DNA from: Collinsella sp. AM18-10
GTDB taxonomy: Bacteria > Actinomycetota > Coriobacteriia > Coriobacteriales > Coriobacteriaceae
Assembly (NCBI RefSeq): GCF_003471585.1
Contig: NZ_QRJO01000008.1
Span: 11,604 to 75,603 of the forward strand
Reading direction: 5' to 3'
Length of the DNA stretch: 64,000 nt
A program made the translations under genes and the position numbers. Each line of letters opens with the position of its first letter. Positions within the stretch are counted from its first letter, which is position 1. The notes under the pieces were generated by a model, which ran no database searches, had not been told where the DNA came from, and was given only the letters and a program-made list of their open reading frames with translations. Shown here piece by piece: positions 1 to 64,000 of the stretch.

Positions 1-425
1 GCAACGAGGGCGTGCCTGCGAACGAGGACGCGGACGCGGACGACGATGCCTCCGAGCAGGCCGGTGGTCCCTGGGTCGATGGCCTGGGCATCATGCGTGG
101 CTCGTGCACGCACCTGGAGTCGAGCCGTCTGAAGGTCCCGCACGTGGGCTGGGACCAGGTGCGCATGACGCCCGCCGGTGCGGCCGATCCGTTGCTTGCC
201 GGTTTTGCCGAGGGCGCCAACATGTATTTCACTCACAGCTACGCGGTGGCCGACGACGTCGATGCCGCCGATGTGTTGGCGCGCACGCACTATACACGGA
301 GCTTCCCGTGCATCGTGCGCCATGGCAACGTGTGGGGCTGCCAGTTCCATCCCGAGAAATCCTCTGCGCTGGGTCAGCGCATCCTTAAGAACTTCGTGAG
401 CATCGTCGAGGGGGCCGGCCGATGA
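1..425 (+). CDS. hisH: Imidazole glycerol phosphate synthase glutaminase subunit HisH (C-terminal part)
   Basis: The gene is cut by the left edge of the window; about 140 C-terminal codons are visible, open from base 3. HisH is the glutaminase that feeds ammonia to HisF in the fifth step of histidine synthesis. Seen: the HVGWDQV segment, the YFTHSYA segment, and GCQFHPEKS, which carries the His and Glu of the class I amidotransferase triad (the nucleophile Cys lies outside the window). An acidic insert rich in Asp and Glu near the visible start is longer than usual for the family. The stop overlaps the hisA start by four bases (ATGA), which suggests translational coupling in a his operon. Confidence 0.93.
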   Translation, partial: NEGVPANEDADADDDASEQAGGPWVDGLGIMRGSCTHLESSRLKVPHVGWDQVRMTPAGAADPLLAGFAEGANMYFTHSYAVADDVDAADVLARTHYTRSFPCIVRHGNVWGCQFHPEKSSALGQRILKNFVSIVEGAGR

Positions 426-1165
426 TTCTGTTTCCCGCAATCGATTTGATCGGCGGCAAGGTCGTGCGCCTGGAGCGCGGCGACCGGAGCCGCTGTAAGG
501 TGTATTCTGACGACCCCGTGGCCGTTGCCCGCTCCTTTGCCGAGCAGGGCGCGAGCTGGGTGCACGTCGTCGACCTGTCCGCTGCCTTTGGCGAGGACGA
601 GGACGCGTGCGCTGCCAACTCGGCAGCGATTAAGGCCATCTGCGGCGTCGACGGTCTGTCCGCGGACGTGGGCGGCGGCGTACGTTCGCTCGCGCGCATC
701 GACGAGCTGGCCGGCTACGGCGCGCGTCGCATCGCGCTAGGCACGGTGCTCGTGACCGAGCCGGGATTTGCCGAGGTGGCGGCGCAAGGCTTTGGCGAGT
801 TACTGGTGGCAGACATTGCCGCCCGTGACGGCCAGGTCAAGGTGAATGGTTGGCGCGACGGCGCGGGTGTGGCGCTCGACGACGCCGTGGCGCAGCTCAC
901 CGAGCTGGGCTTTAAGCATCTGGTGTATACCGACATCGCGCGCGATGGCATGCAGACGGGCATCGACGTGGCGGCGTATCGCCATGTGGCCGAGGTCGCG
1001 GGCTTTCCCGTCGTGGCTTCGGGCGGCATCTCGACGCTCGACGATATCCGCGCACTGGCCGCGGTGGGCGAGGATGCCATCGAGGGTGCCATTACCGGTC
1101 GTGCGCTCTACGAGGGCAACTTTACGCTGGCCCAGGCGTTGGCCGCCGCCCGAGGGAAGGAGTAG
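422..1165 (+). CDS. hisA: Phosphoribosylformimino-5-aminoimidazole carboxamide ribotide isomerase HisA
   Basis: A 247-residue TIM-barrel isomerase of histidine synthesis that opens ProFAR to PRFAR. Seen: N-terminal FPAIDLIGGKVVRL with the catalytic Asp at residue 8; a second conserved block LVYTDIARDGMQTG; phosphate-binding loops VASGGIST and GAITGRALYEG near the C-terminus. Length is normal for the family. It starts inside the hisH stop codon (ATGA overlap) and is followed three bases later by hisF, so hisH-hisA-hisF are almost certainly one transcript. Confidence 0.97.
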   Translation: MILFPAIDLIGGKVVRLERGDRSRCKVYSDDPVAVARSFAEQGASWVHVVDLSAAFGEDEDACAANSAAIKAICGVDGLSADVGGGVRSLARIDELAGYGARRIALGTVLVTEPGFAEVAAQGFGELLVADIAARDGQVKVNGWRDGAGVALDDAVAQLTELGFKHLVYTDIARDGMQTGIDVAAYRHVAEVAGFPVVASGGISTLDDIRALAAVGEDAIEGAITGRALYEGNFTLAQALAAARGKE

Positions 1166-1168
1166 CCC

Positions 1169-1951
1169 ATGCTTGCCAAACGCGTAATTCCCTGTCTGGA
1201 TGTTAAGGACGGCCGCGTGGTCAAGGGCGTCAACTTTGTGAGCCTGCGCGATGCGGGCGACCCGGTGGAGCTGGCCCGCGCCTACGACCGCAAGGGCGCG
1301 GACGAGGTCGTGTTTTTAGACATTACCGCCACAAGCGACAACCGCGCGACGACCATCGAGATGGCGGCGCACGCGGCCGAAGAGCTGGCCATTCCCTATA
1401 CCGTGGGCGGCGGTTTCCGCGACTTGGCGGGTATGCGGACCATGGTTGCCGCCGGTGCCGATAAGGTGTCGCTTAACTCTGCCGCCGTGCGCGACCCGTC
1501 GCTGATCAGCCAGGCCGCCGCGGCGTTTGGCAGCCAGGCCGTGGTCGTGGCGATTGATGCCAAGCGCGTGGGGCTGCCCGGGGAGCCGGGCGCCGATAAG
1601 TGGGAGGTCTTTACGGCGGGCGGCCGCAACGCTACGGGTATCGACGCGGTGGCGTGGGCCGAGGAGGCGGTTCGTCGCGGCGCCGGCGAAATCCTACTGA
1701 CCAGCATGGATCGCGACGGCACCAAGGCCGGCTTCGATTTGGCGCTCACCCGCGCCGTGGCGCGCGCGGTACCAATCCCCGTCATCGCGAGCGGCGGCGT
1801 GGGCACGCTCGAGCATTTTGCCGAGGGCGTGATCGAGGGCGAGGCGGATGCCGTGCTGGCAGCAAGTGTCTTTCACTTTGGAACCTTCAGCATTCGCCAG
1901 GTGAAGGAGTATATGGCGTCGCAGGGCATCCCTGTGAGGTTGGACTTCTAG
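1169..1951 (+). CDS. hisF: Imidazole glycerol phosphate synthase cyclase subunit HisF
   Basis: A 260-residue TIM-barrel cyclase that, with ammonia from HisH, turns PRFAR into imidazole glycerol phosphate and AICAR. Seen: [16 protein letters not shown] with the first catalytic Asp at residue 11, [11 protein letters not shown] with the second, [13 protein letters not shown] and [13 protein letters not shown] phosphate loops. Start ATG follows AGGGAAGGAGTAGCCC, a strong ribosome site inside the hisA end. The AICAR by-product is the substrate of PurH, which is also encoded in this window at 61.3 kb. A palindromic repeat separates it from hisI. Confidence 0.97.
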
Positions 1952-1952
1952 T

Positions 1953-2069
1953 GCTGCGGCTTGTCCAGGCACCGCATCTTGCCGCTCAAACCGTCGCTCG
2001 CGTACCAAAGTACGCGTCGCTCCTCTTTCGCGGCAACCTGCGGCACCTGGACAACCCTCGCCGACCTGT
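1953..2069. repeat. Palindromic repeat family A, copy 1 (between hisF and hisI)
   Basis: A 117-bp sequence that recurs, about 85-90 % identical by eye, at 62969-63084 after purH. It folds on itself: TTGTCCAGG at 1961-1969 pairs with CCTGGACAA at 2046-2054, further imperfect pairs follow inward, and a central hairpin GCGTAC-CAAA-GTACGC lies at 2000-2015. The outer pair T1964-A2051 is C62980-G63066 in the other copy, a compensatory change. It is read through in the his operon, so it could act as an RNA stem. Family name is unknown to me. Confidence 0.85.
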
Positions 2070-2095
2070 GGGGTTTCGTTTGTTACTTGGGAGAA

Positions 2096-2440
2096 ATGAT
2101 GACTGAGGTAGTAGAAGCTGCTGATCTTAAATACGACGCTCACGGGCTGATTCCTTGTGTGGTTCAGCAGTATGACACCGGCGAGGTGCTTATGGTTGCT
2201 TGGATGAACGAGGAATCGGTGGGGCTGACGCTCAAGACCGGGACCACGTGGTTTTGGAGTCGCAGCCGCCAGGAGCTCTGGAACAAGGGCGCGACGAGCG
2301 GCAACATGCAGGAGGTCAAGGAACTCTGGGCCGACTGCGATAGCGATACGCTACTGGTCAAGGTCGACTCTCCGGGCCCGGCCTGCCACACCGGCAACCG
2401 TACCTGCTTCTTTAAGCACGTAAAGGGGGGGACACGATGA
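2096..2440 (+). CDS. hisI: Phosphoribosyl-AMP cyclohydrolase HisI
   Basis: Third enzyme of histidine synthesis; opens the purine ring of PR-AMP. With the start at 2096 (or the adjacent ATG at 2099) the protein has 114 residues, normal for a stand-alone HisI. Seen: [28 protein letters not shown], the metal-site block [11 protein letters not shown] and the Zn ligands in [12 protein letters not shown] longer open frame from 1961 exists, but its extra residues are just translated repeat family A, and the GGGAG ribosome site stands just before 2096. HisE is a separate downstream gene rather than fused. Confidence 0.95.
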
Positions 2441-2664
2441 AAGTCGTGACGCCGTTCGAGGTCGCCGAATGCAACACCGAGCTCCTCCGCGCGGGCGTGC
2501 CATGCCGCGTGCACCTGACTGATGCCTGCGGGGCGCAGTCGCTTTGGCTCGAGGCCGAGAAGGAAAGGCTCAATGAGGCCCATGCCGTCATCGTCGAGTT
2601 CTTTGAGAAAAAGGGCGCAAAGCCTCGGTTCGATGAGACCGGTACCTACTTTACGCTGCAGTAA
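2437..2664 (+). CDS. Small unknown protein inside the his operon (RDAC-like)
   Basis: A 75-residue protein whose start overlaps the hisI stop (ATGA), lying between hisI and hisE. No enzyme motif is visible. It contains [14 protein letters not shown], which resembles the Arg-Asp-Ala-Cys block I recall from small Coriobacteriia proteins called RDAC family; here Thr replaces Arg. Tight coupling to hisI and to hisE (15 bases downstream with a GAGG ribosome site) suggests a part in or near histidine synthesis, but the sequence does not show what it does. Family assignment is from memory and uncertain. Confidence 0.75.
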
Positions 2665-2679
2665 CGAGAGGAAATAACC

Positions 2680-2997
2680 ATGGGAGTCAGAACAGCTAAC
2701 GTGCAGCCGGGAAACATCGGTGAGACGCTGACGGGACTGGCCGAGGTGATTCACGGCCGTCGCGATGCGCCGCCGCAGGAGAGCTATACCGCGCGTCTGC
2801 TGACCGACGTCGAGGACGAGCTTCTCAAGAAGCTTGCCGAGGAGGCGAGCGAGGTGATCATGGCCTGCAAGGATAACGACCACGATCACATCCGCTACGA
2901 GGCCGGCGACCTGATCTACCACCTGCTCGTGACGCTCGAGCGCTACGGCATCACCCTCGACGAACTGGCCGGCGAACTCAACGCCCGCCGCCACTAG
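2680..2997 (+). CDS. hisE: Phosphoribosyl-ATP pyrophosphatase HisE
   Basis: Second enzyme of histidine synthesis, an all-alpha MazG-superfamily pyrophosphohydrolase of 105 residues. Seen: KLAEEASEVIMA and RYEAGDLIYHLLVTLE, the paired EExxE/ExxD metal-binding helices of this superfamily. Ribosome site GAGAGGAAATAACC precedes the ATG. It is the last gene of the visible his operon and converges on the histidinol-phosphatase gene; a short palindrome (2996-3024) fills the gap. Confidence 0.95.
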   Translation: MGVRTANVQPGNIGETLTGLAEVIHGRRDAPPQESYTARLLTDVEDELLKKLAEEASEVIMACKDNDHDHIRYEAGDLIYHLLVTLERYGITLDELAGELNARRH

Positions 2998-3024
2998 TCA
3001 TTGGGGACGTTCTTAAACGACTAG
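2996..3024. repeat. Short repeat family E, copy 1 (AGTCATTGGGGACGTTC...)
   Basis: A 29-bp sequence starting AGTCATTGGGGACGTTC and ending CGACTAG. It recurs with one change at 60385-60413 and in degenerate form at 20367-20395. The ends form a short inverted repeat (AGTC/GACT). Both good copies sit directly after the stop codon of a minus-strand gene, here the histidinol-phosphatase and at 60.4 kb the acetyltransferase. Confidence 0.7.
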
Positions 3025-3936
3025 TTAGGCGAGGGGCGTGGATTCCCATTCGCCGGTGGGGTGGGGGATATCGAAGGCCCGGTAGCCGCAGTCGTAGGCG
3101 TGGGCCTGGGCCTCGCGGATGTTCCAGCAGATGTCGCAGGCGCGGTGCGCGTCCGAGCCAAAGGTGATGGGCACCTCGGCATGGGCGAAGCGGCGCAACA
3201 GCCCGGTCGCGGGGTAGTAATCGTCGAGCCCCTTGCGCGGTGCGGCGGTCGAGACCTCAACGCGGCGACCCGTATCGTGGGCGCATTCGGCCATCTGCTC
3301 CCAAAACGGCGCGGGGTCAAAGTCGGGTGCAAAGCCGTCCTTCGAAAAGCGCATGACCAGGTCGGGATGGGCCATCGCGTCAAAGTTGAGTGAGCTTTCG
3401 CAAGCACGGCACCAGTCGTCGACGTAGCACTCCCACACGCCGCGCACGCCTAAGTTTTCCCAAACATGCAAGTTGGTATCGTCGTCGATCCAACCGCAAA
3501 GGGAATCGGGTGTATCGGGGCGCGCGACGTCCTCTGTCCCTGCCGTGCCCGCGGCGCCTGCCGCAATATCGCCCGGGTTGCCAATCCAGTGCACGCTGCC
3601 CAGACGTACGACGGCGCCCTGGGACCAGCGCTCTACCAAGGGCTCGCAGCCCTCGTACCAATCGCATTCAAAACCGTAGATAAAGGTGAGCTCCGGCGCA
3701 ATCTGCGCGGCGAGTTTGCGGGCGTCCTCAAAGGCCAAACGATGTGCCGGCAAGTCGCCCTCGACGACCTGCACCTCGCAGTTAGCATCCATACTGGCGG
3801 GCAGGGTAAGGTGGTCGGTCGAGACCATGACGCGGCAGCCGGCGGCAGCAGCGGCACGGACGTTGTCCTCGAACGAGGCGTGCCCGTCCGAGAACGAGGT
3901 ATGAGTATGGCAATCGACCAGCGGGCAGGCGGGCAT
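3025..3936 (-). CDS. hisK: PHP-domain histidinol-phosphatase (HisJ/HisK family)
   Basis: A 303-residue PHP-fold metal-dependent phosphatase that probably removes phosphate from histidinol phosphate, the step done by HisB-N in other bacteria. Seen: VDCHTHTSFSDGH at the N-terminus (metal ligands), STDHLT, FIYGFECDWYEG, VRLGSVHW, DAMAHPDLV and a terminal GSDAHRACD. A longer frame reaches 4161, but the start at 3936 has an AAAGGAGT ribosome site and begins right before the PHP motif. Its position convergent with hisE supports the role. The gene is opposite to the operon, so it has its own promoter. Confidence 0.85.
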   Translation of the reverse strand: MPACPLVDCHTHTSFSDGHASFEDNVRAAAAAGCRVMVSTDHLTLPASMDANCEVQVVEGDLPAHRLAFEDARKLAAQIAPELTFIYGFECDWYEGCEPLVERWSQGAVVRLGSVHWIGNPGDIAAGAAGTAGTEDVARPDTPDSLCGWIDDDTNLHVWENLGVRGVWECYVDDWCRACESSLNFDAMAHPDLVMRFSKDGFAPDFDPAPFWEQMAECAHDTGRRVEVSTAAPRKGLDDYYPATGLLRRFAHAEVPITFGSDAHRACDICWNIREAQAHAYDCGYRAFDIPHPTGEWESTPLA

Positions 3937-4072
3937 GGCGACTCCTTTGCATTTGGTGAATCCGCTCCATTGTAACGGCGCCGCCCCCGACGCGCCGGGC
4001 ACGTCGGGGGCCGAAATCGACTGGAAAGGGCGGGCAGCGCACGGTCGCCGCCGCATGGCATCGACCCAGCTT

Positions 4073-4141
4073 CCAAACATGTACGTCAGCATCCAAAAGC
4101 TGCAAAAAATGACATGTTTGGAGGGTGACGTACACGTTTGG
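4073..4141. repeat. Palindromic repeat family B, copy 1
   Basis: A 69-bp near-palindrome with arms CCAAACATGTACGTCA (4073 onward) and TGACGTACACGTTTGG (ending 4141) around a core CAAAAAATGACATG. A nested pair TCCAAACATGT / ACATGTTTGGA gives an alternative fold. A second copy with the same core is at 8376-8445; together they bracket the ygbA-like / ABC exporter pair. It lies in the 244-base gap between two minus-strand genes; no other feature was seen there. Confidence 0.85.
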
Positions 4142-4180
4142 ACGAGGGCGACGTTCGGCAATCGACGGCGCCCGCTGCGG

Positions 4181-4600
4181 CTACTTGTCAGATGCTGCCG
4201 CTCGCTTGGCCTGCACCGTTATAATCGCGTGCCTCACGGCGGTGATGGGGCGATAGCGGATCATACGCGGTCCCGACCAGCGCATGACCTCGCGGATCTT
4301 CTCGCGCATGGCAGGCCGGTAGCAATGCGAAGGACAGGCCGAGCAAAATGTCTTGGTGCCCATGTGCGGGCAGTGCTCAATGCGCGCGATGGCGTATTTC
4401 TGCAGCTCGGCGCATTCGGGGCAGAGCGTAATGGTTCGAAGGCCGAGTTTCACGCGCACGGACTCATCGTCGCCAGCCTGTTCGACCACATGCCCGCCGC
4501 CATGATGCCCACGACACCACAGCGCAATCATCTGCGACACCATTTGGGCCTCACGCTCACGTTTGCGTGCTAGCTCCGGTGTGTCGACTGGGCGCGCCAT
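4181..4600 (-). CDS. ygbA: Nitrous oxide-stimulated promoter family protein (YgbA-like)
   Basis: A 139-residue cysteine-rich protein of the YgbA family, known in enterobacteria as an NsrR-controlled, nitric-oxide-induced gene. Seen: an N-terminal helix ARKRERE, MIALWCRGHH, the pairs LCPECAEL and HCPH, and the typical C-terminal block CSACPSHCYRP-MREKIREVMRWSGPRM. The cysteines could bind a metal. Its ATG shares one base with the stop of the upstream ABC exporter (TAATG), so the two are translationally coupled. A longer frame to 5098 is only a shadow of the exporter. No regulator gene is adjacent. Confidence 0.85.
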   Translation of the reverse strand: MARPVDTPELARKREREAQMVSQMIALWCRGHHGGGHVVEQAGDDESVRVKLGLRTITLCPECAELQKYAIARIEHCPHMGTKTFCSACPSHCYRPAMREKIREVMRWSGPRMIRYRPITAVRHAIITVQAKRAAASDK

Positions 4601-7600
4601 TAGCTCAGCCTCCCGTGCTCGACCGAAAGCGAGAAATCGGCAAACGCGTAGGTGCTGGCACGGTGGCTCACGAGCACAATGGTCTTGCCGCGGCGCTTGA
4701 GCTCGTCGATTGCCTGCATCACGGACGCCTCGTTGAGAGCATCGAGCGCGCTGGTGGGTTCGTCGAGCAAGATGAAGGGTGCGTCGTTGAGGAAGATGCG
4801 CGCAAGGCCGATGCGCTGGCGCTCGCCGCCCGAAAGCGAGTCGCCCAGCTCGGCAACGGGCGTGTCGAGTCCCTGCGGCAGACGGTCGATGAGCGTGGTG
4901 AGTGAGGCGGAGCGGCAAGCGTCGAGCAGCTCGGCATCGGTGGCGTTGGCGTGCGCGACCAGCAGGTTCTCGCGTACGGTGCCGCAGAACAGATGCGTGT
5001 CCTGGGTCATATAGGACTCGTGGCTGCGCAGGCTCGCCGTGTTGATGTGGCGGGCATCGACGCCGCTCACCGTGATGGTGCCGGCTGCGGGGTCCCAAAA
5101 GCGCATGAGCAGCTTAAGCAGCGTCGACTTGCCCGAACCCGAGCGCCCCATGATGCAGGTCATGGTACCGGGCGCAAAGGTGCAGGTCACGTCGTCGAGG
5201 ATGAGACTCGCAGCGGTGTCGTTCGCGACCTGCTCTGTGGCGCCCGCACCGCCCGCGTCCACGCCGCCCACATAGCTAAAGCTCACATGCTCGGCTGCGG
5301 CGCCGGCAAACTCAACGTTCTGTCCATCGGCGACCTCGGCGCACTGGGGCTGCTCGTCGAGCAAATCGAGCACGCGTGCGCCCGAGGCGAGCGTCTCCTG
5401 CAGTGAGGCGCCCAGGCGGCTCACGGCCATCACCGAGCCAAACGACGACACAAAGGTAAAGACGGCGACAAACGCTGCGGCAAAGTCAATCGTTCCCGCA
5501 GCCACCAGCTGCAGCGCACGCCCGAGCATCACCAGATTAGCCACAAGAATAAGCGCATCGGCTACGGCCTCGCTGACCGCCTGGCGGCGCTTGAGGCGCG
5601 CGTCCACGGCGCCGACTTGCTCGGTCAGCTTGCCCAGGGCACGGCTGCGATCGGTGCCACCGGCAAACTGGATGGTCTCGCCCGCGCCGCGCAGACTGTC
5701 GAGTACAAAGGCGCCCAGCTTACCGGCGCCCTCGCGGCTCTGGCGGCCGGTGGTGCCGCATGCCTTGGCCGAGGTCAGGGGCAGTAGCACGCCCAGGACC
5801 GCGTAGGCCACGAGCGCGATGCCCGCGAGCTCGGGGCTCACAGCCAGCAAAAAGCCCTCAAACACAACGGTGCAGACCAGAGCTATGGCAATGGGCGAGA
5901 TGGTGTGCGCGTAGAAGACCTCGAGCAGCTCGATATCCGAGGTGACCAGGCTCACGAGCTCGCCCTTGCCGCGGCCCTCGAGCTTGGCGGGGGCGAGCTG
6001 GCGCAGGGCGCCAAATACCAGGTCGCGAATGTGTGCGAGCAGACGGAATGCGATGTAATGGTTGCAGAGCTGCTCGCCGTAGTGGAGCGGCCCGCGCGCG
6101 ATGCCGCAGGCGGCGCAGGCCGCGCATGCTGCGATAAGACCAAGCCTCAAGGCGTTGCGGCCCAGCGCGGCCATAAGGCCAAGGGCGCCAAAGGCCGGCA
6201 CGAACGCGGCGGTGAGCATGCCGATGCTGCCCAGCGCGACGGCTAGCACAAGCCAGCCGGCAAGCGGTCGGACGAGCCCCATCATGCGCCACATGATGGA
6301 CGGCGCCGAGCGACGGGCGCGGCCGGAGTCAGGCGCCGCGGCAGCGGAAGACGAACTAGTACCGTTGAGGCCATCGGCACAGGCGGCGCTGCCGTCAACA
6401 GCCTCAACCGCGCCGGCATCCTCAGCATCACCCTCTGCATACGCATATGCCGAGAGCTGCTCCTGGCTGCTCCACATGCGCGCATAGGCGCCCGCGGCGG
6501 CCAAGAGCTCGCCGTGAGTCCCGTGCTCGGCAATGCGGCCGCGTTCCAGCACCAGGATCTGATCGGCGTCCACGATCGTCGACAGGCGGTGTGCCACCAC
6601 AATTACAGTGTGCCCGCCGGCAAGCGACGCGATGACCTCGCCGATCGCGGCCTCGCTTGCGGCATCGACGTTGCTCGTAGCCTCGTCAAACACATAGATC
6701 GGCGAGTCGTGCAGCAGGGCGCGGGCCATGCACACGCGCTGGCGCTGGCCGCCCGAAAGGTTGGTGCCACCCTCGTTAATCACCATGTCGAGCCCGCCGT
6801 TGGCCCGCACAAAGGCCGCCACGCGCGTGCGGTCGAGCGCGCGCAAAAGCTCGGTGTCGGTGGCGTTGGGCTGGGCGAGCAGCAGGTTGCCGCGCAGGGT
6901 GCCGGCAAACAGGTAGCCGTTGGTGGGCACCAGCGTGACGGCGCGCATGAGTGAGGCGGCCGTGACATCGCGCAGCTCGACGCCGCCAATGCGCACGCTG
7001 CCGCGGTAGGCGTCCTTGCGGCCCGCGATAATCCCCGCGAGCGTGGACTTGCCGCCGCCGCTTTCGCCCACGAGTGCCACGAGCGAGCCGTGCGCAATGG
7101 TCGCGCTGGCGCTGTCCAGCACGGTGCGGTCGCCGTAGGCATAGCTCACGCCTGCGAGCTCGATATCGCCGCGACCATCAAGCTCAACATCGCCGCGCTC
7201 GGGCTCGGGTGTATCCAAAATGCCAAACATGCGGCGCGAGGCGGCCATGCCGTTCATGGCCGTGTGGAACAGCGATCCCAGGCGGCGCATAGGCAAAAAG
7301 AACTCCTGTGACAGAAAGACGATGAGGAAGGCAGCCTCAAAGCCGATCTTGCCCGTGGCGAGCTGCAGTGCGGCCACGATAATGCCGAGCGCGGCGCCCA
7401 TATAGACGACCAGGTCCATAACGCAAATGGAGCGCAGCTGCATCACCAGCAGGTGCATGGTCGCTGTGCGGAAACGCTCGGACTCGGCGTTGATGCGCTC
7501 GTGCCAGCTTCGATCGGCCTGGTAGACCTTAAGGGTGGTGAGACCCTGCACGGCCTCCAGGAACATGCCGCCAAGATCGACATAGCTGCCCCAGTACTCG

Positions 7601-8166
7601 GCACCGATCTTTTTGGCGTTGCGCATGACCATCATAATGGAGACGGGGATGACCGGAACGCAGGCGAGCAGCAGCGCGGCGGGAAGACCCGCCTGGCCCA
7701 CGAGCAGTACAAACAGCGTGATGGGTGCCAAGCCGGCAAAGAAGAGCTGCGGCAGGTAGCCGCCAAAGTACACCTGGAGTTGCGTGGCGCCCTCGACGCT
7801 GGTCTGGACGGCCTCGGCGGTGGGGACGGTCTCGGTGTAGGAGGGGCCGAGTGCGGTGAGCTTGTCGTAGACGAACGAGCGCACGCGGCGGACGGCCTCG
7901 AACGCGGCTTTGTCGCCGGCGCGTTGGGCCAGGTAGATGGAGGCGGCGCGCACGATGATGGCGGCGGCGAGCGGCAAGGCCGCCTGTGCGAGGGCATCGA
8001 CGGCGAGCGCGGCGGAAAGACCGTCCGTGACGATGCCGCCCAAGATGCGCGCAAGCACCCACATCACCGTGATGTTTGCCATGAGCGCGATCCACTTAAA
8101 CAGGACGCTTGCCATAATGTAGGGCGTTGCCTGCGGAACCAGGGAGAAGAGCCGCTTCTCGAACAT
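4600..8166 (-). CDS. Fused CydDC-like ABC exporter (two permease-ATPase halves in one chain)
   Basis: An 1188-residue protein with two complete half-exporters in tandem: membrane domain, ATPase, membrane domain, ATPase. ATPase 1: Walker A GESGGGKST near residue 366, signature LSGGQRQR near 470, Walker B IYVFDEATS. ATPase 2: GRSGSGKST near 1007, LSGGERQR near 1110, ILLDEPTS. The first half, with SQEFFLPMRRLGSLFHTAMNG, resembles CydD, and the second CydC; CydDC exports thiols and handles haem for cytochrome bd assembly. Most bacteria have two genes; the fusion is common in Actinobacteria. A Ser/Ala-rich linker (about residues 590-630) joins the halves. Start ATG at 8166 has an AGGAAG site. Exact substrate is inferred. 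Confidence 0.85.
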   Translation of the reverse strand: MFEKRLFSLVPQATPYIMASVLFKWIALMANITVMWVLARILGGIVTDGLSAALAVDALAQAALPLAAAIIVRAASIYLAQRAGDKAAFEAVRRVRSFVYDKLTALGPSYTETVPTAEAVQTSVEGATQLQVYFGGYLPQLFFAGLAPITLFVLLVGQAGLPAALLLACVPVIPVSIMMVMRNAKKIGAEYWGSYVDLGGMFLEAVQGLTTLKVYQADRSWHERINAESERFRTATMHLLVMQLRSICVMDLVVYMGAALGIIVAALQLATGKIGFEAAFLIVFLSQEFFLPMRRLGSLFHTAMNGMAASRRMFGILDTPEPERGDVELDGRGDIELAGVSYAYGDRTVLDSASATIAHGSLVALVGESGGGKSTLAGIIAGRKDAYRGSVRIGGVELRDVTAASLMRAVTLVPTNGYLFAGTLRGNLLLAQPNATDTELLRALDRTRVAAFVRANGGLDMVINEGGTNLSGGQRQRVCMARALLHDSPIYVFDEATSNVDAASEAAIGEVIASLAGGHTVIVVAHRLSTIVDADQILVLERGRIAEHGTHGELLAAAGAYARMWSSQEQLSAYAYAEGDAEDAGAVEAVDGSAACADGLNGTSSSSAAAAPDSGRARRSAPSIMWRMMGLVRPLAGWLVLAVALGSIGMLTAAFVPAFGALGLMAALGRNALRLGLIAACAACAACGIARGPLHYGEQLCNHYIAFRLLAHIRDLVFGALRQLAPAKLEGRGKGELVSLVTSDIELLEVFYAHTISPIAIALVCTVVFEGFLLAVSPELAGIALVAYAVLGVLLPLTSAKACGTTGRQSREGAGKLGAFVLDSLRGAGETIQFAGGTDRSRALGKLTEQVGAVDARLKRRQAVSEAVADALILVANLVMLGRALQLVAAGTIDFAAAFVAVFTFVSSFGSVMAVSRLGASLQETLASGARVLDLLDEQPQCAEVADGQNVEFAGAAAEHVSFSYVGGVDAGGAGATEQVANDTAASLILDDVTCTFAPGTMTCIMGRSGSGKSTLLKLLMRFWDPAAGTITVSGVDARHINTASLRSHESYMTQDTHLFCGTVRENLLVAHANATDAELLDACRSASLTTLIDRLPQGLDTPVAELGDSLSGGERQRIGLARIFLNDAPFILLDEPTSALDALNEASVMQAIDELKRRGKTIVLVSHRASTYAFADFSLSVEHGRLS

Positions 8167-8549
8167 GAAACTTCCTATGTCATAACGGTGCCGGGTGGGG
8201 TCCTCGGCAGCCGCTTAGTTAGCCAAATGCAACTAGAGTAGCATCGTGCAGCGGATAAGTATGCCGAGGGTTATTTTTTGGCCGATGAACTGCGTAGAAA
8301 GTTCAAAATTGTTGAGTGCGGCGAACTTTGTGGTGGACGGAATGCGGGCGCAATTTTGATCGTGTGCGGCCCGCTCCAAAACGTGTACGTCAGCCTCCAA
8401 AACCGACAAAAAATGACATGTTTGGAGGCTGACGTACATGTTTGGATAGGGGCAAGGGCGACGACGGACGAAAGTCACGCCTGTGCCACGTTCGATGTGC
8501 TAGCGTTTGGGTGAATAAAACGAGCCCGTGCGGAAAGGATCCGGACCGT
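8167..8549. other. Intergenic region between divergent ABC exporter and LarC-like genes
   Basis: A 383-base gap between divergent genes. It holds palindromic repeat family B copy 2 (8376-8445) and presumably both promoters, but I see no clear -35/-10 pair. No open frame with a credible start was found. Confidence 0.5.
8376..8445. repeat. Palindromic repeat family B, copy 2
   Basis: Same element as 4073-4141: left arm from CCAAAACGTGTACGTCA, core CAAAAAATGACATGTTTGGAGG, right arm TGACGTACATGTTTGG. The arms differ from copy 1 at single positions, yet both remain strongly self-complementary. Confidence 0.85.
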
Positions 8550-9035
8550 ATGCAACGTGGAAGTACATCTCCGCTGTCCCGCGAGACCGATGCGCCCGAA
8601 ACCATCGTCAAGCTGGAGTGCGACATCGATGATGCGTCGCCCGAGGTACTCGCCTATGCCGCCGACCGCCTGCGCGAGGCAGGCGCCCGCGAGGTGCACT
8701 GGCTGCCCCTCTACTGCAAAAAAGGCCGCCCCGGCTGGCAGCTGCAGGTGATCTGCTCGCATGAGGATATCGAACGCCTGCAGACGATTATCTTTTTGGA
8801 AACCACGACCAACGCCGTTCGTCGCCAGGTGATGGAACGCGTTTGCCTGCCGCGTCGTTTTGAGCAGGTAGCGACGCCTTGGGGCGAGGTGTCCGTTAAG
8901 GTGGCGACCCTGCCAGACGGCAGCGAGCGCGCGGCTCCCGAGTACGAGGATTGCGCCCGTCTTGCCCGCGAACATGGCGTGCCACTCCAACGCGTGATGC
9001 AGGCGGCTCAGAGCGCGGCGCTACGATTCGAGTAG
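8550..9035 (+). CDS. Orphan LarC C-terminal (DUF111) domain protein
   Basis: A 161-residue protein matching the C-terminal half of LarC, the CTP-dependent cyclometallase that inserts nickel into the pincer cofactor of lactate racemase. Seen: VKLECDIDDASPEVLAYAADRL, GAREVHWLPLYCKKGRPGWQLQV, ETTTNAVRRQVMER, TPWGEVSVKVA, and a final PEYEDCARLAREHGVPL block. In Lactobacillus full-length LarC arises by frameshift between larC1 and larC2; here no larC1, larB or larE is adjacent. The start at 8550 is preceded by AAAGGAT. It may act with a remote LarC1 or have a separate role. Confidence 0.8.
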   Translation: MQRGSTSPLSRETDAPETIVKLECDIDDASPEVLAYAADRLREAGAREVHWLPLYCKKGRPGWQLQVICSHEDIERLQTIIFLETTTNAVRRQVMERVCLPRRFEQVATPWGEVSVKVATLPDGSERAAPEYEDCARLAREHGVPLQRVMQAAQSAALRFE

Positions 9036-9107
9036 CACGGTAGATGGGCTCCACATCCGCCGGACCCCGTATTCAGCCCCCATCAACCCCACCCGAAAGG
9101 ACTCCCC

Positions 9108-9656
9108 ATGAAATACCTCATCGCCTCCGACATCCACGGCTCGGCATACTGGACCGAGCGCCTGGTCGCCGCCATCGAATCCGAGCAGCCCGACCGCATC
9201 GTGCTGCTGGGTGACCTGCTCTACCACGGCCCGCGCAACGACCTGCCGCGCGACTACGCCCCCAAGCGTGTGATTCCGCTGCTCAACGCCCTGGCCGACC
9301 GCATCATCGCGGTGCGCGGCAACTGCGACGCCGAGGTCGACCAGATGGTCCTCGACTTTCCCGTCATGGCGGACTACGCCACGCTGTTCGACGAGACCGG
9401 TCGCGAGCTGTTCCTGACGCACGGCCACGTCTTTGGCGCCGGCATGCACAACAGCGTCGACCACGCGCCCGCGCTGCCCGAGGGCTCCGCGCTCGTCTAC
9501 GGCCACACGCACATCAAGGTTAACGAGGCAAGCGCCGCGCACCCGGGCCTGTGGCTCTTCAACCCCGGCAGCGTGAGCATTCCCAAGGACGGTGCGCACA
9601 GCTACGGCATCTACGAGGGCGGCGCGTTCCGTCACGTGATCCTGGAGGAGGAGTAA
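9108..9656 (+). CDS. yfcE: YfcE/MJ0936-type phosphodiesterase (calcineurin-like)
   Basis: A 182-residue metallophosphoesterase. Seen in order: IASDIHGSAYW (DxH), VLLGDLLYHGPRND (GDxx), VRGNCDAEVD (GNCD), LFLTHGHVFG and VYGHTHIKV (GHxH), all metal ligands of the family; NPGSVSIPKDG is the typical C-terminal turn. YfcE enzymes cleave phosphodiesters in vitro; the natural substrate is unclear. GAAAGGACTCCCC precedes the ATG. The mazG start lies three bases after its stop, so they are co-transcribed. Confidence 0.93.
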   Translation: MKYLIASDIHGSAYWTERLVAAIESEQPDRIVLLGDLLYHGPRNDLPRDYAPKRVIPLLNALADRIIAVRGNCDAEVDQMVLDFPVMADYATLFDETGRELFLTHGHVFGAGMHNSVDHAPALPEGSALVYGHTHIKVNEASAAHPGLWLFNPGSVSIPKDGAHSYGIYEGGAFRHVILEEE

Positions 9657-9658
9657 CC

Positions 9659-10519
9659 ATGGCCGAGCATATGGCTCAGCAAAATGCCGAGGGTTCGCGC
9701 GACCTGTCCACGCTGGTCGACGCGTCGGCCGAGCTGCAGCATCTGGTGCAGACCATCTGGCGCCTGCGTCAGCCCGATGGCTGCCCGTGGGACCGCGAGC
9801 AGACGCATCAGAGCATTGGCAAGAACATGATCGAGGAAGCCTACGAGGCGCTCGATTGCATTGAGGCGGACGACGTGGCACATCTGCGCGAGGAGCTGGG
9901 CGATGTGCTCATGCAGGTGGTGCTGCATGCGCAGATTGCGGCGGATGCCGGTGAGTTTACGCTTGCCGATGTGGCGCGCGATATCGACGCCAAGCTCATC
10001 CGTCGTCACCCGCACGTGTTTGGCGATGCGGATGCCGAGAGCTCCGACGAGGTGCTCAAGATTTGGGACGAGGTCAAGCTTGCCGAGAAGGCCGCCAAAG
10101 ACCAGGCCGTGGCGGCAGGCGAGACTGCGCCCGAGGGTCTGCTCGACGGCGTGCCCACGCACCTGCCGGCGCTGATGCAGGCTCAGAAGGTGTCGCGCAA
10201 GGCGGCTGCCGTGGGCTTTGAGTGGGAGACGGTCCAGGACGTGTGGGACGAGGTCGCTGAGGAGCGTGCCGAGTTTGAGGCCGAGGCTCCCGGCTCGCCC
10301 GAGCGCGAGATGGAGTTTGGCGACCTGCTCTTTGCCCTGGTCAACGTTGCGCGCAAGGAGGGAATCGACGCCGAGAGCGCCCTGCGTGCCAGCACGGCAA
10401 AGTTCCGCCGCCGCTGGGCCGCGATGGAGCAGATGGCGGCCGACGCCCACGTGGATCTGGCCGAGCTTTCGACCCACGGCCTCAATGACCTCTGGGATGC
10501 CGCAAAGGCAGAGGAGTAA
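9659..10519 (+). CDS. mazG: Nucleoside triphosphate pyrophosphohydrolase MazG
   Basis: A 286-residue house-cleaning NTP pyrophosphatase with two MazG repeats. First repeat: LVQTIWRLRQPDGCPWDREQTHQS then NMIEEAYEALDCIE and LREELGDVLMQVVLHAQI. Second repeat: EWETVQDVWDEVAEERAEF then EFGDLLFALVNVARK. A central VPTHLPALMQAQKVSRKAAAVGF links them. The start at 9659 uses the GGAGGAG at the yfcE end; a longer frame from 9551 overlaps yfcE and is rejected. A hairpin terminator follows the stop. Confidence 0.95.
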   Translation: MAEHMAQQNAEGSRDLSTLVDASAELQHLVQTIWRLRQPDGCPWDREQTHQSIGKNMIEEAYEALDCIEADDVAHLREELGDVLMQVVLHAQIAADAGEFTLADVARDIDAKLIRRHPHVFGDADAESSDEVLKIWDEVKLAEKAAKDQAVAAGETAPEGLLDGVPTHLPALMQAQKVSRKAAAVGFEWETVQDVWDEVAEERAEFEAEAPGSPEREMEFGDLLFALVNVARKEGIDAESALRASTAKFRRRWAAMEQMAADAHVDLAELSTHGLNDLWDAAKAEE

Positions 10520-10525
10520 GACTGC

Positions 10526-10567
10526 GGGGGCGACGGGACGGACTTTCTCATCGCCCCCATTATTTTT
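10526..10567 (+). terminator. Rho-independent terminator after mazG
   Basis: GGGGGCGA pairs with TCGCCCCC across a 17-base loop and is followed by ATTATTTTTC. It separates the yfcE-mazG unit from the eno promoter. Confidence 0.75.
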
Positions 10568-10575
10568 CAAAAAGA

Positions 10576-10605
10576 TTGTATCCCTTGGCTAACTTAGGGC
10601 ATAAT
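10576..10605 (+). promoter_or_regulatory. Probable eno promoter
   Basis: TTGTAT at 10576-10581 and CATAAT at 10600-10605 with 18-base spacing, about 100 bases before the enolase start. Spacing and -10 are good; the -35 is weak. Confidence 0.5.
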
Positions 10606-10692
10606 GCAAAAAGTGCGATAAGGCTAACTTACAGAGGCGCACCGACGGTGCGCGGTCAGCCGGTCGCTTGCATCCACTACGTTTCCAAGTGA

Positions 10693-11994
<1,302 letters not shown>

Positions 11995-12066
11995 ACGGGC
12001 GAATTTGGCGAGGGAGAGGCTGATTCGGTTCCGCCCCGCCTTGGCTGGACGCCGCAAAGCGCTGGG

Positions 12067-12098
12067 GGCGCTGGGCCATATGGCTCAGCGCCTTTTTT
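12067..12098 (+). terminator. Rho-independent terminator after eno
   Basis: GGCGCTGGGCC and GGCTCAGCGCC pair around ATAT and are followed by TTTTTT. Confidence 0.9.
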
Positions 12099-12189
12099 AT
12101 GTCGAGCAAAGGCCGCCGAAGGCGTTGCGTGTGCTCGTGCTATAACTAGAATACTTAGCGCAAACAAACCTCAACCGCACAAGGCGCAC

Positions 12190-12948
12190 ATGGATCAGAT
12201 TTACGACAACAGGTACTATTCCGCCGGTTCGCGTGAGCCGTCGCCTCGCCGTGCCCGCACGGTGCAGCTCGGTGGGTCCGCCTACGTCGGTGCCGACCGC
12301 TCCGCGCAGCGCCCGACAAGTACCTCGCGCCCCAATGCTCAATCGAATACTTCGGCAGATGGACCGGTGCGCCCGGCACGTTCGTCGCATGCATCGCGTC
12401 CCTCGACTCAGGCACACGACAAATCGAGCAGGCCCTCGAACCGTTTTTCGAGCTCGGACTTTATGCGCTACGCCAACGACAATGCGGTGGTCAAGGCAAT
12501 CTATGACTTTACGCATGGCTCTCTGCGTCCGCTGTTTATCGGTATCGTGGTGACTCTGGCGCTCGTGAGCCTGTATTTCCCCGTGCGCGACCTGTACGTT
12601 GCAAAACGCTCGAACGACATCTTGGCCAAGCAGGTCGAGATTCGCGAGCAATACAGAGACGAGATGAAAAAAGACACTGACAAGTGGCTCTCGGAAGAGG
12701 GCATTAAGGATCGGGCACGGGAACTGGGCATGGTGATGCCCGGCGAAAAGAGGATTGAAGTACAGGGTCTGGACGAGGATTCGGATTCGTCGTCGAGCAA
12801 AAAGTCCTCAAACGCCAAGAAGGCCAGCGAAGTGGCCAAAGAGATCGAAGAGGTCGGCAAGGACGTGCCGTGGTACATTCAGACGCTCGACATGCTGTTT
12901 GGGTTTAGCGGCGTCGAAGGCCAGACGGTCGCGTCCAGCGGCGAGTAG
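12190..12948 (+). CDS. Septum formation initiator (FtsB/DivIC-like) family protein
   Basis: A 252-residue bitopic membrane protein. The first 110 residues are a disordered, Ser/Arg/Pro-rich cytoplasmic tail; one membrane segment, LFIGIVVTLALVSLYFPV, lies near residues 113-131; a short coiled coil with VEIREQYRDEMKKDTDKW follows, then the family block KDRARELGMVMPGEKRIEV. A Ser-rich acidic stretch and a C-terminal WYIQTLDMLFGF complete it. FtsB/DivIC proteins join FtsL and FtsQ/DivIB in the divisome. Location between eno and ppx supports the call. The tail and C-terminal extension are longer than in E. coli FtsB (about 100 aa). Confidence 0.85.
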   Translation: MDQIYDNRYYSAGSREPSPRRARTVQLGGSAYVGADRSAQRPTSTSRPNAQSNTSADGPVRPARSSHASRPSTQAHDKSSRPSNRFSSSDFMRYANDNAVVKAIYDFTHGSLRPLFIGIVVTLALVSLYFPVRDLYVAKRSNDILAKQVEIREQYRDEMKKDTDKWLSEEGIKDRARELGMVMPGEKRIEVQGLDEDSDSSSSKKSSNAKKASEVAKEIEEVGKDVPWYIQTLDMLFGFSGVEGQTVASSGE

Positions 12949-12976
12949 GCGAGTAGCGCCCGGAGGGGAGCCCGCA

Positions 12977-13978
12977 ATGACAAATTGCAAACGATATAAG
13001 GTGGCCGCGATCGACTTGGGAACGGTGTCGTCGCGACTAGTGCTAGCGCAGGTCGAGGGCGGGGCGATCGTGGAATCGTCCAAGCATACCGAGATCACCG
13101 ACTTGGGCGAGGGCGTGGACGCGACGGGGCGCTTTTGCGAGGCAGCTGTCGAGCGTGTGCTCGCTGCGTGCCGCATGTTTGTGGACGAGGCCCGTGCCTT
13201 TGGGGCCGTGTGCGTCTGCACCACGTGCACGAGTGCCGCGCGCGATGCGTCCAATGCCGCGCTGCTGCTGGACGGCCTGCGCGAGTTGGGGCTCAAACCA
13301 CAGGTGATTCCGGGCGAGGTCGAGGCGCGCCTGACATTTTTTGGCGTGGCGCACGACTTTGCCGGCGAGCGCATCATCGTCGCGGATTCGGGCGGCGGCT
13401 CCACGGAGCTCGCGACGGGCGTATACGCTCCGGAGCGCAGCGTCTTTGCGCTGGAGGGAACGCGCTCGCTGGACATCGGTTGCCGTCGCGTGACGGAGCG
13501 CTTTTTCTCCGCGTTGCCGCCCGCGGATGGCGAACTTGCTGCCGCTGCCGCGTGGGCAGGCGATCAGTTCGCCGCCTATTTTGAGGGCCTGCCTGTCGAC
13601 TTTGAGCGCGCCGAACGCTTAGTCGCGGTGGGCGGCACGGTGACTACGCTGGTGGCTCTGGTCCACGAGCTGGAACCGTACGATTCGAGCTTTGTGCACC
13701 TACGCGAGCTGTCGCTGGAGCAGGTCTCGGCCGCTATCGAGCGCATGTCTGTGTTGGACGCGGAAGGCATCGCCGCGCTACCGGGTGTACAGCCCAAACG
13801 CGCGGGCGTGATCTTGGCTGGTGCCGTGGTGATTCGCGAGCTTATGCGAGCCGGCGGCTACGACACGCTCACCGTAAGCGAGAACAGCCTGCTTGCCGGC
13901 ATGGCCGCCACCATTAACGAGGTTCTCGACGGCGAGCTACCCACCATCGGCTGGACCCCGAGCCTCAGCACCCTTTAA
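12977..13978 (+). CDS. ppx: Ppx/GppA-family exopolyphosphatase
   Basis: A 333-residue ASKHA-fold phosphatase expected to degrade polyphosphate or pppGpp. Seen: AAIDLGTVSSRLVLAQV (phosphate 1), TCTSAARDASN, IPGEVEARLTFFGVAHDF, IIVADSGGGSTELATG (phosphate 2), SLDIGCRRVTERF, and VAVGGTVTTLVAL. The N-terminal motif has Val where most have Asn/Thr. The start at 12977 follows GGAGGGGAG; longer frames from 12755 overlap the septum gene out of frame. It lies 28 bases after that gene, so they are probably one transcript. Confidence 0.9.
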   Translation: MTNCKRYKVAAIDLGTVSSRLVLAQVEGGAIVESSKHTEITDLGEGVDATGRFCEAAVERVLAACRMFVDEARAFGAVCVCTTCTSAARDASNAALLLDGLRELGLKPQVIPGEVEARLTFFGVAHDFAGERIIVADSGGGSTELATGVYAPERSVFALEGTRSLDIGCRRVTERFFSALPPADGELAAAAAWAGDQFAAYFEGLPVDFERAERLVAVGGTVTTLVALVHELEPYDSSFVHLRELSLEQVSAAIERMSVLDAEGIAALPGVQPKRAGVILAGAVVIRELMRAGGYDTLTVSENSLLAGMAATINEVLDGELPTIGWTPSLSTL

Positions 13979-13991
13979 CCATTCCCTCATA

Positions 13992-14058
13992 AGTTGCGGT
14001 GAAATGCGGACTAAAATCGCCCTTTCGGGCCCCAACCAGTCCCTATTCCACCGCAACT
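13992..14058. repeat. Palindromic repeat family C, copy 1
   Basis: Arms AGTTGCGGTGAAAT (13992-14005) and ATTCCACCGCAACT (14045-14058) enclose an inner GCCC-TTTC-GGGC stem. A second, longer member is at 15573-15645. The two bracket the DUF4143 ATPase gene. Confidence 0.8.
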
Positions 14059-14063
14059 CAACA

Positions 14064-14113
14064 GCCGGCACCTAGGGACGTTTTTTTCTGCCGGCACCTG
14101 GGGACAGTCCTTG
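14064..14113 (+). repeat. Repeat family D, copy 1 (GCCGGCACCTNGGGACG...)
   Basis: Two imperfect half-units, each GCCGGCACCT followed by GGGAC, spaced by TTTTTTTCT. An inverted copy with the same two half-units is at 57866-57916, about 44 kb away, in another gap. Confidence 0.75.
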
Positions 14114-14132
14114 CTGAGCGCCTCCGCAGCCT

Positions 14133-15434
14133 TTATGCCAGTTTGTCGATTTGCCCAATTTCCCAAAGCGGAATATTGACGAGCGTGTCCTCGTCTCTAT
14201 ATGCCGCCAGAGAGCTCCTCACGCAACGCTCGAGTTTGAATTTTTCGCAGGCTATTTTCAGACTCTTCGCTTTAAGGTTCTCTGCCGCCTTGACCTCAAG
14301 CGGAAGCACGGTTCCCGCATGGTCGATGGCAAAGTCGGTTTCGGCATTGCCAGAGGTAGAGGACCAATACACGGGAGTTTTGTCCTGGAGCAAAAGCTCC
14401 TGCGCGACGTATTGTTCGGTCAGCGAACCTTTGAACTCGGTAAAAACAGCGGATCCGTTAAGAACGATGGCCGGAGAGAGACCGGAGAGCGCTCCGAGGA
14501 TGCCGGTGTCGATGCAGAACAGTTTGAAGCCCGAGAGGTCTTCGTAGCTCGAGAGCGGTGCCTTTAGAGCGGAAACACGTGGCACCTTATGAACGATTCC
14601 GTAGTCCGTGAGCCACTGGAGGCTTTCCTCAAAATCGCGTGCGCGCGCTCCAGGGCGAAGGGCGCCATAGACAAACTTCTTGTTCTCCTTGGCAAGCTGG
14701 CCGGGAAGGGATTTCCAAACCAACCTCATGCGCTCGACGATGCGGGCGGGTGCATGTTTGCCAAAATCGGATTCGTAAGCCTCGATGATTTGCTGCTGAA
14801 GCCTTCGGGCTTCAATGAAGTCGCGTGTCTCGGCGAAAGCGGAGACAACTTCGGGCATACCACCGACAACAAGGTATTCCTTGAGCAAGTGCACGAGCTT
14901 TTCGGTGACGTTTGCTAGAAGGTTCATGTCTGCGGCAAGGATGGCGTCGGCGAGCGGGTTGCCGTCGACGGCGCGAACGAACTCGGCAAACCCCATGGGA
15001 CGCATGGTGAGCTGGTCGATTTTGCCGACGGGAAATGACTCGTTTTCGCGTCGGAGCGCGAGGCCCATATAGGAACCGGCTGCTACGATGTGGTATTCGG
15101 GTGCAAGCTCGTTGAAGTACTTGAGCGAGGTGATCCCGCGTGGCGCCTCTTGGATCTCGTCGAAGATGATGAGCGTGTCTGTCGGCGTTACGGTTTGGCC
15201 ACGTAGGAGCTCTATCTGGGAGATGATGCGCTTGGGGTCGAGGTCCCCATCGAACAGCGAGCGTGTGCTCGGCTCGAGCATAAAGTCAAAACGAATGACG
15301 TTTCGATACTGCTGGCTTGCGAATTCGTTAAGAAGCCAAGTCTTTCCTGTCTGGCGGGCTCCCTTAAGCAAGAGAGGTTTGCGATTCGCCCTTGATTTCC
15401 AAGCGATAAGTTCACTCATAAGCTGTCGTTGCAT
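14133..15434 (-). CDS. AAA-type ATPase with DUF4143 domain
   Basis: A 433-residue P-loop ATPase. Seen: Walker A LLLKGARQTGKTWLLNEF near residue 27, Walker B TLIIFDEIQEAPRG, VAAGSYMGLALR, MRPMGFAEFV; then the DUF4143 part with the QLAKENKKFVYGALRPGARARDFEESLQWL block and a nuclease-fold-like end FAIDHAGTVLPLEVKAAENLKAKSLK. Such proteins are abundant in gut bacteria and their role is unknown; some act as DNA-linked or toxin-like modules. The ATG at 15434 has GGGAGG upstream; a TTG at 15446 is also in frame. It stands alone between family C repeats. Confidence 0.85.
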   Translation of the reverse strand: MQRQLMSELIAWKSRANRKPLLLKGARQTGKTWLLNEFASQQYRNVIRFDFMLEPSTRSLFDGDLDPKRIISQIELLRGQTVTPTDTLIIFDEIQEAPRGITSLKYFNELAPEYHIVAAGSYMGLALRRENESFPVGKIDQLTMRPMGFAEFVRAVDGNPLADAILAADMNLLANVTEKLVHLLKEYLVVGGMPEVVSAFAETRDFIEARRLQQQIIEAYESDFGKHAPARIVERMRLVWKSLPGQLAKENKKFVYGALRPGARARDFEESLQWLTDYGIVHKVPRVSALKAPLSSYEDLSGFKLFCIDTGILGALSGLSPAIVLNGSAVFTEFKGSLTEQYVAQELLLQDKTPVYWSSTSGNAETDFAIDHAGTVLPLEVKAAENLKAKSLKIACEKFKLERCVRSSLAAYRDEDTLVNIPLWEIGQIDKLA

Positions 15435-15485
15435 ATTGCCTCCCAACCCTCTCGGCTAGTATAAGGCCATTTGGGCGTTTCCTTT

Positions 15486-15564
15486 GGAAAATGTGCGAGA
15501 CAACCACGTTTTTCCATCGGAAAATGTGTGAGACAACCACATTTTTCCATCGAAAAATGTGGGA
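15486..15564. repeat. Tandem 33-bp palindromic repeats (2.4 units)
   Basis: Units at 15486-15518 and 15519-15551 begin GGAAAATGTG and end CCACNTTTTTCCATC; they differ at two bases. A third unit begins at 15552 and fades after a dozen bases. Each unit is itself a hairpin (GGAAAATGTG with CACATTTTTCC). They lie upstream of the DUF4143 ATPase start. Confidence 0.8.
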
Positions 15565-15572
15565 ATGCCAAT

Positions 15573-15645
15573 CTAAGTTGCGGAGAAATAGTTCCTAAAT
15601 GGGCTGATAAACTGCCAAAACAGGAACTATTCCATCGCAACTTAG
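15573..15645. repeat. Palindromic repeat family C, copy 2
   Basis: CTAAGTTGCG and CGCAACTTAG form the outer arms, and ATAGTTCCT with AGGAACTAT extends the stem after a small bulge. Related to 13992-14058 by the shared AAGTTGCGG and CGCAACT ends. Confidence 0.8.
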
Positions 15646-15664
15646 AGGCTTAACGGCATCCAGA

Positions 15665-15728
15665 AGAAACGAGCCCGCATCCCCAGGGGGCACGGGCCCG
15701 TAAAAGCCAAATGGTAGGGGCGGTGGGA
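15665..15728 (-). repeat. Duplicated tRNA-Leu 3' end plus terminator (att-like remnant)
   Basis: This 64-bp stretch repeats 15860-15923 with a handful of differences. It contains the last 14 or so bases of tRNA-Leu with its CCA, and the GGGCCCG-type terminator hairpin after it, but no tRNA body. A direct repeat of a tRNA 3' end is typical of a past integration or of local duplication. The 131 bases between the copies (15729-15859) encode nothing that I can support. Confidence 0.7.
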
Positions 15729-15861
15729 CGTCTGCGAATTTGCGCAGCAAATACGCACCGGCCTCGGTCGCCTGCCGGCGCCCTCGCCGGCTCGCTACAA
15801 ACGCTCCGCGTTTGCTTAACGCTCGCCCCCTCGCGGGTTCGAGCCCCACCGGCGTGCAAAA

Positions 15862-15899
15862 GAAACGGGCCCGCATCCCTGGGAGATACGGGCCCGTAA
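15862..15899 (-). terminator. Terminator after tRNA-Leu
   Basis: Read on the minus strand, ACGGGCCCG and CGGGCCCGT pair around a short loop and are followed by TTTCTTTT. Confidence 0.8.
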
Positions 15900-15906
15900 A
15901 AGCCAA

Positions 15907-15991
15907 TGGTAGGGGCGGTGGGACTCGAACCCACAATCCTTGCGGCGAGAGATTTTAAGTCTCCTGCGTATGCCAATTCCGCCACGCCCCC
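15907..15991 (-). tRNA. tRNA-Leu (anticodon TAA)
   Basis: 85 nt on the minus strand with encoded CCA. Acceptor GGGGGCG pairs with CGCCCCT. The anticodon loop is CTTAAAA with anticodon TAA, flanked by AGA/TCT. A variable arm (about CTCGCCGCAAGGAT) marks a class II tRNA, and the T arm is GTGGG-TTCGAGT-CCCAC. These fit leucine. Confidence 0.96.
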
Positions 15992-16022
15992 GTGAGACTA
16001 GAAGTCTAGCACAAGCCGTCCG

Positions 16023-16646
16023 TTACGCGTTGACGGCCATCGAGTGTTGGCCCGACTTCTCCAGGAACTCCTGGAACTTGGCTTCGTCGCCCTTGTTCTG
16101 GTATTGCAGGGCCAGCAGGTACTCCAGGCGGCAGCGCTTGACCGGGTCGTCGCCGACATCCTCGAGCATGCGCTCCAGCTCGGGAATGTCGTTGTGGCGC
16201 TTGAGGATCATCGTGTCGTACATCAGCTGACACTCGTGTGCAACCGCCTCGGCTTGACCGCCCTCAAAGCCCTTGATCTCGTGCAACAGCTCTTTGGACT
16301 TTTTGCGGTCCTCCTGGCCAACATAGTAGTTAAAGGCCTTGATCACCAGGTCGACGCGCTGCATCTTGGGCAGGTTGAGTCCCAGCAACAGGTCGAACAT
16401 CTCGTTGGCGTGTTCGTGGTCCTCGCGCAACAGATAGGAGTTCAAGCGCAGGTAGTCGCGGTTGTAGCGCGGGTACAGCATGCTGGTGAGTTTGCCGTCG
16501 AGCAAACGATCGAACTCGTCCCACTGTTTGGCAGCCATCAACTGCTGCAGGCGCTTAAACGTGGTGCGTTTTTTGATGCTAAAGAACACCGACACGGCGA
16601 TACAGATGATAACGACGGCGGTCCAGAGTGTGCGGGAATCGGGCAT
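16023..16646 (-). CDS. Membrane-anchored TPR-like protein of unknown function
   Basis: A 207-residue protein with one N-terminal membrane segment (LWTAVVIICIAVSVFF, residues 7-22) and a soluble helical rest. Repeating helix pairs such as KQWDEFDRLLDG, DHEHANEMFDLLLG, RKKSKELLHEI and CRLEYLLALQYQNKGDEAKFQEFLEK look like degenerate tetratricopeptide repeats, suggesting a scaffold or adaptor at the membrane. No catalytic motif is visible. It lies alone, 31 bases after tRNA-Leu on the same strand. Confidence 0.75.
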   Translation of the reverse strand: MPDSRTLWTAVVIICIAVSVFFSIKKRTTFKRLQQLMAAKQWDEFDRLLDGKLTSMLYPRYNRDYLRLNSYLLREDHEHANEMFDLLLGLNLPKMQRVDLVIKAFNYYVGQEDRKKSKELLHEIKGFEGGQAEAVAHECQLMYDTMILKRHNDIPELERMLEDVGDDPVKRCRLEYLLALQYQNKGDEAKFQEFLEKSGQHSMAVNA

Positions 16647-16701
16647 ATTAGGGTCCTTAGTCGCTCATAAAGCGAGCGGTATGACAACACGTACTGGATG
16701 T

Positions 16702-16730
16702 ATTATACGCAGCGCGCAAGCAAACTGGCA
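16702..16730 (-). promoter_or_regulatory. Possible promoter of the TPR-like gene
   Basis: On the minus strand TATAAT occupies 16707-16702, about 56 bases before the start codon; the matching -35 (around 16730-16725, TGCCAG) is poor. The -10 is a perfect consensus. Confidence 0.45.
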
Positions 16731-16809
16731 TAAAAGCTCATCGAGGCCGAGTGCCATCGCTCGCTGCGGTACACTTACCTAAAGTAAACCATGAAGGGAG
16801 ACATTACCT

Positions 16810-17097
16810 ATGAAGAAAATCGTTTTGGCTTGCGGTGCTGGCGCTGCTACTTCCACGCTCGTTGCCCAGAAGGTCGCCACCCTGCTCGACGCCAACGGTT
16901 ATGCCGACAAGTACGAGATCGTGCAGTGCGCCATCTCCGAGGCCAAGGACGCTTGCGACGAGGGCGCCGACCTGCTGATCGCCACCACCGTTGCCCCCGA
17001 GGGCCTCACCTGCCCGTACGTGAGCGGCGTGCCCTTCATGACCGGCATGAACCGCGTCGCTGCCGAGAAGGCCGTTCTTGACGTCATGGCTCAGTAG
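16810..17097 (+). CDS. PTS system IIB component (GatB-like), orphan
   Basis: A 95-residue phosphocarrier of the lactose/galactitol-type IIB fold. Seen: IVLACGAGAATSTLVAQKV with the phosphorylated Cys at residue 8, and ADLLIATTVAPEG and VPFMTGMNRV strands. In a complete PTS this Cys takes phosphate from IIA and gives it to the sugar bound by IIC. Neither IIA nor IIC is within several kb. AAGGGAGACATTACCT supplies the ribosome site. The VOC gene follows after 11 bases, so they share a transcript. Confidence 0.85.
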   Translation: MKKIVLACGAGAATSTLVAQKVATLLDANGYADKYEIVQCAISEAKDACDEGADLLIATTVAPEGLTCPYVSGVPFMTGMNRVAAEKAVLDVMAQ

Positions 17098-17108
17098 GCG
17101 CTGACTGC

Positions 17109-17483
17109 ATGAGTGAGCAGAACGCCAATCCGGTCGAGCTCTTTGGTATGCGCGTTGCCCATGTGGGCATTAACGCCGCCGACCCGGCAGACGCCTTGGA
17201 GATTGCGGAGCTGTTCTCGACGATGATGGGCCTGCCCGTCATCGAGACCCCCGTTTCGTACTTTAACGATTCGCTGGTCGAGATCATGAAGCAGAACGGT
17301 CGTGGCACCAAGGGCCACATCGGCTTTGCCGTCAACGACATCGATGCGGCCGAGAAGTGGTTTGCCGAGCGCGGGCTCAAGGTCAACGAGGAGTCGCGCG
17401 CGCTACTGCCCGACGGCAGCACCAAGCTCGTGTACTTTAAGCGCGAGTTCGCCGGCTTCGCCGTGCACCTGTGCCGCGAGTAG
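17109..17483 (+). CDS. VOC-family (glyoxalase fold) protein
   Basis: A 124-residue single-domain vicinal-oxygen-chelate protein. Seen: MRVAHVGINAADPADALEIAELFSTMMGL and, after the middle, GHIGFAVNDIDAAEKWFAERGL, the paired beta-alpha-beta-beta-beta units; HVG and GHIG carry likely metal-binding His residues. Similar stand-alone VOC proteins accompany sugar-acid (KDPG aldolase) genes in some gut bacteria, which would fit the neighbouring PTS IIB, but no aldolase is here. Substrate unknown. Confidence 0.8.
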   Translation: MSEQNANPVELFGMRVAHVGINAADPADALEIAELFSTMMGLPVIETPVSYFNDSLVEIMKQNGRGTKGHIGFAVNDIDAAEKWFAERGLKVNEESRALLPDGSTKLVYFKREFAGFAVHLCRE

Positions 17484-17505
17484 CGCACAAGCTGTCATAG
17501 CTAGC

Positions 17506-17542
17506 AAAAAGGGATAGGGCCGCGTGGCCTTATCCCTTTTTT
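17506..17542. terminator. Bidirectional terminator between VOC and histidine kinase genes
   Basis: AAAAAGGGATAGGGCC and GGCCTTATCCCTTTTTT pair around GCGT, with A-tract and T-tract giving termination in both directions between convergent genes. Confidence 0.92.
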
Positions 17543-17557
17543 ACGCCGAGGGGCTTC

Positions 17558-18853
17558 CTACCGTGGCAGGCGAATCGTAAAGCGGCTGCCGACGCCTTCG
17601 ACCGAGGTTACGCCGATGACGCCGCCATGGCTATCGACAATCCACTTGGCAATGGCAAGCCCCAGGCCCGAGCCCTGCGCGCCGGCATCGCGTGCGTTGT
17701 CGGCGCGGTAGAACCGTTCAAACGCGTGAGCTGCGGATTCCTGGTTCATGCCGATACCCTCGTCCTCAACACTTATGTCGATCGCGCCCGTGCCCGTATC
17801 CGGCGCTACGCCAAAGGTGATGGCCGTTCCCGCGTCCGAATACTTGGCGGCGTTTTGTACAATCACGCGCAGAGCCTGCTTCACGAGCGCCACGTCGACG
17901 GGCGCGTCGCAGCGCGGGTCGCTGGCAAGCAAGGCGTCAAAAGCCAGCCGATACGTGTGCTCGGTATCGATCATCTGTGACTCCTCGCATACCTCGCTGA
18001 CCAGTGCGGCCAGGTTGGTATCCGCACGCCGCAGAACCGTGCGTCCGGCATCGCCGCGCGCCAAAAACAGCAGCTGCTCCACAAGCTCTTGCATGTGCTC
18101 GCTTTCGGCCTTGAGCGAGGCGATGGACTCCGCCAGCACGTTCGGGTCGTCTTTGCCCCAGCGGTCGAGCATGTTTACGTAGCCCTGAATCACCGCGATG
18201 GGCGTGCGCAGCTCGTGGCTCGCATCGTTGACAAAGCGCATCTGCTGCAGCTTGGCCTCTTGCATCTGGCGCAGCAGGCGGTTGAGCGCAACCTCGATGC
18301 TTGCCAGGTCGGCGTCGCCGGTGGTGACGCTCGGCGAGTCGACGCTTGCGCGTTCGATGGCCTGCTCCAGTGTTTCCATCTTGCCGCCGGAGAGCTGCAT
18401 GCGGCCGAGCTCGTCCACGCGCAGGGCCAGATCGTTGAGCGGTGCCATGGTGCGGCGCACGCGGCGGGCGCCGCCGAGCATGTCGAGCACGCTGATGACC
18501 TGCCAACCCACAACGACAAGGTAGAGAGGCCATAACGCGACGAGGTCCTGCGCGAGGGGGAAAGTCTTGGTGGTACGCGCAAGCGCGACGGTATAGGTGA
18601 GCGTTGTCAGGTCCCAGCCGCGCGCAGGCGCCAGCGACATGCCGTGAACGGCGACGCCGGGGATCCATCCTGCGGTAAACGCGCCGTCGGGCAGCATCTG
18701 GTTGTATCCATAGACGAGGATCGCCGCCGCAATCACCATCAGCAGCAGATCGAGCCAGACGTAGCTCATCAGGCGGCGCCACATATAGCCCCAGTTGATG
18801 GCGCGGGCGATGGAGGTGACGCGCTTGGCCTCGGCGTTACGCACGGCAGACAT
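17558..18853 (-). CDS. Sensor histidine kinase (OmpR-family partner)
   Basis: A 431-residue membrane sensor kinase. Membrane segments near residues 36-53 and 110-130 flank a short extracytoplasmic loop; a HAMP-like region follows. HisKA: FVNDASHELRTPIAVIQGYVN with the phospho-accepting His near 212. HATPase: VIVQNAAKYSDAG (N box), VEDEGIGM (G1) and GSGLGLAIAKWIVDSHGG (G2). The ATG at 18853 lies 17 bases inside the response-regulator gene, so the pair is translationally coupled; a longer frame to 19240 is a shadow of the regulator. Ligand unknown. Confidence 0.92.
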   Translation of the reverse strand: MSAVRNAEAKRVTSIARAINWGYMWRRLMSYVWLDLLLMVIAAAILVYGYNQMLPDGAFTAGWIPGVAVHGMSLAPARGWDLTTLTYTVALARTTKTFPLAQDLVALWPLYLVVVGWQVISVLDMLGGARRVRRTMAPLNDLALRVDELGRMQLSGGKMETLEQAIERASVDSPSVTTGDADLASIEVALNRLLRQMQEAKLQQMRFVNDASHELRTPIAVIQGYVNMLDRWGKDDPNVLAESIASLKAESEHMQELVEQLLFLARGDAGRTVLRRADTNLAALVSEVCEESQMIDTEHTYRLAFDALLASDPRCDAPVDVALVKQALRVIVQNAAKYSDAGTAITFGVAPDTGTGAIDISVEDEGIGMNQESAAHAFERFYRADNARDAGAQGSGLGLAIAKWIVDSHGGVIGVTSVEGVGSRFTIRLPR

Positions 18854-19622
18854 AGCCCACCCCGCGCACGGTTTGGATGATGCGGGCGCCGCCGGCGTCT
18901 TCGATCTTGGCACGCAGGTGCGCGATGTGCACGTCGACGTTGTTGGTGTCGCCCACGTATTCGTAGCCAAGCGCCTCGTGCGCGATGCGCTCGCGCGTGA
19001 GCACGGTCTCGGCATGCGCCATAAGCAGGGCGAGGACATCGAACTCGCGGGCCGTGAGCGCGATGGGCGAGCCGCCGACCGTGACTTCGCGGCGGTCGGG
19101 GTCGAGCGCGACCGAACCCACGGTGAGCGTGGCGGGGGAGGGCAAGGCGGAAGCTTGGGCCGAGTCGCTGACCGGGGGTATCGCAGCGGCGTCTCCGCCC
19201 GCACCGGCCGCCATGCCCGTCCCGGCGCCGGCGCCGCCAACGCCCGAAGCCGCCCGCACGGCCTCCGAGCGCTTCAACGCCACGCGGATCCGTGCGAACA
19301 GTTCCTCAATCGCAAACGGCTTGGTCAAGTAATCATCGGCACCGGCATCGAGCCCGGCAACCTTATCCATCACGGCATCGCGCGCGGTGACCATGATCAC
19401 CGGCACGTCCTTGTGCTTGCGGACACGCCGCAGGACTTCCATGCCGTTGAGCTGCGGCAACAGCACATCGAGCAGAATCAGATCGTAGTTGCGCTCCAGC
19501 GCCAGGTCCACGGCGGTGCGGCCGTCGGCGGCGTGCTCCACCTGGTAGCCCTCGTGCTCCAGCTCGAGCGTCACAAAGCGGGCGATTTTCTCCTCGTCCT
19601 CTACGATCAGGATCCGTGCCAT
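18837..19622 (-). CDS. OmpR/PhoB-family response regulator
   Basis: A 261-residue two-domain regulator. Receiver: ILIVEDEEKIARFV (acidic pocket), LILLDVLLPQLNGMEV with the phospho-Asp, VIMVTARD and the switch Lys in YLTKPFAIEEL. C-terminal winged helix: LTAREFDVLALLMAHAETVLTRE, NNVDVHIAHLRAKIED and RIIQTVRGVGYVCRA. Between them is an unusual Gly/Ala-rich linker of about 45 residues (near 130-175), much longer than the usual 10-20. Coupled to the kinase downstream. Targets unknown. Confidence 0.93.
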   Translation of the reverse strand: MARILIVEDEEKIARFVTLELEHEGYQVEHAADGRTAVDLALERNYDLILLDVLLPQLNGMEVLRRVRKHKDVPVIMVTARDAVMDKVAGLDAGADDYLTKPFAIEELFARIRVALKRSEAVRAASGVGGAGAGTGMAAGAGGDAAAIPPVSDSAQASALPSPATLTVGSVALDPDRREVTVGGSPIALTAREFDVLALLMAHAETVLTRERIAHEALGYEYVGDTNNVDVHIAHLRAKIEDAGGARIIQTVRGVGYVCRA

Positions 19623-19640
19623 GCGTACCCCCGTCTGCGA

Positions 19641-20183
19641 TTACTTGTCGTCGTTGAGATTTTGCTTGATGTCGTCCGCGGCGTTGGCAGCGCTGTCCAT
19701 AAGGTTGTTGATGCTGCCAGGCACGTCGCCGTCGCTGTCGATGCGGTAGCGCATGCCAAAGAACAGGCCAATCAGCATCAGCCATATCGTGGCGCCCCAG
19801 GCAAACAGCGCGACGATGGGGATCAGGATGGGGATGTTGAGGATGATCGCATCGCGGCGCGTGGCGATAAACTTGGTGTCCAGGCTCAGGCGGAAGAGCT
19901 TTTTGAGGTACTCCCACACGCTGTCCATCTTCTTGGAGAAGTCGGTCTTTTCGCTCGACTTCTCGTAGGCGGCCTGCGCGGCGACCATCTCGGCCGAGGG
20001 CTCGTCGACCGGCGCGGACTCGGTGGCGGCGTGCGCCGACGTAGTCTGGGTCTTGCCCTGCGACTCGAGCCAAATGATGGCGTCCAGGACGTTGCCGTCG
20101 GCGGCGTCGAGCGCGGCCTTGGCATCGGTGTAGCTCACGTTGCACTTGGTGCGGATGGTTTCAACTTTTTCGAGGTCGTCCAT
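19641..20183 (-). CDS. DUF4342-like membrane protein with UBA-like N-terminus
   Basis: A 180-residue protein. Residues 1-45 (LEKVETIRTKCNVSYTDAKAALDAADGNVLDAIIWLE) match the UBA/TS-N helical fold seen in DUF4342 proteins. A charged linker precedes a DUF4342-type block SVWEYLKKLFRLSLDTKFIATRRDAIILNIPI, with one or two membrane segments in ILIPIVALFAWGATIWLMLIGLFF. Function unknown. It lies 18 bases upstream of the response regulator on the same strand, so it is likely the first gene of that operon, perhaps sensing envelope state. Confidence 0.8.
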   Translation of the reverse strand: MDDLEKVETIRTKCNVSYTDAKAALDAADGNVLDAIIWLESQGKTQTTSAHAATESAPVDEPSAEMVAAQAAYEKSSEKTDFSKKMDSVWEYLKKLFRLSLDTKFIATRRDAIILNIPILIPIVALFAWGATIWLMLIGLFFGMRYRIDSDGDVPGSINNLMDSAANAADDIKQNLNDDK

Positions 20184-20666
20184 GACCTGTCCTTTCGTTC
20201 GATGGGCGCGACGCCAGGCGATCTGCCCGGGCGCGAGCGTTGCGTTCGGCGGCCTGCGTTGCGCGGCGCCGCCCCGCCCTTGGTCGAACTCTATAGTGCA
20301 GGTTATAGATTAAGCGATTCTTGAGCCAAGATTAATGTTGGATGAGTTTTTGCGTGTGTATGGGTGAGTGATTGGGGGTCATTATTAACGACTGGCGGTG
20401 AGGTCTAATACTTTTCCCGAGAAGCGTACGAGCTAAATCGGACCCCCGAAGCATCGACACTTTAAGCACGTCGTTTCCTGCGGTTTTGATGCTGGAATCA
20501 TGCGATTTTGCCACTGAAAAATGCGGATGCTTCGGGGGTCCAAAAACAGGCGTTCACTTTCCGGGAAAAGTATTAGACCTGGATAGCGGGGGATGGTGGG
20601 CCGGCAGCAAGCCGGTGGCAGGGGTTGGGCCTGTCTCCGGATTGGGGCGTTGCCGCTGCCTATGTG
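20184..20666. other. Intergenic region at the left border of the accessory island
   Basis: 483 bases without a supported gene. It contains a degenerate family E repeat (20367-20395) and the 180-bp inverted-repeat element (20401-20580). The short frames crossing it are translated repeat sequence. Confidence 0.6.
20401..20580. mobile_element. 180-bp MITE-like element with 19-bp perfect terminal inverted repeats
   Basis: Exactly 180 bp. AGGTCTAATACTTTTCCCG at 20401-20419 is the perfect complement of 20562-20580. A second perfect 16-bp pair, GGACCCCCGAAGCATC at 20440-20455 and its complement at 20526-20541, lies inside. The centre has no coding capacity. No target-site duplication is obvious. 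It could be a miniature transposon or the gene of a long hairpin RNA. Confidence 0.75.
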
Positions 20667-22103
20667 CTACCCGCAGATTTGGTCGACCACCTCGGTGATG
20701 GTCTTTTTTGCCGCTGCGAGGTTGCGCTGCGCTTGGGCGACAGCGGCTTCGGCTTGCTTCTTCGCCTTTACGACCTCGGCAAAGCGATTGATAGATTCGC
20801 TGTACTCGCGCGTGCGCGGATCGAGCGCCGGCGGGACTTCGATTTCGAACAGGTCGGTCGGGCGGATGGCGCGGATGTCGGCTGCTTCGGTTAATGCTTG
20901 AATTAGCTGTGCCCCATGGCCTTCTGTAAGGTATCCAACGATTATCTCCGAAAACACCACGCGCTCCTCTTCGGTCATCGTTTCGAATGACGGGCGAATG
21001 ACGGTGGTGTTATGTGAAGCAACCAGGTGCTGCTTTGCGTCATTGGCGCTGACGACAAGCAGGTTGGACGCGCCGTAGCGACCCAGCATGCGTGGCATGA
21101 CGATGTCTCCAGCGCGGAGCTCGTAGCGATCGAGAACGCTGGGGTCCACCTTTACGATTTTTGAATCCGAACCATTTGCACTCTCTACAGCGTCTGCGGG
21201 TAGAAGGTTGCCGTCCTGAAAATCTTGAGATGAGATACGTCGTACCTCGATTGCATCAATGTCGTTCGATGTGGTGCTCTCGCGTGGCATAAATGGTGCT
21301 ACTCGCGTATAGGCGTCACCGAGCTTGGCACTGAAGTTTATGGTGAGACTGATAAGGCTGATTTTGCTTTTTGAGAGAGCCGCACGATGCAGGAGTAGCT
21401 CGCGCGTCGCAAAAGTGGACGTTTCGATGGACGTCGATCTGGGCGTATTGGTATCAATGCGGGCCCAGTCATGAGAGATAGTAAAGGTGACATCTGAGTA
21501 ATACGATGTTTCGGTTACATATCGAAAACGCGGTCTGGATTCGATTGCGCTGCGAAATGAAACGCTGCGATTTCCTGAAGACAATATGAGAAGTGCGCTC
21601 GTCATGTAGGGCCTGGGCTCAGAAAGTGGCAAATAAACGATGCTCTCGATGAGTCCTTCGCGTATCAGGATTGTGCGTGCCTGCTCGGCTTTATCAAGTA
21701 GGTTGGCGGGCAGCACTACGGCTGCGCGGGTGCGATCTGAAAGAGCGAGCGCATACAGGCACCAAATAAAGGGACCCCAGTCGCAAAAATCGAGGTAGCC
21801 GGGCTCTAGGTAATCAATCAAGGACATGCAATCTTTTTCGATGTCGCGTTTGTCCGTGCGGTAATAACCCAATGCATCGATAAACACCGGCGCCGTATCG
21901 TCATTGCCGGCGTCCTGCTTGCCGGGCTCGAGCTCGCAAATGTTGGGCACTCCGTTGCCGTTCAGGCTGAAGCATTCGCGAAGCGCCTCGCAGCCAATGG
22001 CGCCAGGCAGACGGACGGTGAGTAGACGGCTGTCTTGTTCCAGGTTGAGCGCGCGCGAGAGGGCGGCGGCAGTGAGGCGCGGCAATGATGTGGTTTCACG
22101 CAT
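20667..22103 (-). CDS. Degenerate N6-adenine methylase / type I specificity-like fusion protein (1)
   Basis: A 478-residue protein. The middle (AAVVLPANLLDKAEQARTILIREGLIESIVYLP and YMTSALLILSSG) follows the pattern after motif IV in HsdM-type methylases, yet the N-terminal part lacks the glycine-rich AdoMet motif and the NPPF catalytic motif. The C-terminal 200 residues (DLFEIEVPPALDPRTREYSESINRFAEVV plus an Ala/Lys coiled coil) look like a type I specificity-subunit domain. I infer a DNA-recognition protein without catalysis. It is divergent from the 22394 gene. A second protein of the same plan is at 38070-39674. Confidence 0.6.
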   Translation of the reverse strand: MRETTSLPRLTAAALSRALNLEQDSRLLTVRLPGAIGCEALRECFSLNGNGVPNICELEPGKQDAGNDDTAPVFIDALGYYRTDKRDIEKDCMSLIDYLEPGYLDFCDWGPFIWCLYALALSDRTRAAVVLPANLLDKAEQARTILIREGLIESIVYLPLSEPRPYMTSALLILSSGNRSVSFRSAIESRPRFRYVTETSYYSDVTFTISHDWARIDTNTPRSTSIETSTFATRELLLHRAALSKSKISLISLTINFSAKLGDAYTRVAPFMPRESTTSNDIDAIEVRRISSQDFQDGNLLPADAVESANGSDSKIVKVDPSVLDRYELRAGDIVMPRMLGRYGASNLLVVSANDAKQHLVASHNTTVIRPSFETMTEEERVVFSEIIVGYLTEGHGAQLIQALTEAADIRAIRPTDLFEIEVPPALDPRTREYSESINRFAEVVKAKKQAEAAVAQAQRNLAAAKKTITEVVDQICG

Positions 22104-22393
22104 GTATAGAGACCTTTCTTCTTAGTGGGTTATATATTAGCAGAATAATTTGAAAATTTCTAATGACGAGAACAGCGCACTGTGCTATCCTCGAAGCAAT
22201 CCAAAACCAACTCAATATTAACTGCTTGATACAACCGCTATACAGCCTTTAGGCAAACTGCGCTATCGAGCAGGGCAATTTCACTTACGAAGCAGCAGGT
22301 TAGGTCAATAACTACTACCTATGCCTCAGAACATTCTAAAACTTAGAACAAACTTACCGACAAACATTTGCAACCGGACAGGAAGAAGCATCC
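22104..22393. other. AT-rich divergent promoter region with palindrome
   Basis: 290 bases between divergent genes, clearly richer in A+T than the coding DNA. It holds the palindrome TTCTAA-AAC-TTAGAA at 22334-22348, close to the start of the plus-strand gene. Promoters must lie here but no clean -35/-10 pair stands out. Confidence 0.5.
22334..22348. promoter_or_regulatory. Possible operator TTCTAA-N3-TTAGAA
   Basis: A 15-bp perfect inverted repeat 46 bases before the 22394 start. A related TTAGAA-N6-TTCTAA palindrome stands in the divergent region of the second methylase-like array at 39807-39830. Confidence 0.4.
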
Positions 22394-23311
22394 ATGAAGA
22401 ACGAAGACAACATTTATGAGGTATTCCTCAACACGCTCGACGAAGACCTCCGTGGCATGTGCGAAAAGAACGTGAAGGCGGAGAAGCCGTTTCCGTATCC
22501 GTACTGCGGTGAGGAGAACGTTGAACGCCTTGCTAAGGCGCTTGTTGGCGTACTGGAAAAGCATTCACCCGATATTCCCGGGCTGGTGCCCGAGCAGTAT
22601 CGAGACGATGTGCACGAGGCTCGCGAGCTTTTGGCCGCGGCGGCGCTCGCTTTGCTGTCGCTGTACTTTCCCCAGCGCGATAACTGCATGCGCTGCATGG
22701 CCATCTTAATTAGCCTGTTTCGGCACGGAAGCAATCCGCGCTTTAAATCGAGCGGCGTGCTCATGTTTGAGCAGGTTTCGACAGGTATGAAGTACTCGTC
22801 CGAAAAAGGGGGACGCATTCCGTCTCGCTTTGTGCGAAGCATCGACTACAAAAGACCCAGCGACCACGTGCATCGCGATGGATCGCATGGATTTACGGCG
22901 GACGAAGACGATGCCGTCATGTTTTTCGAACGTTACCGCGTGATTCAGCAACGCGTATTCGATGCGAGTTCGCGTTTCAACTTCGAGCTATGTGTCAAAC
23001 GCCCGTTTGAGGCGCTTTCGGACAATCGACAGAACTTTTATTACAGGGAGGAAAAGATGGAAACCGATTTGGCAACCAAGGTACAGAGGCTTCGGGACCG
23101 CTACACCCTCAACTACGCTCAGGCCAAGGGATACGACCTGCTCGACAAGCTGATGATCGAGTCGTTGCTTGCGTACCTGCGCGACGGGACGGTCTCAACC
23201 GTGGCGCGCGAGAGCTATGTGGCGCAGGCCGAGCGACTGATTGACGGCGCGGTCAAGTTGCCATGCGCGACAAGCCCCAAGGAGGGCGAAGGCATCGACC
23301 GTATTTCCTAG
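22394..23311 (+). CDS. Unknown protein upstream of VirD4-like ATPase
   Basis: A 305-residue soluble protein with no recognised domain. It starts MKNEDNIYEVFLNTLDED and has a Cys-containing block YPYCGEENVERLAKALVGVL, a helical ALALLSLYFPQRDNCMRCMAILISLF segment, and a C-terminal MIESLLAYLRDGTVSTVARESYV helix pair. AGGAAGAAGCATCC gives the ribosome site. It precedes the VirD4-like gene by 38 bases and so heads a transcript with it and the ClpP-like gene. A role as partner of that ATPase is an inference from position only. Confidence 0.75.
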   Translation: MKNEDNIYEVFLNTLDEDLRGMCEKNVKAEKPFPYPYCGEENVERLAKALVGVLEKHSPDIPGLVPEQYRDDVHEARELLAAAALALLSLYFPQRDNCMRCMAILISLFRHGSNPRFKSSGVLMFEQVSTGMKYSSEKGGRIPSRFVRSIDYKRPSDHVHRDGSHGFTADEDDAVMFFERYRVIQQRVFDASSRFNFELCVKRPFEALSDNRQNFYYREEKMETDLATKVQRLRDRYTLNYAQAKGYDLLDKLMIESLLAYLRDGTVSTVARESYVAQAERLIDGAVKLPCATSPKEGEGIDRIS

Positions 23312-23349
23312 CAACTACGCAGAACCATCGACAAGAAAGGGGCCGTGAC

Positions 23350-24834
23350 ATGTCGGTCATTAAGATGTACGGCTACGAGGCCGCGCAGCAAACGGAGTAT
23401 CAAACCAAGAAGTGGGCTACCAAGGAGGAAATGCAGACGCTGTCATCCGGCGACGAGCAGCGCGATGTGATCTTGGCCCAAGGTGCCACGGTGGCTTTTT
23501 ACGAGGGCGACAAGCATTGGGAGACAAGCGTGTCCAACAATGTATTTGTCTTTGGCGGTACTGGCAGCGGCAAAACGGCGAGTTTCGTTTTGCCCAACCT
23601 GCTTAATCACCACGAGTGCTGCTATGTGGTCACGGACACCAAAGGCGAACTGCTGCGCCGTACGGGGAAGGGCTTCGAAGAGGACGGCTACGAGGTAACG
23701 GTTCTCGACACTATCAATCCCGAGCAGTCGTCCGGGTACGATCCTTTGCGCTACGTGATGGATGTCGAGGACATCCCAACCACAGTGGCGTCAATCATGG
23801 AGGGGGTCGATCCTGGCAGGCGTAGCTTTAGGGACGATCCGTTTTGGGACAATGCGAGTGATCTGCTACTTCGAGCGATTATTGGAATCCTGTTCCTCTT
23901 GGAGCGCCTTGCCGGCACATTTGCGTCGGGCGGGGATCCTGAGGCTCCGCGCTGCTACCTCAAAATGAACAACGTCTTTAAGCTGGCGGCGCTCATCAAG
24001 GTCACGGGAGATGGCGAGGGCCGCTTCCCGTTGGACTACCTTGTGGAGCAGGTGGAGTCCAAGGAATTTCTTGACAAGTACGAGTCGGCGAACGCGGACC
24101 TGTATGGCGTTGAGCAGTATCGCGATTTTCGCGGAGCAGCCGATAGGACGCTTAAGAGCATTCTGATCACGCTCAATGCGACCATCTCGCGGCTTAAGAC
24201 TCCCCAGCTCATGCGCGTCTTTGAGAAAGATGAGATGCGCCTCGACCGTATCGATGAGGGCAAGCGCGTGATCGATCTTAAGGTGAGTGACAACGACTCG
24301 TCCAATGCGTGGCTCGCCAACGTTGCCCTCAAGCAGCTGTTTAACCTGGCCCAGCGCCGCGCCGATGCCAGTCCCAGTGGGCATTTGCAGCGCCGCGTGC
24401 AGTTTGTTCTGGATGAGTTTCCCAATGTGGGCCGCATCCCCGATTTTGAACGGAGTATTGCGACCGTGCGCAGCCGTGGCATGAGCTTTTTGATGTGCGC
24501 GCAATCGTTGAGCCAGCTCGATGGTGTGTATGGCGAAACCACAGCGCATACCATCCTGGATAACTGCGACAGCTTGATCTACATGGGCGGTGGCAGCAAC
24601 ATCGCGACGCAGAACTACATAAGTGAGCTGTGTGGCGAGTCGGTTTTGGGCACCAACTATGTGGGTGCCGAGCGCACTGCCGTCGATGTGCGCGGTTGCG
24701 TGATAACTCCGGGCGAGGTGGGGCTTATGCCGCGCACCGACTGCCTGGTCAAAGTGACCGGCATGCGCCCTTTCCGTGCCAAGAAGTATTTTTGCGCCGA
24801 CCATCCCAATGCGGCCAAGTGGCTGAGGGACTAG
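23350..24834 (+). CDS. VirD4/TraG-like ATPase without membrane anchor
   Basis: A 494-residue P-loop ATPase of the type IV coupling protein family. Seen: NVFVFGGTGSGKTASFVLPNLLNH (Walker A, residues 68-77), VVTDTKGELLRRTG, VTVLDTINPEQSSGYDPLRY, Walker B QFVLDEFPNVGRIPDFER near 352, and RSRGMSFLMCAQSLSQLD. Coupling proteins normally have two N-terminal membrane helices and serve a conjugation channel; here the N-terminus is soluble and there is no relaxase or type IV secretion gene in the window. Start at 23350 follows GAAAGGGG. A ClpP-like protease gene lies 114 bases downstream. Confidence 0.85.
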   Translation: MSVIKMYGYEAAQQTEYQTKKWATKEEMQTLSSGDEQRDVILAQGATVAFYEGDKHWETSVSNNVFVFGGTGSGKTASFVLPNLLNHHECCYVVTDTKGELLRRTGKGFEEDGYEVTVLDTINPEQSSGYDPLRYVMDVEDIPTTVASIMEGVDPGRRSFRDDPFWDNASDLLLRAIIGILFLLERLAGTFASGGDPEAPRCYLKMNNVFKLAALIKVTGDGEGRFPLDYLVEQVESKEFLDKYESANADLYGVEQYRDFRGAADRTLKSILITLNATISRLKTPQLMRVFEKDEMRLDRIDEGKRVIDLKVSDNDSSNAWLANVALKQLFNLAQRRADASPSGHLQRRVQFVLDEFPNVGRIPDFERSIATVRSRGMSFLMCAQSLSQLDGVYGETTAHTILDNCDSLIYMGGGSNIATQNYISELCGESVLGTNYVGAERTAVDVRGCVITPGEVGLMPRTDCLVKVTGMRPFRAKKYFCADHPNAAKWLRD

Positions 24835-24948
24835 TCCTTGCAGCTTTGCGCGCTCCATCTTGCTTGTTTGGCCGCACGGCTACCATTGGCCGCTAGCCGT
24901 ACGGCCCCGTTTTGCCTCCTTACCGATTTTGTTTAGAAGGGAATTGCC

Positions 24949-25551
24949 ATGCCCGTTATGTATCGTGAACCCAGCATTATCAAGAAGTCCAAGGACGGCC
25001 GCGTTGCCGCTGTCGATATGGCAAGTGAGCTGCTCAACAGCCGCGTGCTGTTGCTAGAGGGCGAGGTCAACGATGTGACCTGCAACGGCCTTATTAAGTC
25101 CATGCTGGTGCTGGAACATCAGGACGCCCACGAGCCCATCACCCTCATCATCAACAGCCCGGGCGGTAGCGTTACGGCGGGGCTGGCGCTCATCGACACC
25201 ATGCAGTCGCTCGATTGCCCCGTAATCACGGTGGGCGAGGGCGTCGTGGCCTCGATGGCCGCAGTGATCCTGGCCTGCGGCGACCACCGCCAGGTGTACC
25301 GCCACACGCAAGTGCTCATCCACCAGCTGATGGGCGGCACGGGCATGGCGCAACAGACCGATATCGAGATTGTGGCCCAGCACACCGCGGCCATGCGCGC
25401 CGAGCTGGACGAGCTGCTGGCCGAGCATGGCAACCTGAGCGCGCAGGAGTTCCACGAGCTCACCGAGCGCGACTGCTGGTGCAACGCCAAGCGCGCCCTG
25501 GAGCTAGGCCTGGTGGACGAGGTGATTGCTCCGAGTAAGAAGGCGCTCTAG
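24949..25551 (+). CDS. ClpP-like serine protease
   Basis: A 200-residue ClpP-fold protease. The triad is present: Ser102 in VVASMAAVILACGD, His125 in TQVLIHQLMGGTG, and Asp175 in LTERDCWCNAKRALELGLVDEV; substrate strand LIINSPGGSVTAGLALIDTM. Ser to His spacing is two residues shorter than in E. coli ClpP. The N-terminal axial loop is divergent. GAAGGGAATTGCC precedes the start. It lies with an orphan VirD4-like ATPase, not with clpX; a ClpX-like ATPase is encoded 15 kb away. Probably an accessory paralogue rather than the housekeeping ClpP. Confidence 0.85.
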   Translation: MPVMYREPSIIKKSKDGRVAAVDMASELLNSRVLLLEGEVNDVTCNGLIKSMLVLEHQDAHEPITLIINSPGGSVTAGLALIDTMQSLDCPVITVGEGVVASMAAVILACGDHRQVYRHTQVLIHQLMGGTGMAQQTDIEIVAQHTAAMRAELDELLAEHGNLSAQEFHELTERDCWCNAKRALELGLVDEVIAPSKKAL

Positions 25552-25625
25552 CGGGGCGCATGCCTTTTGAGCATGTAGAGCAGGACGATCGAGCGTGAAA
25601 ATTCACAGCCAGAAAGAGGTTGAAC

Positions 25626-26453
25626 ATGAGCAGAATTTGGGATGTTGATGGCATTGAGTGGGAAGACCTGCCTACCGTGAGCGACCTGCTGTGCGCGGCA
25701 GACAATAAGATCCTGGCGCGTGAGGTCGCCCTGCGATACGCCGGCAAGGCAGGCGGTTGCGGCTGTGGCGATAGCGAGCACGGCCTAAAGCGCGCCCGCC
25801 GCAAGCTCAAGAAGCTGCGCAAGATTGACCCCGAGCCCAGCGACAAGATCGTCCTGCTGCCCAAGCACGTCATCAATCGTCGTGGTGCAGGCCGCGGCTT
25901 TGGCTATTACGACGTGGAGGCATGCGTCTTTACGCGCGCCGGCGTGCAAGGGCTAGGGAAGGATTTGCTCGACAGTGTGCGTCCGTGGGAATTGATTTTG
26001 ATGGATGATGAGTCCGCGAGCGAGATGCTGGGCTATCGCGTATGGCTCGGCGGCGAGTGGGATCTATGCGAACGTTATCGCTTTTTGGCTGTGGTGTGCG
26101 CCCGCGTGCTGAACAGCATCTGGGCGCAAAAGGAACTGCGCAAGTGCCTTGAGGAGGGCGATGCAGCCTGTGATATGGACGAGGACGAGGCGATTGAAGG
26201 CGTTCGCCGCGATGTACTGTACCCCGAGGAAGTAATCGACGCAAAGCTCGGCGGCTATTGGGATGTGAGTTTGGGACTCGACCTGCCCTGGAAGGACGAG
26301 CATCGGCAGACCTACACGCGAATCGACAGGGCTATCGATGACCTGTTTGCCGAGGAAACGAAGCGCTGCGCTGCGGAGCTTGGGAAGAAGCTTGAGCGAG
26401 GGTATGAGAAGCGCGGGGAGGTGCCGTTGTGTCAACTATTTCCCGACGAATGA
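25626..26453 (+). CDS. Unknown protein of the island (parent of a nearby pseudogene)
   Basis: A 275-residue acidic protein with no family I recognise. Seen: an N-terminal WEDLPTVSDLLCAADN, a GGCGCGDSEHGLKRARRKLKKLRK basic block with three Cys, and a C-terminal YTRIDRAIDDLFAEETKRCAAELGKKLE helix. The ATG at 25626 has GAAAGAGG ahead. It follows the ClpP-like gene by 74 bases. A decayed copy of its 3' third lies at 27540-27897, so this gene family has duplicated here. Confidence 0.75.
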   Translation: MSRIWDVDGIEWEDLPTVSDLLCAADNKILAREVALRYAGKAGGCGCGDSEHGLKRARRKLKKLRKIDPEPSDKIVLLPKHVINRRGAGRGFGYYDVEACVFTRAGVQGLGKDLLDSVRPWELILMDDESASEMLGYRVWLGGEWDLCERYRFLAVVCARVLNSIWAQKELRKCLEEGDAACDMDEDEAIEGVRRDVLYPEEVIDAKLGGYWDVSLGLDLPWKDEHRQTYTRIDRAIDDLFAEETKRCAAELGKKLERGYEKRGEVPLCQLFPDE

Positions 26454-26617
26454 GAATGGGCGGCGAATGCCCCCCCCCCTCGCCTTTGAAGGCAGCGGCC
26501 GAATCGCACGGGGCCTGCCATGGGGCCCTGTTGGGATCGACAGAACGGGCGCATGGGGCGGGGTGCCTCTGAGCCTGGACTCGCGTTGAAATCGCGCATG
26601 GGATGCACGGCTACGGG

Positions 26618-27352
26618 CTATTTCGCGGCGCCGCACCCGGAGCAACGGTAACCCGTGAGGACTTGTTTGGTTCCGGCCTCTACCTGACGCGTCTCCTGAT
26701 GCGTAATCGCCTCATGGTGGACTGTCTTGTAGTCATCCACTACAGAATAAGAACAGCCTGTATCAAACTGATAATTCATTGCTTCCATACCGTCATAGCA
26801 AATGTGGCCGTCCGAGAACAGGAAATGGCTGCCGCTACGAACCTGTTCGTCCCACGCCTTCTGGTCGACAACGGTGTAGGTTTCGGTGGTGTATACCGGT
26901 TCAGTGCGGTACTGAGCCTGCCATGCATGCTCATGGTTGTGCTTGTTGGTAGAGCCGGAAGAGGGCTTTGATTCCGACTTGGACGGCGAGGAGTCCGAGC
27001 CCGTCGACGGCTTCGCCGCATCCTCAGCTCTCACGGTACCATCGGCCGCGGCGTCCTCCGCCTTCTCCTTGTCGGCGGCAGGTACCTTGGAGGAGTTGTC
27101 GGCGACCTCGTCCGCCACGTCCTTGCCGTCGTCCCCCGCGGGCGTGCCGTTGGCCTCGGCAGCCTCGGGCTTGGGGGCGAAGGCGCCGGCCGCCCATGCG
27201 CCGCCGAGCCCGAGCCCCGCAACGACGAGCGCGACCGCCGCGACGATGGCGGCTTTCCGCTTCAGGGGCGTTGCGTCGCCGCCGTTTCCATCGGGAATGA
27301 AGCCGGGGTCCTGATCCCGCTCATCTTGGGGCTTGATGTTGTTCTCATCCAT
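26618..27352 (-). CDS. Membrane-anchored protein with extracellular repeat-like domain and C-terminal Cys pair
   Basis: A 244-residue protein with a short cytoplasmic N-terminus, one membrane segment (AAIVAAVALVVAGLGLGGAWAAG, about residues 34-56), a 90-residue Ala/Asp/Ser-rich spacer and an outer domain. The outer part has YRTEPVYTTETYTVVDQKAWDEQV, HICYDGMEAMNYQF, HHEAITHQETRQV and ends YRCSGCGAAK; the Cys pair resembles a zinc knuckle. Similar surface proteins occur in Coriobacteriia; function unknown. GAGAAAGGCAACGCC precedes the ATG. It is transcribed opposite to its neighbours. Confidence 0.75.
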   Translation of the reverse strand: MDENNIKPQDERDQDPGFIPDGNGGDATPLKRKAAIVAAVALVVAGLGLGGAWAAGAFAPKPEAAEANGTPAGDDGKDVADEVADNSSKVPAADKEKAEDAAADGTVRAEDAAKPSTGSDSSPSKSESKPSSGSTNKHNHEHAWQAQYRTEPVYTTETYTVVDQKAWDEQVRSGSHFLFSDGHICYDGMEAMNYQFDTGCSYSVVDDYKTVHHEAITHQETRQVEAGTKQVLTGYRCSGCGAAK

Positions 27353-27985
27353 GGCGTTGCCTTTCTCTAGTCCTCAACCGGATTCTATTCCATCGCCCGG
27401 ACATTAGATTCTCGGCGATGCGGTCGACCCGGACGCCGCTGCCGATTGTCTCCGGCACTGTGGTTATGCGCCCCTTCCCCATAGGGCCCGCTGACGTTCA
27501 CTGAGAAGTGATCCGAATGGCCACCGCCTTTTGGCTACGACATACGTTAGCGTGCTGAATCGTATGCGCGAGCAAGAGGTCTTGCGTGAGTATCTTGAGG
27601 GGGGGCGATGGGGGCTGCGATGGGGAGGTGACGATTGAAGGTGTTCGCCATGATGGTCACATCCCGAGGAGGTAATCAGCGTAAGGCTCGGTGACTATTG
27701 AGATGCAAGCTTGGGGCTCGACCTGCCTGGAAAAACGAGCATTTCAAATCCCGCTTGCGAATCGACAGGGCCATCGATGGCCTGTTTGCCGAGGAAACGA
27801 AGTGCTGCGCTGCGGAGCTTGGGAAGAAGCTTAAGCGTGGGTACGAGAAGTGCAATGAACAAGTTGACGAGGACTTGCTAAACGGGATGTCCTTGTGAAT
27901 GGCTCCCGGCAATTCGATAAAAATCTGTCCGGACGGAATGGTAGAAAGATAGCGCAAATGGAATCTGTGCATTAAGGAGTTGGCA
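27353..27985. other. Long gap holding a decayed gene copy
   Basis: 633 bases. From about 27540 to 27897 it is a pseudogene copy of the 25626 gene; 27353-27539 should carry the promoter of the minus-strand membrane protein. Nothing else is supported. Confidence 0.5.
27540..27897 (+). pseudogene. Decayed 3' copy of the 25626-26453 gene
   Basis: Aligns by eye with about 26100-26445: GCGTGCTGAA, GATTGAAGGNGTTCGCC, CCCGAGGANGTAATC, GGGNCTCGACCTGCC and the stretch coding IDRAID-LFAEET-CAAELGKKL-RGYEK. Several single-base deletions break the frame; only the last 67 codons stay open. The 5' two thirds are missing. Confidence 0.8.
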
Positions 27986-28423
27986 ATGGAAATCGTCTAT
28001 AAGGAACTGTTTCGTGTAAACCGTCCTATCTATGGTCCTGGACCAGGAGGTTTCTTCATTAAAAGATTCAAGAAAAGCGGATACAGTGAGGCTGAATTAT
28101 TCGATTTAATTTCAGGAATGGACTTTTCTCTCGCTGGAGCTGACGAGGACATCAGCCTGAAAAAGAAATGCAAAATAATCGAACGGGCGGTTGCTGAGAC
28201 GCATTATACGAGCTGGGTCCTTAGCCTGATCGGCATCATTGTCTCTCTTATGGCCGGAGGATATTTGTCTGCGCTGATAGCCAGCAATCCACTTTCTGCC
28301 GGAATTTTCGGGGCGCTATTCCTGATTGTCTTGGGAATATATGCATGGTTTCGGTTTTGCTTTGAGCGAAATCGGACCGTGCTGTTGTGTGCATTGGAGC
28401 ACATAAAGACGCTTCAGCCATAG
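27986..28423 (+). CDS. Small membrane protein, unknown
   Basis: A 145-residue protein with a soluble N-terminal half (GPGPGGFFIKRFKKSGYSEAELFDLISG, DISLKKKCKIIERAVAE) and two membrane helices, SWVLSLIGIIVSLMAGGYL and AGIFGALFLIVLGIYAWF. AAGGAGTTGGC sits just before the ATG at 27986. Lower GC than the flanking housekeeping genes. No family is recognised; topology suggests both termini in the cytoplasm. Confidence 0.7.
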   Translation: MEIVYKELFRVNRPIYGPGPGGFFIKRFKKSGYSEAELFDLISGMDFSLAGADEDISLKKKCKIIERAVAETHYTSWVLSLIGIIVSLMAGGYLSALIASNPLSAGIFGALFLIVLGIYAWFRFCFERNRTVLLCALEHIKTLQP

Positions 28424-28992
28424 TTGCACGAAATCGAAAGACAGAGGTAAGAAACGCGTGTCGCTGCCCATAGGCATAGGGGGCACCGTCGGCATTCTTT
28501 CGCAAATTGGTTTATTCGGCCTCGGCCCCGTACTCTTTTAGCACTGAGTCTTTCCCTTTAGCTCGTCCTTCCTCTCTCCAGTTTAGACATATCTAGATAC
28601 ATCATCTTGTCCCACTCGCAATCCACCTTGTACTTGAGCCTCACCGTCACGAGCGTGAGGGTGAGGCTGCAGCTCAACACCGCACCGTCGGATCCGCGCT
28701 CTTCGGACTACTTCAAAGCGAGCATCAACAGTTGCTGAAGCACGCAGGCGACCGTCTGCTGCTTCGCGCTGCTTAGGCACGCGCGATTGGGGGCTAGCGA
28801 CTCTGGCTGAGGCGCGCGGGGCGTGAGCGCGGGTGGTGCGGCCCACGGTTGGTAACAACGGTAGTAACTGCCATTCGGAGGTGAGAGGTGGATTTCTAGA
28901 AATAAGGCGAATTAAAAAGCTCTGCTTTTTTGAATGGTAAAGTCTTGTGTTTGTAGAATGTTGCTATTACTGATTGAAATGAGATAGACATC
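28424..28992. other. 569-base gap before the restriction system
   Basis: No supported gene. It holds a strong hairpin (28637-28668), the perfect palindrome ATTTCTAGAAAT at 28892-28903 and an AAAAAGC-TCT-GCTTTTT hairpin at 28914-28930. The last two lie 60-100 bases before the methylase start and may be regulatory; some restriction operons are autoregulated at such sites. Confidence 0.45.
28637..28668. repeat. Strong hairpin AGCCTCACC...GGTGAGGCT
   Basis: AGCCTCACC and GGTGAGGCT pair, with an inner CACG-AG-CGTG stem. No T-tract follows, so it is not a simple terminator. Confidence 0.6.
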
Positions 28993-30216
28993 GTGGAGAC
29001 TCGTCAGACAAAGCCTTATCGCATCGCCTCTCTCTTTGCGGGATGCGGTGGTCTTGACCTCGGTTTCGCCGGGGGGTTTGATTTCCAAGGCAAGCATTTT
29101 GCTCGTTTGGCCACTGAAGTAGTCTATGCCAACGATTTCGATCGCGATGCCGTGACCTGTTTTAATGAGAACATCCCGAATTACGATGCCGCCGCTAATT
29201 GCATCGAGAAGGATATTCGCCAGGTTGAGCTTGACGAGATACCGGATTACGATATTCTCCTTGCCGGCTTCCCTTGCCAGCCCTTTTCCAATGCCGGCCT
29301 TCGCGGTGGCGTAAACGATAAATACAACCGTGGAACCCTTTTTGAGGAATGTGAGCGCATCCTAAAGGGGAAAATTAATGCAGGCAAGAAGCCCAGGGCA
29401 TTCGTCTTTGAGAACGTGCGCGGAATCATGTCTTCTAAGATGGATGACGGAACTCCCGTCATTGCTGAGATTGAGAACCGCATGAGGATACTTGGCTACA
29501 ACGTCTGTCACCGGCTTGTGAAGGCGAGTAACTATGGTGTGCCCCAGAACAGGTTCCGACTCTTGATTATCGGCATAGATAGTTCTCTGAACAAAACGTT
29601 TGATTTCGATGAGATGGATCGCGTTGTCGACTCAGAGCAGCTGCCTTCCGTTTCTGCTGGGCGGCCTGAGAAGTTGCTCCTGGGGTCCATCCTTCAAAAT
29701 CCCTCGGTTGAACACGAAAATGGGGATTTCTGGTCGTATACCGATGCCACTCAGGCCATGATTGAGCAGATCGGTCCCTGCGCTCATGGCGATAAGGCTT
29801 TTAAGTATTTTACCGAAGACATGACCATTGGCGATCTCCCCGAGGTGGTCTTTGAGGGCCGGTCGTGGAAGGATATTCCCTACGAACTTCTTAAGCCCAG
29901 GTTTAAGAAGATTGCCGATGATCCAAAACGCTACCACGCCCCTAAGTTTTTCCGCAGGTTCGCTTTTGGCGAGATTAACGGTACGATTACGGCCTCAGCG
30001 CAGCCGGAGAATTGCGGCATCACTCATCCCGTTGAGAACCGCCGCTATACAGTTGGCGAGATTGCGCGAATCCAGTCCTTCCCGGATTCTTACGATTTCA
30101 GCAAGATTCCCTTGCAGTCACGTTATAAGGTTATCGGCAATGCTGTGCCGCCGGTGCTTGGCTGGGTCATTGCCAAAGCCCTGACGAACAAGCTCCTGGA
30201 GGCTGACGGTGAGTAA
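28993..30216 (+). CDS. DNA (cytosine-5) methyltransferase of an LlaJI-type restriction system
   Basis: A 407-residue m5C methylase. Seen in order: RIASLFAGCGGLDLGFAGG (I, AdoMet), VYANDFDRDAV (II), LAGFPCQPFSNAGLRGG (IV, catalytic Cys), FVFENVRGIMS (VI), NYGVPQNRFRLLIIG (VIII), RIQSFPDSYDF (IX) and VIGNAVPPVLGWVIAKAL (X). It protects host DNA from the two restriction genes that follow. The start is GTG; no strong ribosome site is seen. It overlaps the next gene by 8 bases. Specificity lies in the region between VIII and IX and cannot be read by eye. Confidence 0.95.
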   Translation: METRQTKPYRIASLFAGCGGLDLGFAGGFDFQGKHFARLATEVVYANDFDRDAVTCFNENIPNYDAAANCIEKDIRQVELDEIPDYDILLAGFPCQPFSNAGLRGGVNDKYNRGTLFEECERILKGKINAGKKPRAFVFENVRGIMSSKMDDGTPVIAEIENRMRILGYNVCHRLVKASNYGVPQNRFRLLIIGIDSSLNKTFDFDEMDRVVDSEQLPSVSAGRPEKLLLGSILQNPSVEHENGDFWSYTDATQAMIEQIGPCAHGDKAFKYFTEDMTIGDLPEVVFEGRSWKDIPYELLKPRFKKIADDPKRYHAPKFFRRFAFGEINGTITASAQPENCGITHPVENRRYTVGEIARIQSFPDSYDFSKIPLQSRYKVIGNAVPPVLGWVIAKALTNKLLEADGE

Positions 30217-32017
30217 ATACTTCTCAATCGATGCAATTATGGCAGCGTTCTCCCTACTAAACACAGAGCTTTCAGCTGGGACGCATTTTAGCGCGCTGCA
30301 ATATATGTTCGCCCTTGACAACTATGCTCACAAGTTCGGTAGAGACTGCGATACCGATTCCGATGAGGACACATTTGTTTCTTTCGCCCATAAAGTTGGC
30401 GGACTTGAAGATGGGGAAGTCCCTGACCACATTGATGGCTTTACCGGCAAAAAGCCGAAAAAGGACAAAGATTCTGCCCGAATCCATTCAAATTTCATTA
30501 GCGCAGGAGCTGTTCAACGTTCCGAGCGCGCAACCCGCGAAGACCCCGAGCTTTACCCCAGCGGGGCAAAAAGCTATCTTTTTGCTATTTCCAAGAAGGT
30601 GCTTCTTGCTGATTCAATTTGTTATGAGCATTTGGACGCCTATCTTCCATCAAAGGAAATGAAAACTGCGTTTGCCGTGTGGGTTGAACGCAACTCCGCC
30701 TTCAAAGATGACTCCTCTTTTGCGGAGGCCCTTAAGGACGCTCTTGGCCAAAGCTATACTGGCAATTTGATAAACGCTCTCTGGAAAGAGGGTGCGCCGT
30801 CCCCAGATGATATTGGCATTGACGATGATGTTTTTTCAAATGTTAAGCCGCGTATTGATTGGGCGATGATTGGGGAGTACTTTCCGGTGGGCGAACCGAA
30901 CAGCACTCATTCCGAACCAGACAGGGCGAATCTAGTAAAAAACAGTTCTGAACTTCTCGAAAAAGTGGCGGGCTTGCCTCGCAATTTGATTTACTTTGGT
31001 GCTCCTGGTACAGGAAAGTCCTATCAACTGAATAAGCTTGTCAGGGATGGCTTTGCCAAGAAAAACATTCGGCGAGTGACCTTCTATCCGGACTATACGT
31101 ACTCGCAGTTCGTGGGATGTTTTAAACCATATAGTGAACCTGGCAGTAAGGAGATATCCTACGAGTTCGTTGAGGGTCCATTCCTGAAGACTTACCTCGA
31201 GGCAATAGCGCACCCCTATGACAACTTCGTCCTGCTAATTGAAGAAATCAACCGCGCGAACCCCGCCGCTGTCTTCGGTGACGTGTTCCAGCTGCTTGAC
31301 CGCGACAAGAGCGGGAACAGTGTTTTCCCAGTTGCAGCGCCGAAGGAGATGGCTGGCTGCATCGGCAGCTATCTCAATGCGCTCAAAGACGATGCCGATG
31401 TTCGAGACGCTATCGAGGGGTATTACGACCCCGATATGGACTTCGATGACTTTAGGGAGATAGCCTGCGAGGAGCTCTCCCTACCGCCCAACATGTACAT
31501 CTGGGCGACCATGAACAGCGCCGACCAAGGGGTGTTTCCGATGGACACCGCATTTAAGCGGCGTTGGAACTTCAAGTATATTGACATCGATGCTGGGGCC
31601 GGCAAGCCTCTCGAAGACGGGAAGAAGATATCCGAGATAGAGGTGACGATTACGGTAAACGGCACCGATTCTCAAATCGTTTGGGATAAGCTGCGCCGCA
31701 AGATCAACGGACTGATGAAGGACCTCAGGATCAATGAGGATAAGTTCTTGGGCCCCTTCTTCATCTCGCCCAATGACCTCAATGATCGATTCAGCGATGT
31801 GTTCAAGGACAAGGTTCTTCTCTATTTATGTGAGGACGTTGGGAAGTTGAAGCGCGGACGGCTTTTCAGCGATGAGACGGCGACCTATTTCGAGCTGTGT
31901 AAACAGTTCGACCGCGATGGAGTTGCCATTTTCAAGGGCATCGAGCTCGCCGATGTTGTCGCTGGCGAGCCGTCGGAGGGTGTTGCTGCCGAATCTGAAG
32001 AAGAGACCGAGGAATAG
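30209..32017 (+). CDS. McrB-like AAA+ motor subunit of the restriction system
   Basis: A 602-residue protein. The first 250 residues are probably the DNA-recognition part; the AAA+ module follows: NLIYFGAPGTGKSYQLN (Walker A, near 264-280), VTFYPDYTYSQFVGCFKP, FVLLIEEINRANPAAVFGDVFQLLD (Walker B), and MNSADQGVFPMDTAFKRRW (sensor/Arg finger block typical of McrB). McrB hydrolyses GTP and drives a partner nuclease. GTG start inside the methylase end (8-base overlap), so expression is coupled. Corresponds to the first restriction subunit of LlaJI systems. Confidence 0.93.
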   Translation: MSKYFSIDAIMAAFSLLNTELSAGTHFSALQYMFALDNYAHKFGRDCDTDSDEDTFVSFAHKVGGLEDGEVPDHIDGFTGKKPKKDKDSARIHSNFISAGAVQRSERATREDPELYPSGAKSYLFAISKKVLLADSICYEHLDAYLPSKEMKTAFAVWVERNSAFKDDSSFAEALKDALGQSYTGNLINALWKEGAPSPDDIGIDDDVFSNVKPRIDWAMIGEYFPVGEPNSTHSEPDRANLVKNSSELLEKVAGLPRNLIYFGAPGTGKSYQLNKLVRDGFAKKNIRRVTFYPDYTYSQFVGCFKPYSEPGSKEISYEFVEGPFLKTYLEAIAHPYDNFVLLIEEINRANPAAVFGDVFQLLDRDKSGNSVFPVAAPKEMAGCIGSYLNALKDDADVRDAIEGYYDPDMDFDDFREIACEELSLPPNMYIWATMNSADQGVFPMDTAFKRRWNFKYIDIDAGAGKPLEDGKKISEIEVTITVNGTDSQIVWDKLRRKINGLMKDLRINEDKFLGPFFISPNDLNDRFSDVFKDKVLLYLCEDVGKLKRGRLFSDETATYFELCKQFDRDGVAIFKGIELADVVAGEPSEGVAAESEEETEE

Positions 32018-32020
32018 GCA

Positions 32021-33472
32021 ATGAAATCGGTGATGGTCCGCGAGCTAAGGCCCTTTTCTCTTACTTGGCTTGCTGACGTGCTGGGATGTACGGTTGCGAG
32101 GGCAAAGACCCTCGTTGGCGACATGATGGCGCGCGGTATTGTGCGGTACCGGACGGGAAAGAAAGCCGATCCCGAGGAAGCCGATGTGGAGAACGCCGCT
32201 CCCTCTGAAGTCTATCAGTTTCGCTTCGTGGGCCTGGTGATGACCGAAGGCGCGGTGATTATTGTCTATCCCAAGTACTTCCACGACCGGATACCTGTTA
32301 TTGATGAGCTCAGGTTGATAATGCGAGTTCTCAAGCGTGATGCGGGCATCGCGGTGCTGACGAGTTTGGAAGACACCGATGAGGGCACTAGCGACAAGTT
32401 GTCCGTAATGCTGGCGCTGTTGGAGCTGTACGGCGAGTACGGTGAGTACTCGAACTACGTGGAAGATCGCGAACTCAACGGTAACGGGAGTATTGACTGG
32501 AACCGTACAATTGACGGACACTTGCCCGTTCTCTCGAACTGTCGACCGATATACATGGAGTACGAGACGCGCAAGACGTATCGCGATGACTCTGACTTCA
32601 TCACGCGGCTGCATCGCGCCGTGCTGACCGAGTGCTCGCGTAAGTTCGGGGAAGTGGGTATCGACAAACTGCTTTCGCTCGATGAGGTGTGTCTTTCGGA
32701 CGAGGACATCGAGACTTTCGGCGATGTTGAGATGCTAGGTTGGCGTCTGGAGCGCGAGCGTGCGGCCCAGTTCTTGGACTGGAAGCTCTTAACGCTCGAT
32801 TTGCTTGAGCGCTACCTGCTGCTGCGTGAGAGCGAGGTACGCAGTGATGAGGTCCAGGCACTGGGGACAACGAGCTTTTACCACCTGTGGGAAGAGGCCT
32901 GCAAAACGGCTCTCGGCGATGCGCTTGGTAAGCGGCTGGGCGCGCTCGGGCTTACGCTTGAGGGTAAGTGGGCGGCTGATAGTCGGAAGAAGTTGATCGA
33001 GATAATTCCACGGCCCCTGTGGGAGCGCTGGCGCGGCGATGGGTTTGCTGAGCCCGAAGGTACCGATACGCTCATCCCTGATGCCATTGCCATTGCAAAT
33101 GGACCCGATGGCGAGCGGCTGTTCTGTATCTGTGACGCGAAGTACTATGTGCCGAGTGCAAATGGCAAGATGGAGCACCAGCCGGGGCTGGAGTCGGTGG
33201 CCAAGCAGTTCTTGTACCAGAGTGCATACCGGGAGTTTATCGAGGCTTGCGGGTTCGACCGGGTGGTGAACGCGTTTCTAGTGCCGGGGACCGTTGATAG
33301 GCCCGAGCTGATGGCGAGGGTGTCGTTTCCGGGCGTGATTGCGGAGGAAGATAAGCCGCTCAACAATTTCATTAACATGTTAATGTTGCCGGCGGAGGTC
33401 GTGTTCGAGGCGTATCTTCGCGGAGAGATATTGAATACTTGCCGACTACTTGCATTTGAGGGTACTTGCTAG
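32021..33472 (+). CDS. LlaJI-family restriction endonuclease (McrC-like partner)
   Basis: A 483-residue nuclease subunit. The N-terminus reads like a winged helix (FSLTWLADVLGCTVARAKTLVGDMMARG), followed by FRFVGLVMTEGAVIIVYPKYF. Nuclease core near residues 345-375: TLIPDAIAIANG then LFCICDAKYYVP, the PD-(D/E)xK pattern, and QFLYQSAYREFIEACGF. The length and layout match LlaJI family enzymes. It starts 3 bases after the McrB-like gene. Together they should cut unmethylated DNA in a nucleotide-dependent way. Confidence 0.93.
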   Translation: MKSVMVRELRPFSLTWLADVLGCTVARAKTLVGDMMARGIVRYRTGKKADPEEADVENAAPSEVYQFRFVGLVMTEGAVIIVYPKYFHDRIPVIDELRLIMRVLKRDAGIAVLTSLEDTDEGTSDKLSVMLALLELYGEYGEYSNYVEDRELNGNGSIDWNRTIDGHLPVLSNCRPIYMEYETRKTYRDDSDFITRLHRAVLTECSRKFGEVGIDKLLSLDEVCLSDEDIETFGDVEMLGWRLERERAAQFLDWKLLTLDLLERYLLLRESEVRSDEVQALGTTSFYHLWEEACKTALGDALGKRLGALGLTLEGKWAADSRKKLIEIIPRPLWERWRGDGFAEPEGTDTLIPDAIAIANGPDGERLFCICDAKYYVPSANGKMEHQPGLESVAKQFLYQSAYREFIEACGFDRVVNAFLVPGTVDRPELMARVSFPGVIAEEDKPLNNFINMLMLPAEVVFEAYLRGEILNTCRLLAFEGTC

Positions 33473-33635
33473 CGGGAAAGCCAAGTCGGTTAACTGGCAA
33501 CTGTGGCTAGGGGGAGTCGGTTCTTTCGATCCTAAACCAGACTGGGTAACGAACGCGGACTATATGCAGATTGCCATATATGCTGGCAGTGGGCAGGGAA
33601 AGAGTGCGATAAGCGGGTAGCAGCCCAATGCCGCT

Positions 33636-33666
33636 CCGTGGCCTTCGGCTCTGCTGAAGGCCACGG
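33636..33666. terminator. Hairpin between convergent restriction and DUF6076-like genes
   Basis: CCGTGGCCTTC and GAAGGCCACGG form a perfect 11-bp stem with a 9-base loop. No long T-tract is present on either side, so termination strength is uncertain. Confidence 0.6.
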
Positions 33667-33674
33667 GATTAAGC

Positions 33675-35834
33675 TCAGTCCCGCTTCTCCGGGTCATATC
33701 CCTTTGTATACACGGTAAAACTAAGGTCATAGATCATGCCGGTGCTGCAGACACATGCGTCGGGCGTGTTCCATGTGTCCTGGACGGTCAGGTCGGTTGA
33801 GACACGCTCGGGCTCATCAATTCCAAGCAATGGAATGGGCTTAGCCATCTGATCGGCGCTATTTATCTGCGCAATGATCTCCAGCAACTTGTATAACTTG
33901 ATATGCCAGGAGCTGTACGGGCGCTCGCCGGGCCCCTTGAAATCCAGTGTGCATTTTGATTGCGGCCTTTCGGCGAGTCGGCTCAAGCGTTCAAAAAGCG
34001 CTGGGTACTCGACTCCTGGAAACTCGACTCGTACATATCGATTGCCATCGCGGACGACTCCGTACCACATTACAGAGTATGGAAAGCCGATCCTATCCGG
34101 TCGTTTGATTTCTGTCCTGCAATTGGGCTGGTTGACGATAGACAGCCATGTCGCATAGAGCTCGTCGGAAATAAGGTCACTCGCTTGGTATGTTGGGCCG
34201 AGACCATCGAGGACAAAGTTGCCAAGACGCTCAAAATAGTGGGCACAATCTGTTAGGCCTTTTTTATATGCCGTATCGGCCTTTCTCTGCATATTGAGCG
34301 CGACATCGCGGGGTGATTTGCGACCAAGATGTTTTTTGGTGTTATATCGCGGGTTGCAGTAAAGCTTGGTTTCCTTGTTATATCGGTCGCAGTATTTGCT
34401 GTTGGGACCGGTCGGAAAAAAGAGCGAACCGCAGGTTTGGCATGACATCGGCATAATGCCGCACAGCAGCAGCTCGTGGAGGATGCGGGCATAAAGGCTT
34501 GCGAAGGACCATTCCTTTTCGGTGAAGTAGAGCTCTCCTGCCTTTGAAATAACGGCTTGAAGCCCAACGAGCCTATTGAGGTTTTCCTGGTCGTTAAGCT
34601 CTGCATGCGTATGGAAGTCTCCATTTGCGAAGATCTGGTTCTCGCGCATAGCTTCTAGATAATTTTTACGAAACGCCTGCATAAAGGGGGCGCTATTCAT
34701 CCGCTTTATATCGTTCAAATGTTCTACGAGCTTTTGGGCCGTTTCGTTTCCGGGCAAGTGCTTTTTGGCTGCGCATGCAAAAGCTTCGCCAAAGCGGATG
34801 ATTGCCGGCAGCTGCTCATCGAATAATCGAAATTGTCTCGGGTCGCTTGTTTTGATGGCGGCTGGGAAAAACTCTTCGTTTTGCGCGAGCAGGCTAGGTG
34901 CCTCGGTGTTTTTAAGCAGCGGGGCAAGCTCCAGACATTCCTGATAAAAAACAATGAGAAGCGCTCGAAAGAGCTCGGTATTGGTGCAAACACAAGCTGT
35001 TTCTATCTGTGATTTGACCTTTGGAAAGTTGTATCTTGGATTGTCGTGGTCATACGGCACCGGTGCTGTTAGATCGGTCTTGCCGTTGGTAGCGTTAATG
35101 CTCATGTCGTTCGACTCGAGTTTGAGATAGGAGCTAAAGAGGGACGCTATTTCTTGCTTGTTGAGTTGGCCCGATGTTGTAATCACCGCGCGGTACAAGC
35201 GGTTGATTTCGTTGCACTCAATAGCGTTGTTGTCCATCCAGCAGCTGTAATAGCGATAGTCAGGAATCGCAGTGATGTTCATGACGCACTGTCTGCAGAC
35301 ACTTTCGAGGAGATATCTGGCCATGCCGGAAATCTCTCCGTGCGCATGGCGCGTAATGACCTTGTCGATTATCGGAGCAAAGAAATCGAGATCGCTTTCC
35401 TTTTGTTTTTGAAGGTTGACTTCGATTTCGGCTTCGTTCAATTCTGCTTGTGCGGATTCTTGGTCGGGGTCGTCTGGATCGAGCTGGTCGTCATGGCCTG
35501 GCTCGGCTGCCCAGTCCATCGAAGCTTGTTGCGCATGGTGAGGAGCAGTAGAGGACTGGCGAATGGCGTTTTGCAAATCGATATAAAAGCGCTGGTTTGC
35601 TCGCTCACGAAAGTGGTCTCCGATTTCGTTGAAAAGCGAGCTTAAGTCAACGCGCAATAGGTCGTTGGCTATGGAGACGAGATTCCATGCGCTTGCATTG
35701 CCGGTTGCGTTTTCGTCACCGGCACAATCAATCTCTGGCGTCCTGTTAAGAAGAAGCATACGGGGATTGACGGGGGAGCGAAGAAAGCCAGCCTCAAAAC
35801 CCCAGTTAAATGGTTCTTTTTCGGACTCAAGCAT
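33675..35834 (-). CDS. Large unknown protein with zinc-finger-like motif (DUF6076-like)
   Basis: A 719-residue protein. Near residue 465 it has MPMSCQTCGSLFFPTGPNSKYC followed by CNPRYNTKKHL, a CxxC...C...C metal-binding pattern that I associate, from memory, with DUF6076 proteins of Firmicutes and Coriobacteriia. The N-terminal half includes an acidic linker (about 120-145) and ARYLLESVCRQCVMNI with two Cys. No catalytic motif is visible. It stands alone between convergent and divergent neighbours. Low GC and odd codon use agree with transfer. Confidence 0.75.
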   Translation of the reverse strand: MLESEKEPFNWGFEAGFLRSPVNPRMLLLNRTPEIDCAGDENATGNASAWNLVSIANDLLRVDLSSLFNEIGDHFRERANQRFYIDLQNAIRQSSTAPHHAQQASMDWAAEPGHDDQLDPDDPDQESAQAELNEAEIEVNLQKQKESDLDFFAPIIDKVITRHAHGEISGMARYLLESVCRQCVMNITAIPDYRYYSCWMDNNAIECNEINRLYRAVITTSGQLNKQEIASLFSSYLKLESNDMSINATNGKTDLTAPVPYDHDNPRYNFPKVKSQIETACVCTNTELFRALLIVFYQECLELAPLLKNTEAPSLLAQNEEFFPAAIKTSDPRQFRLFDEQLPAIIRFGEAFACAAKKHLPGNETAQKLVEHLNDIKRMNSAPFMQAFRKNYLEAMRENQIFANGDFHTHAELNDQENLNRLVGLQAVISKAGELYFTEKEWSFASLYARILHELLLCGIMPMSCQTCGSLFFPTGPNSKYCDRYNKETKLYCNPRYNTKKHLGRKSPRDVALNMQRKADTAYKKGLTDCAHYFERLGNFVLDGLGPTYQASDLISDELYATWLSIVNQPNCRTEIKRPDRIGFPYSVMWYGVVRDGNRYVRVEFPGVEYPALFERLSRLAERPQSKCTLDFKGPGERPYSSWHIKLYKLLEIIAQINSADQMAKPIPLLGIDEPERVSTDLTVQDTWNTPDACVCSTGMIYDLSFTVYTKGYDPEKRD

Positions 35835-35943
35835 TGATGCTCCAAACAGCCAAAATTTAAAACGCGATAAAAGTCATATTACGCGGCTGTTCGCGGCTGT
35901 TCAATGGAGTCAAGCGAAAAGGCTTAAAACCAGGGAGGCCGTT

Positions 35944-36270
35944 ATGTTCGAGTGCATCAAGCTCAACGAAGGAAACATCGATGTATGCGAGCGCGAGGTT
36001 GTCGTTCTTCGCGAGATTATCGCTGCCGCCATGGGTCGTTTGCACCAGATGCGCAAGCAGTGCGAGCGCGGCTACGCGTCTTCGGAAGATTTCGAGAATG
36101 CGTTGGATGCCTACGGAGTGATCCGTGAGCGAGCCGACGAGCTTGACCAGCTTGGTTTCGAGTTCAGGTGGTCGTCAGTCCCCGATGCGGGGGTCGATGA
36201 GTACATCGGGCTCGAATGGATCCAGGACGACAACTCTCCGCGTGAGCGCGGTTTCGATATTGCTTGTTAA
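35944..36270 (+). CDS. Small unknown protein, 108 aa
   Basis: Starts MFECIKLNEGNIDVCEREVVVLREIIAAAMGRLHQMRKQCERG and ends WIQDDNSPRERGFDIAC; largely helical. GGGAGG lies 6 bases before the ATG at 35944; the longer frame from 35629 overlaps the divergent gene and is rejected. About 60 bases spanning its 3' end and the following bases recur at 37297-37360, without the rest of the gene. Function unknown. Confidence 0.7.
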   Translation: MFECIKLNEGNIDVCEREVVVLREIIAAAMGRLHQMRKQCERGYASSEDFENALDAYGVIRERADELDQLGFEFRWSSVPDAGVDEYIGLEWIQDDNSPRERGFDIAC

Positions 36271-36384
36271 TGTGTCCGCGCGACTTGGTATCACTGTGGG
36301 CAAACAATCTCTAGTCGGGGTCGACTAGAGACTGCGTCCTAGGTGCCGTCGATTCCGGTTCTAATTTCTGTTGAAAGGGAAATC

Positions 36385-37209
36385 ATGAACGCTTCTCTCC
36401 AAATTCCGTTCAGCACCGTTGAGGCCGCGCCCCGCACCGCCAAAGGTGAGGTCGTCAAGCTCGTGCAGGGCGCGCTGCTCATTGCCGTTGCTGCGGTTGC
36501 CGCCGTCGGCATCGCCTCCGTCGCCGCTCCGTTTTGTGTTTGGAAGGGCGAGGTCGCGCTGTTTCTGAACGAGTCGTTCCACACCAACTGCTCAGTTTCT
36601 GCGATCGCGGAGTACGCGTCAGCGGCACCCGGGTCTGATTGGGCGTCGCTGCTCGTGGCCGTGCTCATCGCGGCCTACCCTGCCTACCATGCCGTCTGGC
36701 GCGTTCGCGAGGGACTTGGGCTCAGCTGCGAGGCACCGGTATTCTGCAGCCGTGTGTCGCGCCTGCTCGCTGCGGTGAGCGCCTGCCTGCTGCTTGCGAT
36801 GCTGTTCATGGGCTATGGAACGAGCTGGCTCATCAACGGCAGTGCGATGGGTGACCAGGGACTTGTTGAGTCGGGGCACAATGTATGGACCGCTTCTATC
36901 GTGATTATGCTGGACTGCGCCCTGATGTGCCTGTTCAAGTGGTTCCTTGCCAAGGGCCCCGGACGCAATTTCGGCAGCGGCTTTGCCGTCGAGCTTGTCC
37001 GCCTCGCCGACGTTCTGCTGAAGCGCGCGAGCTCGAACCTGGTGTTGTGCTATGTGGCCGAGCTGCTTGCCTGCCTGCTGGCGCTGACCTTCATTGCCGT
37101 GGCCTATGTCGTCGTGAGCGTGGCTATCGCGCTCGCATTCGCAGCCATCGCCTTGGCGGTGTGCGTTGCCGGGATTCCCGTTATCCTTGCTGCCTCGTGG
37201 CGCAGGTAG
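36385..37209 (+). CDS. Multi-pass membrane protein, unknown
   Basis: A 274-residue protein with about five membrane helices: LLIAVAAVAAVGIASVAAPF, SLLVAVLIAAYPAYHAVW, LLAAVSACLLLAMLFMGYG, SIVIMLDCALMCLFKWF and a long hydrophobic C-terminal third ending GIPVILAASWRR. GAAAGGGAAATC precedes the ATG at 36385. A protein of similar layout, ending IPVVFAFLAIAIAASH, is encoded at 39879-40616. Possible permease or membrane effector; nothing in the sequence decides. Confidence 0.75.
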   Translation: MNASLQIPFSTVEAAPRTAKGEVVKLVQGALLIAVAAVAAVGIASVAAPFCVWKGEVALFLNESFHTNCSVSAIAEYASAAPGSDWASLLVAVLIAAYPAYHAVWRVREGLGLSCEAPVFCSRVSRLLAAVSACLLLAMLFMGYGTSWLINGSAMGDQGLVESGHNVWTASIVIMLDCALMCLFKWFLAKGPGRNFGSGFAVELVRLADVLLKRASSNLVLCYVAELLACLLALTFIAVAYVVVSVAIALAFAAIALAVCVAGIPVILAASWRR

Positions 37210-37237
37210 CGGGGCGATCATGCGAGTTCTTATCGCA

Positions 37238-37293
37238 GCGTGAGAAAAACTTGCAGAAATCGCAAGTTCTTTTCACGCGATGAGAAAAACTTG
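37238..37293. repeat. Alternating palindromes (TGAGAAAAACTTGC)
   Basis: GCGTGAGAAAAACTTGC at 37238 pairs with GCAAGTTCTTTTCACGC ending at 37278; a further GATGAGAAAAACTTGCAG follows and an imperfect GCGAGTTCTTATCGC precedes it. The first hairpin could end transcription of the membrane-protein gene; the repeated arms can form alternative stems. Confidence 0.65.
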
Positions 37294-37296
37294 CAG

Positions 37297-37360
37297 ATTG
37301 GCGCGAGGACGACGTCCCTCCGCGCGAGCGCGGTTTCGATATTGGTCATTAATGTGTCCG
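37297..37360 (+). pseudogene. 3' fragment of a copy of the 35944-36270 gene
   Basis: Matches about 36223-36282: GAGGACGAC, CTCCGCG and GAGCGCGGTTTCGATATTG are shared, as is TTAATGTGTCCG after the stop. Only the last 18 or so codons and the start of the downstream spacer remain. Confidence 0.75.
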
Positions 37361-37380
37361 AACGGTTGATTGGAGACAAA

Positions 37381-37998
37381 ATGTATCCGGACTATGAGTG
37401 CAACAACTATCCCATGAGCATTACGGATGAGGATGGTCCGTTCCTGGTCATGGAGGCGGAGCTGTCTGGCGACATCGAGCTCAATGATGAGTTTAAGAAA
37501 GACGCCAGCTATAGATATTCGTGTGCGACTGTTTCTGCGGCGATCGATCTTTGCAAGTCAATGACGGACGGCGATGCCGATCCTTGGTATGAAAGTTGGG
37601 AGAAGGCGGTTGAGCGTTATCCGCTCGAGAAATTCGAGGATGCGACAACGCTGTATTGGATTGAGCCGACCGATCCGCACAAGGCGCTGTGCGCATTCCA
37701 TCCCCATCCCGATCTTGAGCGGTACGTGGCTGAGGCAATTGGCGCCGTTGACACCTATCTGCTGGAGCGAGAGTACTGTCCCTTTGCGGTCAGCCACTTA
37801 GATCTAAAGGATGTTGACGTCCTGCTCAGCGCCGCTTGGGGATTGGCTCGAGTCCTTAAAGATATTTGGGGAACTTGCGACCCTGATGTTATGGAAAAGA
37901 TTGAGGATGCTTCGTACGGTGCGCATATAACGGTTAGGGACCTGATCGCGGGCGAAGAGGCAGCTAAAGCCAGCGCAAAGTCCGATGACAATTTCTAG
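37381..37998 (+). CDS. Unknown acidic protein, 205 aa
   Basis: Begins MYPDYECNNYPMSITDEDGPFLVMEAELSGDIELND, has a central WYESWEKAVERYPLEKFEDATTLYWIEPTDPHKALCAFHPHPDLERYV and a helical C-terminus. The acidic, Trp/Tyr-rich character is seen in immunity or antirestriction proteins, but no family is recognised. TTGGAGACAAA precedes the ATG at 37381. A family relation to neighbours is not visible. Confidence 0.65.
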   Translation: MYPDYECNNYPMSITDEDGPFLVMEAELSGDIELNDEFKKDASYRYSCATVSAAIDLCKSMTDGDADPWYESWEKAVERYPLEKFEDATTLYWIEPTDPHKALCAFHPHPDLERYVAEAIGAVDTYLLEREYCPFAVSHLDLKDVDVLLSAAWGLARVLKDIWGTCDPDVMEKIEDASYGAHITVRDLIAGEEAAKASAKSDDNF

Positions 37999-38069
37999 CC
38001 GCCGCGCTGAATGGCGCGCCTGATTGACAGGCCGTCGGAAAAGTCCGGACATTCTGCCAATCTCGGTCG

Positions 38070-39674
38070 CTACATCGTTCCCTTGCTCGCGGCGTAATGT
38101 TCCGCCTGTTTAAGGGCGTTCTCGTAGGCGCGCTGCTTTGCTTCGTACTCTTGCGCGTAGCGCTCCTGTTCCACTTGGCTGGGAACGGGTACGGTCATGC
38201 TTCGCAGGTCCTTGGGAGATAGCTGTGCAAGCGAGTCTCCGTGCGAGGAGGCCAAGAGCTTCTGCTGTCCTTCATCGGATGACAGGTAGGCTAAGAAGAA
38301 CCGTGCTAGTAGTTCATCTTTAAAGGATGCGCAGAAGACGACATCGCAAGGGACAATGAGCTTAGGGCATAACTGGGGTTTCTGGGGTGCCGGTTCGCGC
38401 TTCATGCTTCCCGGCACTACGAGGGCCAGCTTAAATGGCGGTCCGAAGCGTGAGATCATTATGCAGGTTTCATACTCGCCCAGCGGTTTGAGACGATAGA
38501 AATAACCTGGATCCGTATCGCCCATATCGTAAATATCCGTATCGGATACGCGCTCGGGTAGATCTTCGAAACCGATGGTCGTTCCATCGACTAAGTGTTT
38601 AAGCGATAAGTAGTAGCAGTCGATTCGTCGGTCCGTTCTGCCAAGACCCATCTGTGGCACCTTTAAAAGGGTGCTACGCGGAATGCCGCGGCGTATGTCC
38701 GCTACGGTGCCAAAGCGAACGAAGGACTCCTCTGCAAAAGAGGTGCTTTTAGCTTTCGGAAGTAAAGGCCAGATTTTTTCAGCACCCCGATCGCCGAGAT
38801 GCCAATGCGTTGCATCGGTTGTTTCGGCATAAGCATGGCTAATCGAGTCTTGGATCTGATGCATGAGCTCACTTGTCATGGGCTTGTCATCAAATGACCG
38901 CCCATCAAAGAGGAAATATGACTCGTTGGGTTTGCGGTCGCCTAGAAATAGTAGGGCATAGCCATCGCTATTGGCTGCGATCGTATTGGGAAGCAACACT
39001 ATCGCTGTCAATAGTCCAAGCTGGCAGAGCAGACGGCGCCCGTCTGCGGCGCGTGCCAGGTTGAGCAGTCGGTTGGAGACTTGTACGACCGCAATGGAAT
39101 TCGGACGTTCACATGCAAGGGAAGCTGCGAGAAAAACGTAATACCATTCGCTGACCGAAAGCGGGCTTGGTACATCGACAAGTGTTTGCAGTTGATGGGC
39201 CCTCGACGTAAGGAAATCCTGAACATGCTCATTTGCAATTTCGAGCGAGGGCTCAAATTGAGTGAGGGGGATTTGCTCGGGGGGTCTGCAGTAGATGAGC
39301 ACGGACTCATCGGTACGGGGCATGGCGCCCGATTCTGGCGTTGAGGCAAAGACATCGGCTTTGGTAAACGAAAAAGACGGGTCAGCGGATGTGTCGCGAG
39401 TTCCAAATTCGATGTTTTCGGGGTCCTTAAGGTCGATGCCCCAAATAGACCATGCGGATCCATCTGCATAGTCCTGGGCAAACTCAAAATCTCGGCAGCA
39501 CAACTCGATAAGCGTATGAACTCTTAGCGTTGGCTGGAGTTTTGAGACCATAAAGGAAACCAGGTTTGCAAGAAATGCGCTGCTATGAGGCTCTGGCTCC
39601 TGATTGTAGGCATGGTAAAGGCCTAGCTGGGCTTGTTCTGCGCGAGACAGAAGCACGATTGCCTCCTCGGACAT
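38070..39674 (-). CDS. Degenerate N6-adenine methylase / type I specificity-like fusion protein (2)
   Basis: A 534-residue protein with the same plan as 20667-22103. Remains of a methylase fold: LIELCCRDFEFA where the AdoMet glycine motif should be, WGIDLKDPENIE (motif II position), KADVFAS (III), ESVLIYCRPPEQ where NPPF/Y should be, then SIAVVQVSNRLLNLARAADGRRLLCQLGLLTAIVLLP. The C-terminal half (VADIRRGIPRSTLL, SLAQLSPKDLRSMTVPVPSQVEQERY, coiled coil) looks like one specificity half-domain. Catalytic residues are lost, so I infer DNA recognition only. Divergent from the membrane-protein / ClpX-like array. Confidence 0.65.
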   Translation of the reverse strand: MSEEAIVLLSRAEQAQLGLYHAYNQEPEPHSSAFLANLVSFMVSKLQPTLRVHTLIELCCRDFEFAQDYADGSAWSIWGIDLKDPENIEFGTRDTSADPSFSFTKADVFASTPESGAMPRTDESVLIYCRPPEQIPLTQFEPSLEIANEHVQDFLTSRAHQLQTLVDVPSPLSVSEWYYVFLAASLACERPNSIAVVQVSNRLLNLARAADGRRLLCQLGLLTAIVLLPNTIAANSDGYALLFLGDRKPNESYFLFDGRSFDDKPMTSELMHQIQDSISHAYAETTDATHWHLGDRGAEKIWPLLPKAKSTSFAEESFVRFGTVADIRRGIPRSTLLKVPQMGLGRTDRRIDCYYLSLKHLVDGTTIGFEDLPERVSDTDIYDMGDTDPGYFYRLKPLGEYETCIMISRFGPPFKLALVVPGSMKREPAPQKPQLCPKLIVPCDVVFCASFKDELLARFFLAYLSSDEGQQKLLASSHGDSLAQLSPKDLRSMTVPVPSQVEQERYAQEYEAKQRAYENALKQAEHYAASKGTM

Positions 39675-39806
39675 ACGTTGTGCGATATGGAGTGCGCCGT
39701 TGTTGGCAATGGCACGATGCGGTCAATTCATATTATCAGCCTAATTCCGATTAATTTGAAATTGAGTGTTTATAGCTTAATCCGCGAGGGTATCAACTGC
39801 GATAAG

Positions 39807-39830
39807 TTTTTAGAAATAAAATTCTAAAAA
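39807..39830. promoter_or_regulatory. Possible operator TTTTTAGAA-N6-TTCTAAAAA
   Basis: A perfect 9-bp inverted repeat with 6-base spacer, in the AT-rich divergent region between the methylase-like gene and the 39879 gene, 48 bases before the latter. It shares the TTAGAA/TTCTAA half-sites, in opposite order, with 22334-22348. Confidence 0.45.
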
Positions 39831-39878
39831 TGGTCTGGCCTTCGGACCAATATTGCGACAGCAACGAAAGGACAGCTA

Positions 39879-40616
39879 ATGAACGGATACGACATGTACA
39901 GGATCGAGCCAGACATCCCCAAGAAGCCAACTGTGATGAATATTGTCGGCATGATTCTGCAAACCCTATTTGCGGTTGTGCTGTACGTTGTCGCCGTCGA
40001 CATGATGTGCTTGCTGACGACGTGGCTCGGCGGCTTTATGTTCGAGATCGGCGAGGGCAACACGGTGATTCCGCTCCACTCATGGCGTCTGGTGGCGTTT
40101 AGGGTGTACTGGGTTGTACTGGGCGTGGGCGTCGTTGCAGCGCTTGCCCGCAAATGGATCGTGCTGTTAACGGGAGCGCGTGAATCCGACATGTGCGAGC
40201 TGCTCGGTGCAATTGAGGATGCGGGCGCATTCGCGTCCGTCGTGTGCGCGATCGTCTGTTTGCTGGGCTATGCCGCCGCATTTGATTGGTGGGCCGGCGT
40301 TACCGGAAAGATGGCTTCGGATTCCCGCGCCAATGATTACCTGCTTTGGGCTGTTGTCTTAACCATTGGAACGATTGTTGAGTGGCGAATTGTCGAGGGA
40401 GTCTTCAAGGCTTTATTCCCTCATGAGTGCCTGTTTCACGGGCTTCGCTTTGCGTCCGCCTGCGTGGTTACTCCTCTGCTTGCGCTTGTGCCCACCGCAC
40501 TGACCATCGTCGTGTGCGCGGTGGTGGTAGGCCTATTTGCCGGGATTCTGTTTGCATCGCTTGCGATCCCCGTAGTTTTCGCGTTCCTCGCCATCGCCAT
40601 TGCAGCCAGCCATTAA
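39879..40616 (+). CDS. Multi-pass membrane protein at the head of the ClpX-like array
   Basis: A 245-residue protein with about five membrane helices: IVGMILQTLFAVVLYVVAVDMMCLL, VYWVVLGVGVVAALA, ASVVCAIVCLLGYAAAFDWW, LLWAVVLTIGTIVEW and a hydrophobic C-terminal third. It has the same helix layout as 36385-37209, which suggests a shared family, though identity is low by eye. GAAAGGACAGCTA is the ribosome site. It begins the plus-strand array running to 48658. Possibly a membrane effector or anchor. Confidence 0.7.
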   Translation: MNGYDMYRIEPDIPKKPTVMNIVGMILQTLFAVVLYVVAVDMMCLLTTWLGGFMFEIGEGNTVIPLHSWRLVAFRVYWVVLGVGVVAALARKWIVLLTGARESDMCELLGAIEDAGAFASVVCAIVCLLGYAAAFDWWAGVTGKMASDSRANDYLLWAVVLTIGTIVEWRIVEGVFKALFPHECLFHGLRFASACVVTPLLALVPTALTIVVCAVVVGLFAGILFASLAIPVVFAFLAIAIAASH

Positions 40617-40658
40617 TGAATCACGCGCGCCGAGGCTCGCATAAAGAAAGGAACGGCC

Positions 40659-40865
40659 ATGTCGCTAATCTCTAGCGCTCAAAAGGTTCTGTTGCTCGCC
40701 GTACTTACCGCTCTTGTGGCTGGTGCCCTGATGTACGAAGTCCTGCATCCCACCCTGTTCCCGCTGCTCAAGCAGGGTATTTTACAGCTGCTCTACCACA
40801 TTCCAGTCTTTACGCAGCCGGGCAACGTGATCTATTTGGAGTCGGTGACCTCGCTGGCGCTGTAG
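40659..40865 (+). CDS. Small membrane protein, 68 aa
   Basis: One clear membrane helix, VLLLAVLTALVAGALMYEVL, and an amphipathic C-terminal part LFPLLKQGILQLLYHIPVF. AAAGAAAGGAACGGCC precedes the ATG. It lies 42 bases after the larger membrane gene and 61 before the ClpX-like gene. Size and place suggest an accessory membrane subunit or holin-like effector of the array; this is inference. Confidence 0.65.
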   Translation: MSLISSAQKVLLLAVLTALVAGALMYEVLHPTLFPLLKQGILQLLYHIPVFTQPGNVIYLESVTSLAL

Positions 40866-40926
40866 GAGTTTAAGGGCTTGGGCCCACGTCATAGGTAAGA
40901 AAGCAAGTTTTGAAAGGAAAACACCC

Positions 40927-42696
40927 ATGACTCAGAAGCAGTATCGAAGCGTCGATCGCTACCAGGACCTGCTCAATCGAATTGCGCCTACGCGCCTGGT
41001 GGAGCAGACGCGCCAGAGCGTTATTGGCCACGAGGGAAGCTTGGAGGCCTTTGTGACGGCGCTGAGCTTTGAGGTCAACCGCTGCGTGATGTTGGCACGC
41101 GGCGCCGATCCGCGCGAAGTCCTTTCGCCCGCTGCCATTTTGGTGATGGGTTCTACCGGTACGGGAAAGACCCACACCATCAAAGCCGTGGCGGATGCCG
41201 CGGGGCTCAAGCTGTTCGTGTTCGATGTCTCCACCATGACGGGAGAGGGCTGGCGCGGTGCCAGCATGAGCAACTGCCTGTCGCAGGTCGCGGACTATCA
41301 GGCTGCGAATCCCGGCGATATCTGCCTGGTGCTCTTTGACGAGTTTGACAAGGCGGTTCGTGCCGAGCCCGATGGGAGCGACGTTGCGTCCAGCTTTAGT
41401 CCGTCACAGTCGTTCCTTAAGCTCTTGGAAGGCGGGGAGATGCCGTTTGAATGCGAGAGCCAGAAGGGCACGGCGATGAAATCGCTCAATCTTGATCAGG
41501 TTGTCTGCATTTTGGGCGGCGCCTTTATGGGCTTGGATGCTCTGGTGCGCAAGCGCCTGGCCGGCAAGGCCGGTACCATGGTCGGTTTTGGATCTTCGTA
41601 TGCCGCCGTGCGCACCGCCGCAAAATCGGCAAACGAGCTGCGAGACAGTGCGACCATCGAGGATGTTGAGACTTGGGGCATTATGTCCGAGCTGTGCGGG
41701 CGCATTGGCTCGGTGATTAACTTTAACGCCTTGAGCGTGGACGACCTGGTCCAGATTGCGTATGAACAGTACCTGCCCAAGTACAACAACATGATGGGAA
41801 ATGGCGCCAAGATGGAACTGACGGCAGATGCTGCTCGCCTTGCGGCGAAGCGCGCGGTTAAGGAAGGTGCCGGCGCGCGCGGTATGCTCCGTCAGCTGCG
41901 TCCCCTTATGATGTACGCCTGGAGGGACATGCGGGAAGATACCTATATTTCCCGTGCGACCTTGGTCGTGAGCGACGGGGAACTTGCGGTTGCGTACGAG
42001 CGCTCTCATGAGCCGCGGGGCTTTTTGCAGGAAGAGATGGGGGAGAATTCGCCCTTTCTGAACGGGAGGGAGATTGAAGCCCTGACGCTGGTGAACAACT
42101 GGATGGAGCATGAGGACGAGGACGAGCATAAGCCGTATCAGCCTGAGTTTGCTTGGCTGGTGGATTTGGTGGACGGCTCGGCGCTCGACAAGATCGTGCA
42201 GGGCGGCAAGGCATTCGATCTTGCTGGGGTGTTGTTGCGCGGCGTTCCGTTTGATGGGCCGGAGCGCATTGCCGCCCACGAGCTGCTTAAGGCGTGCGCC
42301 TGCTACAACGACGTGCTCTATGCCGATCAGGACAAGTATCGCAACCTTGCTCAGGTGCTTACGCTCACCAAATTGGTGTACAAAAATTCGCCCGATTGCT
42401 TGCTGAGCCCGCTCGATGTGGTTATGAACGGCACGACTACGGGCAACGGTTTTCAGGGTCTTGGCGAGTGGGTCGATGCCATGAGCAGGTCCGAAAAGCC
42501 TTCGTTGGAAAAGTGGCAGTATCTGGCGGCCGGGGAGGCCCTGCGGATTTACGACCACTTTAGCAAGCGCCCCGACCAGGTTAAGGAGCTTGCCGCCGAG
42601 GTGTCCCTGATGCGTGTTGCCCTTGCAGTGATGGACGTTGAGGAGCGTGAGGCATTGGAGTGCGATCTTGAGAAGCTGCTCGCTTCGTGCGAGTAA
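40927..42696 (+). CDS. ClpX-like AAA+ ATPase with extra C-terminal domain
   Basis: A 589-residue AAA+ protein. Seen: AAILVMGSTGTGKTHTIKAVADAAGL (Walker A, 75-83), CLVLFDEFDKAV (Walker B, 134-144), LEGGEMPFE, VVCILGGAFMGLD, FNALSVDDLVQIAYEQYLPKYNNMM and the sensor-2 block KEGAGARGMLRQLRPLM near 315, all as in ClpX/HslU. There is no N-terminal zinc domain, and no IGF loop for ClpP is evident. About 230 C-terminal residues have no known family. GAAAGGAAAACACCC gives a good start. It probably remodels or loads a partner from the next genes. Confidence 0.85.
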   Translation: MTQKQYRSVDRYQDLLNRIAPTRLVEQTRQSVIGHEGSLEAFVTALSFEVNRCVMLARGADPREVLSPAAILVMGSTGTGKTHTIKAVADAAGLKLFVFDVSTMTGEGWRGASMSNCLSQVADYQAANPGDICLVLFDEFDKAVRAEPDGSDVASSFSPSQSFLKLLEGGEMPFECESQKGTAMKSLNLDQVVCILGGAFMGLDALVRKRLAGKAGTMVGFGSSYAAVRTAAKSANELRDSATIEDVETWGIMSELCGRIGSVINFNALSVDDLVQIAYEQYLPKYNNMMGNGAKMELTADAARLAAKRAVKEGAGARGMLRQLRPLMMYAWRDMREDTYISRATLVVSDGELAVAYERSHEPRGFLQEEMGENSPFLNGREIEALTLVNNWMEHEDEDEHKPYQPEFAWLVDLVDGSALDKIVQGGKAFDLAGVLLRGVPFDGPERIAAHELLKACACYNDVLYADQDKYRNLAQVLTLTKLVYKNSPDCLLSPLDVVMNGTTTGNGFQGLGEWVDAMSRSEKPSLEKWQYLAAGEALRIYDHFSKRPDQVKELAAEVSLMRVALAVMDVEEREALECDLEKLLASCE

Positions 42697-42828
42697 TCGC
42701 CGGCTGTTCCTCTTTCCTTTCTCTTCTTTTCTCAAGCGGCATAGACGCCGTCTCAACCGCCCTGCGTGAGTTTTTGTCCGCATGGGATGGTATTCAACAC
42801 ATGCAACAACTAAATCGGAGGTTTGACC

Positions 42829-45800
42829 ATGGCTACGTGGGAACTGAACTGTCAATCGAGCCCGTCGTCTGCGGGCGACAAGGAGCTTGCCCCCTATCTC
42901 GCACGCCAAAAGGTGATGCGCGAGTTTTTTGAGCGTGCGCTGTTTGCCCCCAAGGACCAGGACGGCGCCAAGAATCAGGGCGACAACGGCCTGTATTTTT
43001 TGGGCGCCACGACGGGCTCGGGTAAAAACTACACGGCCGAGCAGGTCACGGCAGACCTGATTGCCGGTGGCTGGGATGAGTCGGGCTGCTTTAACAAATG
43101 TCCTGGTCGCCGTACCTTGGTGTTTGTGGTGCCGGGCAAGGACAACCGCGACAACTATGTTGCAAGCGTGCGCGAATTGCTGGTTGAGCAGGGCATGAGT
43201 TGTGGTGAAGCGGCACACATGGTGTTCGATCTTCCGCGTGCTGGAGAGAACATCACAAACTGGATTGATACCGCGTTTGACAAGGGCAGCATGAGGCCGC
43301 GTGATATTCCTTGTCCCTTTGGAGCGAAGGACGAGGCTGTTGTTCGCGACATTACGCACGCCTGGAACAGCGCGATGGAAATCGCTGATGATCTTTTGGG
43401 CATTTTGGACAAGAAGGATCGCTTGGGAAGTGTTGTCGACCGCCTGACTCCAGGGCTGTGGGATAAGCTGGCGTTGGCAGACGCGAGCTTGCGTCGAGCG
43501 GTGAGCCGTGGACGCCAGAGCATCACGCGTGGCTTTGAGGAGATTCCCCGGATTTGGCCCTCGGCATTGCTTAACGATAAGCGCACGCCGCATGTAATTG
43601 CATGCACGCCGCAAAAGCTCGTCAATAGAATCGATACGGTGACAGGAGCGGGCGTCGTGTTCTTTAACGCAACGGTTGCCGACGAATGCCTGTTTATCTT
43701 TGACGAGATCGACCATGCGAAGGCCGATATGCTGTCGATGCTGGCAACGGGGCATATGAAATTTCAGCCCGACGAGATGCTGCGTATTCTTGACCGTCAT
43801 TTTAATGGTGGCGTGGTGGATCCTCTGCTGTTGGGAAATCGAGACCAGTGGATGGCGGTCTATACGCATGCCTCGACCTCGGGCGAGCACGAGGGGTCAA
43901 ACGCGGCAACGGGCAAGGTTTCGCGCACAAGTGTGGAGACGGCTGCCGAAGAGATTGCCAAGAACGCCCAGCGTATGCAAAAGATGATCGCTGCGTGTAT
44001 TCAGGATATGGAGCTGCAGCAGCCTTTTGCCTTGTCTGACAAGGCGAAAGACGAGCAGCTTGCCGGACGTCACCTGTTTGGCAGCGACGATATTTCGGTG
44101 GGCGATGGCCTGTCGAATCCCTTGCGTTATGAGTTCGATACTCGCCGCAACCGCAACATGATTACGTCTTGCGGGACGGACGAGCAGCAGACCGTCAACA
44201 AGGCGGTGCGCCGTGCGCGCGGCCTTGTCAGGATGGTGGTGGGCCATCTTGCCCGTTGCGCCACGCTTATGGACAAGCTGTACTACGGCAGCATTTCGTA
44301 CAAGGACGATCTTTCGCGCAAGAATATCATCGATGCCATGGGCATTAGGAACGACCAGACCAACGAGAAATACTTCTGGAATTCGCTGATGCTGGCACTG
44401 TTCTTTAAGGACCGCAAGAACGACGAGATCGATGCCGTTGACGACTCGATGTATGCGCGTGGTGTTGACTACCTGGTGATGGAAACCACCATCGACCATA
44501 TGTTTACCACGTACCTGACTAATCACGGCATTGAGCGCATGCCCGAGGCGTATCTGGCCTCCATTGCCGCCAAGGCTCCCTGCGTGTGCATGAGCGCTAC
44601 CTGGAATGCGCCGACCATTAAGAACTTTGATCTGGATTACCTGGACGAAGTGCACGGCGTGGTTCGTAAAGATGCTTGGATTGGCGAGCTCAACCAGGAG
44701 ATCGTGCGGCAGACCAAGCTGTTCAACAAGCAGGCGGCAACGGTGTACGACGTCGACGTTGTTTGGGTTGACGAGTCCAAGAAGCTTGCCGGCATGGCGG
44801 CCGTGGCCGGCGGCGCCTATGGCGGCGGTATCGTGTCGCCCGACGAGGTGTACGAGCATGCGATGGAATTCTTTGACCAGATTGGCGTGAGCGAAGGGCT
44901 TGCGGCGTGCCTGCGCCGAAAGATTGCCGACAGGGTGACCACGAGCGATGCCGAAAGCATCGAGTTTGAGCTCAAGCGTCTGAGCAAGACGCTCGTTGCC
45001 GTGAGCGCCTGGGCGCGTGGCGTGGCGCGCAGTGAGCAGCAGGCGGGAGCCATCTTTACGACACGACACATGGGAAACCATGGCGACTTTAATAGTTTGG
45101 CGCTGGATCTTGCCCGAGAAATCGTTGCCGAACTGGTGATTAGGAACGTTAAGCACCCCGAGGCGTCGTACGAGAAGTCGCTCGAGGAAGCCAAGGATAT
45201 GGTGCCGTGCTTTAACGCCTCCGGCTGGGAGGAGGGCTGGCGTGACGCTCAGGGGCGTCTGAAGGACGGCAAGCCGACCCTGATGTTTATCAATCTTGCT
45301 GCTGGCGGCTTTTCCAAAAACCTCAAATACGAGGTGCCGGAGAGCCTGCGCGACACGGTGCGCCAGGTGGACTGCGGCTTCGATAACGCTGAGCGACATC
45401 CCAAGATGGATCTCGATTTTTTGTACGTGGAGTCGCCCACGAGCCGCTTGACCTGGGGAGTCGATATGAGCTCAAAGAAGTTTGACCAGCAGGCGCTGCT
45501 TGGCGTGGTCGAACAGGAGGAGCTCGTGACGCGCGGTGAGATCCCGTTTATTCAGAAGCGCCATCGCGTGCGCACGGTACTGGCGGGCGTTGGCGGAAAA
45601 CTGCCGGTGCGCGACACCCTCTCTTATCAGGTCGAAGGAGCCCGCATTGTGGCGCAGGCCGTGGGTCGCTTGATGCGCACGAGCGTAAAGATGCCGCACG
45701 TACGGGTGATGCTCGATCGCGAAATCGTCGGCGATTGCGATTTTTCGTTCCTGCATGATTTGCCGATGGGCTACGAGCTGGAGCAGGTGGTTGGTGCCTG

Positions 45801-46779
45801 TGCGGCCGTCAACAATCACATGGCGGACAAGAAGCAACACGCTGCTAGCAAGCAACAGAACCTTGCTGCCTTTAGGAACAATCTGGCGAAGGAGAAGCAC
45901 GAGAGGCTGGCGTGGAGGGTTACCTCGCTCGATGCGCGCGAGGAAGATCTGGCCGCCTTTGACGACGAGCGCGACTTTTATCTGCATCATTTTTGCCTGC
46001 CGTGGGAGGACCTTGCGAGCTATCCTGCGCGCAAAAGCACTGCGCTACACATGCCGTTCCCCGCGAGTGGCTATGCGTACGCGGAGGGCGGAGCGTGCAA
46101 GGTGCCGCATTTTGGGTTCCCCAGCTACGACGGTGAGCCTGTCGAGCAGATTGCCGCCCGTCTGGAGGAGTGCTGCTGCTATAACGAGGGCTTTAAGGGC
46201 GCGAAGGTTCGCCAGGTAAGCCAGACGGCGGCCCGTGTGCCCGAGCTGTTGTCGATTCGGGAGGTGCGCGAGCGTTGGTCGCGCGACGGGGTGCCCGCGA
46301 TGCTGCAACCGGCGGCGACGGCGCACATGACGCCCTATATGTTCCAGGCGGTGTATCTGGGAGAACTGGGAGAGTCTGCCGGTAGGGCCATCTTCGAGGC
46401 GTATTACGATGGCCGGTATTTGCTTGCGCGTGGTGACGCTGCCCATGCCGAGACGGGCGGCGATTTTGAGGTGCTCGATGCCGCCGGCAACAAGACCGGG
46501 GTGTGGATCGACTTTAAGCACTATCGCATCGGCGCCTACGAGGCCTACAGGCGCAGCGGCGGCGAGACTACGGATGCCGAGCGCTTTAAGGCAAAGGCTC
46601 AAAAAGTTGGGGCGAAGCGCCTGTTGATCGTCAATGTTTTGGCCGATGAAGCGGCGCTGGAGCTCCGTCAAAAGCCGATCGATGGCGAGGGGATGGTGTT
46701 CTCCTTCCCCTATATGGCAGCTGATGGAGCAATCAGTTTGGAGATGATGGAGGCGATCGGTCGTGTAATCGAAGCATAG
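42829..46779 (+). CDS. Large SF2-type helicase with C-terminal nuclease-like motif
   Basis: A 1316-residue protein. Helicase signs: GLYFLGATTGSGKNYTAEQV (motif I, 57-73; Asn follows the P-loop Lys), FIFDEIDHAK (II, 289-298), VCMSATWNAPTIKNF (III, near 585) and EGARIVAQAVGRLMRTSV (VI, near 937-955). The last 130 residues have GGDFEVLDAAGN (1210-1221) then GVWIDFKHYRIG (1225-1236), a D...DxK arrangement like PD-(D/E)xK nucleases, followed by KRLLIVNVLAD. I infer a DNA or RNA translocase that also cuts. Ribosome site CGGAGG. It is 132 bases after the ClpX-like gene and 13 before the next. Confidence 0.8.
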   Translation: MATWELNCQSSPSSAGDKELAPYLARQKVMREFFERALFAPKDQDGAKNQGDNGLYFLGATTGSGKNYTAEQVTADLIAGGWDESGCFNKCPGRRTLVFVVPGKDNRDNYVASVRELLVEQGMSCGEAAHMVFDLPRAGENITNWIDTAFDKGSMRPRDIPCPFGAKDEAVVRDITHAWNSAMEIADDLLGILDKKDRLGSVVDRLTPGLWDKLALADASLRRAVSRGRQSITRGFEEIPRIWPSALLNDKRTPHVIACTPQKLVNRIDTVTGAGVVFFNATVADECLFIFDEIDHAKADMLSMLATGHMKFQPDEMLRILDRHFNGGVVDPLLLGNRDQWMAVYTHASTSGEHEGSNAATGKVSRTSVETAAEEIAKNAQRMQKMIAACIQDMELQQPFALSDKAKDEQLAGRHLFGSDDISVGDGLSNPLRYEFDTRRNRNMITSCGTDEQQTVNKAVRRARGLVRMVVGHLARCATLMDKLYYGSISYKDDLSRKNIIDAMGIRNDQTNEKYFWNSLMLALFFKDRKNDEIDAVDDSMYARGVDYLVMETTIDHMFTTYLTNHGIERMPEAYLASIAAKAPCVCMSATWNAPTIKNFDLDYLDEVHGVVRKDAWIGELNQEIVRQTKLFNKQAATVYDVDVVWVDESKKLAGMAAVAGGAYGGGIVSPDEVYEHAMEFFDQIGVSEGLAACLRRKIADRVTTSDAESIEFELKRLSKTLVAVSAWARGVARSEQQAGAIFTTRHMGNHGDFNSLALDLAREIVAELVIRNVKHPEASYEKSLEEAKDMVPCFNASGWEEGWRDAQGRLKDGKPTLMFINLAAGGFSKNLKYEVPESLRDTVRQVDCGFDNAERHPKMDLDFLYVESPTSRLTWGVDMSSKKFDQQALLGVVEQEELVTRGEIPFIQKRHRVRTVLAGVGGKLPVRDTLSYQVEGARIVAQAVGRLMRTSVKMPHVRVMLDREIVGDCDFSFLHDLPMGYELEQVVGACAAVNNHMADKKQHAASKQQNLAAFRNNLAKEKHERLAWRVTSLDAREEDLAAFDDERDFYLHHFCLPWEDLASYPARKSTALHMPFPASGYAYAEGGACKVPHFGFPSYDGEPVEQIAARLEECCCYNEGFKGAKVRQVSQTAARVPELLSIREVRERWSRDGVPAMLQPAATAHMTPYMFQAVYLGELGESAGRAIFEAYYDGRYLLARGDAAHAETGGDFEVLDAAGNKTGVWIDFKHYRIGAYEAYRRSGGETTDAERFKAKAQKVGAKRLLIVNVLADEAALELRQKPIDGEGMVFSFPYMAADGAISLEMMEAIGRVIEA

Positions 46780-46792
46780 CCAGCCGTGTGGC

Positions 46793-48658
46793 TTGGGAGA
46801 CATCGCGGTTTCCGAGCTTGTGTTGCGGCTTGATCCCGCGGCCGCCGAGGAGCGCTATTCTGTCTTTTGGTGTAACGTCGGTGATGCGGGCAAGCATGCC
46901 GTGGCAGACTTTATGGCCGATGTGTGCCAGACGGGCAAGGTTGTCGCGCTCACCCAGCTCGAGGACAACCGCATCTTTCTCATGGTCAAAGCGGGCGCGC
47001 GGACGGGCGACCTTAACGCCCCACTCGGCCATGAGCAAATGGTTCCGATTAAAACTTATTGGGATGAGCTGGACGATTATGTCGCGTTGCGCCTGCTGTT
47101 CAACTCGTGTTCGCAGTTTGAGGGGATTGAGGACGAGATCCCCAACGACGCGGGGCACCTGTATGTCATAAGCGCCAAGGGTGCTCGTCGTGATGCCGTC
47201 GAGGAAGCCGGAAGGGGTCCTGCCAAGATTGAAACGGTCGAGACCGTTATCAACGAGGATTGCACCTTCGAACTCAAGATTCGAACGTTTACCAAGCGCC
47301 GAGTGCTCATCGGTCGTGCGGCAGGCAACGAGTTAGAACTCAAGAAGATCAACAGCCAGGTGGGTTACAGGCTGTCGCCTGTGGCTACGGTGGTGCTGGC
47401 GCACGGACAAAGTGACGAGTACATCCTGCGCCGCGCCAAGGGCGATAAGCCGTCCAAACGTCGTGACCTTACGTTTTCTGCCCAGGCGGAAAAGGTTGCC
47501 TATACCAAGAAGGGCATCCTGTACCGAGAGCTGCAGATTCTTGAGCGCCGGTACAGCGATTTTGCCCGAGTGTCGCTCGGGGAGTATCCGCGCAAGAGCT
47601 TCTACGAGGTTCTGAAAAGCGACCGATATGCCCGCGTGGTTGCGGAGCGTTCGTTGGGGCAGCGGGCTGTGGTGTCGTTTGCGGGTGACGGGCTTGATGG
47701 GATGGCGCGCCAGTTGGTCGATCGGCTCAATGATTCTTCGTGGGGCGTACACGCGTCGTATGGCGGCAGGGCTGTTGATCCGCTGGCATGGAATATCGTC
47801 GTGGTGCCCAACGAGGTTGCCGAGGACGATGGCTATGCCCTGCATGCTGGCGTGGTTGAGCAGCATGTGACGCCGGATGTGTGCGAGCCGCTGGTCAAGG
47901 CGGCATCGAATGCAAAGGTGCGGGGCGCTCAGGAGGGAGTCCTGGGAGCCATGCTCAAAGAGCTGCTGGTAAAGCAGGACGTTGCCGACGGCCGTGTGAG
48001 GGCGTTTGGCCTTGGTTCTTTTGACATTGAGTCGGTGACGGTCTGCGGCGTGGTCAATGTCCCACGCAAGGAAGAAGGCAAGATTGAGCTCGATGAGCGC
48101 CTTGCAGCCCTAACGATTGATGCTGACGGGGGCATGGACTACGCCTCGCATTCCATCGAGGATGGTCCCGTGGACGAGATGGAGTTTGAGCTGTTGACGG
48201 CCGATGGCAAGCTCGACAAGGACGCCTATATCTTTGACGTGCGGGCGGGTGGGCAGTCTATGCTCGCGCGCGTGCGGGATACGGGCTTGACGACCTTCTC
48301 TAACAGCTTTGCGACCTTGGTGCGCGATTACCAGCTTGCGGGTAAGGCAGGTCGTAAGAAGGAGTTTTTCGAAAGCTACAACTCGCCCTATTACGGCATT
48401 GGAACGTTCGAACGTGCAGGGATGACCTGCTACTTTGTGGGCGTCAACAACGGCACCAAGGAGGACCTGGCGACGGCGATTCATGTGCGCTCGATTGAGG
48501 TGCTCGAAGGCGACGATCTGTTCGAGCTGCTGGTCCAGCTGGTGAATGTGGGACTATCGCGCCATGGGGCTCCCTCCAGGTGGCCGATTCCGGTGAAGTA
48601 TCTCAACGAATATGCGGCGCGTGAGGGTGCGGCGGGAGAGTCTGGCATTTGTTTGTGA
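46793..48658 (+). CDS. Unknown protein with PIWI-like C-terminal pattern
   Basis: A 621-residue protein without a secure family. The C-terminal 100 residues, with TCYFVGVNNGTKEDLATAIHVRSIEV then LFELLVQLVNVGLSRHGAPSRWPIPVKYLNEYA, resemble the last strand and helix of PIWI domains in prokaryotic Argonautes. VVEQHVTPDV and GAMLKELLVKQDV could be the MID-PIWI junction. A catalytic Asp set is not recognisable, so it would be inactive or of the RE type. The start is uncertain: TTG at 46793 or GTG at 46817, both without a strong ribosome site. Close linkage to the helicase implies a shared complex. Confidence 0.55.
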   Translation: MGDIAVSELVLRLDPAAAEERYSVFWCNVGDAGKHAVADFMADVCQTGKVVALTQLEDNRIFLMVKAGARTGDLNAPLGHEQMVPIKTYWDELDDYVALRLLFNSCSQFEGIEDEIPNDAGHLYVISAKGARRDAVEEAGRGPAKIETVETVINEDCTFELKIRTFTKRRVLIGRAAGNELELKKINSQVGYRLSPVATVVLAHGQSDEYILRRAKGDKPSKRRDLTFSAQAEKVAYTKKGILYRELQILERRYSDFARVSLGEYPRKSFYEVLKSDRYARVVAERSLGQRAVVSFAGDGLDGMARQLVDRLNDSSWGVHASYGGRAVDPLAWNIVVVPNEVAEDDGYALHAGVVEQHVTPDVCEPLVKAASNAKVRGAQEGVLGAMLKELLVKQDVADGRVRAFGLGSFDIESVTVCGVVNVPRKEEGKIELDERLAALTIDADGGMDYASHSIEDGPVDEMEFELLTADGKLDKDAYIFDVRAGGQSMLARVRDTGLTTFSNSFATLVRDYQLAGKAGRKKEFFESYNSPYYGIGTFERAGMTCYFVGVNNGTKEDLATAIHVRSIEVLEGDDLFELLVQLVNVGLSRHGAPSRWPIPVKYLNEYAAREGAAGESGICL

Positions 48659-48699
48659 AAAACAGATTAGTTATATGTACTAGAAAACTAAAATTGTTC

Positions 48700-48728
48700 T
48701 TGCAACATGCAAGCGGAGCGCATATACT
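48700..48728 (+). promoter_or_regulatory. Promoter before the 48807 small gene
   Basis: TTGCAA (48700-48705), a 17-base spacer and TATACT (48723-48728), close to the sigma-70 consensus, in an AT-rich gap. Confidence 0.7.
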
Positions 48729-48806
48729 GCAGTCATAGCGTATGAGATGGGGTCTCGGAAAGAGACCAAGCACAGCAATTTGAGTTTATGTAGACGGGAC
48801 TTGAGC

Positions 48807-49037
48807 ATGAGCACCAGCAGTTTCTCCTTTAACAACGTCAATATCGATTTCATTAATCTCGAGACCATTTATGGCCGTACTGACCGTTCTCACACAGAGA
48901 ACTGGCCTGTATGCCTAGGTGAAGAGGCGCCAAGTGGCGAAGAGCTTGAGTATTTGGATGAGATTGAGCGCGAGCGGAACTTTGAGTTTGGCTTTTGCGA
49001 ATACCAGGTTCATCGCGATTCAAATCGCTCAATTTAA
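48807..49037 (+). CDS. Small acidic protein, 76 aa
   Basis: MSTSSFSFNNVNIDFINLETIYGRTDRSHTENWPVCLGEE followed by EELEYLDEIERERNFEFGFCEYQV. Acidic with no membrane helix. An in-frame start at 48747 would lengthen it, but the shorter form begins after the leader of the promoter at 48700-48728. Only a weak ribosome site is seen. It follows the PIWI-like gene; it may be a separate regulator, an inhibitor, or not translated. Confidence 0.5.
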   Translation: MSTSSFSFNNVNIDFINLETIYGRTDRSHTENWPVCLGEEAPSGEELEYLDEIERERNFEFGFCEYQVHRDSNRSI

Positions 49038-49123
49038 TTACCCCGTTATCACCTCTTTTTAGCGGGGCAAGTTAGATCGACTATCTGTGTCAAACAACGG
49101 CTCACCGTGGGAAGGAATCGGCA

Positions 49124-52100
49124 ATGAGCAAGAACATGAACAAGGACATGAACGGCAAGGCCTTGGGTAAGGCCAGGGCGGCTGGGCGCGTGGCGACAGT
49201 TGCTGCGGCGACGATTGTCATGACGGGCGGCTCGCTGCTGTCGCCCCTGGCCGCGGCGGCGCAGGGTGTGGATGGCATTGGCACTGCATGCGCAACGGCT
49301 GCGGTGATGTCGCCGCTGGCGAGCGCTGCATCCGCCGGCGCTGGTACGGGTGCTGTGTCTGCGGCTCAAAAGGTCGCCGATCTGCAGGCTGCAGTTGATG
49401 CGGCGCGCGCCAAGGCTGCTGCCGCCAAGGCCGATCTGGAAGCGGCTGCTGTTCCCTACGATGCCGCCGCCGTCAACCGGCAACAGGCGCAGGGCGCCTA
49501 TGACGTGGCCCGCGGTGCGAGCGATAGTGCGGCTTCTGCTGCCTCGGCCGAGCTGGAAAAGCAGATGGGCGCTGCACAGGACAAGGCCGATTTGGATGTC
49601 AAGGCGCTCGAGGACGCTCAAGCTGCGCTTGATGCCGCCAAGAAGAACCTGGCAGACAAGGACGAAGCCCTGACTACCGCCCAGAAGGCATCCCGCGATG
49701 CTCAATCTGCGCTCGAAGCTGCACAGGCCGCTGCATCCGATGCCACACCCGAGGCCGTAGCCGCTGCCCAGGCTGCCGCAGAGCAGGCCGCGAGTGATTT
49801 GGAGCAGGCAAAGCAGCAGGTTGTTGATGCGCAGGCCAAGCTCTCGGATGCTCAGGCCGCTGCCGCTGCTGCCGCTTCCAAGCAGCAGGACGCGCAGGGC
49901 AAGCTTTCGGCAGCTCAACAGGCAAGGGCTGCGGCAGATGCGGACGTGGATGCTGCACAGGCGAGCTATGACGCAGCCAAGGCCGATCTGGACCGAGCCG
50001 AGCAGGGCGCTGCGGGCCCGGAGTACGAGGCCGCCAAGGCAAAGGTGGCCGCCGCGTCCGAGGAGCTGACGGCCGCCAAGACCACGCAGTCGCAGCGCGA
50101 GAGCGAGCTTGCTGCCGTCGAGCAAGAGGTGACCGCTGCCGAGGGCGAGGTACAGACTGCCCAGCAGGCAGTTGCCGATCAGCAGCAGGTTGCTGCCGAA
50201 GCCCAGTCCAAGCTGGATGCCGCTGTTGCCGCCAAGACGGCGGCCGATGCCGCTCTTGACCAGGCCAAGACTGATCATGCCAGTGCGCTCACGGAGCTGG
50301 CCGATGCCCAGGCCAAGCTTTCGGCGGCCAAGGACGAGAAAGACGCTGCCGACAAGGCGCTCGATCAGGCGAAGGCCCAAAAACAGCAGGCCGACCAGGC
50401 TGTGGCTCAGGCTCAGGCAAAGCTCGATGCCGCTCAGGCAACGGCGAACGCATCGGCAGAGAACTACCGCCAGGGTGCTATCGCGTTCTTTAAGAGCGTG
50501 GGTGCCGACGATGCGGCGGATATCATCCTCAACTGCAAACTCGCTAGCTATAACAAGGTGGGTGAGGAGGTCGACGCGACGAGCCTGGCCAACATGAAGC
50601 AGGCGGTTGTGTGGCTCAAAGCGTGCAACGAGTATCGCGCAAGCGTTGGCCTGGGCGAGCTCAAGGTGACGTATGCCATGATGGCGACTGCCATTGCGGA
50701 TGCGAACTTCTCCGACACGAAGATCGATCACGCCAGGCAGTTCGAAGTGGGCGAAAACGTGGCATGGAACTACGGAAGCAATCCGTTTAAGCAGTGGGTC
50801 GATCAAGAGAAGGCCGTCTTTGACGCTGCTGCCGCCTCGCTGGGCGCGACGGGCCTTACGGGAAAGGCCGCTTACGATTTTTATACGGCGCATAGTTCCG
50901 AGATTGATACCTACGCCGTGAAGCATGGTGATTCGGTCGGCCATTACATCAACGTAATCGATCCCAGCTACACCGTGACGGGCATGGGCGTTTGCACGCG
51001 TGGAACGATCAACGGGTACAGCACGCAAGCGCAGACATTCGTATATTCTGGTCAATGGTACGAGCCGTACAACGTCAATCCGATGACGGTTGCTGAGTAT
51101 GAGGCTGCGCTGAACGCGTGGTGCGACTCTCTGGCAAATCCCGAGCAGGGCGTTGACACGGCACGCAAGGAGCTTGCTACGGCGCAGGGCGTTGCTGACG
51201 ATGCCGGCAACAAGGTGGACGCAGCATCGCAGACCGTTGCGGCAAAGCAAGCTCAGATTGAGCGCGCTGTCGCTGACGTTGATGTCGCGACTGCCAAGGT
51301 CTCGGAGGCTCAGGCTTCTGTGGAGCAAAAGCAGGCTGCAGCTGACGTCGCCGCGCGTGCTGTCAGCGATGCCCGCGCCGATTTGAGCGCTGCCAACGCC
51401 GCAGTTGCGGCGGCTCAGGACGCCGTGGCCGCCAAGTCTGGCGAGCTCGACATTGCCAAGGGCAAGGTGGCTGCTGCCAAGCGCGCACTGGATGCCGCTC
51501 GTGTCGGTGTCGGCGACAAGCAGGATGCACTTGCCGCGGCCCAGGATGAGCTGGCGGCGTATTCGGCCGATATCGCTGCTGCTCAGCGTGCGTTTGATGC
51601 GGCATCGTCTACGCTCGAAGACGCACGTGCCAATCAGCGTGAGGCGGAGGCTGAACTTGCTGTCGCCCAAGGCGATGCCGATCGGGCAGCCATCGATGCT
51701 GCTGGCGCTCAGGCGGAGCTCGATATGGCCCAGCAGGCTGCGAGCGATGCTGGCGCTGCCGCGACAACGGCTCAGGCAAAGTCTGATGCAGCTGCCGCGC
51801 GTGCCTCCCAGCTTAAGAATGCCGCTGCAGCACTTTCCAGGGCTACTGAGGACAAGCTCGCTGCCGATGCTGCGCTTGATGCTGCGGAGATGGCCGTGAG
51901 CGATGCCGAGTACGACTTGGTGGAGGCTGACGATGCCGTGACCGCGGCCGCCGCCGCCCGCGATGCCTCTGCCGCCGCGGTCACCCGCCTGCGCAGGATC
52001 AATCTTGCCGAAGCCATCGCCAACGGCAGCGCTGACGATGTGGACGAGGCGCTCAACGCCAAGATCGCTGCAGCTCACAATGCCGCCGAGCGCGCCGCGA

Positions 52101-52468
52101 CCGCCAAGGCCGAACTCGATGCCGCCGTGGCTGCGACGGATGCCGTGGCGCCGGCATACTTGGAGGCGCTCGCCAACTACACCGCCGCCAAGGTCGAGCT
52201 CGACCAGGCTATTGCCGAGCTTAACGCCGAGATCGCTCGCCAAGAGGCCGCCGACCGCGGAAACGGCGAGCAGACCCAGCCCGTCACGCAAGTGACGTAC
52301 CAGGCCAAGCATGCGGAGGCAAAGACCGAGGCCACGACTTGGCAGACGGCGATGCCCGCCACGGGCGATGCGTCCGAGCTGCTGGGTGAGACCTTCGTGA
52401 TCGGCGGCACGGTCCTGGTGGCCGTCGGCGTATTCCTGTCCGATAAGCGCCGCCAGCTGATCCGTTAG
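49124..52468 (+). CDS. Cell-wall-anchored coiled-coil protein with central CAP domain
   Basis: A 1114-residue surface protein. Signal peptide near residues 20-48 (VATVAAATIVMTGGSLL, cleavage near AAAAQG). Residues 80-445 and 690-1060 are Ala-rich coiled coils with heptads such as AAVDAARAKAAAAKADLEAA. The middle (about 450-670) is a CAP/SCP domain: LKACNEYRASVGL, DHARQFEVGENVAWNYG, GHYINVIDPSYTVTGMG. C-terminus: MPATG at 1077-1081 (LPxTG-type sortase site), a membrane helix, and KRRQ. Likely an adhesin held away from the wall by long stalks. GGAAGGAATC ribosome site; terminator after the stop. Confidence 0.9.
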   Translation: MSKNMNKDMNGKALGKARAAGRVATVAAATIVMTGGSLLSPLAAAAQGVDGIGTACATAAVMSPLASAASAGAGTGAVSAAQKVADLQAAVDAARAKAAAAKADLEAAAVPYDAAAVNRQQAQGAYDVARGASDSAASAASAELEKQMGAAQDKADLDVKALEDAQAALDAAKKNLADKDEALTTAQKASRDAQSALEAAQAAASDATPEAVAAAQAAAEQAASDLEQAKQQVVDAQAKLSDAQAAAAAAASKQQDAQGKLSAAQQARAAADADVDAAQASYDAAKADLDRAEQGAAGPEYEAAKAKVAAASEELTAAKTTQSQRESELAAVEQEVTAAEGEVQTAQQAVADQQQVAAEAQSKLDAAVAAKTAADAALDQAKTDHASALTELADAQAKLSAAKDEKDAADKALDQAKAQKQQADQAVAQAQAKLDAAQATANASAENYRQGAIAFFKSVGADDAADIILNCKLASYNKVGEEVDATSLANMKQAVVWLKACNEYRASVGLGELKVTYAMMATAIADANFSDTKIDHARQFEVGENVAWNYGSNPFKQWVDQEKAVFDAAAASLGATGLTGKAAYDFYTAHSSEIDTYAVKHGDSVGHYINVIDPSYTVTGMGVCTRGTINGYSTQAQTFVYSGQWYEPYNVNPMTVAEYEAALNAWCDSLANPEQGVDTARKELATAQGVADDAGNKVDAASQTVAAKQAQIERAVADVDVATAKVSEAQASVEQKQAAADVAARAVSDARADLSAANAAVAAAQDAVAAKSGELDIAKGKVAAAKRALDAARVGVGDKQDALAAAQDELAAYSADIAAAQRAFDAASSTLEDARANQREAEAELAVAQGDADRAAIDAAGAQAELDMAQQAASDAGAAATTAQAKSDAAAARASQLKNAAAALSRATEDKLAADAALDAAEMAVSDAEYDLVEADDAVTAAAAARDASAAAVTRLRRINLAEAIANGSADDVDEALNAKIAAAHNAAERAATAKAELDAAVAATDAVAPAYLEALANYTAAKVELDQAIAELNAEIARQEAADRGNGEQTQPVTQVTYQAKHAEAKTEATTWQTAMPATGDASELLGETFVIGGTVLVAVGVFLSDKRRQLIR

Positions 52469-52491
52469 GGACAGGGAAGCGCGCTGTTTTT

Positions 52492-52538
52492 GGCGCGCAC
52501 CGCAGGGGCATGGGCTCTGCGGCGCGCGCCGCCTTTTT
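52492..52538 (+). terminator. Terminator after the surface protein gene
   Basis: GGCGCGC-ACCGCAG pairs with CTGCGG-C-GCGCGCC across a short loop, followed by GCCTTTTTCTTC. Confidence 0.8.
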
Positions 52539-52564
52539 CTTCAAGATTGATTAAGGAGGGATAT

Positions 52565-52921
52565 ATGCAAATTAGAGGAGAGGCCGCGATCGCCTGCGGA
52601 TTCATGGCGGGCCTGGCAACGGGGTTGCTGTTCGATGGATGTTTCGACAGCTATATCAATCGATTCTGCGATTTTGGTTTTTCGAGAGGCAAGCCTTGGA
52701 AAACAGCGCCAGCTCGTCAAGAGGTGGCCGCGCCCATCGAGCCCCGCAGTGTGGATACCTCAAAAACCAAGGTAATCGTCACTAAGAACGGCAAGATTTA
52801 CCACCGTTCTACGGGGTGCAAAAGCCTTCCTCAAAACGCCATTAAAACAAGCATACCATTAGCGGCTGCACTCAAGCGAGGCAAGACGCCCTGCCCAACA
52901 TGCTGCCCGCCAACAGCTTAG
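52565..52921 (+). CDS. Secreted or membrane-tethered small protein with C-terminal Cys motif
   Basis: A 118-residue protein. The N-terminus (AAIACGFMAGLATGLLFDGCF) is a hydrophobic helix or signal anchor. The C-terminal 48 residues read VIVTKNGKIYHRSTGCKSL then ALKRGKTPCPTCCPP, a YHxxxC...CxxC module often attached to nucleases or surface proteins and probably metal-binding. TAAGGAGGG is a strong ribosome site before 52565. Its stop overlaps the stop of the convergent nucleotidyltransferase gene. Its role is unknown. Confidence 0.75.
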   Translation: MQIRGEAAIACGFMAGLATGLLFDGCFDSYINRFCDFGFSRGKPWKTAPARQEVAAPIEPRSVDTSKTKVIVTKNGKIYHRSTGCKSLPQNAIKTSIPLAAALKRGKTPCPTCCPPTA

Positions 52922-53580
52922 ACGATTCCCAAGATACGCTCCGCAACGCCATAGGTTTCAGCGAACGCACGGACCCTTGCTTTCTCTTTTTTGGATAGCG
53001 AGCTGAATACTACATTGAGCTTTTCCTTGTTTAGCAGTGGGAGCATGCTTTCCACGGCACGGGCGTCCTTTTCGGCCTTTTTACCCCGTTCGCCATTGAT
53101 TATCATCTTATGAATCGCATAGGCCTCAGGGGCTGGAACGGTTACAACGTGACCCAAGCAGCGAACGCCGATGGTATTTTTCAGAATGACGTCCATATGC
53201 CATAACGCCTGGGCCGTCACCCCGATGTTCGTCTTGAGGGCAGGTTCTTTTCCGGCTCCCATTTTTCTGATGAGAAATTCAACTTCAAGGCCGGTGATAT
53301 CTAGCAACTTTGTTGTTCCGGTCATGCGGTCGGATTCGACAAAGAAACCTCGTTCTTTTGCGAGGGCGGTCAGGCGCGCCGCGGGGCTGGGGCGTCGTAG
53401 GTTTCGAACAAGAAAGTCGACATCCATTGTTTTGATATTTGGGCAAAAACCTGGAAGAACCTCGGCCTCTCTGTAGGCAAATTCCGCCCAGGACCCGATG
53501 AGGATAACGTGGTCGATGCACCCTGCTTCCTCGACTAGATCGAGTACTTTTAAAAAAGCTTGTTGCTGCTCAGTCAACAT
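52918..53580 (-). CDS. Nucleotidyltransferase-fold protein (toxin-like partner)
   Basis: A 220-residue protein. Seen: HVILIGSWAEFAYREAEVLPGF then TMDVDFLVRNLRRP, the GS...DxD pattern of nucleotidyltransferases (spacing longer than usual), LDITGLEVEFLIRKMG with the third acidic site, and APEAYAIHKMIINGERGKKAEKD as in AbiEii/GSU2403-type proteins. The start at 53580 overlaps the previous gene by 11 bases; longer frames run into that gene. The pair resembles type IV toxin-antitoxin modules, in which the toxin transfers nucleotides to a cell target. Activity is inferred. Confidence 0.75.
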   Translation of the reverse strand: MLTEQQQAFLKVLDLVEEAGCIDHVILIGSWAEFAYREAEVLPGFCPNIKTMDVDFLVRNLRRPSPAARLTALAKERGFFVESDRMTGTTKLLDITGLEVEFLIRKMGAGKEPALKTNIGVTAQALWHMDVILKNTIGVRCLGHVVTVPAPEAYAIHKMIINGERGKKAEKDARAVESMLPLLNKEKLNVVFSSLSKKEKARVRAFAETYGVAERILGIV

Positions 53581-53881
53581 TTGGCACCCTCCCCAACGCA
53601 CGTATGATTTGCTTTTGAGATTGCTTCTGTTCCTTGATGGCGGCCGCAAGAGCCCTTCGACGATCGATTTTGGCTCGCAGCTCATCAACCTCTGCGGCAG
53701 GGACATAGTCACTTTTGACCTTGTCGCCGAGTCGATAGTTGAGATAGCAGTATTCGTGGCCCTTTATGTTTCGCATACGGATGCTGCCCTTTGGAAGGAG
53801 ACCCATTTCCTGCTCCATGAGACCCAAGAGGCGCCTCGAGCGTGCGTATTCCTCTTCCAGGACATCTTCTAAGACGGACAC
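53570..53881 (-). CDS. Small protein paired with the nucleotidyltransferase (antitoxin-like)
   Basis: A 103-residue protein: VLEDVLEEEYARSRRLLGLMEQEMGLLPKGSIRMRNIKGHEYCYLNYRLGDKVKSDYV, then a basic coiled coil KIDRRRALAAAIKEQKQSQKQIIRAL. The pattern of Gly-Ser-Ile, Tyr-x-Tyr and Gly-x-Lys-Val is like DUF6788-type proteins found beside nucleotidyltransferases; this link is from memory. GTG start at 53881 behind AGAGGGGAGGAGCC. A longer frame to 53980 lacks a ribosome site. First gene of the two-gene unit. Confidence 0.7.
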   Translation of the reverse strand: MSVLEDVLEEEYARSRRLLGLMEQEMGLLPKGSIRMRNIKGHEYCYLNYRLGDKVKSDYVPAAEVDELRAKIDRRRALAAAIKEQKQSQKQIIRALGRVPNVD

Positions 53882-54049
53882 GGCTCCTCCCCTCTGAGTA
53901 GTTACCCAACATAATATCAAAATCTTTATAATGTAGGGTAACTCGGCGGTGTCCGCACGTGTCCGCACGACATGTGACACTTAACCTGCCGTCCATCCTG
54001 TCTCGACGGCGTGAATCTGAACAACGATCCTCTAAGGAGCTCGAAATCG

Positions 54050-54289
54050 ATGAGTGACAACACCAAGCATCTCGCAAAGAAATGCGTTAAGGACGCGGGG
54101 CCGTGTCTCGCGCTATGCTTCGCCGGCGCTGCGGTCGCGCTACTGGCTGTTTTGGGGCCGTTCGACGTGCTTCGAAGTGCTAGCTCTCTGCACGTTTGCA
54201 TGGCTCTTGCCGGCGCCATGATGACCGGCGGCGTGCTCGATCTAGTTTTTTGGGTGTTTGACCCGTTTGGATGGAAGAACGAGGGGTAA
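54050..54289 (+). CDS. Small two-helix membrane protein, 79 aa
   Basis: Two membrane helices, GPCLALCFAGAAVALLAVLGPF and LHVCMALAGAMMTGGVLDLVFWVF. TAAGGAGCTCG precedes the ATG at 54050. The metallophosphoesterase cluster starts 84 bases downstream. No family recognised. Confidence 0.7.
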   Translation: MSDNTKHLAKKCVKDAGPCLALCFAGAAVALLAVLGPFDVLRSASSLHVCMALAGAMMTGGVLDLVFWVFDPFGWKNEG

Positions 54290-54373
54290 GCCCTAAGGGA
54301 TACAGATGCCGGCCCGGCCTGCAATTTCTTCCATTGATTTGTCCAGAGTCGCACAGCACGGAGGTGTTGCTTA

Positions 54374-55090
54374 ATGTCCATTTTCGTTACCGGAGACGTT
54401 CACGGTGTTGCCGAGTACGGGGCGAGCCGCTTCTCGTCGCGCGTTTGGCCATTGGGCCGTACGCTGACGCGCGATGACGTGGTGATCGTTGCCGGCGACT
54501 TTGGCTTTATATGGAGCGGCTCGAACACCGACAAATACTGGCTCGACTGGTTTGAGTCCAAGCCCTGGACCACGTGTTTTGTCGACGGCAATCACGAGAA
54601 CCATCATCTGCTGGCGGGGCTGCCAATGCGTGAGTGGAACGGGGGCCTCGTTCACGAGGTTCGCCCGCACGTGCTGCACCTGATGCGCGGCGAGGTGTTC
54701 GACATCACGGGGACCACGGTGCTCGCCATGGGTGGCGCCGCGAGCCATGACAAACAGTGGCGTCAGGAGGGAAAGACGTGGTGGCCCGAGGAGATGCCGA
54801 GTGAGCGCGAGATCAAACACTGTCGCGCCTCGCTCGATCGCGTGGGCTGGAAGGTCGACTATGTTGTGACGCACGAGGCACCGGTCGATTTGGCGGACGA
54901 GCTGTGCATGGAGTGCAATCGCGAGTTCCACGACGATTCGCTGCGGGCCTTTTTGGGCGAGCTCGACGGGCGGCTTGACTACCGCACCTGGTTCTTTGGC
55001 CATTACCATGACGATGAATGGCGCGACGACAAGCATCGCCTGATCTACCAAGATATCGTGCCGATCGAGGCGCGATGCACCGATGAGTAG
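54374..55090 (+). CDS. Calcineurin-like metallophosphoesterase (1)
   Basis: A 238-residue phosphoesterase. Metal motifs: FVTGDVHGVAEYG, VIVAGDFGFIW, CFVDGNHENHHLL, VVTHEAP and FFGHYHDDEW. Substrate unknown. It is clearly a paralogue of the gene at 55773 (same WKVDYVVTH, WWPEE/WWPQE, GEVFD/E blocks) with a third, more distant phosphoesterase between them. GGAGGTGTTGCTT is the ribosome site. Three such genes in one run suggest tandem duplication. Confidence 0.88.
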   Translation: MSIFVTGDVHGVAEYGASRFSSRVWPLGRTLTRDDVVIVAGDFGFIWSGSNTDKYWLDWFESKPWTTCFVDGNHENHHLLAGLPMREWNGGLVHEVRPHVLHLMRGEVFDITGTTVLAMGGAASHDKQWRQEGKTWWPEEMPSEREIKHCRASLDRVGWKVDYVVTHEAPVDLADELCMECNREFHDDSLRAFLGELDGRLDYRTWFFGHYHDDEWRDDKHRLIYQDIVPIEARCTDE

Positions 55091-55137
55091 GGTGAGACGG
55101 CGAGTGACTATTATGAGCAAGACCTTAGGAGGTCCCC

Positions 55138-55776
55138 ATGATCTGGTTTACCAGCGATACGCACTTTGGACACGAGAACATGCTACGGCTCGCCGACAGG
55201 CCTTGGTCGACTGTCGCGCAGATGAACGACGCCATGGTCGCCAGCATTAATAACAAGGTCGCTGTGGACGATGAGCTCTACATTCTGGGCGACTTCAGCT
55301 TTAAGATGACGGTCCAAGAGGCCCACGAACTGCGCAAAAGCATCGCATGCAGGCGCGTCCATCTGCTGCCCGGCAACCACGACAAAGACTGGACGCAGCC
55401 TGCAGTGGCGGACGCTTTTATCGTTGAGCCGCCCATTTGCGTGCTCAAGATCGACCGTCAAAAAATCGTACTAAGCCACTATCCCATGGTCGACTGGCAG
55501 GGTATGTCGCACGGCGGCTGGCATCTTCACGGGCATATCCACAGCTGCGGCGGCGCGTACAACACCTTCAACCTTCGGCAGGGGCTGCGGCGCTATGACG
55601 TGGGCGTGGACGCCAACGGCTACGCCCCGGTGAGCCTGGAGGAGCTCAAGTCTTGGTTTGCGCAGGTCGACGAGCCGGCGTGTTGCGTTAAATGGCCGTG
55701 GTGGGTCAACGCCACGGGCGATGAGCAGATTGAGCGCGATCTCGAAGCCTATAAGAGGGAAGTGGTGATCCGATGA
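55138..55776 (+). CDS. Metallophosphoesterase (2), phage-type
   Basis: A 212-residue phosphoesterase. Motifs: WFTSDTHFGHENMLRLADRP, LYILGDFSFKM, HLLPGNHDKDW, VLSHYPMVDWQGM and HLHGHIHSCGG. The DTHFGHxNM start is typical of small phosphoesterases found on phage and in gut bacteria. TTAGGAGGTCCCC is a strong ribosome site. Its stop overlaps the next start by four bases (ATGA). Substrate unknown. Confidence 0.88.
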   Translation: MIWFTSDTHFGHENMLRLADRPWSTVAQMNDAMVASINNKVAVDDELYILGDFSFKMTVQEAHELRKSIACRRVHLLPGNHDKDWTQPAVADAFIVEPPICVLKIDRQKIVLSHYPMVDWQGMSHGGWHLHGHIHSCGGAYNTFNLRQGLRRYDVGVDANGYAPVSLEELKSWFAQVDEPACCVKWPWWVNATGDEQIERDLEAYKREVVIR

Positions 55777-56498
55777 CGGTTTATGTGACGGGTGATGTCC
55801 ACGGTGGCATCGACATGCAAAAGCTCCGCGATTGGGAGCTTGGGAATAGTCTGACGCGCGACGACTATCTGATTATCGCGGGCGACTTTGGCTTTCCGTG
55901 GGATTTCTCCGCCGAGGAATGTGCCGATATTGCCTGGTTGGAATCGCGCCCCTATACGGTGCTGTTTGTCGACGGCAACCACGAGCGTTTCGATCACTGG
56001 GCGGAGCGCCCCATGGAATTATGGCACGGTGGACTGACCCAGCGCTTATCGGATACCTCGCCCATACGGCGCCTGACGCGCGGCGAGGTCTTCGAGCTCG
56101 ACGGCTCAACGATCTTTACCATGGGCGGCGCCACGAGCGTGGACAAGGAATACCGCATCCCGTATTCCAGTTGGTGGCCACAGGAGCTGCCGGGCGAGCG
56201 CAACTTTGAGGAAGCGCGTGCAAAGCTCGACAGCGTGGGCTGGAAGGTCGACTACGTGATCACCCACACCTGCTCCACGCGCATGCTTTCGCCCACGCTC
56301 TATCCGGCGCCCGGCTGGAATTGCCCCGCCGTCGATCGACTTACGGCATTTTTTGACGAGTTGGAAGACCGCTTGGACTACAAGCGCTGGTACTACGGGC
56401 ATTTTCATCGGGATGCCAACCCGACCGAGCGCCATACCGTGCTCTACGACTGCATCGTTCGCCTGGGCGACGAACTCCAGCCTTGGGATGTTGCGTAG
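55773..56498 (+). CDS. Calcineurin-like metallophosphoesterase (3), paralogue of (1)
   Basis: A 241-residue phosphoesterase. Motifs: YVTGDVHGGIDM, LIIAGDFGFPW, LFVDGNHERFDHW, VITHTCS and YYGHFHRDANPTERH. Overlaps the previous stop by four bases, so it is translated with it. Same framework as 54374-55090 but diverged in the loops around the metal site, which suggests a different substrate. Confidence 0.88.
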   Translation: MTVYVTGDVHGGIDMQKLRDWELGNSLTRDDYLIIAGDFGFPWDFSAEECADIAWLESRPYTVLFVDGNHERFDHWAERPMELWHGGLTQRLSDTSPIRRLTRGEVFELDGSTIFTMGGATSVDKEYRIPYSSWWPQELPGERNFEEARAKLDSVGWKVDYVITHTCSTRMLSPTLYPAPGWNCPAVDRLTAFFDELEDRLDYKRWYYGHFHRDANPTERHTVLYDCIVRLGDELQPWDVA

Positions 56499-56515
56499 GG
56501 GTGGGGCGTATTTGG

Positions 56516-57520
56516 CTACTCGGCCGTTACAGCGATGTTCTCTCGGTGCGCGCGGATAACATCCCAGCTAAAGTGCTCGACCAGCCGCTCGGCAGAGCGC
56601 GGCGTGGTGTCCGGCGCGATGCCCGTTTGCCCGGCGAGCCAGCCCAGCAGCGCTTCGGGCGTGCCAAAGCGGGCGCGGAGTTCGCCCAGGTCCAGATCGC
56701 GGTCTCGTTTGGAAAGGCGGCGGCCGTCCGGTGCCATGAGCAGCGGAATATGTCCGTAGTGCGGCGTGGGCAGTCCCAACAGGTGCTGCAGATAGATCTG
56801 GCGCGGTGTGGACCCCAGCAGGTCGCATCCGCGCACGACCTCGGTGACGCCCATGGCAGCGTCGTCGACCACCACGGCTAGCTGATAGGCAAACACGCCG
56901 TCGCTGCGGCGCACCAAAAAGTCGCCGCACTCGGTGGCGAGTGCTTCGCATTGGGCGCCGTACGTGCGATCCACAAATTCGATCACGTCGTCTGCGAGGT
57001 CGTCGACGGTGGGCACGCGCAGACGTGTGGCCGGGGCGCGCAGGGCGCTGCGGCGGGCCACCTCCTCGGCCGAAAGACTTCGGCAGGCGCCACGGTAGAT
57101 GGGCGTGCCGTCGCTCGCGTGCGGTGCACTCGCGGCGTGGAGCTCGGCGCGTGTGCAAAAGCAGGGATAGGTGAGGCCGGCGTCTTTCAGCCGGCGCAAG
57201 GCGCTCTCGTACAGGTCTAGGCGGTCGTGCTGGTAGTAGGGGCCTTCGTCCCACTCCAGCCCCAGCCAGGCCAGGTCGTCAATCAATTGGGCGGCAAGTT
57301 CCGGGCGCTTGCAGCGATCGTCCAGGTCCTCAATGCGTAACACGATGCTGCCGCCCTGGCTGCGGGCCGAAAGCCATGCGCACAGGCAGCTGAACACGTT
57401 GCCCAGGTGCATACGGCCCGAGGGCGACGGGGCGAAGCGCCCCACGACGGGCGCGGGAGCGGCCGGCGTCGTTGGCGCGTCGGCGGCGGTTGTTGCTATG
57501 TTGCGTGCGTTGATGTCCAT
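56516..57520 (-). CDS. gluQ: Glutamyl-Q tRNA(Asp) synthetase
   Basis: A 334-residue truncated GluRS paralogue that attaches glutamate to queuosine at position 34 of tRNA-Asp. Seen: VGRFAPSPSGRMHLGNVFSCLCAW (HIGH region), VLRIEDLDDRCKRP, YPCFCTRAEL with YRGACR (zinc Cys set), DDAAMGVTEVVRGCDLLGSTPRQIYLQHLLG, HIPLLMAPDGRRLSKRDRDLDLGELR (KMSKS region). There is no anticodon-binding domain, as expected. The ATG at 57520 starts just before the catalytic fold; the frame continues to 57634 but adds unrelated residues. Confidence 0.92.
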   Translation of the reverse strand: MDINARNIATTAADAPTTPAAPAPVVGRFAPSPSGRMHLGNVFSCLCAWLSARSQGGSIVLRIEDLDDRCKRPELAAQLIDDLAWLGLEWDEGPYYQHDRLDLYESALRRLKDAGLTYPCFCTRAELHAASAPHASDGTPIYRGACRSLSAEEVARRSALRAPATRLRVPTVDDLADDVIEFVDRTYGAQCEALATECGDFLVRRSDGVFAYQLAVVVDDAAMGVTEVVRGCDLLGSTPRQIYLQHLLGLPTPHYGHIPLLMAPDGRRLSKRDRDLDLGELRARFGTPEALLGWLAGQTGIAPDTTPRSAERLVEHFSWDVIRAHRENIAVTAE

Positions 57521-57656
57521 GCGGACGAGTATAGCGCGGGGCGCGGTGGGGGAGACGCTGCCGTGGCCTGCAAGTTGCTGAGGCCACACGTTGCGCGTGC
57601 CGGACCACCGGCTCGGCGCCTTAATCGTCGTCAATCAATCTAGCCTTCAAACGACA

Positions 57657-57692
57657 GAAACCCCGGCAGCTCTTCGCAACTGCCGGGGTTTC
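57657..57692. terminator. Terminator-like hairpin GAAACCCCGGCAG / CTGCCGGGGTTTC
   Basis: A perfect 13-bp stem with a 10-base loop upstream of gluQ. The stem's own AAA/TTT ends serve as short U-tracts. Confidence 0.55.
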
Positions 57693-57865
57693 CGCGGAAA
57701 AGGGGGACATGATCCTCAAGCGGACGGCAAAGGGGCAAACCGTTTTCGCTCAACTGCTTTATGCCCCTCAACTGGCGGCTCAATCAGCGCATGCCGCGCC
57801 CACACAAAGCCGCTACACCTGTGATGGAGCTATGAAGTGGTATCTATTGCCGGAGCGGGCTATGC

Positions 57866-57916
57866 CAAGGAGTGTCCCAGATTGCCGGCAGATAAGGAAC
57901 GTCCCCAGGTGCCGGC
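57866..57916 (-). repeat. Repeat family D, copy 2 (inverted)
   Basis: On the minus strand it reads GCCGGCACCTGGGGACGTTC, then a TTATCT spacer, GCCGGCAATCTGGGACACTC and CTTG, matching 14064-14113 over both half-units. Confidence 0.75.
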
Positions 57917-58029
57917 GGCGGGCGTGACTTTTGTCCCGTTTTGACGCTCCGCTGACCTAGATGTTCGTCACATGAACTCGCAAACGTGGGACAATGACGC
58001 TACTGGTACCACAGACAAAGGATGTGCCT

Positions 58030-59976
58030 ATGAACGCCCCCGTTGCCCAGCCCTGTCGGCAGCGCCGCCTGTTTGCGCGGTTCGCTTCCGTCTGCGCACT
58101 CGTCGCGCTTGCGTTGTTGCTGCTGCCTGCCGTCGCGCACGCCGACGGCTACTCCATGAGCCAAACCTATATCGGTACCACGGTTGAGGCCGATGGCTCG
58201 CTGACCGTTGTCGAGGGACGCCAGTTCGATTTCGACGACGACATTAACGGCGTGTATTGGGATATCAATACAGGCTCTAACCAGCAAGGCGGCTCGGTGG
58301 TCGTCAATGTGCTGAGCGTCGAGGAAGACGACACTGCGTTTAACAAGGTCGACAGCGCAAATAAAGGCGACGACGGCGTTTACACGGTGGAACAGTCCGA
58401 CGACGGCGTAAGGATTAAGGTGTTCAGCCCTCACGAGAGCGGCGACAGTGCAATCTACTACGTGAGTTATTCCATGACCGGTGCGGTCATGAACTGGGCC
58501 GATACCGCCGAGCTTTACTGGAAATTCGTCGGCGACGGCTGGTCGGCGGATTCCGATGACGTCGAGATGGAAGTTCACTTCGCAAATGCCGCTGCAGGGA
58601 CGGCGGCCGTCAAGGGCGACAACTTCCGCGCATGGGGCCACGGTCCGCTGACGGGCGACGTGTCGCTCGATGAGGACGAGCCCATGGTCACCTATACCAT
58701 TCCCTGCGTGCATCAGGGCGAATTCGCCGAGGCGCGCATCGCTTTCCCCAGCGATTGGGTGCCGCAGCTTGCCGCCTCGGGCGAAGAGCACATGTCAACG
58801 ATCCTGAGCGAAGAGAAGGAATGGGCCGACGAGGCCAACGCCCGCCGTGAGCACGCGCGTGCGGTTGCCAGCGCGATTGCCGTGGTGTGTGTTGTTGTGG
58901 CGGTTGCCTATACCGGCGCGATCGTGATGCTCAAGCTGCGCAGGCCCAAGCCCAAGCCGCTCTTCCAGGACGAGTACTTCCGCGATGTGCCCTCTGCCGA
59001 CCATCCCGCGGTGCTTGCAGCTCTTATGAGCTGGAACGACGTGCCCGATCAGGCATATATCGCCACGCTTATGAAGCTCACCGACGACCGCGTGATCAAG
59101 CTGGAAGAAGCGACCGAGACCAAGAAGAAGGGTCTGCTCCGTCGCGAAAAAGAGGAGCAGACGTATCGCATCACAGTGACCGACGAGGCCTGGAAGGCTG
59201 CCAAGAAGGACGGCATCGATCGCGACGTGCTCAAGGTCTTCTTTGCTGGCGTTAAGCCCGATAAGGACGGAGTCCGTTCGCGCACGTTTAGCGAGCTGGA
59301 GGAGTACGCTAGCGAGCGCACCACATCTGTTGGCGACAAGCTCGAGGACTATCAGAGCACAGTTAAGGGCAAGCTGGAGGCGCGCGAGCTTATTGCATCG
59401 GATGGCACTATCGCGATGGTGGCCGGCCTGGTTCTCGGCATCATCATTGTCTTTGGCATTCTGGGCTCTCTGTTCTATACCGACTTTGCGGACGCCAACG
59501 TCGGTGCCGCTATGATCTCGATCCCCGTTACGATCGTAGGCTTTGTCCTGAGCTGCACCTTCCGCCGTTACACGCCGGAGGGCGCCGAGGTGGCGGCTCG
59601 CTGCAAGGCGCTCAAGCATTGGCTTGAGGACTTTACGCGCCTGAAGGAGGCCATTCCCAGCGACCTGATCTTGTGGAACAAACTGCTGGTGATGGGCGTT
59701 GCCCTGGGCGTTTCGAAAGAAGTGCTGCGACAGCTGGCCGAGGCCGTGCCTGCGGACCTGCGCAACAGCGACGATTTCTACGACAACTACCCCTGCTACT
59801 GGTGGTATTACCATCACTACGGCAACGAGTCCCCGCTCGATTCGTTCAACGATGTGTACCACGAGACCATCCGCGAGCTGGCTTCGAGTTCCGATAGCTC
59901 GAGCGGCGGCAGCGGCGGCGGCTTTTCCGGTGGCGGCGGTGGCGGCGTCGGCGGAGGCGGCGGCGGAACGTTCTAG
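58030..59976 (+). CDS. DUF2207 domain membrane protein
   Basis: A 648-residue protein. Signal peptide at residues 14-38 (LVALALLLLPAVAHA). The extracytoplasmic DUF2207 domain follows: GSLTVVEGRQFDFDDDINGVYWDI, YYVSYSMTGAVMNWADTAELYWKFVGDGW. One membrane helix near 277-300, a cytoplasmic region with LEEATETKKKG and winged-helix-like blocks, two more helices near 462-485 and 494-511, and a Gly/Ser-rich tail GGGGGGVGGGGGGTF. AAAGGATGTGCCT precedes the ATG at 58030. Function of the family is unknown. Confidence 0.88.
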   Translation: MNAPVAQPCRQRRLFARFASVCALVALALLLLPAVAHADGYSMSQTYIGTTVEADGSLTVVEGRQFDFDDDINGVYWDINTGSNQQGGSVVVNVLSVEEDDTAFNKVDSANKGDDGVYTVEQSDDGVRIKVFSPHESGDSAIYYVSYSMTGAVMNWADTAELYWKFVGDGWSADSDDVEMEVHFANAAAGTAAVKGDNFRAWGHGPLTGDVSLDEDEPMVTYTIPCVHQGEFAEARIAFPSDWVPQLAASGEEHMSTILSEEKEWADEANARREHARAVASAIAVVCVVVAVAYTGAIVMLKLRRPKPKPLFQDEYFRDVPSADHPAVLAALMSWNDVPDQAYIATLMKLTDDRVIKLEEATETKKKGLLRREKEEQTYRITVTDEAWKAAKKDGIDRDVLKVFFAGVKPDKDGVRSRTFSELEEYASERTTSVGDKLEDYQSTVKGKLEARELIASDGTIAMVAGLVLGIIIVFGILGSLFYTDFADANVGAAMISIPVTIVGFVLSCTFRRYTPEGAEVAARCKALKHWLEDFTRLKEAIPSDLILWNKLLVMGVALGVSKEVLRQLAEAVPADLRNSDDFYDNYPCYWWYYHHYGNESPLDSFNDVYHETIRELASSSDSSSGGSGGGFSGGGGGGVGGGGGGTF

Positions 59977-60090
59977 CGAGCGCTTGCTTTGGGGTGGATC
60001 TTTCTGGGCGGTTGCCAGGGAAGATTCATCCCATTTTTGTGCATCGAAACGGGCCAAACTTTCCGCTGAGGACCTTCGCGCTAGGGGCAG

Positions 60091-60318
60091 TGGACAAAAA
60101 ATACCAAATATGAGTACTGTTGCTGCGATGGTCGCATATGTTTGCACATAATAATGGGCTTCTAATGAGAGTATTTCTCGTTAGGAGCCCATTTTATTGA
60201 ACATTTGGGGAGCTACGTCAACACGTGCAGCTGGTCGTCATGCCTACAAGCCTCAAAAATGCCCCAAATCGCTGCTACTAAAAAGGTAACAGTACTCATA
60301 TTTGATGTTTTTTGACCA
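60091..60318. mobile_element. 228-bp MITE-like element with 31-bp terminal inverted repeats
   Basis: TGGACAAAAAATACC... at 60091-60121 and its complement at 60288-60318 match at 28 of 31 positions, including a perfect CAAATATGAGTACTGTT end. Inside, AATGGGCT...AGCCCATT (60153-60193) forms a strong hairpin, and ATTTGGGG / CCCCAAAT another pair, giving a branched fold. No coding capacity. Different in sequence from the 180-bp element at 20.4 kb. Confidence 0.75.
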
Positions 60319-60384
60319 CAGCCATTTGCAGGCCCTCTAGGCTACTCATTGGGGGCAGACTTAAATGACCAGTCGTTGGGGATC

Positions 60385-60413
60385 AGTCATTGGGGACGTT
60401 CTTAAATGACTAG
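60385..60413. repeat. Short repeat family E, copy 2
   Basis: Identical to 2996-3024 except one base (AATGACTAG for AACGACTAG). It follows the stop codon of the minus-strand acetyltransferase gene, as copy 1 follows that of the histidinol-phosphatase. Confidence 0.7.
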
Positions 60414-60428
60414 GTGTGGCTGCTTGGG

Positions 60429-61070
60429 CTAGGCTGTTAGATCGAGTTCGTAGAGGAAGCTTTCACGCGGCATGTCGTGACGACGCTCTTCGCGGTTGGC
60501 GCGGTGCGTGGCCGTGCGCTTAAAGCCGTGCAGCTCGTAGAACTTCCACGAGCAGTTGGAGTCGGTGTACAGGTGCGCCCTTGTCGCCCCGCGCGAGGAA
60601 AGGTACGAGACAGCGGCATCGAGCAACACCGAGCCAACGCCCAGGCCATGGACATCGGGATCGACGGCGAGCAGCGTGACTTCGTTGTCGTGCGGCAATG
60701 GGCTGCTCTCGAGCAGGCGGTTGTTGGTTCGGATGGTTGCGCGCACAAACGAGAGATACTCGGCGCAGGCATCGGGCTCCAGTTCGCGCATCTGCGAAAG
60801 CAGCGCGCGTTCGGTATCCATCCAATGCTCGTTGATAGTGACGCCGGGGCTCTGTCCTGCGCGTGCAAGCGCAATGCCGCGCGCCTCGCCGTCAATTACC
60901 GCAACCTGCGAAAACGTCGAGGACGAAAGGCAATAGGCGAGGTCGCATGCGGCCTCGAGGCGGTTGTACTCATCGTTATCCGAATTGTTATGCCAAAGCT
61001 GCTGCAGAATCAGCGCGATGGCGTCGAAGTCTTCGGTGTCAAACGGTCGGTAGAGAACCCGCGAGACCAT
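60429..61070 (-). CDS. GNAT-family N-acetyltransferase
   Basis: A 213-residue acetyltransferase. The first half is a variable substrate domain; the acetyl-CoA site is NEVTLLAVDPDVHGLGVGSVLLDAAVSYLSSRG (motif A, with the GLGVGS loop), followed by ATRAHLYTDSNCSWKFYELHGFKRTA (motif B). Substrate is not indicated. GAAAGAGGCACC lies just before the ATG at 61070. Monocistronic. Confidence 0.88.
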   Translation of the reverse strand: MVSRVLYRPFDTEDFDAIALILQQLWHNNSDNDEYNRLEAACDLAYCLSSSTFSQVAVIDGEARGIALARAGQSPGVTINEHWMDTERALLSQMRELEPDACAEYLSFVRATIRTNNRLLESSPLPHDNEVTLLAVDPDVHGLGVGSVLLDAAVSYLSSRGATRAHLYTDSNCSWKFYELHGFKRTATHRANREERRHDMPRESFLYELDLTA

Positions 61071-61347
61071 GGTGCCTCTTTCTTTCGCGGATGCATATCG
61101 AGCACAGTTCTACCACGCCATTGGCATCAAATTATGGTGCCCCTGTGTTCCATGAACTCACCGTGCCCGGTGTCGTGCCCATCCCCTCCGCGTGCAAACT
61201 TTTTCTGCACATGCGCCCGTTGCGGGGTGCATCGATTCGCTCGATGCGCTACATTAAATCAGTATTTTCAATGCCGCTGCGCGAGCGCTGCAGATCGACG
61301 TATCACCGACTCACAGAGCACGGCGGCGTACCAGACAGGAGGACTGC

Positions 61348-62955
61348 ATGGGATCTGATGTGAAGATCGCACGCGCGTTGATCTCGGTTACCGATAAGAC
61401 GGGCGTCGTCGATTTCGCACGGACGCTGGTCGATGACTTTGGCGTCGAGATCATCTCTACGGGCGGTACGGCTCGTGCTATCGAGGACGCGGGCGTTCCC
61501 GTAACCCCCATCGAGGAGTTCACGGGCTATCCCGAGATGATGGACGGCCGCGTTAAGACCCTGCACCCCAAGGTTCACGGCGCGCTGCTGGCCCGCCGCG
61601 ATTCCGAGCAGCACATGCAGGAGGCGGCTCAGCACGGCATTAAGCTGATCGATCTGGTCGTCGTCAACCTGTACGAGTTCGAGAAGACCGTCGCCAACCC
61701 CGAGGTCACCTTCGCGGATGCCATCGAGCACATCGACATCGGCGGTCCCTCCATGCTGCGCTCTGCTGCCAAGAACGCCGCGAGCGTTACCGTCATCTCC
61801 GACCCGGCCGACTATGATGCCGTCCTGGCCGAGATGCGCGAGACCGGTGGCTGCACCACGCTTTCCACCCGTCGTCGCCTGCAGGTGAAGGTCTACCAGA
61901 CCACCGCCGCCTACGACACGGCTATCTCCCGTTGGCTTGCCGCCCAGGCAAGCGACGTGGCGGACACCTCTGCCAAGCTCGAGATTTCGCTGGAGAAGGT
62001 CGACGACCTGCGCTATGGTGAGAATCCTCAGCAAAAGGCTACGGTCTACCGCTTTGCCGAGGGCTGCGAGAACACCGCGAGCTCTCAGTTCCCGCTTGTG
62101 GGCTCCGAGCAGATCCAGGGCAAGCCGCTCAGCTACAACAACTATCTGGACGCCGATGCCGCCTGGAACCTGGTCCGCGAGTTCGACGAGCCGGCCTGCG
62201 TGATCCTCAAGCATCAGAACCCCTGCGGTTCCGCCGTTGCCGAGGATATCACGGCCGCCTACGACCGCGCTTTCGCCTGCGATCCCAAGAGCGCCTTCGG
62301 CGGCATCATCGCCTGCAACCGCGAGGTTCCCTTTGAGCTGGTTGAGCACTTCGCCGACCAGAACAAGCAGTTCGTCGAGGTCATCATCGCCCCGAGCTAC
62401 ACCGATGAGGCGCTCGAGCGCATGGCCAAGCGCCCCAACCTGCGCGTGCTGGCTACCGGCGGCGTGGACCACGGTGCCCAGGTGGAGCTGCGCTCCATCG
62501 ACGGCGGCATGCTGGTGCAGGAGGTCGACCACGTGACCGAGGATCCCGCGACCTTTACGTTCCCCACCGACCGCAAGCCCACCGACGCTGAGATGGCCGA
62601 GCTCGAGTTTGCCTGGAAGGTCTGCAAGGGCGTTAAGTCCAACGCCATTCTGGTCTCCAAGGGCAAGGCCGGCATTGGCATGGGCCCGGGTCAGCCCAAC
62701 CGCGTTGACTCCGCACTGCTTGCCTGCGAACGCGCCGAGGACTTTTGCGAGCGCGAAGGCGTGGAGAAGGGCGGCTTTGCCTGCGCAAGTGACGCGTTCT
62801 TCCCGTTCCGCGACAACGTCGACGTGCTTGCCGCACACGGCGTGACCTGCATCATCCAGCCCGGCGGCTCCAAACGCGACGACGAGAGCATCCAGGCCTG
62901 CAACGAGCATGGTATTGCGATGGTTTTCACGGGTGCCCGCCACTTCCGCCATTAA
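61348..62955 (+). CDS. purH: Bifunctional AICAR formyltransferase / IMP cyclohydrolase PurH
   Basis: A 535-residue enzyme of the last two steps of IMP synthesis. The N-terminal cyclohydrolase has [40 protein letters not shown] and [14 protein letters not shown]. The C-terminal transformylase has [44 protein letters not shown] (catalytic Lys-His), [11 protein letters not shown] and [27 protein letters not shown] is the ribosome site. It consumes the AICAR released by HisF. Followed by repeat family A copy 2. Confidence 0.98.
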
Positions 62956-62968
62956 GTAGGGAGGTGGC

Positions 62969-63084
62969 GCTGCGGCTTGCCCAACCACCGCACCTTGCCG
63001 CTCATTCGTCGCTCGCGTACCCAAGTACGCGTCGCTCCTCTTTCACGGCAATCTGCGGCACCTGGGCAACCCTCGCCGACCTGT
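62969..63084. repeat. Palindromic repeat family A, copy 2 (after purH)
   Basis: Same element as 1953-2069. Outer TTGCCCA pairs with TGGGCAA; the central hairpin GCGTAC-CCAA-GTACGC is at 63015-63030. Confidence 0.85.
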
Positions 63085-63153
63085 TAGGTTGACTGGGGAG
63101 GATGGGATGTTATCTCGTCCCTTGGACCGCCTCGCTTCTAAAATAATCTCTGC

Positions 63154-63189
63154 AAAAGACGGTCGCTCCGTTTGGAGGGCCGTCTTTTT
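63154..63189 (+). terminator. Terminator before the last gene
   Basis: AAAAGACGGTC and GGCCGTCTTTTT pair around CGCTCCGTTTGGAG-type loop and end in a T-run; it closes the purH transcript. Confidence 0.88.
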
Positions 63190-63229
63190 GGTATAAGAGG
63201 ACGGAATGACTAACACGAAAGGTACAACC

Positions 63230-63937
63230 ATGCCCCAGATTGATGATGCCGAGTTGTTTGGCAATGCCGAGGATCAGCGTGCGTACGAGGACTTTTGCGC
63301 CAATCAGGAGGCGGTCGAGAAGTTTACGCTCGACAAGCCCGCGCTTATCTGCCGTTGGCGCATGTCCAACAAAAAGGTGCCCATGCTCAACCGTCACATT
63401 CGCGCGCTGTCCGAGCGCTTGGTGCAGGGCGAGCCGCTTACCCATAACATGCTCAGCTGGGCCAAGCAGCACGTTGAGTGGTCGCTAGCCGAGGGCGACT
63501 ATACCGCGCACGACGGTGTGCTCATGCTGGTGATCGACATCAACGGCAACGCCGCCATGACAGTGGGGGAGTACGAGCCGCTCGCCGATACGTCAGCCAA
63601 GGCGCTGCGTGCCCGCTCTGCCGAGGCCCGTTCCGAGGCCGACGAAACCGGCGTGGCGCCCGAGCTGCTTGCTGCCGTCAACGACGGCGAGCTGGCCTTT
63701 GTGGCGCCGGCGGACGAGTGCCTGTGCGGCACGGCGACGCTCATCGAACAGCTGGCCCAGACCAAGGACATCCCGGTCACGCGCGTAGACATCCCCGCTC
63801 AGCTCAAGGGCGCGCTGTTCCTGGTGAGCGACGAGCACGGCGTGGTCCCCGCCGACGATACCGATGCCGCCGAGGCGGACGCCGCCACGGTCGCCTTCTT
63901 CGCCGACGGCTACGAAAAGCTTCGCGCCCGCCGCTAA
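63230..63937 (+). CDS. Unknown conserved protein, 235 aa
   Basis: Starts MPQIDDAELFGNAEDQRAYEDFCANQEAVEKF. Contains LICRWRMSNKKVPMLNRHIRAL, VLMLVIDINGNAAMTVGEYEPL and ELLAAVNDGELAFVAPADECLCGTATLIEQL; C-terminal part acidic. The pattern vaguely recalls PLP fold-type IV (aminotransferase/lyase) C-terminal strands, but no Lys site can be assigned. I chose 63230 because AAAGG lies six bases ahead; an in-frame ATG at 63206 with a close GAGGA is possible. Cytoplasmic; function unknown. Confidence 0.75.
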   Translation: MPQIDDAELFGNAEDQRAYEDFCANQEAVEKFTLDKPALICRWRMSNKKVPMLNRHIRALSERLVQGEPLTHNMLSWAKQHVEWSLAEGDYTAHDGVLMLVIDINGNAAMTVGEYEPLADTSAKALRARSAEARSEADETGVAPELLAAVNDGELAFVAPADECLCGTATLIEQLAQTKDIPVTRVDIPAQLKGALFLVSDEHGVVPADDTDAAEADAATVAFFADGYEKLRARR

Positions 63938-64000
63938 ATGATTTTTCTGGGACGGGGATTATTTAAGGCTCTGTTAGACCAGGATTGACATACATGTGTC

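Follow-up and report, generated by a model that had tools for sequence, protein, structure and literature searches.

Is the row of five plus-strand genes at positions 39879 to 48658 of the Collinsella sp. AM18-10 window (the whole stretch of 64,000 nucleotides that we analyzed) a defence system without a name, as a preliminary description proposed, or does it contain a known one? We refer to the five genes as A to E and to the divergent gene beside them as M; AAD denotes the all-alpha domain of conjugative coupling proteins. The features are as follows.

A: 39879..40616, plus strand, membrane protein of 245 aa with ~6 hydrophobic segments (crude count)
B: 40659..40865, plus strand, small membrane protein of 68 aa with 1 hydrophobic segment (crude count)
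C: 40927..42696, plus strand, protein of 589 aa with a predicted ClpX-type AAA+ module (residues ~20-332), then a helical C-terminal region
AAD-like region of C: 42259..42627, plus strand, residues ~445-567, from hhalign, blastp and the A7 profile
D: 42829..46779, plus strand, protein of 1316 aa, DdmD-like SF2 helicase with a C-terminal PD-(D/E)XK-type nuclease
E: 46793..48658, plus strand, protein of 621 aa, DdmE-like Argonaute-type; the start used by its relatives is missing in the window copy
M: 38070..39674, minus strand, degenerate N6-methylase/type I specificity-like gene, divergent from A-B-C-D-E
Block missing from loci L002 and L003: 38043..42557, no strand assigned, comprising M, A, B and most of C (blastn breakpoints)
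LlaJI: 32021-33472, upstream of the five-gene row, RE_LlaJI match at 9.4e-41

All five open reading frames were present at the positions first reported for them, and their surroundings also agreed with what had been described. The GC content of the A-E region was 0.53-0.60 (2-kb windows) compared to 0.61-0.68 across 1-14 kb of the window, in keeping with a lower-GC island, and the nearby LlaJI restriction system was recovered upstream, accompanied by genes for a C5 methylase and a McrB-like AAA protein. For D, the ATG at 42829 was preferred as the start (1316 aa), the open frame itself opening at TTG 42823. In a comparison of the window with locus L001, dN/dS was 0.12-0.22 for M and for each of A to E, and these genes are thus under purifying selection. 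Since C, D and E moreover have database relatives, the five frames are more than chance occurrences. A scan for promoters and terminators gave results at chance level. Among the genomes compared, G001 was closest to the window, with 24% of sampled words in common.

Genes D and E almost certainly form a DdmDE-type system. DdmD was the sole PADLOC family matching window D at E<=1 (3.3e-6), and the D protein of L014, a locus from another family of the order Coriobacteriales (genome G358), matched DdmD at 3.5e-35 and typeIV_DinG weakly, at 0.0034. A profile of D matched the DdmD of Vibrio at 1e-27 and that of L. casei at 1.1e-21. The helicase motifs are TGSGKN (62-67), DEID (292-295), SAT (589-591) and QAVGR (943-947), and the nuclease residues D1212, D1228 and K1230 do not vary among the 9 D proteins in alignment A5 and fall inside the stretch of D (820-1275) aligned to Vibrio DdmD. 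The Argonaute-like partner of DdmE type by which DdmDE is recognized is provided by E, which has a DdmE-like fold. D was directly followed by E in the window, L001-L003, L013 and L014, with the two genes overlapping in L014; the E proteins of the window and L014 share 25% identity. Alignments were built from 8 (A1), 28 (A4) and 15 (A11) of 122 database proteins for E (120 listed), from 7 (A2) and 6 (A5) of 101 for D, and from 6 (A3), 5 (A6) and 13 (A9) of 16 for C.

The locus resembles DdmDE of Vibrio cholerae and Lactobacillus casei in that a DdmD-like helicase-nuclease gene precedes an adjacent or overlapping gene for a DdmE-fold Argonaute-like protein within a defence island. It differs in that the structure-aligned identity of E to known DdmE is 15-18%, and in the addition of the ClpX-type C, with its coupling-protein domain, and of the divergent methylase/specificity-like gene. 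A defence-type pairing of a PIWI-like protein with a helicase-nuclease had thus been recognized correctly from the start, but its proposed relation to pPIWI-RE systems did not hold. In pPIWI-RE, a PIWI-like protein is paired with a DinG-type helicase and nuclease function; beyond this general combination the likeness ends, since the window helicase is of DdmD type, not DinG type, with a fused nuclease, and E has the DdmE fold. ApsAB of E. coli ST38, another anti-plasmid pair of a helicase-nuclease and an Argonaute-like protein, shares the motif types of the helicase and nuclease; PMC11096173 reports, however, that ApsB is unlike DdmE, and that it carries a MID-type guide-pocket motif. A plasmid or phage replication module was rejected as well: no such match was obtained among the families searched, and viral_contigs contained no relative when queried with the D and E profiles. 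The C profile gave one short 33% match there (L021).

The 621-aa gene E is present as first described, but not with the start that its relatives use. In L001-L003 the gene begins with a GTG corresponding to position 46763, whereas in the window this GTG is directly followed by an in-frame stop, so that the window copy can be started only at TTG 46793. A GGAGG sequence lies just before 46763 (by eye), some distance from TTG 46793, and the window copy of E may be weak. Intact copies exist in relatives, and the database protein P0001, which differs from window E at 1 residue over 621, has the longer start. The three named records that contain E belong to uncultured Collinsella MAGs, and a database relative bears the name Collinsella aerofaciens.

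The ClpX-like ATPase proposed for gene C was confirmed. A profile of C found ClpX structures at 7.8e-25, the match covering residues 32-332; window C matched the NCBIfam ClpX model at 1.2e-32, yet its 113.4 bits, against a cut-off of 359, place it below the ClpX equivalog. We located a Walker A motif (75-82), a pore motif GWRG (108-111), Walker B (136-142), VGFG (219-222) and a sensor-2 GARG (316-319), and window-type C proteins keep Walker A, Walker B, the pore GWRG, GRIG and GARG. ClpX docks ClpP through its IGF loop, and at the position of this loop window C has VGF and L014 C has LGF. Apart from these shared features, C differs from ClpX in its additional C-terminal domain and in the sequence ahead of the AAA module, which is too short for the zinc-binding N-domain of ClpX. 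The C proteins of the window and L014 are 30% identical over 574 aa (5e-62), and a crude count found no hydrophobic segment in C.

The most surprising feature of the locus, beyond the reach of the preliminary description, was the resemblance of the C-terminal region of C to coupling-protein AADs. Residues ~450-550 matched these domains by hhalign with 98% probability and 2.4e-13 (columns 450-550). A profile of the C-terminal region built from three sequences (A7) gave 10 matches when run on 395 Coriobacteriales genomes, namely, the complete C genes of G001 and G358, C scars of 47 residues in G033 and G035, and six other large proteins with scores from 1.1e-13 to 1.5e-4. All six were VirD4/TraG-type coupling proteins; four matched PF02534 at <=8e-43, the fifth shares 98% identity with a member of those four, and the sixth (L033) was assigned by its common N-terminus and match. 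In the coupling proteins the matching segment follows Walker A and occupies the slot of the AAD. By blastp, window C matched the L032 coupling protein at 4.5e-13 and L014 C matched that of L035 at 3.8e-12, in the identical slot. Conversely, with a profile of coupling-protein AADs as the query, L014 C scored 7.8e-13 and window C 8.1e-12; across three profiles, none of 1600 shuffled sequences did better than 0.21. At 1e-3, only C proteins, pieces of C and coupling proteins matched among 8431 open reading frames of the fetched loci.

The match fades toward more distant coupling proteins: L037, the weakest of five compared, gave 0.008-0.009 by blastp, and the window-type C profile scored it at 2.9, no better than shuffles. 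We found no PF02534 match at E<=0.1 in the C proteins of the window, L001 or L014, no match at 0.01 when plasmids were searched by tblastn with the window C AAD, and none at 0.01 for the AAD alignment A10 against PDB sequences. The AlphaFold model of C was poor (pLDDT 51), with residues 380-588 modeled as helices only and at pLDDT <50 over nearly all of their length. Judged by these comparisons, residues ~450-550 of C are homologous to the VirD4/TraG all-alpha domain, and C as a whole is predicted to be a ClpX-type AAA+ module fused to this homologous region. Unlike VirD4/TraG proteins, it combines the domain with a ClpX-type motor and lacks both the PF02534 match and a hydrophobic segment.

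In an unrooted tree of 14 short sequences, one split (UFBoot 99) set the coupling proteins apart from every C protein, which makes a single ancestral fusion of AAD and ClpX module the simplest explanation for the origin of C. We therefore rejected repeated capture of AADs matching local elements; the ranking by the window-type AAD profile, which scored L032-type coupling proteins (1.4e-12) better than L014 C (7.1e-10), counts against this reading of the tree. Collinsella coupling proteins were also rejected as the closest source of the AAD, since among the non-C Collinsella matches of A7 over whole genomes only a G024 protein reached 1e-3. In a separate comparison of 30 loci, L055 came after this protein, at 4.6e-4.

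We then considered whether C is tied to ddmDE. D is rare: within the genus 3 of 43 genomes had it, within the class 5 of 396, in the phylum sample 1 of 396 (G001) and in the family of G358 2 of 138. Across the six Coriobacteriales loci, C is present in three (window, G001 and G358), reduced to a scar in two (G033 and G035) and absent from one (G257). The order C-D-E recurs in L014, with a methylase/specificity-like gene on the minus strand, and the C-D gap is 178 bases there and 132 in the window; the check for a conserved order in an unrelated island thus gave a positive result. Each of the four C genes or scars found in the order lies directly upstream of D, and no C was seen away from D among its 395 genomes. 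From L002 and L003 a single block is missing, with M, A, B and the greater part of C; C persists there as its final 47 residues, in an open frame beside D (hmmsearch), and D (1315-aa frames, no stops) and E are open. Because D and E of these two loci are 99.9% identical, the losses perhaps represent one event. L013 (G257) has ddmDE without C, and hmmsearch upstream of D found no remnant. Three D relatives carried on plasmids, one of which is in pieces, likewise gave no C within the flanks fetched for them (up to 8 kb). As L002, L003 and L013 retain D and E in the absence of C, C is a recurrent but dispensable partner of DdmDE, and we consider it probable that the two are functionally linked. 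Database searches lean toward the same view of C, with at least 122 E, 101 D and 16 C proteins recovered, counts that are not strictly comparable because ~8000 best candidates were scored per search and the C query consisted of residues 300-589 alone. For at least 4 of the 16 C clusters, the longest contig has the same size as that of an E cluster (85200, 32642, 32139 and 17230), as expected if the contigs are shared. Only two lineages of C are known.

The loss of M-A-B-C as a unit from loci whose D and E remain open, and the ddmDE genes of L013 and the three plasmid-borne D relatives without C in the regions inspected, would also suit an arrangement in which C, together with M, A and B, forms a module of its own, perhaps a regulator or a further defence, and simply lies beside an ordinary two-gene DdmDE in a variable island. 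We regard this as unlikely, because L014 keeps C-D-E and the opposite-strand gene despite the low identity of its C and E, and because C occurs apart from D in none of the genomes of the order. The constant position of C just upstream of D would equally be expected if C served DdmDE directly, remodeling an autoinhibited DdmD dimer or stripping DdmE from guides or targets, with the coupling-protein-like domain binding D, E or DNA. ClpX relatives do remodel protein-DNA complexes. DNA-contact roles of AADs, mentioned in the review PMC7434980, fit such a helper too, but coupling proteins, whose cargo is relaxosomes, are the sole relatives detected for the domain, and DdmDE works elsewhere without a helper of this kind; we hold this explanation to be improbable.

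An effect on the donor side is conceivable as well, with relaxosomes contested between C and the coupling proteins that resident elements encode, a form of fertility inhibition that would perhaps favor the island's own mobile element. It would draw on a lone VirD4-like gene that lies, accompanied by a ClpP gene, ~15 kb upstream of C; in G001 and G033, too, the pair is found on the same contig. However, no relaxase or VirB4 match was obtained in the 19 window proteins scanned with Pfam, and the association with DdmDE is better suited to defence, which makes this very unlikely.

We return to the reading of the locus as a DdmDE-type anti-plasmid system with C as its accessory sensor-unfoldase, to which we give about an even chance. 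That C is directed at conjugation proteins, as suggested by the homology of its domain, we rate slightly below that. According to two reviews, the AAD activates the channel and recognizes the cognate relaxosome (PMC7434980) and takes part in recruiting substrates (PMC12624023). Upon entry of a conjugative element, or as one prepares for its exit, the AAD-like region of C would bind the relaxase or relaxosome in the fashion of a coupling protein, and the AAA+ ring would unfold the bound relaxase, either alone or with ClpP at the VGF loop. According to PMC10359608, the T-strand enters the recipient with its relaxase, which must be refolded and active to recircularize the plasmid. Unfolding would thus free the T-strand of its protein cap and block recircularization. 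DNA-guided E would then mark the exposed DNA and recruit D, which would unwind and cut it (for DdmDE, the model draws on PMC12409362), and M may supply DNA contact or regulation. The exact order of these steps is doubtful. Binding in the manner of a coupling protein could let C recognize relaxases or relaxosome proteins of many elements; its target need not be a relaxase, since AADs also have DNA-contact and channel-activating roles.

In its full form, the proposal that a captured cargo receptor of conjugation, joined to a ClpX-type unfoldase, detects the relaxase, tears it off and passes the bare strand to a DNA-guided Argonaute-helicase nuclease is a tentative one. If true, the defence would sense the act of conjugation and not a DNA sequence, adding protein-level sensing to plasmid defence and offering a natural domain for stopping plasmid spread among gut bacteria. 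It bears on two open questions, how DdmDE discriminates plasmid from chromosome and whether bacteria sense conjugation as such, and an unfoldase with a conjugation receptor domain in a DdmDE operon provides a testable link between them through relaxase-relaxosome recognition. The lone VirD4-type ATPase beside a ClpP gene, a parallel cassette in the same genus, may solve this task in a second way. In a literature search largely confined to papers outside subscription, we found no paper joining DdmDE and ClpX and none on VirD4 with ClpP in a defence island. The initial impression of a set of genes matching no named system therefore has to be divided: its core is the already known DdmDE, whereas the ClpX-AAD partner is undescribed as far as searched.

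The grouping of membrane proteins and unfoldase into one system held only in part. C recurs in L014, but tblastn found no match to A or B there, and C is itself merely a scar in L002 and L003 and missing from G257. In L001, the copies of A and B are 89% and 91% identical to those of the window. The dead methylase/specificity protein opposite the row proved an apt description of M, which gave only partial type I specificity (HsdS)/MAD5-type matches and has RPPE where an NPPY-type motif is expected (by eye). The gene in the same place and on the same strand in L014 matches PF02384 at 8.3e-6; homology between the two was rejected, as BLASTP gave no significant match (E 0.30). Each of them is weakly similar to the protein encoded at 20667-22103 of the window (5e-4 for M and 4e-4 for its L014 counterpart).

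The window possibly holds a second Clp-based system directed at conjugation, made up of a VirD4-like gene and a ClpP gene. This pair and the other genes considered here are as follows.

20667-22103 (-), methylase/specificity-like protein, encoded divergently to the genes for the 305-aa, VirD4 and ClpP proteins
23263-24834 (+), VirD4-like coupling protein, CD1115 family (4.5e-98)
24949-25551 (+), ClpP directly downstream of the VirD4-like gene, with Ser/His/Asp retained, as read by eye, despite its divergence
28993-33472 (+), three consecutive genes, for a C5 methylase, a McrB-like AAA protein and a LlaJI nuclease
33675-35834 (-), 719-aa protein with weak likeness to DUF6076 (0.033)
52918-53712 (-), nucleotidyltransferase (PF12281)

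The pair is recurrent: 42 Collinsella genomes gave 53 matches; 30 of these coupling-protein loci were fetched, and 13 of the 30 had a neighbouring ClpP gene. Inspection by eye of the surroundings of six coupling-protein loci revealed no recognisable T4SS genes.

Both Clp-linked cassettes of the window, this one and that of the ClpX-type unfoldase, are adjoined by a divergent methylase/specificity-like gene, of the same kind in each. The 20667-22103 protein showed weak similarity to M, the degenerate methylase/specificity-like protein beside the unfoldase cassette (5e-4), and to the counterpart of M in the distant Coriobacteriales locus L014 (4e-4), and a relative of it was found near another VirD4-ClpP pair, in locus L072 (6.6e-14).

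DdmD-type genes were themselves plasmid-borne in Nostoc sp. UHCC 0926 and Persicobacter (PADLOC DdmD matches of 4.4e-39 and 3.3e-11, respectively); the genes that follow them, of 710 aa and 761 aa, gave no PADLOC match at 0.01. In the DdmE-like gene of the window, the start used in three related Collinsella loci (L001-L003) is shut by an in-frame stop (46763-46793).
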